A stretch of 42,288 nucleotides of DNA. Origin: Myxococcota bacterium (GTDB lineage Bacteria > Myxococcota > JAJVIH01). The position numbers were made by a program, and so were the translations under genes. A model generated the notes under the pieces. The model ran no database searches, was not told where the DNA came from, and saw only the letters and a list, made by a program, of their open reading frames with translations. Shown here in pieces: positions 1 to 42,288 of this stretch (within the stretch, counting starts at the first letter, position 1; the number at the start of each line of letters is the position of its first letter). The stretch lies in the NCBI GenBank assembly GCA_022072125.1, contig JAJVIH010000040.1:1-42288 (forward strand), in the 5' to 3' direction.

Positions 1-927
1 GCGGGAGTTGCGGGTGATGTGTGCGACCGCGGTTTCCTTGCCGCAATTATATTCCTTGTTGTTGGAGTCCTTGCATTTCTTGTCCAGTTCCAGCGATGAG
101 GAGGTGGTTTGCGGGACCCAGCCGGAGTCACTGGCGGCGGCGTCCAGCACCTTGATGCGCACGATGACATGGGCCGCCTGCAGCTTGCCCAGCTTGATGA
201 AATCATCCTTTTCAAAGGCGAGCTTCACGCTGTTGGCCTGTTCGCCGTAGACCCGGTCAATATCCTCGCGGTCCACGAAGCGCAGAAAATCATACTGGGA
301 GGACAACGCCTGGCTCACCAGCTTGTGGGCGATGGCGCGGGCGCGTTGATCCAGCGCCGGGGCGGTATGTTTTCCCGTCGAGACGATGATGGTGATGGTT
401 CCCAGGTTTTTGCATTCCTCGAAGCGGGCGCGCGCATCCTTGTAGCCGGGGGAAAGCGCGTCGGCGAAACGGAACAGTTCCGTGCATTCCCGGTATTGTT
501 TGCTGGACAGGGCCTCTTTCCCCGCGTGGTAGGACGCCTGCAGGGCGCGGTTTTCCGTGGCCTTGCGGGCGCTTCTCAGGTCGAACTCCACGGCGGGGAT
601 ATTGGCGCGCGCGGCGGCGGCGTTCAGCGCCTCCAGCCGGTCGAGGTGGCCCAGGGCGGTCAGCCATTCGCCGCGATCCCGGGTTTCCTCGAAGCGCTTG
701 CGGGCCTTCTCGAAAGCGCCCCGGTAGACCTCGATGGCCACGGCGGCCTCTTCGGCGTCGCCGGGATTCTCATGCAGGTAAGCAAGGTAATAGTTGGCCG
801 CCTGATCGTGCTGCTGGTACTGCATCAGGCGGCGCGCCTCCTTGCGGTAGGGATGCGCGCATCCGCCCAGCCAGGCCGCCGTCAGAATGGCCGCGAGCGC
901 GGCGGCGATTCCCTTCCCGCGTTCCAT
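1..927 (-). CDS. TPR-like lipoprotein, CsgG-like C-terminal part (3' end outside window)
   Basis: The gene starts at the ATG at 927 and stays open to the left edge, so about 309 residues are visible and the C-terminus is missing. The N-terminus is a lipoprotein signal with lipobox LGGC (Cys23). Residues from about 30 to 160 are helical and charged, with spacing reminiscent of tetratricopeptide repeats (MQYQQHDQAANYYLAYLHEN, then a second helical pair). The later segment, with RARAIAHKLVSQAL and FLRFVDREDIDRV, resembles the CsgG/LpoB-type fold in which a helix precedes a strand ending in a R-x-x-L/I motif. This is a weak resemblance by eye. The start lies 4 bases after the stop of the O-methyltransferase gene, so the two are probably co-transcribed. 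Role unknown; a periplasmic outer-membrane lipoprotein is the safest description. Confidence 0.75.
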   Translation of the reverse strand, partial: MERGKGIAAALAAILTAAWLGGCAHPYRKEARRLMQYQQHDQAANYYLAYLHENPGDAEEAAVAIEVYRGAFEKARKRFEETRDRGEWLTALGHLDRLEALNAAAARANIPAVEFDLRSARKATENRALQASYHAGKEALSSKQYRECTELFRFADALSPGYKDARARFEECKNLGTITIIVSTGKHTAPALDQRARAIAHKLVSQALSSQYDFLRFVDREDIDRVYGEQANSVKLAFEKDDFIKLGKLQAAHVIVRIKVLDAAASDSGWVPQTTSSSLELDKKCKDSNNKEYNCGKETAVAHITRNSR

Positions 928-931
928 GGCC

Positions 932-1558
932 TCAATGCAGGCGCCGCGAGATGGACACGCCGTCCCGCAGCGGCAGCAGGATGGTGTCTATGTCGTCGCG
1001 CGTGGCCGCCATCTTGTTGAAGCGCAGGATGGCGCGCGTGGTGTCGTCCGGCGATTCCTCGATGACCTTGCCGCTCCACAACACGTCGTCCACCACCAGC
1101 AGGCCGCCGATGCGCAGCCTTGGAATCGCCAGTTCCAGCGCATCGGGATAGCCTTCTTTTTCGATGTCCACGAAGATCAGGTCAAAGGGTCCCGGATACT
1201 CGCGCAGGATGTCGCGGGCGTCGCCCACCCGGAAACTGACACGGGATTCCAGCCCGGCGCGCAGCAGAAATTCACGGGCGAGGCGGCAGTTCTCCAGCGA
1301 GGCGTCGGCGTAAATCACGTTGCCGCCCGCACCCGCGGCTTCCGCCAGCCAGCAGGTGGAATAGCCAAACCCGCTGCCCATCTCGAAGATGCGCTGGGCG
1401 CACATGACGGAGACCAGCATGTGCAGCAGGGCGCCCACGTCCGGCCCGGCGATGGGAAAGGATTTTTCCCGCGCCAACGCCTCCATGTCCTGGAAGGTCT
1501 GGTTCTCCTTGCGCGGCAGCGACAGCAGATAATCCTGAATACCGGGGTTGAGAATCAT
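932..1558 (-). CDS. Class I SAM-dependent O-methyltransferase (COMT-like)
   Basis: This 208-residue protein has the size and order of motifs of the bacterial/plant caffeoyl-CoA O-methyltransferase-like family (PF01596). The SAM-binding motif I is FEMGSGFGYST, and an acidic residue follows the second strand (VIYADAS). FDLIFVDIEKEGYPDALELA is the metal-binding/DxxK-type segment, followed by GGLLVVDDVLWSGKV. These enzymes transfer a methyl group from S-adenosylmethionine to a hydroxyl of a small aromatic or related acceptor, usually with a divalent metal. The acceptor cannot be read from sequence. It is cytoplasmic with no signal peptide. It precedes the partial lipoprotein gene with a 4-base gap, suggesting a shared transcript. 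The start ATG has only a weak ribosome-binding site (CGGAAAC). Confidence 0.88.
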   Translation of the reverse strand: MILNPGIQDYLLSLPRKENQTFQDMEALAREKSFPIAGPDVGALLHMLVSVMCAQRIFEMGSGFGYSTCWLAEAAGAGGNVIYADASLENCRLAREFLLRAGLESRVSFRVGDARDILREYPGPFDLIFVDIEKEGYPDALELAIPRLRIGGLLVVDDVLWSGKVIEESPDDTTRAILRFNKMAATRDDIDTILLPLRDGVSISRRLH

Positions 1559-1853
1559 GGTTGTTTCCGGAGCGGCCTCCCATCACCCATTCTGACGGGG
1601 GCAGCCGCGATTTTTTTTCATCGCCTGGGCGGGCGGACGGGCGCCCATCCGCATGCGGGAGGTTGTCATGATAGGATGCGCCTCTCCGGCTTGGCAAACA
1701 CCCGCCTGTGTTCCGGTTTTGTCCGGAGTCCGGGATTGGCTTTCCTCTCTCTGCGCCTGCCGCTCCGGACTGCTGTCACGAAACGCCAGACCGCCGCCTA
1801 TTGCTCTTATGCGCCTTGTCCGCCCATGCGCATGGCGCCCTGAAGGGGATAAA

Positions 1854-2255
1854 ATGAAAATCACCGGGTTCCTTGTGATGACGGCGCTCGCGGCCGGCGT
1901 TTCCGGATGCGCCGCGCGAGTGGTTCCAGATCAATTTCCGGAACAGTCCGCTTCCTCCGCCTTCGCGGAGGAAGCGCCGCGGGCCGATATCACCGTTTCC
2001 CTGCGGGAAGATCCGCCCCTGCCCGGAGAAGACACCAGCCGCTGGCCCGGGCTGAAACAGGAAGAACCGGAGGATCACGAACACCACGGCCACCACGGCG
2101 GCGATGGCGCCGCCTCTCCGCATCAACACGATACTTCCGGCGGCGGCGCGGATGACAAGGCCGTCCGCTACGTCTGCCCCATGCATCCCCGGGAAACGTC
2201 TGACCACGAAGGGCGTTGTTCCATCTGCGGCATGAAACTGGAGCCCCAGCCATGA
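1854..2255 (+). CDS. Heavy-metal-binding-domain lipoprotein of a copper-type operon
   Basis: This 133-residue lipoprotein has a signal peptide and lipobox (VSGC, Cys19). A low-complexity middle contains a His cluster (HEHHGHHGG). The C-terminus carries a small metal-binding module of the YHS-like type (PF19335 family): YVCPMHP, then GRCSICGMKL, matching the usual Y-x-C-P-M-H-P ... G-x-C-P-x-C-G-M-x-L pattern except that the second Pro is Ser. This module is often found in CopA ATPases and CusB-type proteins and binds Cu or other soft metals. The start ATG is preceded by AAGGGGAT, a good ribosome-binding site. Its stop overlaps the start of the TolC-family gene by 4 bases (ATGA), so translation is probably coupled. 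Likely role: periplasmic metal capture beside the efflux and oxidase proteins encoded next. Confidence 0.85.
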   Translation: MKITGFLVMTALAAGVSGCAARVVPDQFPEQSASSAFAEEAPRADITVSLREDPPLPGEDTSRWPGLKQEEPEDHEHHGHHGGDGAASPHQHDTSGGGADDKAVRYVCPMHPRETSDHEGRCSICGMKLEPQP

Positions 2256-3691
2256 AGGCGATGTTGAATTTCCGCGTCTCCAGCCTGGCGACCGGTTTCG
2301 CCGCCCTTCTGCTGGCGGCCTGCGCGTCCACATCCATCCGGGAGGACATCCAGCGGGTGCGCGAACTGGCGAGGACGGAAGAACTGGCGCCGGTGGCGGA
2401 TATGGAAGCGGACCCGCTTTCCGCATCCGCCACGCATACGCTGCTGGAAAAGCCGCTGGACGCCGATGCGGCGGTCCGGATTGCATTGCTCAACAACCGC
2501 GATCTGCGGGCGTCGCTCCGCGAGATAGGGGTGGCGCGCGGCCAGATATTGCAGGCGGGGTTGCCGCCCAATCCGGAGGTGGAAGTGGAGTTTCTTCCCG
2601 AGCGCGACACCACGATGGAGTTGCGCCTGGAATTTGATCTGACCCACGCCATCCTCGCGCCACGGCGGAGCGGGGCCCTGGAGCCGGATCTCGAAGCCGC
2701 GCGCGCCCGCGCGGCCGCCGCGGCGGTGGACCTGGCCTACCGGACGCGCGTGGCGTTTCATAATGTCCAGGCGGCCGCCCAGCGGCTGGCCGTCGCCCAG
2801 CAGATGCTGGATGCGCTGGCCGCTGTTCGCGACGCCGCGCGCGCCCTGGCCCGGGCGGGCAATATCCCCGAATTGGAACTGGCGCACGCCGAGGCCGGAT
2901 ATGAAAAGGCGCGCATCGCCGTGGCCAGGCTGGAACTGGAGATGTTTACCGGGCGGGAAAAACTCAACCGCCTGCTGAATCTTCATGGCAGGGAAACCGC
3001 CTGGAAGTTGGCCGGAGACCTGGCCGCCGCGCCGGACAAACTCTCCTTTCCCGATGAACTGGAGAAAAAAGCCATCACCAGCAACCTGGACCTGCTGGAA
3101 AGCCGCCACCGTCTCGAAGGGCTGGCGAAACGGGCCGGCTTCGAGCGCGCCAGCGGCTGGATTCCCGATGTCTCCGTGGACGTGCATAGCCTGGCCGGGA
3201 CTCCGGATGAATCCCATCTCACGCCCAACGCCCCCAACTGGCGGTTCGGATTTGGCGTGACCATGGGGTTGCCGGTCTTTGATCGCAACCAGGGGACCGC
3301 CGCCGCGCTGGAAGCGGAGTTTGACGCCCGCATGGAACGCTATCACGGCAAGGCCGTGGAAATCCGATCCGCCGCCCGCGACGCGCGGAACCGGCTGATC
3401 TCCGCCCATGCGCGCGCTCTGCAGTACCAGAAAGTCATCGCGCCGGCGCAGGATCGCGTCACACGGGAGACCCTGCTGCAATACAACGCCATGCAGGTCA
3501 GCGTTTTCCAGCTTCTCCAGGCGCGGCGCGATCAACTCGACGTGCGGCTCTCCCTGGTGGACACCCTGCGCGAATACTGGATCGCCGAGGCGGCGATGAA
3601 CGCCTTGCTCGCCGGCCGCGCAACGGCGCCAGCGGGCGATAGTCCGGATGTCCGGGTGGGGCCGCCCACCGATTCCGTGGGAGGACACTGA
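2252..3691 (+). CDS. TolC/OEP-family outer-membrane efflux lipoprotein
   Basis: This 479-residue protein has a lipoprotein signal (LLAAC, Cys24) and the typical two-repeat organisation of the outer membrane efflux family (PF02321). Features include PLDADAAVRIALLNNRDLRAS early, GLPPNPEVEVEFLPE, a long Ala/Glu-rich helix of coiled-coil type, and a second repeat with GVTMGLPVFDRNQG and a further helical hairpin. OEP proteins form the trimeric outer-membrane channel of tripartite pumps. The ATG at 2252 overlaps the preceding stop by 4 bases; a TTG 36 bases earlier is in frame but would add a non-signal extension. No RND pump or membrane fusion protein gene accompanies it here, which is unusual for a CusC-like role. 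The next gene starts one base after its stop. Metal specificity is inferred only from neighbours. Confidence 0.88.
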   Translation: MKAMLNFRVSSLATGFAALLLAACASTSIREDIQRVRELARTEELAPVADMEADPLSASATHTLLEKPLDADAAVRIALLNNRDLRASLREIGVARGQILQAGLPPNPEVEVEFLPERDTTMELRLEFDLTHAILAPRRSGALEPDLEAARARAAAAAVDLAYRTRVAFHNVQAAAQRLAVAQQMLDALAAVRDAARALARAGNIPELELAHAEAGYEKARIAVARLELEMFTGREKLNRLLNLHGRETAWKLAGDLAAAPDKLSFPDELEKKAITSNLDLLESRHRLEGLAKRAGFERASGWIPDVSVDVHSLAGTPDESHLTPNAPNWRFGFGVTMGLPVFDRNQGTAAALEAEFDARMERYHGKAVEIRSAARDARNRLISAHARALQYQKVIAPAQDRVTRETLLQYNAMQVSVFQLLQARRDQLDVRLSLVDTLREYWIAEAAMNALLAGRATAPAGDSPDVRVGPPTDSVGGH

Positions 3692-3692
3692 A

Positions 3693-4994
3693 ATGGACCG
3701 TCGCAGGTTTGTGCAAATCAGCGGACTGGCGGCTGGAACCGCCCTGTTGCCCAGAAATCCGGAGGCGCGAACGCCGGCCTCCGTTCGCGCCGCTCCAGGC
3801 CGGAAGCGCGCGAAACCCGGAGCGATGATCACCACGGGTCAGCCCGCGGTGGTCACGCCGAATGGTTCGACCCTCCCCTGGAAAATCGTGGATGGCGTCA
3901 AGGTCGGCCGCCTGATCGCAGGACCGGTTGACCACGAATTTGCTCCCGGGTTGCGCGCGGAATGCTGGGGCTACAATGGCTCCACGCCGGGTCCCACGAT
4001 TGAGGCCATGGAAGGAGATCGCCTGCGCATCTATGTCGCCAACCGGCTGCCCGAGCCCACCTCGGTCCACTGGCACGGCGTCATCCTGCCCAACGGCATG
4101 GATGGCGTGGCGGGGCTGAACCAGAAGCCCATTCCGCCGGGTGAAACCTTCATGTACGAATTCACGGTGAAATATCCGGGCACGTTCATGTACCACTCGC
4201 ATTACGACGAAATGACCCAGATGGCGCTGGGCCTGGTGGGCATGTTCATTGTTCACCCCAAACAGCCGCGCGGCCCCGGGGTGGATCGCGACTTCGTGCT
4301 GATGACCCATGAGTTCCGCGTGGCGGTGGGCGCGCGCCGTCCCGACCCCAACGAAATGAAGGATTTCAACCTGCTGACCTTCAACAGCCGCGCCTTTCCC
4401 GGAACCGCGCCCTTGCTGGTGGGAACCGGCGAGCGCGTGCGCATCCGGCTGGGCAACCTGAGCCCGATGGATCACCATCCCGTGCATATTCACGGGGTGT
4501 TCTTTCATGAAACCGCCACGGATGGGGGGTACATCCCCGAATCCGCCCGGCGCCCGGAGACCACGGTGCTGGTTCCAGTGGGAAGCACCCGCGTGATCGA
4601 ATTGATTCCCGAGGAGCCGGGGGACTGGGCGATGCATTGCCACATGACCCATCACGTGATGACACAGATGGGGCACGGTTCACCCATCATGATCGGCGCG
4701 GACACCAGCCGGCTGGATCGCAGAATGGCGCGCGTGATGCCCGCCTACATGACCATGGGAACCACCGGCATGGGCGGCATGGGAGAAATGGACATGCCCA
4801 TTCCCCCCAACAGCCTGCCCATGCGCGGCGGACCTGGCCCTTTCAGCTATATTGACATGGGCGGCATGTTCACCGTGCTGAAGGTGCGGGATGATCCGGA
4901 CAACAGCGATCCGGCGGGATGGTATGCGCATCCGGAGGGAACCGTGGCTGGTCCGGCCGATCCCGCCCGCATGAAAAAAGACGGCCTGGAATAA
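3693..4994 (+). CDS. Tat-exported multicopper oxidase
   Basis: This 433-residue protein is a three-cupredoxin multicopper oxidase. All four copper-ligand motifs are visible: HWHG (His126, His128), YHSH (His168, His170), HPVHIHG (His262, His265, His267) and HCHMTHHVMTQM, where Cys316, His321 and Met326 would be the type-1 copper ligands. The N-terminus MDRRRFVQISGL is a twin-arginine signal, consistent with export of a folded copper protein. The C-terminus is Met/Gly-rich (several GMGGMGEM-like clusters), as in copper-handling oxidases such as CopA and CueO. The start follows the TolC-family stop by one base; an in-frame upstream ATG at 3648 would lie inside that gene and precede the Tat signal, so it is less likely. 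Probable role: periplasmic oxidation of Cu(I) or another small substrate. Confidence 0.93.
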   Translation: MDRRRFVQISGLAAGTALLPRNPEARTPASVRAAPGRKRAKPGAMITTGQPAVVTPNGSTLPWKIVDGVKVGRLIAGPVDHEFAPGLRAECWGYNGSTPGPTIEAMEGDRLRIYVANRLPEPTSVHWHGVILPNGMDGVAGLNQKPIPPGETFMYEFTVKYPGTFMYHSHYDEMTQMALGLVGMFIVHPKQPRGPGVDRDFVLMTHEFRVAVGARRPDPNEMKDFNLLTFNSRAFPGTAPLLVGTGERVRIRLGNLSPMDHHPVHIHGVFFHETATDGGYIPESARRPETTVLVPVGSTRVIELIPEEPGDWAMHCHMTHHVMTQMGHGSPIMIGADTSRLDRRMARVMPAYMTMGTTGMGGMGEMDMPIPPNSLPMRGGPGPFSYIDMGGMFTVLKVRDDPDNSDPAGWYAHPEGTVAGPADPARMKKDGLE

Positions 4995-5204
4995 CCACGG
5001 AGTTGGCGCGCGTTCCGGCGGATCATTGCGCCGGTGTGATGAGGCAAGCGCGTATCCGCCGCCCCGCCGCGGGTGAAAATCAGGCGGGTGGGGCCATTCC
5101 AGATGAGCGCGGGGGCCGGTCTTTCGCCATCGTTTTCTTGACTGGGCAGGCGGCGGGGGCGATGCATTGCCTTGATTTCCGGTCCCTCCCTGGTTCAAAG
5201 GTTC

Positions 5205-6347
5205 ATGGCCGTGATTGTTCACAATCCGTTGTTGATGGATCCGCGGGTGCGGGATTCCGCTGAACCTGCGCCCGCCAAGAGCCAGGGAAAACCGGCCGTG
5301 CTGGATTTTTTCGCCGGCAGCGGGCTGGTCTCCGCCGGATTGAGCGAATGTTTCCGGACAGTGTGGGCCAACGACATTTCCGGAAAAAAAGCCGCTGTAT
5401 TCCGTGCGAATCATCCCCGCAAACCGTTTCTGCTGAAACCCATTGAATCCATCCATGGCGGCGATTTACCAGACGCCGTGCTCGCCTGGGGAAGTTTCCC
5501 CTGCCAGGACCTGTCGCTTGCGGGGAATCTGCATGGCATCGGCGGCGCGCGCAGCGGATTGGTCTGGCAATGGCTCCGCGTGCTGGACGAAATGGAAAAG
5601 CGCCCGCCGGTCCTCGTGGGGGAAAATGTCACGGGACTGGTCTCCGCGGATGGCGGTGCGCATTACCGCCGGTTGCATCAGGCGCTCACCGCGCGCGGCT
5701 GCCTGGTTGGCGCCGTTGAACTCGACGCCATCCGGTGGATTCCCCAGTCACGCAAGCGGATTTTCGTGATCGCGGCCCGGCGCGATGCAAAGGCGCTTGC
5801 ATTCACCCAGGCCGGGCCGGGGTGGTGCCATAGCAAGGCCATCGCCGCCGCGGCGCGGGGAATGGAAGGATGGGTCTGGTGGCGAATCCCCGAACCTCCT
5901 CCCCGAGAAATCACGCTGGAGGATGTGCTGGAGGACAATGCGCCGTGCGACCCGGAAGAGAAAACCAGGCGTCTGTTGAGCCTGATCCCGCAAAAGCACC
6001 TGGATCAGATGCGCGTGCTCCCGCGGATGCGGGTTTTTCCGGGGTACCGGCGGATCCGCGATGGCAGGCAGGTTCTGGAATTGCGTTTCGATGGCGCGGC
6101 GGGTTGCCTGCGCACGCCGGAGGGCGGCAGCAGCCGTCAGATTCTGGTTATCCGCGATGGACAAAACCTGAAAACCCGCCTGCTGACCGTGCGGGAGGCC
6201 GCCCGGCTGATGGGCGCTCCGCCAGACTTCCGGATTCCGGGCAGTTACAACGACGGCTACAAGGCCATGGGGGACGCCGTGGCGGCCCCGGTGGCGCGTT
6301 ATCTCGCCAGAAATCTGCTGTCGCCGTTGGCGGCCGTGTTTGAATGA
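5205..6347 (+). CDS. DNA (cytosine-5-)-methyltransferase, solitary
   Basis: Residue numbers assume the ATG at 5205. The motifs of the C5 family occur in order: motif I DFFAGSGLVS (34-43), motif IV PCQDLS with catalytic Cys100, motif VI GENV (Glu140), motif VIII QSRKR (181-185), and motifs IX/X near the C-terminus (RLMGAPPDF, GDAVAAPVARYLA). The enzyme transfers methyl from SAM to cytosine C5 in a specific DNA site; the target recognition region between motifs VIII and IX is fairly short and gives no readable specificity. There is no restriction endonuclease or Vsr gene on either side, so it looks like an orphan methyltransferase rather than half of a restriction-modification pair. An alternative TTG start at 5172 would add 11 residues; ATG at 5235 is also possible. 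Confidence 0.92.
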   Translation: MAVIVHNPLLMDPRVRDSAEPAPAKSQGKPAVLDFFAGSGLVSAGLSECFRTVWANDISGKKAAVFRANHPRKPFLLKPIESIHGGDLPDAVLAWGSFPCQDLSLAGNLHGIGGARSGLVWQWLRVLDEMEKRPPVLVGENVTGLVSADGGAHYRRLHQALTARGCLVGAVELDAIRWIPQSRKRIFVIAARRDAKALAFTQAGPGWCHSKAIAAAARGMEGWVWWRIPEPPPREITLEDVLEDNAPCDPEEKTRRLLSLIPQKHLDQMRVLPRMRVFPGYRRIRDGRQVLELRFDGAAGCLRTPEGGSSRQILVIRDGQNLKTRLLTVREAARLMGAPPDFRIPGSYNDGYKAMGDAVAAPVARYLARNLLSPLAAVFE

Positions 6348-6399
6348 GCGGCATGGATGTGGAAGCCGCCCGGGAATCAGGCTCCGGGTGAGGCGCCCG

Positions 6400-8328
6400 T
6401 CATTTTCCCGGGGATTCCGGGGCGGCGATGGCGCATTTGATGTTGATCAGGCAGTCCAGCAGGCCATCTGTCTTGCGGCCGTATGCCTGCTGAAACGCCA
6501 CGGCGAAATTCGATCCTTCCGCGAGACCGCGCGCCAATTGAGCCAGCCGCGCCTCTCCGCCGGCGTGGATCAGCCGCCGCACCACCGCCGCGGACGCCTG
6601 CTGGAGCATGGCGGCGCGCGCCGGAGTTCCGGCGGCCAGCAATCCGCGTGACAGGTCTTCGAGGGTGGAAATGCGCACGCCGGATTGGCTGGCGCGCCGG
6701 AGCGCATCCCGCAACTGGACGTTGCGGTGGCAATCGGATTGTTCCAGGCAGCCAAGGCCTTCATCCAGCCATGCGGGAATGCGATCGGGGATGACCGCGC
6801 GCAGAACCAGATGAACCGCCTCATGCCGGGCGATGGCCATCCGCCGCGCGGGCGGCAGCCGGAAAACCGCCGGGTTAACCACCACGGACCCGCGCGTGGT
6901 CACCGCCATGACATCGCCGCCCTGGCCGGTGACGCGGATGAAATCCTCCACCGTCCGGGACGCCAGGACACGGAATTTGAACGGGCGATCCATCCACTCC
7001 TCGCCAATGATTCGCGGCCCTGGCGGCGGCTCCGGCAATATCAGATGGGATGACTCCAGCCCGAAACGCGCCATCACGCGGCCGGCATGGGCGGATACCT
7101 CGTGCGCAAAAACATTCGCGGGCCCCCCGGACGCCTGCGCCAGCACGGACGCCGGAAAAGTCTCCCGCGCCGGAATGGCGCGGCTCACCCGCGCGCCGGG
7201 GAAATAACGTGTCAGGATATCCTCCACCGCCGCGCCGTCCAGGGCCATCTTCCGGGCGCCGCGCTGGCAAAGCCCCACGCCGTGGCCATGCCCGCGTCCG
7301 GTGAATATCCAGTCCGCGCCGTCGCGGCGGATATCGAACAGAGCGCTGCGCAGGCGGTTCCAGCCTTCGGATTTTCCCACAAGGCTCAGCCATGCAACGC
7401 CGCTGACAACGCCGGAACGTCCTCCGCCGCGCCACGCCAACTCCTTCGCCCGCCCCGAGGGATCGCGCACGCTCACGCGCAGGTCTTCCACCGCCGCGGG
7501 CGCTCCCAGCAGCGCGGCGAGACGGCGGGCGTCCACGCGCCATCGCCATTCGTCCGTGGGGTGATCATCCGCGCCGGACCGCGACCACTCGACCGGTTCT
7601 TCTCCCCATACGCTCGCCGCGCTGGAGAGTTGTCCGCCGCAATCCGCGTGGAACCAGGCGGAAATCGGTCCGCCGGATCGCTCCTTCAGGATGCGCCCTC
7701 GGGTGCGGCGGGCCGCCCGGACCCCACGGTGATCGCCCTCACGGCCGCCATGAAACACCTGACAATGGGTCAGGTCGCAGAGATCGGCGTGGGCGTGCCT
7801 TGGCGCGCGCATCGCCCGCGCCGCGAAGCTGCGGTGGACAATCGCCATGGCGTCCAGCAGCGCCGCGGGCGCGTCCTCCGGGCTTTCCGCGGGAACCACG
7901 CCAGCCACGTACTCCTCCAGCGGCGGCGTCAGGACCAGCAGCAGGCCCGGGCGTTGCGGATGCGCCCGCGCCTCCAGCCGCCCCGCGTATTTCCTGATCA
8001 CTTTGCCCGCCCGGATCCGGGCGCCGCTCCCCAAGTCCATGGTGATTATCCCGGCTCGCCATTCCGGCTGCCCGGCAGGGACAATGCGCACCTCATCGCC
8101 ATCGCGGCGGAATTTCACTTCCGCCGCGCGCGGGGATTTTCCATGCGCCTGGATGGATAGCCGCCGTCCGCTGATCGTGATTTTCTCCAGTTGGTGGTGC
8201 GCGAGGATTTCCACCCGTGGTTGCGCGGATGGATGAGGATCCTCCCCGGCGTCCCGGGCGAAAGCCGCCTGCGGCGGCGCGATGAGGCAAGCCAGCAAGC
8301 AAACCCGGCGCTGGAAGCACGCGTTCAC
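6400..8328 (-). CDS. Exported SpoIID/LytB-domain protein fused to a gluzincin (peptidase MA-like) domain
   Basis: The GTG start at 8328 overlaps the stop of the transpeptidase gene by 4 bases (GTGA), giving 642 residues and a hydrophobic N-terminal signal. The first half is a SpoIID/LytB domain: LEEYVAGVVPAESP (Glu148 aligns with the conserved catalytic Glu of SpoIID lytic transglycosylases), AWFHADCGGQL, SEGWNRLRSA and RGHGHGVGLCQRGA. SpoIID proteins cleave peptidoglycan glycan strands, usually those lacking stem peptides. The second half (from about 410) holds RHEAVHLVL with a zinc-binding HExxH (His502, Glu503, His506) and AWLDEGL (Glu523), the pattern of the peptidase MA-like gluzincin family. 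The combination in one exported chain is uncommon. Coupling to a PBP suggests envelope remodelling; substrates of the protease half are unknown. Confidence 0.87.
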   Translation of the reverse strand: MNACFQRRVCLLACLIAPPQAAFARDAGEDPHPSAQPRVEILAHHQLEKITISGRRLSIQAHGKSPRAAEVKFRRDGDEVRIVPAGQPEWRAGIITMDLGSGARIRAGKVIRKYAGRLEARAHPQRPGLLLVLTPPLEEYVAGVVPAESPEDAPAALLDAMAIVHRSFAARAMRAPRHAHADLCDLTHCQVFHGGREGDHRGVRAARRTRGRILKERSGGPISAWFHADCGGQLSSAASVWGEEPVEWSRSGADDHPTDEWRWRVDARRLAALLGAPAAVEDLRVSVRDPSGRAKELAWRGGGRSGVVSGVAWLSLVGKSEGWNRLRSALFDIRRDGADWIFTGRGHGHGVGLCQRGARKMALDGAAVEDILTRYFPGARVSRAIPARETFPASVLAQASGGPANVFAHEVSAHAGRVMARFGLESSHLILPEPPPGPRIIGEEWMDRPFKFRVLASRTVEDFIRVTGQGGDVMAVTTRGSVVVNPAVFRLPPARRMAIARHEAVHLVLRAVIPDRIPAWLDEGLGCLEQSDCHRNVQLRDALRRASQSGVRISTLEDLSRGLLAAGTPARAAMLQQASAAVVRRLIHAGGEARLAQLARGLAEGSNFAVAFQQAYGRKTDGLLDCLINIKCAIAAPESPGK

Positions 8329-9341
8329 AGGCTGTCCCTCCGGCGGCGGTATTCTTCCAGCGCGCGCACGGCCAGTGGAACGGCGTCCCGGCGTCCCGTC
8401 CCGTCGCGCACGAATACCGAGATGGCGATTTCGGGCCTGCCGGCGGGCCAGTATCCGGCGAACCAGCCGTGGGTTTTCCAGCCGTTGACCCATCCCGCCG
8501 TACCGGTTTTTCCCGCCGCGTCGAAACCGGCTTCGCCCAGGGCGGCGGCGGTGCCTTTGGGACCGGCGGCGCGGCGCAATCCCTCGCGCACCAGCGAAAA
8601 CAGCGGGCCGGGCTGCGCGGCGATCCGTTTCTCCGTTCCAGCGGCGTGGAAACGCGGGGTCACGCGGGCGCCGCCCGTCGCCAGCCAGGCGGCCATGACG
8701 GCGGCCTGCAAGGGTGTGACGCGGATTTCTCCCGTCCGGCCCAGCGCGGATGCAAGTCCCTCCACCGGCCTGCTGTCCACATGCAGCACGCCCGGCGATT
8801 CGGCCGCCGCATCAATCCCCGTGGGCGCGCCCAATCCAGCCTCGCGGAGAACCCGCGCCAGCGCGTCAGGCGGAAGCGTCTCCAGCATGCGGTAAAAATA
8901 ATGGTTGCAGGAACGCTCCAGCGCGCCCAGCAGGTCGAGTTTTCCATGTCCCCGGGGATGCCAGCAACGCAATTTTTCCCTGGGCGCCTGCCGGCCGGTG
9001 CAGGTCCATTCCCGGTCCGGATGGGCGCCCGCGCGCAACGCGGCGATGGCGATCAGCGGTTTGAGCAGGGACCCCGGCGGTTCTGAAATAGTCCATGCCG
9101 CGGCGCCGTGCGTGGAGGCCAGCACCTTGCCATCGCCGATGCGCAGGATCACCACCACGCTGTCCACGGGTGAAACGGCTTCCAGCGCCTGGTCCAACGC
9201 GCGCGGCGCCGCTTCCGGGAGGGGGAGGGCGGGCGGCGTGGGCGATACGCAGGCCGCCACGGCCCACAGGGCGCAGAGCGGCGCCATCCCCAGCCTGGCT
9301 GGCGATGGGCGGATATGCGGTCTTGCGGATTGTCCCACCAT
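8325..9341 (-). CDS. Penicillin-binding transpeptidase-domain lipoprotein
   Basis: This 338-residue protein consists almost only of a transpeptidase domain. The active-site motifs are complete: SLLK (Ser91, Lys94), SCN (144-146) and KTG (278-280, in GKTGTAG). Family motifs such as GEIRVTPLQAA and GWKTHGWFAGYWP are also present. A lipobox (VAAC, Cys31) follows a hydrophobic stretch, so it is predicted to be lipid-anchored rather than held by a transmembrane helix. It lacks the long dimerisation or glycosyltransferase region of classical class A or B PBPs. It would crosslink or trim peptidoglycan stem peptides in the periplasm. The downstream SpoIID-type gene starts inside its stop codon. The ATG at 9341 was chosen because it gives a complete signal; an internal ATG at 9287 would shorten the signal. 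Confidence 0.87.
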   Translation of the reverse strand: MVGQSARPHIRPSPARLGMAPLCALWAVAACVSPTPPALPLPEAAPRALDQALEAVSPVDSVVVILRIGDGKVLASTHGAAAWTISEPPGSLLKPLIAIAALRAGAHPDREWTCTGRQAPREKLRCWHPRGHGKLDLLGALERSCNHYFYRMLETLPPDALARVLREAGLGAPTGIDAAAESPGVLHVDSRPVEGLASALGRTGEIRVTPLQAAVMAAWLATGGARVTPRFHAAGTEKRIAAQPGPLFSLVREGLRRAAGPKGTAAALGEAGFDAAGKTGTAGWVNGWKTHGWFAGYWPAGRPEIAISVFVRDGTGRRDAVPLAVRALEEYRRRRDSL

Positions 9342-9547
9342 GACAGATTGTCCGCGGCGGCGCGCGCCGCCGTTGTCCTTGCGAAGATCGGGAGCGGAGG
9401 GCTGGATCAGGCCTGTTTCAACCGGAATGGATGGCGTGAATCCCAACCCCCGCGGTTGGCGGCGGCCATTCCCCCGTGACGCGCCGCGCGGACACCCCCT
9501 GCATCGCGCCGGGGGATATCCGCGGAGCATGATGGCGGGCAGGCGGC

Positions 9548-9572
9548 GCGGAGCAGCGCGAATGCGCTCCGC
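9548..9572. terminator. Possible hairpin after acsA
   Basis: AGCGC and GCGCT pair around a GAAT loop and are extended by GCGG/CCGC with a 3-base bulge. It lies 37 bases after the acsA stop on the minus strand. There is no clear T-run on either side, so it is only a candidate terminator. Confidence 0.3.
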
Positions 9573-9608
9573 AACGCATGGAACGCGGCGTGGAACCCTC
9601 CTGGCGCA

Positions 9609-11561
9609 TTACTCTTCTTCTTCCTGGGCGCGGAGTTTTTCCAGCACCGAACGGTCTTCCAGCGTGGTGGTGTCTCCGGTCGCCTTGCCGGAGGCGATCT
9701 CGCGCAGCAGGCGGCGCATGATCTTGCCGCTGCGGGTTTTCGGCAGCAGGTCCGCGAACCGGATGTCGTCGGGACGGGCGATGGCGCCGATTTCCTTCAC
9801 CACCCAGGCTTTCAATTCGTCACGCAGCGCGGGCGTTCCTTCCTGGCCCTGCTTGAGGGTGACAAACGCGAACACCGACTCGCCCTTGAGGTCATCGGGC
9901 TTGCCAATGACAGCGGCCTCGGCGACCGCCGGATGGGAAACGAGCGCGCTTTCGATCTCCATGGTGCCAAGCCGGTGTCCCGCCACGTTGATGACATCGT
10001 CCACGCGGCCCATGATCCAGAAATAGCCGTCGCTGTCGCGGCGGGCGCCGTCGCCGGTGAAGTAGCATCCGGGAAATTCGCTCCAATACTGGCGTTTGTA
10101 GCGTTCGTCGTCGCCGAAAATCGTGCGCATCATCGAAGGCCATGGCTTGCGCACCACCAGGTAGCCGCCGGAATTGGGCGGAACCGGCTTGCCCTGCTTG
10201 TCCACCACTTCCGCGTCAATGCCGGGGAAGGGCAGGGTGGCGGTGCCGGGCTTGGTGGGAACCGCCCCCGGAATGGGCGTGATCATGATGGCCCCGGTTT
10301 CGGTTTGCCACCAGGTGTCCACGATGGGGCAGCGTCCGCCGCCAATCACCTCGCGGTACCACATCCACGCTTCCGGATTGATGGGTTCGCCCACGGTGCC
10401 CAGCAGGCGCAACGATTTCAGGTCCGATTTCGCCGGCCATTGCTCGCCCCACTTGATGAACGCGCGGATGGCGGTCGGCGCGGTGTAGAAAATATTGACG
10501 CCGTGGCGCTCGATGATTTGCCAGAAACGCCCCGGGTCCGGGTGATTCGGCGCGCCTTCGTACATCACGCTGGCCGCGCCGTTGGCGAGCGGCCCGTACA
10601 CCACGTAGCTGTGGCCGGTCACCCAGCCAATGTCCGCGGTGCACCAGTAGGTGTCCTCCTCGCGCAGATCAAACACCCATTTGGTGGTGATGTACGCGCC
10701 GGTCATGTATCCGCCCGTGGTGTGCAGCACGCCCTTGGGTTTTCCCGTGGTGCCGCTGGTGTACAGGATGAAAAGCGGATGCTCGCTGTCCAGTTCCTCC
10801 GCGGGGCAGCGCGCATCCACCGCGGCCATCATCTCTCCCCAGTCGTGATCGCGGCCTGCTTTCATGACAATGCTGTTGCCGCAGCGGCGGTAGACCACCA
10901 CGCCGGTGATGGTGGGGGTGTTTTCGATGGCCGCGTCCACATTGGCCTTGAGCGGAACAACCTGACCGCGCCGCCAGCCGCCATCGGCGGTGACCACCAG
11001 TTTCGCCTTGGCGTCGTTGATGCGATCACGCAACGCCTCCGCCGAGAAGCCGCCGAAGACAATGGTGTGCACGGCGCCGATGCGCGCGCACGCCAGCATG
11101 GCGATGGCCAGTTCGGGCACGAGCGGCATGTACAGCGCCACGCGATCGCCGCGCTCCACCCCCAGCTTTTTCAGCACGTTGCCGAATTTGCAGACCTCCT
11201 GGTACAGCATCTGGTAGGTCAGGATGCGGATGTCGCCGGGCTCGCCTTCCCAGATCAGCGCCGCCTTGTTTTTGCGGTGGGTGGTGAGATGGCGGTCCAG
11301 GCAGTTGTAGCTGAGGTTGGTCGTGGCGCCGGTGAACCATTTGGCGAAAGGAGGATTGGACCAGTCGAGCGCCTGGCTCCACGGTTTGAACCAGTGCAGT
11401 TCGCGCGCGATGGCTTCCCAGTGCGCTTCCGGATTCTCCCGCGCCCGGCTGACCAGCGCATCGTATTCGGCGCGGCTCCTGATATGGGCGCGGGATGCGA
11501 ATTCATCGGAGGGCGGGAAGGAACGCTTCTCGGTCAGCACGCTTTCGATATGGTCCGCCAT
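9609..11561 (-). CDS. acsA: Acetyl-CoA synthetase (AMP-forming)
   Basis: The 650-residue length and sequence match acetyl-CoA synthetase closely. The N-terminal ACAS segment ([20 protein letters not shown]) is followed by the AMP-binding P-loop [14 protein letters not shown], the [21 protein letters not shown] block, DTWWQTETG, and [20 protein letters not shown] with the hinge. The C-terminal [11 protein letters not shown] carries the catalytic and acetylation-regulated lysine. It converts acetate, ATP and CoA to acetyl-CoA, AMP and pyrophosphate in the cytoplasm. The gene appears monocistronic, with a TTGACA/TAGTGT promoter about 86 bases upstream. The start at [12 protein letters not shown] agrees with the usual N-terminus; the reading frame extends upstream but that part is promoter sequence. 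No acetyltransferase (Pat) or deacetylase gene lies next to it. Confidence 0.97.
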
Positions 11562-11646
11562 GGTGTCTGCCCCTGTGCCAGCGCGGCCGGGACGGGTGTC
11601 GAACCGCCCCGCCGCCGTTTGTCCGGAATGATCAGTCAATATCCCG

Positions 11647-11674
11647 ACACTAGCCCCGGCGCGCATCTTGTCAA
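11647..11674 (-). promoter_or_regulatory. Sigma70-type promoter of acsA
   Basis: Read on the minus strand, TTGACA (11674-11669) is followed by a 16-base spacer and TAGTGT (11652-11647). The -35 box is a perfect consensus. The predicted transcript would have a leader of roughly 80 bases before the acsA ATG at 11561. Confidence 0.65.
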
Positions 11675-11732
11675 GCGCGGGGATGGTTCCGGTTTGCTTC
11701 CCGCGCCCGGCTCCGGCGGCGAAAATCACCCA

Positions 11733-12125
11733 TCACCCTTGCGGCGGCTTGCCCTTGCCGCCGGCGATGAACCCGCGGGATGCGAAGAAGGCGCAGTCGC
11801 AATAGCCGTCGCGCGCGATGTCTTCGTGGTGGGGCGTGCAGGGGCAGGCCATTTCCGCTCCGCGTTTGAGGCTGTCCTCGATGGGGTGGCAGGGGCAGTA
11901 CATGCGCCCATGCTCCGCCAGGTTGCGCGCCAGACCCTCGATGACCTCGTTGACGCGGTGTTCGTCCGGATAAAATCCGTAGGGTCCGCGCTCCACGTAT
12001 TTCTCCGCCATGCGCCGCACGCGCGCCCGCGCCTGGTCCAGCGTCAACGCCGGTCTGGATTTCGCGCCCGCGCCATCCGCCGCCTGGGACGGCGCTTCCA
12101 CGGGTTTGAGCGGTTCCTTGCTCAA
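11733..12125 (-). CDS. Ferredoxin:thioredoxin reductase catalytic (beta) chain-like protein
   Basis: The protein has the signature of the FTR catalytic subunit, which uses a [4Fe-4S] cluster next to a redox-active disulfide to reduce thioredoxins with electrons from ferredoxin. The helical lead-in YGFYPDEHRVNEVIEGLARN is followed by YCPC, then ACPC and YCDC with the family spacing (CPC-x16-CPC, then CxC; plant enzymes have CHC in the last position). There is no signal peptide. The start is uncertain: TTG at 12125, eight bases after the preceding stop, GTG at 12101 (with AAGGAA upstream) or ATG at 12011 would all retain the core. It follows the DPBB lipoprotein gene without a promoter gap, so it may be co-transcribed. 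No FTR variable chain, ferredoxin or thioredoxin gene is nearby. Confidence 0.83.
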   Translation of the reverse strand: MSKEPLKPVEAPSQAADGAGAKSRPALTLDQARARVRRMAEKYVERGPYGFYPDEHRVNEVIEGLARNLAEHGRMYCPCHPIEDSLKRGAEMACPCTPHHEDIARDGYCDCAFFASRGFIAGGKGKPPQG

Positions 12126-12132
12126 GCGGCGC

Positions 12133-13566
12133 TCATTTGCACAGGTTGGGCATGCAAACGCGCACGGAGGAGCCCGTTTTGGCGTGGGTGCGCTTGTAGC
12201 AGCCGTATCCCGCGCGGCAGCCGGCGGCGTAGAGCGAGAAGTCGCAGCGGGCCGCGCATTGCGACGAGCCGTCATCGAATTTCACGCAGGAGGTCAGGGC
12301 GTTCGCGCCCGGTTTGTCAGGGCAGGCGTCCGTGCAGGATTGGGTGCACATGCCATCTGGATAACCCTGCGCCGCGGTCAGGCAGGCTCCGCCCGCGCCG
12401 CAGTCCGCCGCGCGGGTGCAGGAGCCGCCCGCAACTCCGGCCTGGCGTTGCACGCCGGCGCCGGTGTGATCACAGGGGCCCAACGGCGTGTTCGCCTCGA
12501 CCGGGGCGCCGTAGACAATTTTCTTCTGGGACCAGCCCGCCGAGGTGATGTTGTACAGCGCCTTCGAGGCGAGGGGAGACACATCCCAAATGGCCTTCTT
12601 CGCGGCTTCCTCGACGCAGATATTGGGGCCGGTATCCACCACGCTCACCACCACGCATTTGTCCCGCTTGTCGTTGGTGAGACGGACACGGGCCTTGCAG
12701 GCGAAACGCTGTTTGTTGGCCGCGTAGTACCACGTGGCGTCGGCGATGGGGCCGCCGCAGGCGACCGGCTGCTCGTCGCCCGGACCGCCGAAGGTGGTGA
12801 GCACGTATTCCTGGTTTTCGGGCAGGCGGTTGTCGGTCGTGGGGCCCTGGTTCCGCACGCGGGTGAGGCAGGCGGACATGGTTTCTCCCGGCGGACCTTT
12901 GGTGTTGGCGGGAACCCATGCAGCCAGCGGCTCGGGCTGGACGCACGATCCGCCGTCGCCGCCGCTGTCCGTGACCGAGGCGTCCTTGCCGGCGTCGCCA
13001 GGGGCTGCGTCTGTCAAGCCAGAGTCGGTGGGGGAAATATCCGTTGGTCCGGAATCGCTGGGTCCGGAATCCTTGGCTCCCGAGTCGGACGGACCGCTGT
13101 CGGCGGGACCGGCGTCCTTCACGCCCGCATCGGCGGCCCCGCCATCCCGGCTGGCGTCCGTGGAGCCCGAATCGGAAAGACCGGCGTCGCGTCCAGCGTC
13201 CGCGGTTCCGCTGTCGCGGGGGCCCGTGTCCGCGGAACCCGCATCCCGTCCCGCGTCCGCTTTGCCGCTATCGGGAATCGAGCCGTCGCGGCGGACGATC
13301 AATTCGCCATCCGCTTCCTCGCCGCCATCGGCGGGCTCTTCCGCATCCTCGCCGGGAGCGGGGGCTGTATCAGTGGGGCCGCCCTGATCGGTTGCTCCGG
13401 TATCCGCTGGAACCGGGGTTCCCGTGTCCGTCTCCACGGAAGCGCCAGTGTCCCGCCGGATCGCTCCATCCGGCGCCGCGGGAATGACGGAACTGGCGTC
13501 GCAGGCGGCGAACAGAACCATGGCGAACAAGACCATGATCTGGACGGGCGTGGAGTTGGACTGCAT
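12133..13566 (-). CDS. Stalked lipoprotein with double-psi beta-barrel (RlpA/expansin-like) and Cys-rich tail
   Basis: This is a 477-residue lipoprotein (lipobox FAAC, Cys22; GGGGGA ribosome-binding site). An Asp/Gly/Ser/Ala-rich stalk runs to about residue 206. A folded region at about 268-345 looks like a double-psi beta-barrel: ACGGPIADATWYYAANKQRF, then CVVVSVVDTGPN, comparable to the V-x-V-x-D-R-G-P motif of RlpA and expansins, then AIWDVSPLASKALYNI, matching the IDLSPAAAKRL motif. The C-terminal 110 residues hold about 14 cysteines (GSCTRAADCGAGGACL, and others), probably disulfide-bonded. Asp directly follows the lipid-modified Cys, unlike the other lipoproteins here. A role in binding or modifying peptidoglycan or another polysaccharide is an inference from the fold. 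Confidence 0.78.
   Translation of the reverse strand: MQSNSTPVQIMVLFAMVLFAACDASSVIPAAPDGAIRRDTGASVETDTGTPVPADTGATDQGGPTDTAPAPGEDAEEPADGGEEADGELIVRRDGSIPDSGKADAGRDAGSADTGPRDSGTADAGRDAGLSDSGSTDASRDGGAADAGVKDAGPADSGPSDSGAKDSGPSDSGPTDISPTDSGLTDAAPGDAGKDASVTDSGGDGGSCVQPEPLAAWVPANTKGPPGETMSACLTRVRNQGPTTDNRLPENQEYVLTTFGGPGDEQPVACGGPIADATWYYAANKQRFACKARVRLTNDKRDKCVVVSVVDTGPNICVEEAAKKAIWDVSPLASKALYNITSAGWSQKKIVYGAPVEANTPLGPCDHTGAGVQRQAGVAGGSCTRAADCGAGGACLTAAQGYPDGMCTQSCTDACPDKPGANALTSCVKFDDGSSQCAARCDFSLYAAGCRAGYGCYKRTHAKTGSSVRVCMPNLCK
12949..13275 (-). repeat. Degenerate pentapeptide stalk repeat (xxD[AST]G)
   Basis: About 109 codons encode consecutive units of the form x-x-Asp-[Ala/Ser/Thr]-Gly, with periods of mostly 4 to 5 residues (RDAG, SADTG, PRDSG, TADAG and similar). 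It is an acidic, proline-containing, presumably extended spacer. It is a protein-level tandem repeat in a coding region; the DNA units are degenerate, so it is not a minisatellite in the strict sense. Confidence 0.85.
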
Positions 13567-13650
13567 GGATTTCCCCCGGAAACATCGCCAGTTGGCGGAT
13601 TCGCGGCAGGCTTTCAGTTTTGCCGCCGCCGTTCAATCCCCCAAATGACC

Positions 13651-13684
13651 GACCCCCGGTGGATGGCGCATCCGACCGGGGGTC
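13651..13684. terminator. Nested hairpin between ceramidase-like and DPBB genes
   Basis: GACCCCCGGT (13651-13660) pairs perfectly with ACCGGGGGTC (13675-13684), and inside it GGATG pairs with CATCC around a GCG loop, leaving one unpaired G. It sits just after the stop of the ceramidase-like gene on the minus strand. There is no strong U-run, so termination may be weak or the hairpin may protect the mRNA end. Confidence 0.6.
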
Positions 13685-13709
13685 AATCTGATCGGAAAAT
13701 AGCGCGGGT

Positions 13710-16382
13710 CTATTCCACCTTGACCTTTTCCTCGCCGCTGTTGCCCAGCGAATCCATCACCTTGATGGTCAATTCGCCCTTGCCCGGCGAATCCACCTCG
13801 ACGCGGGTGGTGACCAGGCCGCCGCGGGTGCCCGGCGCATTGATGGACGCCCGTTTGCCCTTGAGTTTCTCGAAGGTCTGCGATTTGCCGTCCCGGGTGA
13901 TGGTGAGGGTCAGGTCGCGATCTTCGGGAACCATGGCGCCATAGGCGTCGGGGTTATGCACGCTGCGCAGCAGGAATCCTTTCTTGCCGCTGATGACCTC
14001 CGGACCATCCGCATAGTTAATGTGGAGGGTCAGTTTGCCGCCTGATTCCTTGACCTCGCGCACGCGCATTTTCGACGAAGGCTTCACCACGAACTCCTTG
14101 GACATCACCTTGTACGGCTTGGCCGCGGCGCCATCCCATTCCTTGCCTTCCACGGCGATGCGGTAGGCGCCCTCAGGGAAGTCCTCCAGCCGTTCCCATT
14201 CCACGGCCCAGGTGTGGTTCTTCTCGTAGTCGCCCTTGTAGATCAGCACGGAATCAAAGCCCCAGCCGATGGCGGGCAAGCCGCCCTTGCGGGTGTGCTC
14301 GACAAAACCGGCGCCGTCCTTCCGCTCCAGCCTGACGATGGGCAAATCCACGCCGGGGTGTCCGCCGCTCCACGAGAACTCCGCCAGTTCCAGGCGTTCG
14401 ATGCTGTCCTTCATGTCCGCCGCCACCTGACCGGCTGGAACGCTTCCCTTGGTGGGGGCGACGGTTTTCTGGTCCAGAATATCGGTTTCGCGCCAGTAGG
14501 TCGGCTTGATGCCGGTGTCGTTCTTTTCCTTGTCGGAGGTGAAGAGTTGCTTGGCCAGCAGGGCCGCCTCGGTGCGGATATAATCGCCGAAATTGTAGCC
14601 CCAGATATCCATGGAAGGCTCATAACCGCCGCGCAGATAGTCCATCTTCTCCATCAGGTAGAAGTGGTGATCCTGTGAATAACCAAAGACGATGGCGTGT
14701 TTGGCCCCCGAAGTCTTGACATCCTCGATCAGTTTGAGGCCGAGGCTGGCGTGGGGTTCGCCGGGGAGGGTTGAAATCACCAGGTCGTTCATGCGCACGG
14801 CGGAGAGCCGGGTTTTCTGGAACTGAGGCACCGGCGCGCGGAACAGGAACTGGATGGCGAAGGCGCAGCTCAGATTGCCGTCCACATAATATTCGCCTTC
14901 CTTCTCCTTGGGTTTCACCACGCACTGGAAGGCCCCGAAATGATAAGGCCGTCCCGGGGTCACGCCCGCCTTGTCGAAGTATTCGCCCTCCTTGTACAGC
15001 TTGTCGTAGCGGATGGGGATGCGCCGCGACACCACCTCCAGCGACATTTCGTCGGCGGTGGTGATGCTGTCCATCAGGCCCGTCACATGTTCCATGGTGC
15101 GGCGTCCCAGCAACTGGATTTTGCCCGGATTGGCGTGCCCGCGATCGTCTCCGCGCGGGGACTGGTCGCCGCCCGATCCATTGGCGAAGAGCACCGGAAC
15201 GCGCTTTCCGTATTTGGCGGCCAAGCCGATCTCGGTTTCCACTTCCGCGCCCCCCGCGGCGTCTCCGGTCACCCAGGTTTCGCCGAAATGGGTGGCGTGC
15301 ATGCCAAAATTCACGATCACCGCCATGGGCTGACTGGATGCGGCGTCATCCACCCGCAGAACGGTCAGGGTATTGTCCTTGAGTTTGGGATTCTCCCCGC
15401 GCCGGTCGGAGAAAATGAGATCGTCCGGATCGAAATCCTTCTTCACGCCATAGCCAAACTTCGCGGGCTTCATGTTCTTGAGCGCCATGATCACCGCATC
15501 GGCCATGGAGTTGACGTAACGCTGGTGCAGATCGCGGTTGTAATCATCGTAGCCGAAAACCGAGAAGCCCTTGCCGGGCACCAGGTTCCAGTAGCGGGCC
15601 GGCTGGGAGTGCGAATGGGGAGCGTCGGTGACGATCTTGTCCACGTAGTTGACGCCGGTCGCCTCCTGAACCTTCAGGGCGATCATCGAAACCGTGTCGT
15701 CGCTGGTCCAGCAGGCGGGGATGCGCAGGAAGATCACCGTATCCTCGCCGTTCTCGATGGCCAGCACCTTGGCTTCCTGGCGCTCGAAAACCCGATCGGA
15801 TCCGCCCAGCGTCACCTGATAGGGAGTCTTGGCGCCCTTGCGTCCGCCATATCCGGCCATGGAAACGCCAACGGGAAAATCGTAGTTGGTCACGCCCACG
15901 CCCGCCTTGATCTTGCCGCGCTGGCCGGATGGCGGCGCCTTGCCGGTCCACATGTCCGGATAGGGGCGGCAGGCCCCGTTATAGCATTCGCCATTGACGG
16001 GGCAGTCGGCGTCAGTCTGGCAGACCTTCACGCAGGCGTTGTTGAAGCAGGTCCGGTCTTCGTCCTTGCAGTCGTTGACGCTGTTGCAGGCGGTCACGCG
16101 GACGCATTGACCCTTTTCGCAGTCAAAACGCTTCGGACAATCGCCGGGGAAAAGACAGGCCTGGCCGCCGCCATCCGGATCGGTGGCGGCGTCATCGCCG
16201 CCGCTGTCGCCGGGCGTTGCGCCATCACTTCCGGACGAAGCACCGGTATCCGGCGGCGTTCCCGTGTCTTGCGCGCCGGGCGTGGAGCCGTCCACGGGTT
16301 CCTGCTTGGGATCGCTGGAGCAACCCAGAAAAAGGGCGGACGCCAGCAAAGCCAGCGCGGAGAGATGACGAAGCGTGAACAT
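13710..16382 (-). CDS. Neutral/alkaline ceramidase-like lipoprotein
   Basis: This 890-residue lipoprotein has lipobox LFLGC (Cys21), an Asp/Gly/Thr-rich stalk to about residue 75, and two or three short Cys-rich modules at about 76-140 (CPKRFDCEKGQCV, CNSVNDC, CQTDADC). From about 157 it follows the neutral ceramidase family (PF04734). GVGVTNYDFPVGVSMAGYGG opens the domain; TDAPHSHSQPARYW (His256, His258) corresponds to the T-H-T-H zinc region. NFGMHATHFG (His362, His365) then aligns with the second His region, and GSGGDQSPR (Ser408) with the G-D-V-S-P-N nucleophile motif. TLPGEPHASLGLKL and GYSQDHHFYLMEKMDYLRGG are later family blocks. Beta-rich C-terminal domains follow. Ceramidases hydrolyse ceramide to sphingosine and fatty acid; here His/Ser variants make the exact substrate uncertain. 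The promoter is visible upstream. Confidence 0.83.
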   Translation of the reverse strand: MFTLRHLSALALLASALFLGCSSDPKQEPVDGSTPGAQDTGTPPDTGASSGSDGATPGDSGGDDAATDPDGGGQACLFPGDCPKRFDCEKGQCVRVTACNSVNDCKDEDRTCFNNACVKVCQTDADCPVNGECYNGACRPYPDMWTGKAPPSGQRGKIKAGVGVTNYDFPVGVSMAGYGGRKGAKTPYQVTLGGSDRVFERQEAKVLAIENGEDTVIFLRIPACWTSDDTVSMIALKVQEATGVNYVDKIVTDAPHSHSQPARYWNLVPGKGFSVFGYDDYNRDLHQRYVNSMADAVIMALKNMKPAKFGYGVKKDFDPDDLIFSDRRGENPKLKDNTLTVLRVDDAASSQPMAVIVNFGMHATHFGETWVTGDAAGGAEVETEIGLAAKYGKRVPVLFANGSGGDQSPRGDDRGHANPGKIQLLGRRTMEHVTGLMDSITTADEMSLEVVSRRIPIRYDKLYKEGEYFDKAGVTPGRPYHFGAFQCVVKPKEKEGEYYVDGNLSCAFAIQFLFRAPVPQFQKTRLSAVRMNDLVISTLPGEPHASLGLKLIEDVKTSGAKHAIVFGYSQDHHFYLMEKMDYLRGGYEPSMDIWGYNFGDYIRTEAALLAKQLFTSDKEKNDTGIKPTYWRETDILDQKTVAPTKGSVPAGQVAADMKDSIERLELAEFSWSGGHPGVDLPIVRLERKDGAGFVEHTRKGGLPAIGWGFDSVLIYKGDYEKNHTWAVEWERLEDFPEGAYRIAVEGKEWDGAAAKPYKVMSKEFVVKPSSKMRVREVKESGGKLTLHINYADGPEVISGKKGFLLRSVHNPDAYGAMVPEDRDLTLTITRDGKSQTFEKLKGKRASINAPGTRGGLVTTRVEVDSPGKGELTIKVMDSLGNSGEEKVKVE

Positions 16383-16438
16383 GAAAGTGTCCCTTGCGTG
16401 ACAGAAGAAATGGACCGCACCCCGGATGAATCGCCGAT

Positions 16439-16467
16439 ACTCTAAATTCGAGCCACCTTCAGGTCAA
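16439..16467 (-). promoter_or_regulatory. Sigma70-type promoter of the ceramidase-like gene
   Basis: On the minus strand TTGACC (16467-16462), a 17-base spacer and TAGAGT (16444-16439) precede the ATG at 16382 by about 57 bases. A good ribosome-binding site (AAGGGA, 8 bases before the ATG) follows. The opposite strand of this divergent gap has no equally clear promoter for the gene at 16630. Confidence 0.65.
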
Positions 16468-16629
16468 TGCATCCGCTGATTTTTATTGGTTATCCGGATA
16501 AAACCACCCCACGGAATCACCAGGCAGGCGAAACCGGCCTTCGAGAAGCCGGGAACCGGCGCGTCCGCGGGCCCCTGACCGTATCTCTCCGGGTGATACG
16601 GGATATTCCCCGCCGCCGTTGACGCGGCC

Positions 16630-17808
16630 ATGGCCTTGCGTTTCAATCCCGCCATGGGACGTGAATTGCGGAAGGGCGTGTGGATTCCCGCGCTGGCGTT
16701 GTTGCTGGCGTGGGGCGGATGCTCCTCCCGCAACCCGGCGGACCGCCCCCTCGACCGCCTGGCGGAAGGAGCGGACAGCGGCGCCCCCGCCATCCACCCG
16801 GATGCACGGACGCCGCCGGGTCCTGACGCCATGACAGTGGACATTGGCGCCGCGGATTCCGCGCCGCCGGACAGCGGCGCCGGAGATTCCGCGATAACGG
16901 ACGCCGGTGATGCGGAAGAGGCGGGGCTGTCCGATAGTCCGCCCCCGGATGATCTTGCTCCGCCGCCCGGCGATTTGCCCTTCGCGGGCCACTGGATGCG
17001 GGATGTGATCGGCGACTGCATACAGGCGGAGGAATGGTTTTCATTCAGGCCGGGCAATCCATTCGGATTCACCTTCACCATGGTGGACCGGAACGCCTGC
17101 AGCGCCAACTGGTTTGTCAAACCCGTCGAAGGAACCGGCGGCTTTCAATCCGGCGCGCTCATCCAAATCCGCTATGAAAATAACGGCGTTCAAATGGCGG
17201 CGGAATGGACGCCCGTGGTGGTCAATGGCTGGTGGGATAAACAGCCGCCACATCCCTTTGGCTATCAACCGGGCGGACGCGCCCTGAACGTTCGCGGTTT
17301 CGTGGCGGCGCCGGACGGCGGCGGCAAATCCTTCCGGAACCGCTACTCCCAGCGCATGGAATACCCGGAAAATGGATATTTTTCGTGGGAGGAGACGGAA
17401 ATCCGCCTGCTGTTTGATCGTCCGGTTTCCGCGGGGGCCGGATCGTGCAAAATCTCGGCGTCCGTGCTTGTCGCCCGGAATAGCACGCGGGAGCCCCTGG
17501 AGAAGGATGAAAAGAAGCTGGAATTTGGTTGCACGGCCGGTCCATCCGTCCGTCCCGGTTTTCAGCAGATTGTGTTTGATGGTTTTGAGCCATCCACCGC
17601 GTTCATCAAATGGAACGAATATATCACCCGGCAAAAACTGTTTGCGAAGGAATACAGTCCATTGCGTTACCAGTTCGAAAGGGCGTTGCAACCGGTCCTC
17701 TATTTCCGCACGGACAACGCATCATCCCTGTTTGTGGAAGGCGATGGTTGGCTGACGGAGTACCGTGACGGTCCTCCCGCCACGGTCACCGCGCCAGCCA
17801 GGCCCTAG
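16630..17808 (+). CDS. Stalked lipoprotein of unknown function
   Basis: I do not recognise this 392-residue protein. It has a signal peptide ending in a lipobox-like LAWGGC, then an Ala/Asp/Pro/Gly stalk (DSAPPDSGAGDS and similar) to about residue 115. A single globular domain of about 270 residues follows, rich in aromatic residues and beta-type sequence: AGHWMRDVIGDC, FRPGNPFGFTFTMVD, WTPVVVNGWWDKQPPHPFGY, then FDGFEPSTAFIKWNEYITRQ near the end. Four cysteines in the globular part could form disulfides. The start is either ATG at 16630 or ATG at 16654; neither has a good ribosome-binding site, and 16654 gives the more usual signal length. It is transcribed divergently from the ceramidase-like gene and convergently with the GH94-like gene. 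Surface or periplasmic location is inferred. Confidence 0.72.
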   Translation: MALRFNPAMGRELRKGVWIPALALLLAWGGCSSRNPADRPLDRLAEGADSGAPAIHPDARTPPGPDAMTVDIGAADSAPPDSGAGDSAITDAGDAEEAGLSDSPPPDDLAPPPGDLPFAGHWMRDVIGDCIQAEEWFSFRPGNPFGFTFTMVDRNACSANWFVKPVEGTGGFQSGALIQIRYENNGVQMAAEWTPVVVNGWWDKQPPHPFGYQPGGRALNVRGFVAAPDGGGKSFRNRYSQRMEYPENGYFSWEETEIRLLFDRPVSAGAGSCKISASVLVARNSTREPLEKDEKKLEFGCTAGPSVRPGFQQIVFDGFEPSTAFIKWNEYITRQKLFAKEYSPLRYQFERALQPVLYFRTDNASSLFVEGDGWLTEYRDGPPATVTAPARP

Positions 17809-17862
17809 TATTTGTTCTCCGGAACAGGCGGTGGTTCTCTCGCCGCGCCGCCGTGCTTTTTC

Positions 17863-20586
17863 TCATTGCGCGGGTGCGACCGCGAATGCGAAGGCGCGAC
17901 TTTCATTTGTCCGCAACTCCAGCAGCGCTTCGCCATTGCCGGCCGGGACCGCCGCGCCGTCCAGCCGGGCTTCGTGGCCCGCGGGAACCGCCAGGCGGAT
18001 GCGCACGAGGCTGTTGGCTTGCAAGCGGATGGCGCCGGCGAGGCGGTTGTTGTTGCGGCTCAACTCCAGCACCGGCGTGCGCATGGAGAAATCCCCCAGC
18101 GCGGGCGGCGGTGCGATGCGCAACGCGCCATCGGCCGCGGGCTCGACGCCGCTGACGCGCAGCGCCGCCAGCAGGGGCATGGCGTGCGCGTTGGCGTTCA
18201 TCACCGGCCAGTCTGTCATCGGCGTGACGATGCTCGCCCAGGTTCCTCCCTTCACGCCGATGCCGTCGGGCTGCGACCAGATTCCATACCACTGGTTGGG
18301 GTTGGCCTCCGCATAGGCGTGCAGGGTCTGGCGCGTGAAATGTCCCCAGGCTTTTTCAAAATCCGAACGCAGGTATCCCCAGGTCAGCAACCCCGCGATG
18401 GCGTGCCACATGTCTCCGCCTTTGGTCAGCGTCGCGCCCACAGGAGAAGGTTTGTCCACGCGCTCATATATGGACTTGATCAGCGCATCGCGCCGTTCCG
18501 GCGCGGGATGATCCGCGATCAGCGCCCATACCTGCGCCTCCAGATCGAGGTGTTTGTCTCCGTAGGGTTCGCCGGGACCAAACCACGCGCGCCGGTACCA
18601 TTCTCCCACCCACTGTTTTTCCAGGGCGGGTCCCAGCGCGGCGGCGAACTCCCGCGCACGCCGGGCCAGGGCCGGGTCGTCCTGCTCCACCAGCGCCGCC
18701 GCCCGCGGCAGGACCCACAACGCCATGGCGCTGTTGTAAATGGATTCGCCGATCTTTTCGGCCTGGCCGCGATCCTTTGCGTTGAGGGTGACGCCGTCGC
18801 TCCAGTCCCCGGTGCCGATGCGGATGAGGCCGTTGGCGCCCAGCCCGATGGCGTCCATCAGGTGCAGCAGGGCGGCCCGTGCATGGCCCAGGGTGGTGTC
18901 GCTTCGTCCCTCGCCGCGCGGCCAGTAGGGATTGTTCTCGCGCAGAAATTCCTGGTCCCCCGTTGCGGCCATGTATTCGGTCAGCGCCCACAGAAAGGCC
19001 AGGTCCATGTCCGAGGGGCTGAAGTGGATTTCCGCGTTCTCCAGCACGCCGAAGCCCTGGACCGCGTAGCTGATCTGTTTGTCCTTCGCATAGGTCATGC
19101 GCATCAGCGTACGCAGCAGGTCCCTGGACAGATCGGGCCGCAGATACGCCAGGGGGGCGGCGAAAATCGCGAAGTCGCGCGCGGCGCCGTCGAGGCCGTG
19201 GAGGTACATATAGGCGGAACCCTGCACCGCCGCGCGGGCGCCGAAATAATCCTCGCGGATGCTCGCCGCCAGCAGTTGACCGGCGTGCCAGGCCATCTCC
19301 CGCGTCAGGAATGACGCGCGGGGAAATACGAACCACGCCAGATCGGCGGCCTCTTGGCGCTGGTCCGGCCAGGCCGCGGGCATGGGTTCATCGGGCTTGA
19401 GGATTCCGAATGCATAGCGCAGCCGGGCCACCCCAAAGGGAGGCAACTCCAGTTCCGTTTCTTCGGCGAGCATGGCGGGTTCGCCCTGCGCGGAGCCTTC
19501 GGGGAGCAGCGCGGGATCATCCGCCCCGCCCACCGCTGACGGCGTACTGACGCCGCCCCCGCCGAAAAACGCCGCGCGCTGGGTGTGAAATTTTCCCGCC
19601 ACCCCGGCTGGAGACACGCGCGACAGGAAAACATCGCGCGGGTAAAAATCCCGGGGCGAAGGAATATCCGCGGGTTTGGCGTCCGCGCCCGCGTAGACGT
19701 GGGAAATGCGCATTCCGCCGTCGCGCTTCGCCCGGATGCGGAACAGGCGGTTGACGCCGTCGCGTTCGCGGTCGCCGCGCCGCGGGAGACCCTTGTCGAG
19801 TTTGCCAGAGCGCGCCAGTTGCATCTCGACGGGATGGCGGTTCACGTCCCAGAACTCCACATGGCGGATGGTCCGGCGCTCCGGCTTCAGGTTCCAGATT
19901 TCGATTTCGGACTGGAGTTGGGCGTGCTCTCCCCTGGGCGCGAAAACCGTGCGGCGGATCATCAATCCATCGTGTCTCGTTTCGGATTTCACATGATCCG
20001 ATCCGGCGGACATGCGGATTTCCGCACCGGGAATAGCAAGTCCGCGCGCGGACGCCCAGGTTCCGTTTTCCGATCGGATATAACTGTATCCGCCGCCGGT
20101 GCGCTGGTTCTCCATGTTGATCTTGTTCCAGAAGACCGGCCCGCGCTCCCGCGTGAACAACTGGATGAAGCCCCGGTTGTCCGCGATGGCGATGACATGG
20201 TCATTGCCAAACTGGAACCAGTGGTCGCGCCGTTTCGAGCCGTCGCTCAACGTCCATTCGGCGCGTGGATCGCCCAGGTCATCGAAGTTGTAGGCGTAAG
20301 CCGGCAATCCATTGGCGCCGGAATGCCAAAACCCGAACGCGCCCGCGCCCGTGTTGCAGCGGGCCTTTTCCGGTTGAGCGGGATCGGCCGCTTCACAACC
20401 CGGCTCCCCCGCGCCGGCGGGAATCGAAAAATCCGCTTCCGCCGGCGGCATGGATGGCGCGGGAACGGAAGCGCCGGAATCCCCCGCCGTTGAGGCGTCC
20501 GTGATCTGCGATGGCGTTTCCCTGGAACAGCCGGCCGCCAGGCACAAGGCGGCGAATGCGAACATGAATCCGGACAGCCTGTTCAT
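17863..20586 (-). CDS. GH94-like (cellobiose phosphorylase family) lipoprotein
   Basis: This 907-residue lipoprotein (lipobox LAAGC, Cys20; AGGAG ribosome-binding site 8 bases before ATG) has a short Ala/Ser/Asp stalk. The body resembles family 94 glycoside phosphorylases (formerly GT36). The N-terminal beta-sandwich region has GAGAFGFWHSGANGLPAY and EIEIWNLKPERRTIRHVEFW. A helical (alpha/alpha)6-type region contains ARAAVQGSAYMYLHGLDGA, TGDWSDGVT (594-598, the GDWND-type motif holding the family's acid residue) and KIGESIYNSAMALWVLP. A C-terminal beta domain follows. Known GH94 enzymes are mostly cytoplasmic phosphorylases of cellobiose, chitobiose or cyclic glucan, so an exported version is odd and could be a hydrolase or binding protein. 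Family assignment is by motif only. Confidence 0.75.
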   Translation of the reverse strand: MNRLSGFMFAFAALCLAAGCSRETPSQITDASTAGDSGASVPAPSMPPAEADFSIPAGAGEPGCEAADPAQPEKARCNTGAGAFGFWHSGANGLPAYAYNFDDLGDPRAEWTLSDGSKRRDHWFQFGNDHVIAIADNRGFIQLFTRERGPVFWNKINMENQRTGGGYSYIRSENGTWASARGLAIPGAEIRMSAGSDHVKSETRHDGLMIRRTVFAPRGEHAQLQSEIEIWNLKPERRTIRHVEFWDVNRHPVEMQLARSGKLDKGLPRRGDRERDGVNRLFRIRAKRDGGMRISHVYAGADAKPADIPSPRDFYPRDVFLSRVSPAGVAGKFHTQRAAFFGGGGVSTPSAVGGADDPALLPEGSAQGEPAMLAEETELELPPFGVARLRYAFGILKPDEPMPAAWPDQRQEAADLAWFVFPRASFLTREMAWHAGQLLAASIREDYFGARAAVQGSAYMYLHGLDGAARDFAIFAAPLAYLRPDLSRDLLRTLMRMTYAKDKQISYAVQGFGVLENAEIHFSPSDMDLAFLWALTEYMAATGDQEFLRENNPYWPRGEGRSDTTLGHARAALLHLMDAIGLGANGLIRIGTGDWSDGVTLNAKDRGQAEKIGESIYNSAMALWVLPRAAALVEQDDPALARRAREFAAALGPALEKQWVGEWYRRAWFGPGEPYGDKHLDLEAQVWALIADHPAPERRDALIKSIYERVDKPSPVGATLTKGGDMWHAIAGLLTWGYLRSDFEKAWGHFTRQTLHAYAEANPNQWYGIWSQPDGIGVKGGTWASIVTPMTDWPVMNANAHAMPLLAALRVSGVEPAADGALRIAPPPALGDFSMRTPVLELSRNNNRLAGAIRLQANSLVRIRLAVPAGHEARLDGAAVPAGNGEALLELRTNESRAFAFAVAPAQ

Positions 20587-20666
20587 GCGGAAACTCCTGA
20601 TGCAAACGCAATCACTATGCCGTCCGGGGATCGCCCGCGCAAGACGGGTGAGCGGATGCTCCGGAC

Positions 20667-20945
20667 CTACTTTTTGAACAGCATTTCCAGTTTGGCGCGG
20701 GCGGCTGATTCATCTGTTTTTCCCGCCGCCGCGCCGCCGGGGGAAAACCAGTCGCAGAAATTGGCGGTCTCCCGGTCCTGCACCGGATCGGCGTGTGGTT
20801 CGCGGCACTGGTTTTGGGCGTTGGAGTCCCACCATTTGCAGTTGCGGCAGGAGCGGATGTCCTTCAGGCATTTGCGGCAGGACTCGCCGCGGCTGACAGG
20901 GCCCAGCACGAGGTACTCGGTTCCACAATTCCAGCAGGCAGGCAT
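20667..20945 (-). CDS. Small Cys-rich zinc-ribbon-like protein
   Basis: This 92-residue cytoplasmic protein has an even set of cysteine pairs: C4WNC7 with C23RKC26, and C33RNC36 with Cys47 and Cys64, suggesting two metal sites. The segment CRNCKWWDSNAQNQCREP, followed later by ANFCDWF, recalls short conserved proteins of deltaproteobacteria that lack an assigned function. The rest is charged and ends in a short helix (RAKLEMLFKK). It lies between the AlkC-like gene (92 bases upstream) and the GH94-like gene (80 bases downstream) on the same strand, but each gap is long enough for separate expression. The ribosome-binding site is weak. Likely structural zinc or possibly an iron-sulfur site; function unknown. 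Confidence 0.75.
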   Translation of the reverse strand: MPACWNCGTEYLVLGPVSRGESCRKCLKDIRSCRNCKWWDSNAQNQCREPHADPVQDRETANFCDWFSPGGAAAGKTDESAARAKLEMLFKK

Positions 20946-21037
20946 GGTTTTGGCGTCCCGGATTGGGGTTGAGCAGCCTTCATGCTAACGCCGCCCGCTT
21001 CCCGCGCCAACTTTCCGGCGGTCCCGGATGTGCTTCG

Positions 21038-22150
21038 CTACGCCGGACGCAAGTCAAATGAGCCAACAGGAAAAGCGGAGCCGTTGATCACCACTTCGAC
21101 CAGGTGTTTTCCCGGGTAATGGGCGCGCGTGGTCTGCTGCGCCAGCGAGATGGATTTTCCCGCGTTCAGACGGGCGCCGGGCTTGAGTTCGCCTTCAGTC
21201 AGCTTGAACACCTTGGGAGATATTCCGCCATTGGCCTTTACGAAATGGATCCGCAAATCAATGATCAGCCTCTGGGGCCTCCCGCCCCCGGAGGCGAGGA
21301 GGACGTCAATGCGGACGCGCTCTCCGATCCTGGGCTTCTTCGGGCTGATTTCCGCGGAGACCGTGACGCGGGGTTTGGCGCCCCCGCCCAGCAATTCCAG
21401 CGCGCCCGATTCGCCGCGTTTCACCGCGGATCGGAGCGCATGGCGGATCAGCTTCATCCGTTCCGGCGCCGCGCCTTCCTTCCATTCGCGGCAGATGCGG
21501 AAGAGCAGTTCCGGATGATCCTTGCCGATGTCATTCAGGTGGTTGGCCACCGACCGGCGCACGTATTCCGATGGATCGTCGCGCAGCGCGGTCAGCAGGG
21601 GCAGCACCGGCGCGGGATTCTGTTGCAGGGCGCGCAGGCGCATCGCCCAGGGCAGGCGCGGGCGGGTTCCCTCGGACACCAGGCGGCGTACATGCGGACT
21701 GGGATCGCGCGTCCACCGTTCCAGCACGGCGAAGGTCCGCGCGGGATATTTCTCGATGAAGAAGCGGATGGAAAACTCGCAACTGAAGCGCTGGGTCAAC
21801 GCATGTTGCAGGGCCATGGCTTCCTCGAAATGATCCAGTCCGCGGCGGGCGGCGTATTGCACATGGGGCAGATACAAAAACGGCGCCATGCCCCATTTCC
21901 CCGTGGTTTCCAGGACGGGGCCGAGAGACCGTTCCAGGATTTTCGCGGCGGCGGGAAACTCCGGCGGCAGGCAGGCTTCCATCGCCGCGCTGATGTGGCG
22001 GGCCCTGTCCAGCAACTCCAGTTTTTCCAGACCGGCGGCGGCCTGGAGCACAAACTCCGCGCGCGGGAATTGCGGCCACGCGGCGGAAAGGCTGTCCGCC
22101 AGCCGTTCCGTCAGTTCCCGGTTGAAGAAATGTTTCAGCGGTTCAGCCAT
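21038..22150 (-). CDS. AlkC-type DNA alkylation repair protein with C-terminal Ig-like domain
   Basis: This 370-residue protein starts with MAEPLKHFFN, typical of the AlkC/AlkD HEAT-repeat glycosylase superfamily. The helical repeats include FSCEFSIRFFIEKYP, DPSPHVRRLVSEGTRPRLPWA and LTALRDDPSEYVRRSVANHLNDIGKDHPELL; the last two are the signature repeats that grip damaged DNA. These enzymes excise N3- and N7-alkylated purines. After about residue 260 a beta-rich domain follows (KPRVTVSAEISPKKPRIGERVRIDV, RAHYPGKHLVEVVING), corresponding to the Ig-like domain described for the AlkC-alpha branch. The ATG has a GGAG ribosome-binding site. It lies 97 bases after the SppA-like gene on the same strand. 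Confidence 0.88.
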   Translation of the reverse strand: MAEPLKHFFNRELTERLADSLSAAWPQFPRAEFVLQAAAGLEKLELLDRARHISAAMEACLPPEFPAAAKILERSLGPVLETTGKWGMAPFLYLPHVQYAARRGLDHFEEAMALQHALTQRFSCEFSIRFFIEKYPARTFAVLERWTRDPSPHVRRLVSEGTRPRLPWAMRLRALQQNPAPVLPLLTALRDDPSEYVRRSVANHLNDIGKDHPELLFRICREWKEGAAPERMKLIRHALRSAVKRGESGALELLGGGAKPRVTVSAEISPKKPRIGERVRIDVLLASGGGRPQRLIIDLRIHFVKANGGISPKVFKLTEGELKPGARLNAGKSISLAQQTTRAHYPGKHLVEVVINGSAFPVGSFDLRPA

Positions 22151-22247
22151 GATGTCTCCGGATGCGGCGGCGAACGCCTGTGTCCGGCGTTCCGGCGGCG
22201 CTTCTTCACGAACAGCGCGCCGGAAATCCGGGCAGGATGATCGCCTT

Positions 22248-24722
22248 CTACTTCACCAGTTCGGGGGCCAGCATCCAGATTCCCGGATCGGCGGCCAGTT
22301 CCTTGTCTATCGCGCCGGTGGTCAGGATATCCCGCACCTCGCGTTTCCAGTTGGCGAGCGCATCCACCGTGCCGCCGATGCTGGACAGGAAATCCCGGCC
22401 GCGGCCCAGGCGCATCAGGCGGATGCGGCGATCCTTGGCGATTCCCGCTTTTTCCCTGGCGATCTCGATGGCGCGGTCAAGGCCGCCCAGTTCATCCACC
22501 AGGCCCAGTTCTTTCGCCTTTTCGCCGCTCCAGACCCGTCCGCGGGCGATGGCGTCAATCTGTTCCGTGGTCTTGTTGCGGCCCTGCGCCACGTGTCCGG
22601 TGAAGTCCTTGTAGATGTCGTTGATGGCGTCCTGCACGCTGGCGGCTTCGCCATCGGTCCAGGGCCGCCACACGCCATCGGCGTCCGCACGCGGGGCGGT
22701 GGTGACCGTCGAGGTGGCCACGCCGATCTTGCGGGCCAGTCCGGAGACCTCGAATTTCATGGCGTATACGCCGATGGAGCCGGTGATCGTGCCCGGATTG
22801 GCCACGATGGTGTTGGCCTTGGACGCGATATAATAACCGCCCGACGCCGCGACCGCGCCCATGGACACCACCACGGGCTTGTCCTCCTTGGTCAGTTCGA
22901 CCTCGCGCAGGATTTTCTCTCCCGCCAGCGCCGAGCCGCCCGGGCTGTCAATGCGCAGGATCACCGCCTCGACAAAGGGGTCCTTGCGCGCCTTCTCCAG
23001 CGCTTTGACGATGTTGTTGGCGCCCACGGTCGGCCCGAAAAACAGGCTGAAGCCGCTGTCGCCGGGAACCATGGTGCCATGCACGTCCACCACCGCGATG
23101 ACGGGGTCGCTTTTCCAGGCGTTGTTTTTGTATTTGCGATCCATGTACGCCTCATCGAGGTGGATGGCCCGGCCGATGGTTTCCTTTACATAGTCTTCAA
23201 TCTGATCGCGGTGTTTCAACTCGTCGGCCAGGCCGTCTTCCCGGGCCTTGCGCGCGGACCACACGCCCCGTTCATTCATCCAGCGGTTGACTTCATCCAC
23301 GCTTTTCCCGCGTCCGGACGCGATGGACGTGACGAAGAGGCGCCCGCGCGTGTCGAGCAGGCCGGTGATCGCCTCCAGGTTCTCGCGCGAGGGGCTGTCG
23401 CGGGTGAAGGTCTCCACCGCCGACTTGTATTCGCCGACGCGCACGTACTGGATTTTGACGCCGATCTTGTCCAGCAGGTCCTTGAAGAAGAGCGAGGTCG
23501 AGGACAGCCCGGTCAGACGCACCCCGCCGCCCGGATTGATGGCGATGCGATCCGCCGCGGAGGCGAGGTAATAATCCTCGTTGCCCGCCGTCTCGAAGTA
23601 CGCCACCACTTTCTTTCCGCCTGCCTTGAAGCGCTCGATCGCCGTCCGCAATTCCGACAGGTCGGTCAGCGAGAGATCGTTGTCCTGAATGCGCAACAGC
23701 ATGCCGCTGATGGTGTCATCGCTTGCGGAACGATCGATGGCGGCGATCAGATCCGCCAGCAGCACGCGCTTGCCGAAGAAGATATCGAGGTTGAGAAATC
23801 CGCCGCCCGGCTGCGCGGCCACGCGATCATTCACATCCACCACCATCACCCCGCCGCCTGGCTGCACCACGGATGGATAACGGACGCTGGAGAAACGGGC
23901 GTCCACGGTCACGCCTTCGTAGCCGTTGGCGTCCGATACATTGAAGAAGGCCCCCAGTCCCGCATTGGCCAAATCCAGCGCGACGCCCACGCCGTAATCC
24001 AGATCGGTGTTGAGAGAGCCCAGCAGGTTCAGGCCGCGCACAGGAACAATCTCCGCGCGGAACATGGGCGCGGGGTCGGCGGCGTCCTGCACGAAGCGGT
24101 AATCGGCGGAGAGCGTGACGCGATCAGTGAAGGGGCGGAACGACAGACCGGTTTGCAATTCGCGGTTGGCCTTCACCCCCATGGGTGCGGCGTTGGAAAG
24201 ATTTTTTCCCGCCACGCCAATGCTGAAGAGCCCGCCCATGCGCAAAAGCAGGCCCGCGTGCCAGTCCACGGAGTTGTTGACACGGCTGTCCAGCGGCGCG
24301 GTGACATCCAGCGCGGCGCCCAGGTAGAGCACATTGTCCACCGCTTCAAAGGCGAAGGGGATGGTCCACTTGAGGTAATCCACATCGCGGAAACGCGCGG
24401 CCCCCGCGTGGCGGGCGTTCATTCCGCCGCCCCGCATGGGATCGTTGAAGTGATACTGAAAGCCCAGGCCAAAAGGCGTGAACTGCATGAACAGACCTTC
24501 GGCGCGCGGGCCGCCCGATGTGGGCTCGAAATGGGCGAGCCGCAATTCAAAGCCCTCATTCACGCCAATGCCGGCAGGGTTGATCAGCATGCTGAAGGCG
24601 TCGCCCGTATAGGAAACGGACCGCGAGGGAACCGGCATGTCGTTCAGGCTTTGCGCCGCCGCCGCGGCGGGAATGATCAACAGCGCGGGAATCAACCAGA
24701 GGCGGGGCGAATATCTGTTCAT
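22248..24722 (-). CDS. sppA: SppA signal peptide peptidase fused to an outer-membrane-barrel-like N-terminal domain
   Basis: This 824-residue protein starts at ATG 24722 with an AAAGGAT ribosome-binding site. A Sec signal ends near AAAAAQ. Residues about 25-285 look like a beta-barrel of the FadL/PorV type: DAFSMLINPAGIGVNEGFEL, then amphipathic strands with Gly turns (GLGFQYHFND, NVLYLGAALDVTAPLD, VTLSADYRFVQDA, DYGVGVALDLANAGLGAFF). From about 290 it is a two-repeat SppA of the 67K type: YKSAVETFTRDSPS with the general base Lys433, IDSPGGSALAGEK, and GAVAASGGYYIAS with the nucleophile Ser627. SppA cleaves remnant signal peptides or lipoproteins in a self-compartmentalised ring. Inner-membrane SppA normally has a transmembrane helix; here the barrel-like part would place the protease at the outer membrane or in the periplasm. 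Confidence 0.88.
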   Translation of the reverse strand: MNRYSPRLWLIPALLIIPAAAAAQSLNDMPVPSRSVSYTGDAFSMLINPAGIGVNEGFELRLAHFEPTSGGPRAEGLFMQFTPFGLGFQYHFNDPMRGGGMNARHAGAARFRDVDYLKWTIPFAFEAVDNVLYLGAALDVTAPLDSRVNNSVDWHAGLLLRMGGLFSIGVAGKNLSNAAPMGVKANRELQTGLSFRPFTDRVTLSADYRFVQDAADPAPMFRAEIVPVRGLNLLGSLNTDLDYGVGVALDLANAGLGAFFNVSDANGYEGVTVDARFSSVRYPSVVQPGGGVMVVDVNDRVAAQPGGGFLNLDIFFGKRVLLADLIAAIDRSASDDTISGMLLRIQDNDLSLTDLSELRTAIERFKAGGKKVVAYFETAGNEDYYLASAADRIAINPGGGVRLTGLSSTSLFFKDLLDKIGVKIQYVRVGEYKSAVETFTRDSPSRENLEAITGLLDTRGRLFVTSIASGRGKSVDEVNRWMNERGVWSARKAREDGLADELKHRDQIEDYVKETIGRAIHLDEAYMDRKYKNNAWKSDPVIAVVDVHGTMVPGDSGFSLFFGPTVGANNIVKALEKARKDPFVEAVILRIDSPGGSALAGEKILREVELTKEDKPVVVSMGAVAASGGYYIASKANTIVANPGTITGSIGVYAMKFEVSGLARKIGVATSTVTTAPRADADGVWRPWTDGEAASVQDAINDIYKDFTGHVAQGRNKTTEQIDAIARGRVWSGEKAKELGLVDELGGLDRAIEIAREKAGIAKDRRIRLMRLGRGRDFLSSIGGTVDALANWKREVRDILTTGAIDKELAADPGIWMLAPELVK

Positions 24723-24818
24723 CGGATATCCTTTGAAACCGGACCGCGCACGGATATCATGGGAAAATTCCGCCCCACAAGCGCGGATTTTCCGCTCTAT
24801 CTGGAAGGACGCCGCGCC

Positions 24819-25469
24819 ATGACCCAACTCCCTGCTTCCGATCCGGACCGCTCCAGGGCTTACTGGGACCGCTTCGCCAATGGTTACGACCGATCCATCC
24901 GGCGCCTGCTGGGGCGTCCGTTTCCGCATATGTACGAACTGTTGCGCACGCACCTCGCGGGCTCCCGCCGGGTGCTGGAAGTCGCGGCGGGGACCGGGCT
25001 GGCGACGGTCCATCTCGCCAGCCCCGGGCGGGTGGTGGTGGCGACCGACTATTCCGCCGGCATGCTGGAAATTCTCCAGCGGCGGGTGGAGCAGGAAGCC
25101 CTGCCCGGCGTGCGGGTGGAGCAACGCGATATCTTTTCACTGGGCTATGCGGACGCCAGTTTCGACGCCGTGGTGGCGGCCAATGTGTTGCACCTGCTGC
25201 CGCGGGTGGAGGATGCGCTGGCGGGTTTGCGGCGGGTGCTGCGGCCCGGGGGCATGCTGCTGGCGCCCACGTTTTGCCACCGCCAGAACTGGCGGGCCTT
25301 GGCGGCCTCCCGCATCTTTGACCTGACGGGATTTCCCGCCCAGCGCAAACTGACGGACGCCACGCTGGTGGAACTGATCCGGACCAACGGCTTCGAGGTG
25401 CGGATGACGCAGGTGCTGGACGGACTGATCCCCGTCACCTTCGTGGCCGCGGTGAAAACCGGCGTGTAA
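24819..25469 (+). CDS. Class I SAM-dependent methyltransferase (UbiE/phospholipid-type)
   Basis: This 216-residue protein has YWDRFANGYDRSIRR, which is the usual N-terminal helix of UbiE/PmtA-like methyltransferases. It is followed by motif I RVLEVAAGTGLATVHLA, motif II VVATDYSAGMLE, SFDAVVAANVLHLLPRVEDAL and RRVLRPGGMLLAPTF. The later GYADASF and FCHRQNWRA segments are also typical of this group. It is cytoplasmic and soluble or peripheral. Candidate acceptors are quinone precursors or phosphatidylethanolamine, but sequence alone cannot decide. The ATG at 24819 has GGAAGGA 8 to 10 bases upstream; an upstream in-frame ATG at 24759 would add 20 residues that do not fit the family. It is divergent from the SppA gene across a 96-base gap. 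Confidence 0.88.
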   Translation: MTQLPASDPDRSRAYWDRFANGYDRSIRRLLGRPFPHMYELLRTHLAGSRRVLEVAAGTGLATVHLASPGRVVVATDYSAGMLEILQRRVEQEALPGVRVEQRDIFSLGYADASFDAVVAANVLHLLPRVEDALAGLRRVLRPGGMLLAPTFCHRQNWRALAASRIFDLTGFPAQRKLTDATLVELIRTNGFEVRMTQVLDGLIPVTFVAAVKTGV

Positions 25470-25524
25470 CGCCGGGACGGATCATGGTGTCTCACGCCCC
25501 GTGATGAGAAAAAGGAATTTGATC

Positions 25525-26754
25525 ATGCGCGCGCCGTTGCTCATCCTGTTCGCCTTGGGGATTGCGGCCTGTTCGGGCGCTGAAAGCGGCGGCAGATTTC
25601 CGGAGAAGAGCGCGGATGCTTCGTCTCCGTTATCCGATGTGGCGGTGGGAGATGAATCATCCAGCCCAACAGACAGCGGAGGTGTTCCCGTGCCCGGCGA
25701 CGGCGCGCAGGAAGACTCCGCCCGTTCGCCGGTGATTCCGGACGCCACGGAAACGGACGCCGGCGTTCCAGACAACGCGGCGCCGGACGCGGGTCCCGGC
25801 GGCCCGGATTTTTCCGCCGTGGATAAACTGATGGCGGCCAACGCGCCCCAATGGGGCGGCGCCGCGCTGTTCATCGCCCGCAATGGCGAAATCCTGTTCG
25901 AGAAGGAATATGGGGGCTTCGCCCGCGACAAGGCGGTCCCCATCGCCTCGGCCTCGAAATGGTGCCTCGGCGCGGTGATCATGGCGCTGGCGGACGAGGG
26001 GAAACTCTCCCTGGACGACACCGTGGGGAAATATTTTCCAGGCCGGCCGGCGGACAAATCCGCCATCACGCTGCGGCAGTTGATGTCGCATACCTCTGGA
26101 ATCAAGCCGGAGAACGCCTGCATTTCCGATCGGGCGTCCACGGTGCGGAAATGCGCGGAAGATATCCTTTCCATGCCCTTGATAGCGGCTCCGGGAACGG
26201 AACTGCATTACGGCGGAGCCCCCATGCAGGTGGCGGCGGCCATCGCGGAAAAGGCGTCCGGAACGGGGTTCAGCGATCTGTTTGTGCGGAAGGTGTTTGT
26301 TCCGCTCCAGCTCAAGGCCTCGGGATTCGGCCGCGGCGCCAATCCGCAGGCCGCTGGCGGCGCGGCGTCCTCCGGGGCGGACTATTTCCGTTTCGTGCGG
26401 ATGTTGTCCGCGGGCGGCGAGCTGGATGGCGTGCGCGTGCTGAGCGCCGCGGCGGTGCGGACCATGCATGAGGATCAGACGCGCGGCGCGAAGATCGTGG
26501 ATACGCCCTACGCCCGGGCGGGCGGGCTGGCCGCCAACCGCTATGGCGTGGGCAACTGGGTCGAGTTCATCCAGCCCGATGGAAGCTCCGTTGAAAACGG
26601 CAGTCAGGGCCTGTTTGGCTGGAGCCCGTGGATTGATCGCCAGCGCAAAATCTCCGGGGTGCTGGCGGTGCAGAGCAGGTTGCAGGATGTCATGCCTGTC
26701 TACGTGCGCATCCGCGAGGAAATCCGCAAGGCGGTGGACGCCGCGCCGGAATAA
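25525..26754 (+). CDS. Serine hydrolase lipoprotein (class C beta-lactamase/esterase family)
   Basis: This 409-residue lipoprotein (Cys16 in GIAAC) has a stalk of Asp/Ser/Gly/Pro to about residue 95 and then a beta-lactamase-type domain (PF00144). The nucleophile motif is SASK (Ser142, Lys145). HTSGIKPEN is the conserved H-T-S-G block. The second motif, usually Y-x-N, is YGG (229-231), as in some esterase-like members. The third motif region is SQGLFGWSPWID. Such enzymes are beta-lactamases, D-Ala-D-Ala peptidases or esterases; the YGG motif and family-style SASK argue against a classical beta-lactamase. Start chosen at ATG 25525 because AAGGA lies 9 bases upstream; GTG 25501 and ATG 25504 are also in frame. 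It ends before a convergent terminator-like hairpin. Confidence 0.85.
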   Translation: MRAPLLILFALGIAACSGAESGGRFPEKSADASSPLSDVAVGDESSSPTDSGGVPVPGDGAQEDSARSPVIPDATETDAGVPDNAAPDAGPGGPDFSAVDKLMAANAPQWGGAALFIARNGEILFEKEYGGFARDKAVPIASASKWCLGAVIMALADEGKLSLDDTVGKYFPGRPADKSAITLRQLMSHTSGIKPENACISDRASTVRKCAEDILSMPLIAAPGTELHYGGAPMQVAAAIAEKASGTGFSDLFVRKVFVPLQLKASGFGRGANPQAAGGAASSGADYFRFVRMLSAGGELDGVRVLSAAAVRTMHEDQTRGAKIVDTPYARAGGLAANRYGVGNWVEFIQPDGSSVENGSQGLFGWSPWIDRQRKISGVLAVQSRLQDVMPVYVRIREEIRKAVDAAPE

Positions 26755-26790
26755 GCCCCGGCGGGCGGGCAAGGCCGGGTTTCACCGGTT

Positions 26791-26821
26791 CACCTGGCCC
26801 CGGTCTTCACCCAGGTGTTTT
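26791..26821 (+). terminator. Rho-independent terminator of the serine hydrolase gene
   Basis: CACCTGG (26791-26797) pairs with CCAGGTG (26811-26817) across a 13-base loop, followed by TTTT. It lies between two convergent genes and reads correctly for the plus-strand gene. Confidence 0.55.
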
Positions 26822-26834
26822 CCAGCCTCCCGCT

Positions 26835-29800
26835 TCACCGGCGGCGGCGGAAGAAGACCACGGCCGCGGCGAGGCCCAGCAGCAAGGCCGCCCCGCTGTT
26901 CGCTGGAGCCCGCGGCGCCGTGGAGCAGGAGCAGCCCTTGCCGTCATCGCCGCCGCCGCCCGCGTCGAATGACAATCCGCCATCGGCCCGGCCCGCGTTG
27001 CCGCCCACCGCCACCCGGCCTTGGCTCAGCACCACCACCGGCCGGTTGATCCCGTCGTTGATGACCGCGCGGATCAGATACTCGCCCGGAGAAACGCCCG
27101 AAATATTCCACACATAGCGATCATCTTCGTTGTCCTCGGGCAGGCCGCTGATGATCGGCGTTCCCAGATCGTTGGCGTCCAGCGTGTAGTACAGCGCGAT
27201 AGAGGCGTTGTCGTCGGGATCATCGTCCGTCCACATGATCACATAGTCAGCGCCCGCGGCGTCCACGCCTGATGACGGACGGGTGATGCGCAGGCTGGGC
27301 GCGGTGTTGCGGCCTTCCCCGCCGTGCTTCACCTCCACCGGAAAGCCGGCGTAGACCCGGTGCTCCGCCGCGCCGCCGCCGCTGATGACGCCGTACACAA
27401 AGTACTGGCCGTTCCGCAGGTCCGTGGTTTTCCAGACAAAGTTGTTGCCAGGGTCCTTGCGCGGAATGGGCTGGCTGTTGATGGGCTTGCCATCGAATCC
27501 CTGGTTGTCCGTGTCGTAAAAGAAATTGATGGATGAGCCGTCATCGTTGTCGCCATCGGTCCAGCGCAGGGTGAAAATATCATCGGCGGTGTCGCCGCGG
27601 CCATCCGGGTCCAGGAAAACCAGCGGCGGTCCGGCCGCGCCGGAGTCCCCCGCATCGGCGGAGGAATCCCCGCCGGCGGAATCGCCCGGGCCGCCGCCGG
27701 GGCCAGCATCGCTTCCGGCGTCAGATCCAGCGTCTGTTCCGCCATCCTGCGCCGCGTCTCCGGCGTCGCTGGAGGCGTCTGTTGAAGCATCGGCGCCCGC
27801 GTCCACGCCGCCATCTGCGACGGGGCCGCCGCGGTTGCGTTCGCCTGGGGTGGGTTTCTCCTCCGCGATGAAATCCGCCTTGTTGTTGTTGGTGTCGGCG
27901 CCGTCGGGCGAGCGGGCGAGCGAGAGCCCGTCCACCGCCGGAGCCGGCTGACCCTCGCCGCGAAATTCAGCCTTCGAGAAATCGCCGTAGCCCAGTGCGT
28001 CCACAATGACGGAACCCCGCGCCAGCAGGATATTGTCCGGGCCATTCTGGAAATTCACGTCTCCCTTGACCACATCCACGTTGGGGACGTTCGCGGACTG
28101 GCCGACCACCAGGTATCCATTGTCCGGAATGACGATTTCGTCGAGGGAAATTTCGTTGTACGACTGGCCGTTGCTGCCATCCACGCCAAACAGGGTGTAA
28201 CCCGTGAGGTCGGTTCCCGGCGGCCCCTTCAATTCGACGAAGCAGTTCACGTCGGAGCCTTTCGGATTCACAAACGCCTCGTTGATCACAATCGGGGCCG
28301 GCGGAGTGACGCCGCCATCGCCCGCGTCCGCGGCGTCTGGTTGTCCTGCATCGGTGGCGGCGTCCGCCGCCGCGTCACCGGCGTCCTGGGCGTCGGCCAC
28401 GCCCGCGTCGGCGGGGGAGCCATCCGCTTCGTTGGCCTTGTTGGGGGTTGGTCTCCCCACCTTGAAATCGTTTTTGTTGTTGTTGGAATCCGTGCCGTCG
28501 GGCAGTCGCGCCGCCGTTTTTCCCGAAGGAGGCGCGGCGGCTTCCGAACCCTCGCCGCGGAAGAAATCTCCGGAATCAAAATTGCCGTAGCCCAGCGCAT
28601 CCACCACCTTGCCGCCGTAAACAAGCTGGATATTGTCCGGTCCGTTCTGGATATCCACCAGCAACGCCTGCCGCGCATCGGCGATGCCGGATTCGCCCAG
28701 CACGTAATAACCGGAGGCGTTGGTTTTTCCGGCGAGGGCGATGGCGGCGTAGGTCTTGCCGTCGGCGCCGTTGACCAGCGCGATCTGGAATCCGGTGACA
28801 TCGGAATCCGCCGGGCCTTTCAACTCGATGAACGAATTTTGGCCCGAGGCGTCATCCCCCACTTCGTCGTAAAGAGCCTCGTTGATGATCAATGTGAAGG
28901 GCGGCGGGCCGGCGCCCGCGTCCGTTCCGGTATCGGAAGTTCCCGCATCGGCGGAGCCCGTATCGGTTGCGCCAGTGTCTGACGCGCCGTCGCCGCTTCC
29001 CGCATCCGCGCCTGCGTCGGCGGGAGGCTGGGAAGCGCGGTTTGGGGCGCCCGGCGTGGGGCTGCTCTCCACGGCGAAATCCCTGCCGTTGTCGTTGCTG
29101 TCGGCGCCGTCCGGCGTGCGCGCGATGGATTTGCCGTCCGCCGCGTTTGGCGCCGCGCGTCCTTCGCCCGAGAAGGTCTCGCCTGACCCGAAGGAACCGT
29201 ATCCCACGGCGTCAATGGTGGTGTTGTCCTTGAGCAGCACCACATTGTCGGGGCCGTTCTGGATATCCACGGACAGGTTCTGGTTGCGCGAAGCCACCGA
29301 GGCCTCGCCAATCACGAAATATCCGGACGCCGGAATCACGCCGGTCAACTGGATGGTCGCGTACACCTGCCCGTTGGCGCCGTTGATCAGCAGCAGTTTG
29401 TAGTTGGACAGCGAAAGTCCGGCCGGCCCCTTCAGTTCCACGAAAGCCGTGGTGGAACTGGTCTCGCTGCCCTGTTCATCATAGAGCGCCTCGTTGATGA
29501 TCACCGGACCATCCACGGTTCCGGCGTCAGACCCGGTATCGGTCACGCCCGCATCGGATCCGCCATCCGCGCCGGTGTCCGGGGCGCCTGAATCCGCGCC
29601 CGTGGCGGCTCCGGAATCCCCGGCGTCGTCGCCGGAATCGGCCCCCGCATCGGTTCCGGCGTCAGGCTCGACGTATTTCATGCCTGGCGTGGGCGGATTC
29701 AGCGCGGCGAAATCGGCGCTGTTGTTGTTGGTGTTCTTGCCGTCGGGGATGCGCCCGATTGAGCGTCCTTCCGCCGGAGCGGCCACCGCCGTGCCTGTGC

Positions 29801-30704
29801 CGTCAAAGACATCGGAAGCCCCGAAACTTCCATAGCCAACCGCATCCACCACCTGTTTGCCCCAGCGCAACAGCACATTATGCGGTCCATTGGACAGATC
29901 GGCGTCGGGAGAAACCTGGTTGACATTGGTGACCGCGGCGCCGTCGCCCACCACGTACAATCCGCTGGCGGGAATGCTGCCGGTGAGGGCGATGTATTTG
30001 TAACCGTCGCCGCCATTGCCTTCCGTGCCCAGCAGGTGCAGACCGCTCAGGCTGGTTCCCGCCGGCCCCGCGATCTCGATGAACTCGCGTTCCTGCGAGC
30101 CATCGTCGCCGGGACCGTTGGCGTGAATTTCATTGATGAGCACATTGGCGGGCGGGCTGCCAGCGGAATGGCCGCCGTTGGACGCGCCCGGGGAAATCAC
30201 CGCCAGCACGTCGAAGTCATTGCGGTTGTTCCCGGTGTCGGTTCCATCATCCATGCGCCCGGTGGAGAATCCGCTGCCGCCGCGGGCTGGAGAACCTTCC
30301 CCCTTGAAATTGGCGGAATTGGAGAAGACCCCATAACCCATCGCGTCCACCGTGGACGCCCCCTGCCGGAGCACCAGCGAAGCCGCGGTGTTCACATAAT
30401 CGGTCTTGGCGCTCACCAGGTTGACGTTCTGCACCCCGCTGGACTGTCCCACCACGAAATATCCGCTGGCGGGAATGACCGAACCGTCGAGGGCGATGGT
30501 GCTGATGCTGGCCCCATCGCCGCCAAAAGCCTCGATGGAGTAGCCGTTCAGCGAGGTCCCCGCCGGGCCTTTCAACTCGACGAAGGTTCCGGTGTCGGCG
30601 CCCGGCGAGTCGTAAAAGACTTCATTGATGATGATATTCTGGGCCTGGGCCGCCGCGGGGACCAGCACCAGGGAGAAAAGAACCAACATACGCGCCGGAT
30701 TCAT
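26835..30704 (-). CDS. Five lamin-tail-domain secreted protein with MYXO-CTERM tail
   Basis: This 1289-residue protein has a Sec signal (VPAAAQAQ). Five modules start with an I-I-N-E motif (IIINEVFYDS, VLINEIHANG, VIINEALYDE, LIINEALYDE, IVINEAFVNP). Each continues with F-V-E-L-K-G-P-A-G, a strand-turn with G-Y or G-F, a D/N-I-x-N-G-P-D-N type turn, then V-D-A-x-G-Y-G and S-x-x-R-x-P-D-G. This is the lamin tail domain (PF00932) pattern. Asp/Ala/Gly/Thr stalks separate the modules. Next come two DxDxDD-containing beta domains (WTDGDNDDGSSINFFYD and WTDDDPDDNASIALYYTLD) that could bind calcium. The C-terminus GKGCSCSTAP, a 17-residue hydrophobic stretch and RRRR form a MYXO-CTERM sorting signal. 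Start ATG at 30704 has GAAAGG upstream. Anchoring at the cell surface is the likely role; ligands unknown. Confidence 0.88.
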   Translation of the reverse strand: MNPARMLVLFSLVLVPAAAQAQNIIINEVFYDSPGADTGTFVELKGPAGTSLNGYSIEAFGGDGASISTIALDGSVIPASGYFVVGQSSGVQNVNLVSAKTDYVNTAASLVLRQGASTVDAMGYGVFSNSANFKGEGSPARGGSGFSTGRMDDGTDTGNNRNDFDVLAVISPGASNGGHSAGSPPANVLINEIHANGPGDDGSQEREFIEIAGPAGTSLSGLHLLGTEGNGGDGYKYIALTGSIPASGLYVVGDGAAVTNVNQVSPDADLSNGPHNVLLRWGKQVVDAVGYGSFGASDVFDGTGTAVAAPAEGRSIGRIPDGKNTNNNSADFAALNPPTPGMKYVEPDAGTDAGADSGDDAGDSGAATGADSGAPDTGADGGSDAGVTDTGSDAGTVDGPVIINEALYDEQGSETSSTTAFVELKGPAGLSLSNYKLLLINGANGQVYATIQLTGVIPASGYFVIGEASVASRNQNLSVDIQNGPDNVVLLKDNTTIDAVGYGSFGSGETFSGEGRAAPNAADGKSIARTPDGADSNDNGRDFAVESSPTPGAPNRASQPPADAGADAGSGDGASDTGATDTGSADAGTSDTGTDAGAGPPPFTLIINEALYDEVGDDASGQNSFIELKGPADSDVTGFQIALVNGADGKTYAAIALAGKTNASGYYVLGESGIADARQALLVDIQNGPDNIQLVYGGKVVDALGYGNFDSGDFFRGEGSEAAAPPSGKTAARLPDGTDSNNNKNDFKVGRPTPNKANEADGSPADAGVADAQDAGDAAADAATDAGQPDAADAGDGGVTPPAPIVINEAFVNPKGSDVNCFVELKGPPGTDLTGYTLFGVDGSNGQSYNEISLDEIVIPDNGYLVVGQSANVPNVDVVKGDVNFQNGPDNILLARGSVIVDALGYGDFSKAEFRGEGQPAPAVDGLSLARSPDGADTNNNKADFIAEEKPTPGERNRGGPVADGGVDAGADASTDASSDAGDAAQDGGTDAGSDAGSDAGPGGGPGDSAGGDSSADAGDSGAAGPPLVFLDPDGRGDTADDIFTLRWTDGDNDDGSSINFFYDTDNQGFDGKPINSQPIPRKDPGNNFVWKTTDLRNGQYFVYGVISGGGAAEHRVYAGFPVEVKHGGEGRNTAPSLRITRPSSGVDAAGADYVIMWTDDDPDDNASIALYYTLDANDLGTPIISGLPEDNEDDRYVWNISGVSPGEYLIRAVINDGINRPVVVLSQGRVAVGGNAGRADGGLSFDAGGGGDDGKGCSCSTAPRAPANSGAALLLGLAAAVVFFRRRR

Positions 30705-30770
30705 GGCAAGCCTTTCGGGGAAGTTTCCACCCATCCACTTGACCGTAACCACGCCCATTGAAAATCCGTG

Positions 30771-30798
30771 TACATTCCGGTGAGGAACCGGTTACAAT
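30771..30798 (+). promoter_or_regulatory. Promoter -10 box with overlapping palindromes, response-regulator gene
   Basis: TACAAT (30793-30798) is a near-consensus -10 box. Directly before it are CCGGT (30777-30781) and ACCGG (30787-30791) as an inverted repeat with a 5-base spacer, and the 8-base palindrome AACCGGTT (30786-30793). No good -35 box is seen, which fits an activator-dependent promoter or autoregulation. The implied transcript start near 30805 supports translation from 30840 rather than from upstream ATGs. Confidence 0.45.
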
Positions 30799-30839
30799 CC
30801 ATATATATGGCTACTAACCCGGAACCCGGGGTCAACACA

Positions 30840-31493
30840 ATGAGCACGCCCATCCGCATCTTTATCGTCGAGGATCAGCCCAAAATCCTGAAAAGCCAGA
30901 TCAAGGTCCTGTCCAGCCACCCCGAGGTGACCGTGGTGGGCAGCGCCATGTCCGGCGTGCAGGCGCTCAAGGAACTGGAGCAACTCCAGCCCAGACCCGA
31001 CGTGGTGCTGATGGACCTGGGTTTGCCCGACATCTCCGGTATCGAGGTGACCCAGAAACTGCGGGCGATGGGCCCCAAGCCCGACGTGCTGATCTTCACG
31101 GTCTTCGATGAGGAGGACAAGGTGCTGGACGCCATCCGCGCGGGCGCCGCGGGCTATCTGGTCAAGGGCGCGCCGGTGGAAAAGGTGATCGAGGCCATCC
31201 GCGATGTTCATGGCGGCGGATCGGTGATTCAGCCGGGCCTCGCGCGCAGCCTGCTCCGGCATTTCCAGACCGGCATGGCCCCCGAGGAGGAAAAAAGCCG
31301 CCTGACTCCGCGCGAGATTGAAATCCTGCAGATCATCTCGAAGGGCATGTCGAACAACGAAGCCGCCGGCATGCTGGGCATCAGCCGGGCGACCATCCGG
31401 ACGCACCTGGAGCATATCTACCAGAAGCTGTCGGTCTCCAACCGCGTCGAGGCCATCACCGAGGGCATCCGCCAGGGCCTGATTGATATTTGA
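30840..31493 (+). CDS. NarL/LuxR-family response regulator
   Basis: This 217-residue protein has a receiver domain with the acidic pair Glu11/Asp12, phospho-acceptor Asp59 (VVLMDLGLPD), Thr87 and Lys109 (GYLVKG), all conserved. A LuxR-type helix-turn-helix follows: RLTPREIEILQIISKGMSNN, EAAGMLGISRATIRTHLEHI and YQKLSVSNRVEAI. Phosphorylation of Asp59 would promote DNA binding as a dimer. There is no histidine kinase within about 6 kb on either side other than the degenerate ChpT-like protein at 37410. Start at ATG 30840 matches the family's N-terminus; ATGs at 30768 and 30807 lie at or upstream of the predicted transcription start. The gene is divergent from the lamin-tail gene, which may be one of its targets; this is inference from position only. 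Confidence 0.92.
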   Translation: MSTPIRIFIVEDQPKILKSQIKVLSSHPEVTVVGSAMSGVQALKELEQLQPRPDVVLMDLGLPDISGIEVTQKLRAMGPKPDVLIFTVFDEEDKVLDAIRAGAAGYLVKGAPVEKVIEAIRDVHGGGSVIQPGLARSLLRHFQTGMAPEEEKSRLTPREIEILQIISKGMSNNEAAGMLGISRATIRTHLEHIYQKLSVSNRVEAITEGIRQGLIDI

Positions 31494-31640
31494 CGGGATC
31501 CAAATCCCCGGGACAGCGAAACAAGCCCCGCCTCCGCCCCCGCGAGCGACGGTCCCCGCACAACGAAAAGATCCGGCCGGATAAAACCTTTCGCCCCCTG
31601 GCGCGTCTCCATCCATGACAACCCAACCGGAGACCGCGCC

Positions 31641-32618
31641 ATGAAACCATCATTCTGGATTTTTCCCCTTGTTCTCACCGCCTGCGCCACGCCGCCCGTT
31701 ATCGCCGATGGCCATGAACGCCATTGCGGAAGCGCCCCCTGTCATCCGGACTCCCTGGTGGATGTGCGGGTCGAAACCGCGCGGGGAACCCTGCCCCAGG
31801 TTTGGCATCGCGGACAGCGCTATATCGAAGGCGCCCAGGGCGACCGCTATGAAATCGTGCTGACCAACCGCTCCAACCGCCGCGTTGAAGCCGTGGTCAG
31901 CGTGGACGGCCTGGATGTGGTGGATGGCGAACGGGCCAGCTTCCGCAAACGCGGCTATATCCTGCCCCCCTGGGGAGAAGTGCGGATTGACGGCTGGCGG
32001 CTCAACCAGTCCCAGGTGGCCGCCTTCCGTTTCACCAGCGTGCCCGCCAGCTACGCGGCCCTGACCGGAGACGCCCGCAACGTGGGGGTCATCGGCGTGG
32101 CGGTTTTTCATGAACAACCCCCCGCCGTGACCATTCTTCCCCGGGAGCAGGAGGAGTGGACGTGGAAGGATCACCGCCAGGGCGGAGCAAGCGGAGGCGG
32201 AGACTTCGCACGCTCCGGCGTGGGCGAGGCGGCCCCGGCCCCCACGGCCCCCGGCAAGCCCAGTGACGAACCCATGGCCGATTCCGCGCTGCCCAAGGCG
32301 GGCGCCCGCGAGGAAAGCGATCGTTCTGACAACGCCGCGGGCCGGATTTATCAACCCGGGCGGAAAAAGCACCGCCTCGGCACTGAATTTGGCGAGTCGC
32401 GCCACTCGCAGGTGGTGACCTCCCGCTTCGTGCGCGCCAACCCGTCCCAACCGGCGCGGACCATCAGCCTGTACTACGACGATGCGAAGGGCCTGTGCGC
32501 GGCGGGGGTGTATTATGCGGGCTCCGCGAAATGCGGTCACCGTGAGCCGGAAGCGCCCCAGCCGTTCATCGAAAGCGACCGCCGCCACGCCCGCCCCCCG
32601 GCGGGGTGGCGCCCGTAA
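31641..32618 (+). CDS. Conserved lipoprotein of unknown function
   Basis: This 325-residue protein has a short lipoprotein signal (LTACA, Cys15). The N-terminal half is a beta-sandwich-like domain: RYEIVLTNRSNRRVEAVVSVDGLDVVDG, GYILPPWGEVRIDGWRL and VAAFRFTSVPASYAALTGD. A Gly/Ala/Pro/Glu linker of about 80 residues follows, then a second conserved part with LGTEFGESRHSQVVTSRFVRA and TISLYYDDAKGLCAAGVYYAG. The order of N-terminal sandwich, linker and LGTEFGE block recalls uncharacterised proteins present in many proteobacteria, but no function is known to me. The start has CGGAGA 9 bases upstream. It is followed by a strong terminator, so it seems to be transcribed alone or with the response regulator. 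Confidence 0.8.
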   Translation: MKPSFWIFPLVLTACATPPVIADGHERHCGSAPCHPDSLVDVRVETARGTLPQVWHRGQRYIEGAQGDRYEIVLTNRSNRRVEAVVSVDGLDVVDGERASFRKRGYILPPWGEVRIDGWRLNQSQVAAFRFTSVPASYAALTGDARNVGVIGVAVFHEQPPAVTILPREQEEWTWKDHRQGGASGGGDFARSGVGEAAPAPTAPGKPSDEPMADSALPKAGAREESDRSDNAAGRIYQPGRKKHRLGTEFGESRHSQVVTSRFVRANPSQPARTISLYYDDAKGLCAAGVYYAGSAKCGHREPEAPQPFIESDRRHARPPAGWRP

Positions 32619-32640
32619 GCGTGGCGGAAGCCATCCGCTC

Positions 32641-32678
32641 TCCCCCCCAGGCCGCGAGGCGAGGGGGGGGATTGTTTT
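32641..32678 (+). terminator. Rho-independent terminator
   Basis: TCCCCCCC (32641-32648) pairs with GGGGGGGA (32664-32671) over a short GC-rich loop, followed by TTGTTTT. It directly follows the conserved lipoprotein gene. Confidence 0.75.
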
Positions 32679-32691
32679 GAACGGACATGCG

Positions 32692-32742
32692 GACAACCCC
32701 GGCGGACGGATTGCGGCCGCCGGGGTTGTCACCTATATTTTT
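32692..32742 (+). promoter_or_regulatory. Perfect 14-bp inverted repeat overlapping a promoter/terminator
   Basis: GACAACCCCGGCGG (32692-32705) and CCGCCGGGGTTGTC (32717-32730) form a perfect 14-base-pair stem with an 11-base loop, followed by a T-rich run. It could be a second terminator. The same segment also contains TTGCGG (32711-32716), a 17-base spacer and TATATT (32734-32739), a plausible promoter for the CDGSH gene 50 bases downstream, so the inverted repeat may instead act as an operator. The two readings cannot be separated from sequence. Confidence 0.6.
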
Positions 32743-32789
32743 TCCGTGGCCTGAAAACACGCCCCCTGAATCCAATCCGGAGAACACCC

Positions 32790-33032
32790 ATGAGCGAGAC
32801 CCCGCGCATTGCCGAGAAACGTCCCGCCGCCATCGAACTGGAGCCGGGAGATTATTATTGGTGCGTTTGCGGCCACTCTTCCAAACAACCCTTCTGTGAT
32901 GGCTCCCATGGCAAAACCCAGGGTTTCCGTCCCATGAAGGTGACCATCACGGAAAAGAAGAAATATTACCTCTGCCAGTGCAAGCAGACCGCCAACAAGC
33001 CGTTCTGCGACGGCACGCACAACCGCATCTGA
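32790..33032 (+). CDS. Two-CDGSH iron-sulfur protein
   Basis: This 80-residue protein contains two CDGSH-type [2Fe-2S] binding motifs: CVCGHSSKQPFCDGSH and CQCKQTANKPFCDGTH, each with the diagnostic C-x-C-x(8)-C-D-G-[S/T]-H spacing (3 Cys, 1 His ligation). It has no transmembrane segment and belongs to the small soluble bacterial class with two tandem motifs, similar to archaeal and bacterial mitoNEET relatives. These clusters are redox-active and transferable, but the specific pathway here is unknown. The ribosome-binding site is CCGGAGAA, about 8 bases before the ATG. The gene is preceded by a strong inverted repeat and is likely monocistronic. Confidence 0.95.
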   Translation: MSETPRIAEKRPAAIELEPGDYYWCVCGHSSKQPFCDGSHGKTQGFRPMKVTITEKKKYYLCQCKQTANKPFCDGTHNRI

Positions 33033-33376
33033 AGGCCGCCAGGCCAATCCGCGTCTCCACGCGGGCCAGCGATTCGCCAATGAGTCGCCAACAATTCGAT
33101 GGACGGGGAGCCGGCGCCTGGTTTTCCGGTTTTTCCACCCCGGCTCCGGTTTCATGGCCGAAGCCTCCCTGAGCGGCGGCTGGCAGCGCCCTGGCCCGCC
33201 AAATCCTTCCTGTTCCGCTGGTGAGTCATGGGATTGGCGGCGGGTTGCGCGCGCTGCATGCCTTTGTTAGAGAATTGTTCATACTGGGTGCGGTTTTTGG
33301 AGTGAACACCATGGTTTGTTTGCACGGCGCGTCGTGGCTGGCCGTTTCCTCAATCCGCCGGGGCTGCAGCCGGTTC
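33033..33376. other. Non-coding gap upstream of the Kelch lipoprotein
   Basis: No convincing gene on either strand. In-frame ATGs upstream (33311) exist for the next gene but would add a second hydrophobic stretch ahead of a normal lipoprotein signal. It contains one copy of a short repeat (33182-33206) that recurs downstream of the Kelch gene. Confidence 0.5.
33182..33206 (+). repeat. Upstream copy of 25-bp repeat flanking the Kelch gene
   Basis: GGCAGCGCCCTGGCCCGCC followed by AAATCC matches 35283-35306 with one inserted base and one substitution. The two copies bracket the Kelch lipoprotein gene at a distance of about 2.1 kb. Confidence 0.6.
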
Positions 33377-35272
33377 ATGCGTCGGCGCGTGGTCCTTTGC
33401 GCCGGTATCGCGTTGCTCTTGAGCGCCTGTTCGCCGGACACCTCCCTGCTCGATGATCCCAACGTCTTTCTTCCCGATGATCCGGGCGCCGCGACGGGGG
33501 ATGGCGGCTCCTCCACCCGCACGTCCGGCGCCGCGCCCTCGTGCCGCATGGATACGGATTGCAAGGGCGGGGAGCGCTGCACGCGCGGCGGCTGCGTCAC
33601 CATATGCGAAACGGAGTCCGATTGTTCCAGGGACCGCTTCTGCGAGGCGGGCATATGCCGGAAACGCCAATGTTCGGCCAACGGCGATTGCCGGGGCGGG
33701 GAAAAATGCGCGGGCGGGCTATGCGTCTCCATCGGCTGCACGCCGGATTGTTCCGGCCGGTCCTGCGGCTCCGACGGCTGCAAGGGGTTCTGCGGCCATT
33801 GCTTCGACAACACCTTCTGCGGGCCTTCCCTGAGCTGCGAGGTCAAGCGTAACTGCTCCGACGAATGCGCCGAAGACACCAGCATCTGCGTGGACGTGAC
33901 CGCGATGCGGCGATGCGCGCGCGGCGCCAACGGCTGCACGGCCCTGGGTCCGCCGGAAACCTGCGCGGCGGGAATGGAATGCCAGAACAACCGCTGCACG
34001 CCGCGCGACGCCCCCGATTTCTGCGTGGAGCGCGAATGCGGCCCCGACGGCCGGGGAGGGGTATGCGGGCAATGCCCCAAACGCATGGCGTGCAACGGCG
34101 ATGGCCGCTGCGTGGACGCCTGCGCGGGAGAATGCCGCCTGGGCGATCAATCATGCGACGGCGCGGACCGGCTGCGGGTTTGCGCCGGAAACGCCGATGG
34201 CTGCCTGATCATGAAGAGCGAACCCTGCCCGCCGGGGACCACCTGCGCCGGCAATCAATGCGTCAACAATTGCACGCCGGAAAGCGACGGCGATATCTGC
34301 GCCCGCCTGGGCAGGAATTGCGGTCCGGTCACGGCGAACGACAACTGCGGGGCCAGCCGCACGGCCAATTGCGGAAATTGCAACTGGATGGAACGCACCT
34401 CGTCCGCCAGCCCGACGGTGCGGGCTTATCCCGGGATGGCGTACGACTCCCGGCGCCAGCGCATCGTGCTGTTCGGGGGGACGAACGGCATGGGCGGCTA
34501 CTTCGACGATACTTTGGAATGGGATGGAAATAACTGGACCCGGCGCACCCCATCCGCCAGCCCGACGGTGCGGGCTTATCCCGGGATGGTATACGACTCC
34601 CAGCGCCAGCGCATGGTGCTATTCGGAGGGCGTGACGATGGTGTCCAGTTCGGCGACACCTGGGAATGGGATGGAAACAACTGGATGCAACGCACCCCAT
34701 CCGCCTCCCCGTCCAAGCGTGGCGGTCACTCGATGGCGTATGACTCCCGGCGCCAGCGCGTGGTGCTATTCGGCGGGCGTGACGGTGGTGTCCAGTTCGG
34801 CGACACCTGGGAATGGGACGGAAACAACTGGATGCAACGCACCCCATCCGCCTCCCCGTCCAAGCGTGGTGATCACGCGATGGCGTATGACTCCAGGCGC
34901 CAGCGCGTGGTGCTGTTCGGCGGGTATGGCAACAGCGACCTCGGCGACACCTGGGAATGGGATGGCGACAACTGGACCCTGCGCACCCCGTTAACATCCC
35001 CGTCCAGGCGCCGGGATCATGCGATGGCGTACGACTCCCGGCGCCAGCGCATCGTGCTGTTCGGGGGGTGGGACGGCAGTGGCGACTACCTCGCCGACAC
35101 CTGGGAATGGGATGGCATCAACTGGACCCTGCGCACCCCGTCCTCCTCCCCGTCCAGGCGTGGGCGTCACGCGATGGCGTATGACTCCCAACGCCAGCGC
35201 GTGGTGCTGTTCGGGGGGCATGATGGCAGCAACTTCCTCGGCGACACGTGGGAATGGGATGGCGGCCCCTGA
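33377..35272 (+). CDS. Cys-rich lipoprotein with six near-identical Kelch-type repeats
   Basis: This 631-residue lipoprotein (lipobox LLSAC, Cys18; start at ATG 33377) has a short linker, then about 280 residues with more than 40 cysteines in EGF/Dickkopf-like spacing (CRMDTDCKGGERCTRGGCV, CSANGDCRGGEKCAGGLCV, and others). From residue 340 six tandem units of 48 to 50 residues carry A-Y-D-S-R/Q-R-Q-R-x-V-L-F-G-G and D-T-W-E-W-D-G-x-N-W, the Kelch beta-propeller blade pattern. The last unit ends at WEWDGGP, without the N-W part. Six blades would form a complete or near-complete propeller, used for protein or carbohydrate binding. The last unit is cut right at the stop. Blades 2 to 4 are nearly identical in DNA, indicating recent duplication. 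Predicted to be surface exposed. Confidence 0.88.
   Translation: MRRRVVLCAGIALLLSACSPDTSLLDDPNVFLPDDPGAATGDGGSSTRTSGAAPSCRMDTDCKGGERCTRGGCVTICETESDCSRDRFCEAGICRKRQCSANGDCRGGEKCAGGLCVSIGCTPDCSGRSCGSDGCKGFCGHCFDNTFCGPSLSCEVKRNCSDECAEDTSICVDVTAMRRCARGANGCTALGPPETCAAGMECQNNRCTPRDAPDFCVERECGPDGRGGVCGQCPKRMACNGDGRCVDACAGECRLGDQSCDGADRLRVCAGNADGCLIMKSEPCPPGTTCAGNQCVNNCTPESDGDICARLGRNCGPVTANDNCGASRTANCGNCNWMERTSSASPTVRAYPGMAYDSRRQRIVLFGGTNGMGGYFDDTLEWDGNNWTRRTPSASPTVRAYPGMVYDSQRQRMVLFGGRDDGVQFGDTWEWDGNNWMQRTPSASPSKRGGHSMAYDSRRQRVVLFGGRDGGVQFGDTWEWDGNNWMQRTPSASPSKRGDHAMAYDSRRQRVVLFGGYGNSDLGDTWEWDGDNWTLRTPLTSPSRRRDHAMAYDSRRQRIVLFGGWDGSGDYLADTWEWDGINWTLRTPSSSPSRRGRHAMAYDSQRQRVVLFGGHDGSNFLGDTWEWDGGP
34394..35272 (+). 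repeat. Six tandem Kelch-unit DNA repeats (144-150 bp)
   Basis: Units begin with CGCACC at 34394, 34544, 34691, 34838, 34982 and 35132, with periods of 150, 147, 147, 144 and 150 bases, all multiples of three. Units 3 and 4 agree over long stretches and units 1 and 2 share a 40-base identical segment, so homogenisation or recent duplication is likely. Confidence 0.9.
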
Positions 35273-35273
35273 G

Positions 35274-35306
35274 TTGGCGGCGGGCAGCCCCTGACCCGCC
35301 AAATCC
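35274..35306 (+). terminator. Hairpin after the Kelch gene; downstream repeat copy
   Basis: TTGGCGG (35274-35280) pairs with CCGCCAA (35296-35302) across a 15-base loop. It includes the second copy of the 25-base repeat seen at 33182. No T-run follows, so it may be a weak terminator or processing site. Confidence 0.45.
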
Positions 35307-35440
35307 CTGCCGCCCCGCCCGTGATGGCGATGGCGAATCCGCGGGCTGGAGCGCCGTCCCCGGGGCTGGCAAGCTTGTTTGATCTTTGCCGATCCGTGCA
35401 ATAATCTTTCCGGGTCCGGCGCTCTTACCCACGGGATGGT

Positions 35441-36091
35441 TTGGCAAATAAAATTCCCTTATACCCGGGTGAATCCATCGTCTATGAGACCGGCTCGGCG
35501 ACCAGCCGGGTGATCGTCACCAATCTGCGCGTGGTCCGCTTCTGGCGCGTGCTCCTCGGGGATTACGACGCGCTCATCCTGCCGCTGGAAAATATTGATT
35601 TCATTGAGAAACGTTTCTACAGCCAGCCCGGACAACTGATCTTCGGCTGTCTGTTGTTCGGTCTCGGCAGTTGGCTGTATCAGGGCACCCCGGAACGCTG
35701 GCTGGACGGCTCCCTGGGATTGACGGCGCTCGGCTTGATCCTGATGTTCAGCTACCTGTTCACCCGCCACCATGGCGTTCATTTGCATACCGCGAAGTCC
35801 ACCATCTTCATGGCCGCGTCGCAGAAAAACCTGACCCGCCTGGTGCATGCGGTGGAAACCGCCCGCTGGAGGCGGATGGCCGAGATTCATGGCGTGGAGC
35901 CTCCTCCATCGGCCCTGACGTTGGAAAAGGATACCCTGCTGGTGAGCGCCGAAACCCAGGTCTCCAATCCGGGGACCGGCGGGCAGGACAGCGATCCATC
36001 CATGGAGCAGGGCGAATCCGGCAGCGATCCGGATGCCACGGCCCCGCGCCTGACGCCCCCGGTGGGAAAACCCGCCATCCGCAATTCGTAA
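35441..36091 (+). CDS. Small membrane protein with PH-like N-terminus
   Basis: This 216-residue protein probably starts at TTG 35441 (MANKIPLYPGESIVYE), since no in-frame ATG is near. The N-terminal segment (GESIVYETGSATSRVIVTNLRVVRF, LPLENIDFIEKRFYS) resembles bacterial PH-like domains (bPH2), which often start with a G-E-x-x-x-Y type strand and a T-N-x-R-V/L strand. Two transmembrane segments follow at about 68-82 and 91-108 (FGCLLFGLGSWLYQG, LTALGLILMFSYLF), then a second PH-like stretch (GVHLHTAKSTIFMAASQKNLTRLVHAVETARW). The last 60 residues are disordered and acidic. A -10 box AATAAT (35400-35405) lies upstream. Function unknown. Confidence 0.75.
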   Translation: MANKIPLYPGESIVYETGSATSRVIVTNLRVVRFWRVLLGDYDALILPLENIDFIEKRFYSQPGQLIFGCLLFGLGSWLYQGTPERWLDGSLGLTALGLILMFSYLFTRHHGVHLHTAKSTIFMAASQKNLTRLVHAVETARWRRMAEIHGVEPPPSALTLEKDTLLVSAETQVSNPGTGGQDSDPSMEQGESGSDPDATAPRLTPPVGKPAIRNS

Positions 36092-36115
36092 GCTTCGCCC
36101 AGCAGGGTGAAGGGG

Positions 36116-36130
36116 CGGCCCGCCGGGCCG
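36116..36130. terminator. Short hairpin between convergent genes
   Basis: CGGCCC-GCC-GGGCCG forms a 6-base-pair stem in the 51-base gap between the convergent membrane-protein and desaturase genes. It could serve both strands but lacks a T-run. Confidence 0.35.
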
Positions 36131-36142
36131 GGTTGGCGATGG

Positions 36143-37084
36143 CTACGCCGCCGCGCCGAAGGAGACATCCGCGGCGTCCGGGTCGCCTGGCGCGGGCACC
36201 CAGGATTCATCGGGGCCTTCCTCGGGCAGCACCAGCGGCGTTCCGTCGTAGCGCAGGCGCTTTCCCGGCCAGACAAAGGTCTTGAAAATATATCCGGCCA
36301 GGGAGGGTTGATCCAGATTGGGGTGGATATGCGGCGCGACGCGCTCCGCGTGGGCCGCGGGGAGCAGACTCCAGTGCAGCCCGGGCTCGAAATGGTGGAT
36401 GGTGTGATAGCCGTTGTTCAGGAACCACCAGTTGACGAATTTCCCCACGAAATTGCGGGAGTGGTTGTACGGGGTGGTTTCATCGCAACCATCGTGCTGC
36501 AGCATGTTCATGCTGACGATTCCCCACGCGGCGAACATATGGGGCAACTGCCAGTGGAACAGCCATTTTTTCCAGTCCAGCACGAGCAGCAGGATGGACA
36601 GCCCGATGAACACCCCCCCTTCGATGGCGAACTGCAGGGCCCAGCGGCGGTTTTTGCCCACCATGGCGCGGAAATAGCGCAGGTCGCCCTTCATGATGTC
36701 CCCGCCCACCGTGATGAAAAAGAGCAGCCCGTTGAGCAGATGCCATTTGTAGCGGACCTTGGTGGTGCGCATGACATCGCGGCGGGTCTGGGTGTGCTTG
36801 TGGTGGCTGAGATTATGCCCAGGGACGTAGGCGCTCACCGGATGGCCGTAGGCCTGGGTCAGAATCACCTGCCAGGCCCGGTTCATCCAGCGGGATTTGA
36901 AGAGCGGGCTGTGCAGGGTGTTGTGGGTGATCACCGCGCAGATGAATGAAATCAGGCAGGTGAACAGGAACAGCGGAACCGCGATCCAGAGGTTTTCCGG
37001 CGGATGAAACCATTGGCCAATCACCAGGGCGAAGTAAGTGGCCACGAACCCGAGCGTACGGATGTCCGCACTGTACCGCAACAT
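36143..37084 (-). CDS. Membrane fatty acid desaturase/hydroxylase
   Basis: This 313-residue integral membrane protein has the three histidine boxes of the membrane di-iron desaturase family (PF00487): HNTLH (His54, His58), HNLSHHKH (His90, His94, His95, His97) and NGYHTIHH (His227, His230, His231), plus a conserved LQHDG. Hydrophobic segments surround these (LGFVATYFALVIG, WIAVPLFLFTCLISFICAVI, GLLFFITVGG, GGVFIGLSILLLVL). It inserts a double bond or hydroxyl into an acyl chain or related lipid using O2 and an electron donor. Substrate and regiospecificity cannot be read. A promoter lies so close that the mRNA may start about 3 bases before the ATG. Confidence 0.92.
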   Translation of the reverse strand: MLRYSADIRTLGFVATYFALVIGQWFHPPENLWIAVPLFLFTCLISFICAVITHNTLHSPLFKSRWMNRAWQVILTQAYGHPVSAYVPGHNLSHHKHTQTRRDVMRTTKVRYKWHLLNGLLFFITVGGDIMKGDLRYFRAMVGKNRRWALQFAIEGGVFIGLSILLLVLDWKKWLFHWQLPHMFAAWGIVSMNMLQHDGCDETTPYNHSRNFVGKFVNWWFLNNGYHTIHHFEPGLHWSLLPAAHAERVAPHIHPNLDQPSLAGYIFKTFVWPGKRLRYDGTPLVLPEEGPDESWVPAPGDPDAADVSFGAAA

Positions 37085-37093
37085 GACGGGCCG

Positions 37094-37122
37094 CTTTTAA
37101 CCCCCTGCCGCGGGTGTGTCAA
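37094..37122 (-). promoter_or_regulatory. Sigma70-type promoter of the desaturase, implying a leaderless mRNA
   Basis: On the minus strand TTGACA (37122-37117), a 17-base spacer and TAAAAG (37099-37094) form an excellent promoter. A start site 6 to 8 bases after the -10 box would fall near 37087, about 3 bases before the ATG at 37084. Confidence 0.65.
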
Positions 37123-37409
37123 TCGCATGGCGGGATGGGGCCGGTTCACCGGTTTGGTGATTTTCCTTCCGCCGCGGCCGCCGCGAAGCCCAAACCGGGA
37201 AGAACCGTCCCGGAATTGCAAGGAATGTCTCCAGAACAGGATTCCCGCTCCGGGCGGCGGATCACGCGCCGCGGGGAAATCACCGGGATTGATCCCAAAC
37301 CCGTATCTGTTCAGCACAATTCTGGTTCAGGGTGAATCACCCGCCCGTTTTCCGCATGATCTGGCATGGAGTTTGCGACCGCCTCTCCGGATTCCGAACT
37401 GGAGAAGAC
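37123..37409. other. Non-coding gap between desaturase and ChpT-like gene
   Basis: No supported gene on either strand. It would contain the promoter of the plus-strand ChpT-like gene, but I see no clear -35/-10 pair; the ribosome-binding site GGAGAAG is just before 37410. Confidence 0.5.
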
Positions 37410-38108
37410 ATGAGCAGTACATCCCCACCACTGGAAACCGGCGCGCGGCCCATGCCTGTTGAAGTGCGGCAATTCGATATCCTGATGAGTTTCGCCGGAC
37501 TGACCACCCATGAATACGCCAACACCTTCGCGGTGCTGCAATTCTGCGTGGACCTGCTGGAGAAGGAAACCGATCCGTCCGACACCGGTCATCTGATCGG
37601 CATGATGCAGGAGGCGTTGCGCAAGGGCCGGACCCTGACCAACATGATGCGCGATGTGCAGGATGTGGTGGACGCGGGCGACGCCGGCCTGCAAGCAGGC
37701 AATCTCGCCGGCTATTTCGTCCGGTGGCTGCGCATCGAATGCCACGAGGAATCCGTGCCGGTGCTGGTGATCCATGCGGGCGACATGATCGCCCCGGCCT
37801 GCCCCGGGCTTGCATCCGCGGTGGTGCGCCTGCTCGCCCGCTATGTCGCCGCGGAGCGTTCGGCGGGAACCAATGTTGAAATCAACCTGAGGCGCGATCA
37901 GCCTTCGGCGCCGGATGTGCTGCATCTGGAGGTGGTGTTCACCGCGCGCAATCAGGAGGCGGATCCCTCGCGTTCGCACGCCCGCGCCACCAGCGAATTG
38001 CTGTGGACCGCGTTGCAATCCCTGATGCCATCGGTGCGCGGCGAGCTGATCACGGAAGAAATCCAGCCCAATATCCGCCGCGTGGCGCTGGCCGTCCGGG
38101 GGATGTGA
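37410..38108 (+). CDS. Degenerate histidine-kinase/ChpT-like phosphotransferase protein
   Basis: This 232-residue protein has a DHp-like helix with a possible phospho-histidine (LTTHEYANTFAVLQFCVDLLEKE; His34, Glu35, Asn38). A second helix follows (TGHLIGMMQEALRKGRTLTNMMRDVQDVV), giving a two-helix hairpin. The rest resembles a Bergerat-type ATPase fold but lacks recognisable N, G1 and G2 boxes (no NxxxN, DxGxG or GxG motif), as in ChpT-type histidine phosphotransferases. It has no transmembrane segment or sensor domain. If the assignment is right it would shuttle phosphate to a response regulator rather than autophosphorylate. The start ATG is preceded by GGAGAAG at 5 bases. The response regulator at 30840 is the nearest candidate partner in this window, but it is 6.5 kb away. 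Confidence 0.65.
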   Translation: MSSTSPPLETGARPMPVEVRQFDILMSFAGLTTHEYANTFAVLQFCVDLLEKETDPSDTGHLIGMMQEALRKGRTLTNMMRDVQDVVDAGDAGLQAGNLAGYFVRWLRIECHEESVPVLVIHAGDMIAPACPGLASAVVRLLARYVAAERSAGTNVEINLRRDQPSAPDVLHLEVVFTARNQEADPSRSHARATSELLWTALQSLMPSVRGELITEEIQPNIRRVALAVRGM

Positions 38109-38156
38109 CCGGCGGCGTGATTCCCCACCCGGGTTGATGCGCGCCTTCGTCCTCAT

Positions 38157-38185
38157 GGCGGGCGATCGGGAGAGGATCGCCCGCC
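38157..38185 (+). terminator. Hairpin after the ChpT-like gene
   Basis: GGCGGGCGATC (38157-38167) and GATCGCCCGCC (38175-38185) form a perfect 11-base-pair stem with a 7-base loop, about 50 bases after the stop. There is no T-run, so it may act as an RNA-end stabiliser or weak terminator. Confidence 0.55.
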
Positions 38186-38428
38186 GCCATGGCGCGGCGC
38201 CGGCATCGAATCGCCGCTCCCCTCCCCGTTGCGCGGGCCAGGGCGATGGGGTCGAAGGCGGGGTCCGCGAAGCGGGATGGGAAAGTGGATCGCAAAGCGG
38301 CGGGAGCGGGCCGCGCGCATGCTCCCAGGCCAGCCAGGACCCTGCGGACCCATCCGGGCGCGGCGGGGACGAACCCCGTCCGCTCTCCCCAAAACCGGGG
38401 GGACGGCGGGTTCCCCCGCGGGGAAACC

Positions 38429-38456
38429 TTGCCTGCGCCCTGATTCCGGGTAAATT
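38429..38456 (+). promoter_or_regulatory. Candidate promoter of the PDH operon
   Basis: TTGCCT (38429-38434), a 16-base spacer and TAAATT (38451-38456) precede the E1-alpha ATG by about 30 bases. A hairpin (GGTT/AACC and CCCC/GGGG at 38409-38428) abuts the -35 box. Confidence 0.5.
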
Positions 38457-38483
38457 CACCCGGCTTCAACTTCACGGGGTGAA
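38455..38483 (+). promoter_or_regulatory. Inverted repeat in the PDH leader
   Basis: TTCACCC (38455-38461) and GGGTGAA (38477-38483) flank a 15-base spacer between the -10 box and the start codon. The right arm overlaps the ribosome-binding site GGGGTG. It could be a repressor operator or an RNA hairpin that masks translation. Confidence 0.5.
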
Positions 38484-38486
38484 TCA

Positions 38487-39470
38487 ATGCTGCTGGATTC
38501 CCATACCGCGCGCGCCTGGTACAGGCAGATGCGGTTGATCCGCGTCTTCGAGGAACGCGCCGCCCAGGAATACGCCAAGGGGCATATCGGCGGGTTCTGC
38601 CACCTGTACATCGGGCAGGAAGCCGTTGCGGTGGGGGCCTTCGCCGCCCTGCAGCCCCAGGATCACATCATCACCCACTACCGCGAGCACGGCCACGCCA
38701 TCGCCCGCGGCATGGATATCAACGGCGTCATGGCGGAGTTGTTCGGCAAGGCCACGGGCGTCACGGGCGGCCGCGGCGGCTCCATGCATCTGGTGGACAA
38801 GGACCTGCACTTCTGGGGCGGCCACGCCATCGTCGGCGGCCATCTGCCCATCGCCACCGGCATCGCCTTCGGACTCAAACAGCAGGGCGGCGACGGCGTG
38901 GTGCTGTGCATCTTCGGCGACGGGGCCAGCAATATCGGCATGTTCCACGAAAGCCTGAACCTGGCCGCGGTGTGGAAGCTTCCGGTGATTTTCTTGTGCG
39001 AAAACAACCGCTACGGCATGGGCACCGCGGTGGCCAGGGCCAGCGCCGTGACCAACATCCGCGACAAGGCGCAGGCGTACAATATCCCGGGAACGGATGT
39101 GGATGGCCAGGACCCCGAAGCGGTGTACGAAACCATGCAGAACGCGGTTTCGCACGCTCGCGCTGGCAAGGGACCCGTGCTGGTCGAAGCGGAGACCTAC
39201 CGCTTCGTGGGCCATTCCATGGGTGACCCCGAGCGTTACCGCACCAAGGAGGAGCGCAAGGAATGGCAGGATCATGGCGATCCCATCAACCGCTTCCGGC
39301 GCAGCCTGGAGGAGCGGGCGATCGTCACGGCGGAGGAGTTCGCCGGCATGGACGCCGAAGTGGATCAGCAGGTCGAGGCGGCGGCGCGCTTCGCCCATGA
39401 ATCGCCGTTCCCCGCCGGCGAAACCCTCCACCGCCATATTTACGTGGAATCCGCCGGAGGCCAGCCATGA
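38487..39470 (+). CDS. pdhA: Pyruvate dehydrogenase E1 component, alpha subunit
   Basis: This 327-residue protein matches the alpha subunit of the heterotetrameric E1. It has GFCHLYIGQEAVAVGAFAAL, the HYREHGHAIARGMDINGVMAELFG block, GRGGSMHL and the thiamine diphosphate motif GDGASNIGMFHESLN...ENNRYGMGT. It also has YRFVGHSMGDPERYR, the region of the phosphorylation loop in eukaryotic enzymes. With E1-beta it decarboxylates pyruvate and transfers the acetyl group to lipoyl-E2. Length is typical of bacterial PdhA (about 320-360). The stop overlaps the pdhB start by 4 bases. The ATG has GGGGTG 7 bases upstream. A branched-chain 2-oxoacid specificity cannot be fully excluded. Confidence 0.92.
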   Translation: MLLDSHTARAWYRQMRLIRVFEERAAQEYAKGHIGGFCHLYIGQEAVAVGAFAALQPQDHIITHYREHGHAIARGMDINGVMAELFGKATGVTGGRGGSMHLVDKDLHFWGGHAIVGGHLPIATGIAFGLKQQGGDGVVLCIFGDGASNIGMFHESLNLAAVWKLPVIFLCENNRYGMGTAVARASAVTNIRDKAQAYNIPGTDVDGQDPEAVYETMQNAVSHARAGKGPVLVEAETYRFVGHSMGDPERYRTKEERKEWQDHGDPINRFRRSLEERAIVTAEEFAGMDAEVDQQVEAAARFAHESPFPAGETLHRHIYVESAGGQP

Positions 39471-40444
39471 GCGTGATGACCTACCGCGAGGCCGTGGCCC
39501 GCGGCCTGCGCGAGGAAATGCGGCGCGACAAGAATGTGTATATCCTCGGCGAGGAAGTGGGCGTATGGGGCGGAGCCTACGCCGTCACCCGCGGCTTCCT
39601 CGATGAATTTGGACCCGAGCGCGTGCGCGACACCCCCATCGCCGAAATGGCCATCGCCGGCTGCGCCATTGGCAGCGCCATGATGGGCATGAAGCCGGTC
39701 GCCGAATTGATGACCATCAATTTCGCCATCCTCGCGCTGGATCAGATCGGCAACCACGCCGCCAAGCTGCATCATATGTTCAACGGGCAAATCACCTGCC
39801 CCATCGTGGTGCGCACCGCCGCCGGGTGGGGACAACTCGCCGCCACCCATTCGCAGAGCCTGGAGGTCTGGTTCGCCCACCTGCCCGGACTGAAGGTGGT
39901 GATGCCCGGCACTCCGGCCGACGCCTGCGGGCTCATCAAGGCCGCCATCCGCGACCCGGACCCCGTCGTCTTCATCGAAAATTCCAAGCTCTACAACCGC
40001 AAGGATGAAGTCCCCGACGCCGAATACCTGCTGCCCATCGGCAAGAGCGACATCAAGCGGCGCGGCCGGCACATCACGCTGGTGAGCTGGGGACGCATGA
40101 TCCACGAAACCCTCGACGCGGCGGAACAACTCAAGGCCGAAGGCGTGGAGGCGGAAGTGATCGATCTGCGCACGCTCCGCCCGCTGGATTTCGAGCCGGT
40201 GGCGGCCAGCGTGCGCAAGACCAACCGCGCGGTCATCGTGGAGGAAGGCTGGCTGTCCTTTGGCGTGGGGGCCGAACTGGCCGCGCGCATCCAGGAAGAA
40301 TGTTTCGACCACCTCGACGCGCCGGTGGGCCGCGTGGCCGCGCTCGAGGTTCCGCTGCCCTATTCAAAACCGCTGGAAGCCATGTGCATTCCGGGGGCGC
40401 CGCAGATCATCGCGGCGGCGAAGAAAACGCTTTACCGGGGATGA
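39467..40444 (+). CDS. pdhB: Pyruvate dehydrogenase E1 component, beta subunit
   Basis: This 325-residue beta subunit starts with MTYREAVARGLREEMRRDKNVYILGEEVGVWGGAYAVTRG, the standard opening with the conserved Glu that activates ThDP. It continues with FGPERVRDTPIAEMAIAG, the KLHHMFNGQITCPIVVRTAAG block, HSQSLEVWFAHLPGLKVVMP and TLRPLDFEPVAASVRKTNRAVIVEEGW. It supplies part of the ThDP site at the interface with E1-alpha. The ATG overlaps the upstream stop (ATGA), and its own stop overlaps the E2 ATG in the same way, so all three proteins are translationally coupled. No E3 gene is visible. Confidence 0.94.
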   Translation: MSVMTYREAVARGLREEMRRDKNVYILGEEVGVWGGAYAVTRGFLDEFGPERVRDTPIAEMAIAGCAIGSAMMGMKPVAELMTINFAILALDQIGNHAAKLHHMFNGQITCPIVVRTAAGWGQLAATHSQSLEVWFAHLPGLKVVMPGTPADACGLIKAAIRDPDPVVFIENSKLYNRKDEVPDAEYLLPIGKSDIKRRGRHITLVSWGRMIHETLDAAEQLKAEGVEAEVIDLRTLRPLDFEPVAASVRKTNRAVIVEEGWLSFGVGAELAARIQEECFDHLDAPVGRVAALEVPLPYSKPLEAMCIPGAPQIIAAAKKTLYRG

Positions 40445-41871
40445 TCGCCATGGCCCAGCCCGTCACCTTGCCCAAGACCGGCGCGGAGATGACCGAGGGG
40501 ACCATCGTCAAATGGCGGAAATCCCCCGGCGATCCGGTGCGCCAGGGCGAGATCATCGTCGAGGTCGAAACCGACAAGGCGGTGGTTGAAGTGGAATCGC
40601 CCCATGCCGGCGTGTTGACGCGGATTCTTCATCCGGAAGGAAAAACCGTCGCGGCCAACGAGATCATCGCCATGATCGGCTCCGCCGGCGAGGCGGTTTC
40701 CGCCGCTCCCGCCGCCGCGGCTCCGCCGCCCCCCGTGACTCCAGCGCCGCCGCCGGCGATGACCTCATCCCTGCCGCCGCCGCCGGTGGAATCGCCCTTC
40801 GCGGAGCGCCGTCCCTCGCGGGTGGATCAAATGACCGTGCTGGCCAAGGCCGTGCCGCAACTGGACGCAGGCGAAAGACCGGGCGAACCGCCCGCGCCGC
40901 CAACCCGCCGCCAACAGGACGCTGAAACACGGTTGTCTCCCGGGGAGCGCATCCCCGCCTCTCCGCTGGCGCGCCGCATGGCGGCGGAGCGGAGAATTGA
41001 TCTCGGCGGGCTTTATCCGGGATCCGGGCCCAACGGACGCATCGTCCGGCAGGATGTGGAAAGCGCCGGCGCCTCGGTGGTGACCACGCCCGCATCGGCC
41101 GCGCTGCCTGCGCCGGCTTCCGGGGAAGCCGTGAAACCCGCCGCCGTTCCGTCCGCCGCGCCGCGAAGGACGTCATTTGTTCCGGGCGTGGAACGGCGCG
41201 AGGCCGCCACCCGGCTGCAGAAAACCGTCGCCCGGCGCATGGTCCGCTCGGTCACCGAACAGCCGCAGTTCGTATTGACCATTGATGCCGACGCTGAGGA
41301 ACTGATGCGCCTCCGCCCCAGACTGATTCCTCCAGGGGGCGATGGCAAGCCGGTCACGGTCACCGCCATTCTGGTGAAGATGTTCGCCATGGCCCTGCGG
41401 GAGCATCCGCACCTCAACGCCCGCTACGAGGAAGACACCTTTGTCTTCAGGCCTGGCATTGACCTGTGCGTGGCGGTGGATACGGATCGTGGACTGCTGA
41501 CTCCCGTTCTGGCCCACGCCGATCAGCGTTCGCTGGCGGAAATCCACACGGAACTGGGACTGCTCGCCGAAGGCGCGCGCCTGAACCGCCTGCCGCCGGA
41601 AGCGCTGGCGGGCGGATCGGCGACCATTTCCAACCTCGGCATGTTTGGCGTTGACCGGTTCACCGCGCTGATCAATCCGCCGGAGGCGATGATCCTGTCG
41701 GTGGGCCGTTTGCGCGAAGAGCCCGTGGTGAAGGATGGCCAGATTGCGCCCGGCAAGCGCATGAGCTTCAGCCTGTCGGTGGATCACCGGGTGACCGACG
41801 GCGCCAACGCCGCCCGTTTCTTCCGCACCTTCCGCGAGTACGTGGAAAACCCCTGGAAGCTGATGCTTTAG
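40441..41871 (+). CDS. pdhC: Dihydrolipoamide acetyltransferase (E2)
   Basis: This 476-residue E2 has one N-terminal lipoyl domain (GAEMTEGTIVKWRKSPGDPV, EVETDKAVVEVESP; lipoylated Lys46). An Ala/Pro-rich linker leads to a peripheral-subunit-binding domain around ASPLARRMAAERRIDLGGLYPGSGPNGRIVRQDV, and a second linker follows. The catalytic domain contains ATRLQKTVARRMVRSVTEQPQF, SATISNLGMFGVDRFTALINPPEAMIL and the active-site block SFSLSVDHRVTDGANAARF, with the catalytic His and Asp. It forms the core of the PDH complex and transfers acetyl to CoA. Start at ATG 40441 overlaps the pdhB stop; ATG 40450 is an alternative. The gene is followed by about 400 non-coding bases, so E3 is not in this operon. 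Confidence 0.94.
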   Translation: MIAMAQPVTLPKTGAEMTEGTIVKWRKSPGDPVRQGEIIVEVETDKAVVEVESPHAGVLTRILHPEGKTVAANEIIAMIGSAGEAVSAAPAAAAPPPPVTPAPPPAMTSSLPPPPVESPFAERRPSRVDQMTVLAKAVPQLDAGERPGEPPAPPTRRQQDAETRLSPGERIPASPLARRMAAERRIDLGGLYPGSGPNGRIVRQDVESAGASVVTTPASAALPAPASGEAVKPAAVPSAAPRRTSFVPGVERREAATRLQKTVARRMVRSVTEQPQFVLTIDADAEELMRLRPRLIPPGGDGKPVTVTAILVKMFAMALREHPHLNARYEEDTFVFRPGIDLCVAVDTDRGLLTPVLAHADQRSLAEIHTELGLLAEGARLNRLPPEALAGGSATISNLGMFGVDRFTALINPPEAMILSVGRLREEPVVKDGQIAPGKRMSFSLSVDHRVTDGANAARFFRTFREYVENPWKLML

Positions 41872-42097
41872 CCAACCGGCCTGTTTTGCTCCGGGTTCAG
41901 GGCTCATCCGCGGCTTCAAACCGTTTTCTTCAGCACCCCGGGCAAGGCGCCGGGGCGATGTCCCTGCCCGCTCCGCGGCGCGCTCCGCGAAGTTCACCTC
42001 GATGGCGGGCGCGCCTGCGCGGTGCGCGCGGCGCTGACGATCCATCGTTCCCTCGTGTTTTCCCGCTCACCAGCGCATTTCCCCGCACGCCTGCGCG

Positions 42098-42151
42098 CAT
42101 CCCCGTGAAGGGACGGTTCATCCCGCGTTCATCCCCTGCGAAGGGACGGTT
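42098..42151 (+). repeat. Two-copy direct repeat CATCCCC..GAAGGGACGGTT
   Basis: CATCCCCGTGAAGGGACGGT and CATCCCCTGCGAAGGGACGG, each continuing with one or two further T bases of the shared GGTT, are separated by about 33 bases. Only two copies are present, with no further unit upstream or downstream. Confidence 0.7.
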
Positions 42152-42166
42152 TTGGCTCCCCGCGCG

Positions 42167-42196
42167 TGTCACCTTGAATGGTGACAAAAGGTGACA
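42167..42196. promoter_or_regulatory. Triple GGTGACA motif, operator-like
   Basis: TGTCACC (42167-42173) is followed by GGTGACA at 42180-42186 and again at 42190-42196. The first and second form an inverted repeat with a 6-base spacer; the second and third are direct repeats 10 bases apart, one helical turn. It lies about 70 bases before the ATG at 42266. Confidence 0.5.
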
Positions 42197-42229
42197 GGGC
42201 GCGGGTTTTGGTCGCGTGCAAGTCCGCGG

Positions 42230-42252
42230 AAAATCAGCGGAAAGCCGATTTT
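42230..42252. other. Weak hairpin near the right edge
   Basis: AAAATC-A-GC and GC-C-GATTTT pair around GGAAA, with a single A-C mismatch. It could be a terminator with a T-run after it, or part of the leader of the next gene. Confidence 0.35.
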
Positions 42253-42265
42253 TCTCCGGATGCCC

Positions 42266-42288
42266 ATGAAAATCACCATAATCAGGGA
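42266..42288 (+). CDS. Possible start of a gene running off the right edge
   Basis: ATG at 42266 opens a frame reading MKITIIR up to the window end. Only seven codons are visible and the ribosome-binding site is weak (CCGGA, about 6 bases upstream), so this is only a possibility. If real, it is the first gene downstream of the GGTGACA motif cluster. Confidence 0.25.

Follow-up and report, generated by a model that had tools for sequence, protein, structure and literature searches.

A transpeptidase and a SpoIID-gluzincin fusion in a Myxococcota genome as the likely wall-working arm of an A2M system

A contig stretch of 42,288 nucleotides from a Myxococcota bacterium (the window) carries two overlapping minus-strand genes that encode a penicillin-binding protein (PBP) transpeptidase and a SpoIID glycan cutter fused to a gluzincin metalloprotease, and the question that this raises is which process would bring three such enzymes together. 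Because the same three, in the same order, sit in operons of related bacteria for an alpha-2-macroglobulin (A2M), a defence protein that traps proteases, we suggest that these wall-side enzymes belong to a system that guards and repairs the envelope. In the reading that we find most probable, the two proteins form the wall-working part of an A2M system like YfaS/Mag; their active-site residues are intact and their fusion boundaries have moved.

The gene pair and its domains

A first-pass annotation of the window had described a minimal, lipid-anchored PBP overlapping one exported chain with SpoIID motifs, HEAVH and WLDEG. Both minus-strand frames were found at the positions it gave, and the features are as follows.

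8325..9341, minus strand: PBP gene, 338 aa, transpeptidase domain, no pedestal
6400..8328, minus strand: SpoIID-gluzincin fusion gene, 642 aa, GTG start, signal-peptide-like N-terminus
7180..7932, minus strand: SpoIID/LytB domain, residues about 133-383, TIGR02669 1.2e-42
7762..7797, minus strand: zinc-site motif HAHADLCDLTHC, residues 178-189, from alignment with C. difficile SpoIID
6454..6984, minus strand: gluzincin (Peptidase_MA_2-like) domain, residues about 449-625, PF13485 and profile Z
6811..6825, minus strand: HEAVH, the zinc-binding HExxH, residues 502-506
6760..6762, minus strand: Glu523 of WLDEG (520-524), expected third zinc ligand

The PBP stop and the GTG start of the 642-aa protein have four bases, GTGA, in common. 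Since the PBP and SpoIID-gluzincin genes are flanked upstream by an acetyl-CoA-synthetase-like gene (named by eye) and downstream by a convergent C5-cytosine DNA methylase gene, we treat them as their own two-gene unit. Rfam gave no match anywhere in the window.

In a Pfam search the PBP matched PF00905 over residues 70-317 (2.1e-35), which identifies it as a PBP transpeptidase, and it holds the complete set of motifs, SLLK (91-94), SCN (144-146) and KTG (278-280), that had been claimed for it. A lipobox-like VAAC is present at residues 28-31; both this and the signal peptide of the 642-aa protein were judged by eye, with no predictor. The top match of the PBP in NCBIfam is MrdA-like and far under the cut-off.

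The SpoIID domain of the 642-aa protein scores 146.7 bits against TIGR02669, where the cut-off is 83.3, and matches PF08486 at 2.4e-16. PAES is found at 146-149 and GHGHGVG at 346-352, and the domain match together with Glu148 and GHGHGVG places the protein among the SpoIID/LytB lytic transglycosylases. When aligned with C. difficile SpoIID (4rwr, 5i1t, 5txu), Glu148 falls on Glu101, while H178, C184, H188 and C189 fall on H134, C140, H145 and C146 (5i1t, 5txu); in PMC6221140 these are given as the catalytic residue and the zinc ligands, respectively.

The C-terminal part matches PF13485 with an E-value of 3.2e-7 and 30.8 bits, just below the 32.4-bit cut-off of Pfam. Profile Z, made here from the nine gluzincin genes found in related loci, matches residues 449-599 at 5.4e-10, whereas none of 600 shuffled controls did better than 0.094. 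HEAVH and Glu523 lie within the matching domain and mark it as a gluzincin of the Peptidase MA clan, with PF13485 under its curated cut-off, and 9/9 gluzincin homologues of related loci have both HExxH and the Glu expected as third ligand. The Pfam check of the 642-aa protein thus recovered both proposed domains, PF13485 yet under its threshold, and the gluzincin assignment holds because profile Z matches the C-terminal part and all nine homologues retain HExxH and Glu. Structure prediction for the C-terminal domain alone returned a mean pLDDT of 38.3 and was set aside. A gluzincin paralogue on contig C23 of the same genome was considered as an A2M-linked gene and was rejected, its neighbours being unlike A2M parts.

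The three-enzyme order across the phylum

Searches at family and class level returned only the window's own genome and the survey was therefore made phylum-wide, with thresholds chosen after the data had been seen. As almost every genome of the phylum carries a SpoIID-like gene (the query P0001 has a match in 189 of 195), the presence of SpoIID by itself says little, and four SpoIID loci from the whole-collection P0001 scan showed no PBP, gluzincin or A2M by our profiles. PBP matches at E<=2.1e-30 were found in 12 of the 189 genomes, namely the window's own, G047, which has the PBP by itself, and ten others. In these ten relatives SpoIID either adjoins the PBP gene (6/10: G003, G004, G005, G006, G007, G009) or is fused with it (4/10: G060, G061, G063, G091). 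An A2M is encoded in the same locus in 10/10, with the G007 contig holding the A2M end only, and nine of the ten have a DUF1175 gene on the same contig. A YfaP-like gene is likewise present in nine. The gluzincin gene comes after SpoIID in 9/10, and in the remaining genome (G004, L122) the contig stops 162 bases past SpoIID.

The PBP-SpoIID-gluzincin order therefore recurs, as the first-pass annotation had anticipated. This trio and its gene order match A2M loci in 9/9 testable cases, compared with 0/33 other SpoIID loci (L010-L036, L038, L039, L042 and three of the window's own genome), and profile Z detected no neighbouring gluzincin in any of these 33, some of which have short flanks. The domains, their intact active-site residues, the gene order and the co-occurrence in genomes are all direct observations. 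Of the 189 genomes, 12 have full-length DUF1175 (E<1e-40), and 11 of these are among the 12 PBP genomes (Fisher 7e-16, relatedness ignored); G155 has a DUF1175-A2M with no recognised trio nearby.

Gene boundaries within the trio differ between genomes. PBP, SpoIID and gluzincin are three separate genes in G003, G005, G006, G007 and G009, the gluzincin stands apart in the four genomes with a PBP-SpoIID fusion, and the SpoIID-gluzincin fusion was seen in the window's genome only. Repeated fusion in one order is a classical sign of proteins acting together.

A2M genes in the window's genome and the readings of the pair

Two A2M genes are present in the window's own genome. On contig C18 a DUF1175 gene (1e-64) lies directly before an A2M, and because the pair is on a different contig, C34, the link between pair and A2M is drawn from other genomes. 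The C18 A2M scores 634-748 bits against the A2Ms of five trio loci, about 338-356 bits against a PBP1C-linked A2M, 208-213 bits against the Citrobacter YfaS type and 100 bits against E. coli YfhM. It has CVEQ at 1064, and the CxEQ thioester motif is also found in 5/5 trio-locus A2Ms checked and is absent from Citrobacter YfaS and from the G155 A2M. Set against the marks of a type II A2M system, the genome has the A2M with DUF1175, while its trio enzymes and A2M are not in one operon, its A2M carries the CxEQ that type II A2Ms lack, and the partner-gene profiles DUF2138 and DUF2135 had no match in the genome (95.8% complete). For the DUF1175 protein there is a weak, sub-threshold match to NlpC/P60 (2.3e-4), and this protein might contribute a peptide-cutting step.

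Phylogenies of the two proteins gave no firm placement. In the PBP tree the grouping with A2M-locus copies is not firm (support 79/44), the window branch is long and a grouping with MrdA-type PBPs was not rejected (p 0.314). The window copy also has a long branch in the SpoIID tree and is not placed firmly with A2M-locus copies, and by BLAST its SpoIID domain is closest to the SpoIID of L014, a short locus without detected A2M or PBP. CDxxHCQ/GxCQ was tried as a marker of A2M-linked SpoIIDs and rejected because the motif also occurs in SpoIIDs without a seen A2M link. Owing to the separate contigs, the unplaced trees and the lack of DUF2135 and DUF2138, we do not class the pair among type II A2M operons and regard it as a split, active-site-intact variant that probably works in a type II A2M system.

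We consider it likely that the pair belongs with the A2M system. We also lean towards the separate PBP and the SpoIID-gluzincin fusion being a wall arm encoded apart from the DUF1175-A2M, with roles of trapping, trimming, resealing and protease action, while the guard-and-repair mechanism itself is in our view as plausible as it is doubtful. Under this mechanism, periplasmic A2M would capture invading proteases by bait-region cleavage followed by thioester capture, the SpoIID enzyme would trim glycan strands at the breach and the lipid-anchored PBP would re-crosslink peptides, leaving the wall cleared and resealed at the envelope breach. The gluzincin would act on a protein within the complex: our first guess, and the likeliest substrate, is the A2M, which the cut would arm or mature, and the other candidate is a trapped enzyme. 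Complex formation in this organism, the enzyme activities, the repair role and the protease substrate are what we infer here.

The pair had earlier been read as an envelope-remodelling module, possibly for morphogenesis or predation. The set of transpeptidase, glycan cutter and metalloprotease survives in this analysis, supported by the domains, the active-site residues and the conserved gene order; the setting does not, as the synteny points instead to A2M (10/10 PBP-SpoIID relatives) and suggests a role in trapping proteases and in repairing or remodelling the wall. One rival is a stand-alone wall-remodelling pair without an A2M tie, in which the PBP would be a divergent member of the elongation or sporulation type, acting with the SpoIID cutter in growth or morphogenesis, and the gluzincin would release or mature a wall-bound protein. 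This would agree with the PBP and SpoIID-gluzincin being alone in the window, with the MrdA-like best NCBIfam match of the PBP, far under cut-off as it is, and with the MrdA kinship that the PBP trees allow. However, the trio order fits A2M loci in every testable case and none of the 33 other SpoIID loci, and a matching A2M-DUF1175 pair lies in the same genome, so we regard a stand-alone pair as unlikely.

A further reading keeps the A2M and makes the gluzincin its maturation protease, which clips and arms the A2M while the wall enzymes mainly seat the complex. In 9/10 loci the A2M is indeed accompanied by a gluzincin whose HExxH and Glu are intact, MagD undergoes 165-to-100 kDa processing according to PMC5764988, and the order of the operon would make magE the counterpart of YfaQ. 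However, the same paper attributes the effect of magE to signal-peptide processing, with MagE cytoplasmic, its Figure 6 legend and main text differ as to the deletions in which the 100 kDa form disappears, and the protease part of YfaQ is seen at motif level only; we think this reading unlikely. A last reading makes the proteins a predatory lytic module, secreted to degrade the walls and proteins of prey. This would suit exported enzymes in the phylum Myxococcota, but the lipobox-like anchor on the PBP, the fact that a crosslinking PBP is no lytic weapon and the synteny with a periplasmic protease trap leave this reading with very little to recommend it.

Returning to the pair as wall arm of an A2M system, a broader view can be put forward tentatively. 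The window and its relatives may encode a bacterial A2M defence system that is catalytically intact, combining a thioester protease trap with one enzyme to cut the wall, another to seal it and a protease to arm the trap, and the enteric system may have decayed together, its thioester lost, its PBP motifs degenerate and its enzymes merged into YfaQ. If true, the innate-immunity-like traps and the wall repair of bacteria would be one machine.

Relation to known A2M and SpoIID systems

An experimental comparison is offered by the Mag system of P. aeruginosa. In PMC5764988, MagD is an A2M without a thioester that captures a protease once its bait has been cleaved and that binds other products of its operon, namely MagA, MagB and MagF; deletion of magF had no pronounced effect. 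MagE, the likelier counterpart of YfaQ to judge from the operon order, is reported as cytoplasmic. The same paper calls the roles of bacterial A2M partner proteins unclear and describes joint envelope guard and repair by A2M and PBP1C as an earlier hypothesis. Our literature search, which had limited coverage, found no publication that ties bacterial A2Ms to a gluzincin or to the set of three enzymes.

In E. coli the YfaQ gene adjoins yfaS, an annotated pseudogene in K-12, and Pfam assigns YfaQ DUF2300 and a SpoIID piece. Profile comparison with E. coli and Citrobacter YfaQ gave matches to the PBP profile at residues 1-293 (7.8e-6) and to the SpoIID profile at 205-549 (1.1e-5), with reversed controls >0.5 for both, and z values of 7.6 (PBP) and 7.0 (SpoIID) with 8 shuffles each. 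A transpeptidase-like N-terminus and SpoIID-like C-terminus have already been reported (PMC12282094); there, deleting yfaQ gave wider cells and envelope-type profile connections, and the protein was proposed to help turn over or assemble peptidoglycan. YfaQ closes with HEYLH...GLDE, which a Citrobacter homologue (about 51% identity) shares without change, and a gluzincin profile search of YfaQ gave no significant match (z 2.2 with 60 shuffles, the best shuffle scoring higher). Because this likeness is weak and the SpoIID alignment spans the same region, a third, gluzincin domain is only suggested, and on sequence grounds YfaQ would combine PBP and SpoIID in one chain, and perhaps the gluzincin too. 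PF10062 (DUF2300) had no match in the window's genome or in any of the 189 phylum genomes. Through the split genes with intact active sites, the function-unknown YfaQ/DUF2300 family would gain three named, assayable enzyme activities, and protease trapping would be tied to wall repair in YfaS-sort A2Ms.

The type I A2M-PBP1C operon (E. coli yfhM-pbpC) likewise pairs a protease trap with a peptidoglycan synthase; unlike the PBP of the window, PBP1C is a bifunctional class A enzyme, and no gluzincin was found with it. G086 (L142) encodes an A2M with CLEQ, then a PBP1C-type enzyme (PF00912, PF00905), then SpoIID, which indicates that both A2M sorts can be coupled to a PBP and SpoIID, and this locus would extend the tie between trapping and wall repair to PBP1C-linked A2Ms. 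With C. difficile SpoIID the window protein shares the catalytic Glu and all four zinc ligands, and it differs in being fused to a metalloprotease, with no sporulation context seen. The A2M-locus trios (L112-L116, L118-L122) have the same three enzymes in the same order with active-site residues kept, whereas their gluzincin has a gene of its own, four of the ten carry a PBP-SpoIID fusion, and their A2M is in the same locus while that of the window's genome lies elsewhere. YfaQ (E. coli yfaA-yfaT-yfaS-yfaQ-yfaP) has a PBP-like and then a SpoIID-like part with an HExxH-like motif last, and adjoins an A2M and a DUF1175 gene, which the window pair does not. It is, however, one chain with degenerate PBP motifs, in which SLWK is kept and SCG and KTW replace SxN and KTG, and its SpoIID match covers about two thirds of the Pfam profile, whereas the window encodes two chains with every motif intact.

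Other genes of the window

The PBP/SpoIID-gluzincin pair shares the window with the following genes:
2216-4991, + strand: outer-membrane efflux protein, then exported multicopper oxidase
5172-6344, + strand: C5-cytosine DNA methylase, convergent with the pair
13713-35269: large genes, encoding ceramidase-like, GH94-like, S49 peptidase, lamin-tail and kelch proteins

The efflux protein and multicopper oxidase are probably a copper-handling pair. The S49 peptidase has 958 residues, and three lamin-tail domains lie in one protein.

Further SpoIID and gluzincin genes of the A2M-locus kind

Two further loci carry one or other component:
L142 (G086:C1:7524001-7543000), 9187-18664, - strand: A2M (CLEQ), PBP1C-type bifunctional PBP and SpoIID, consecutive
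L146 (G005:C198), 7678-8544, + strand: another gluzincin of the A2M-locus type (157 bits with profile Z, the gluzincin profile)

SpoIID is thus a member of a type I (PBP1C-linked) A2M locus too, as seen in L142. Within the group of L142, seven of 13 loci gave a PBP stretch upstream of SpoIID at E<1e-7, and in the remaining six this stretch was weaker or not found. Neither PBP nor SpoIID was recognised adjoining the L146 gluzincin.

Kinase, phosphatase and DUF1175 genes

L118, a trio locus, and the own-genome A2M locus (L076, contig C18) contain:
L118, 5755-8097, - strand: NIF3-like and Ser/Thr kinase (PEGA) genes, separating the A2M part from the trio
L076, 14889-16196, - strand: PP2C phosphatase with cNMP-binding domain, upstream of DUF1175-A2M
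L076, 9116-14566, - strand: DUF1175 adjoining A2M with a CVEQ thioester motif

The kinase and phosphatase genes raise the possibility of phosphorylation control. The DUF1175 protein of L076 gave a weak NlpC/P60 match. A thioester motif is reported to be missing from Mag-type (type II) A2Ms, yet the own-genome A2M on C18 retains CVEQ.
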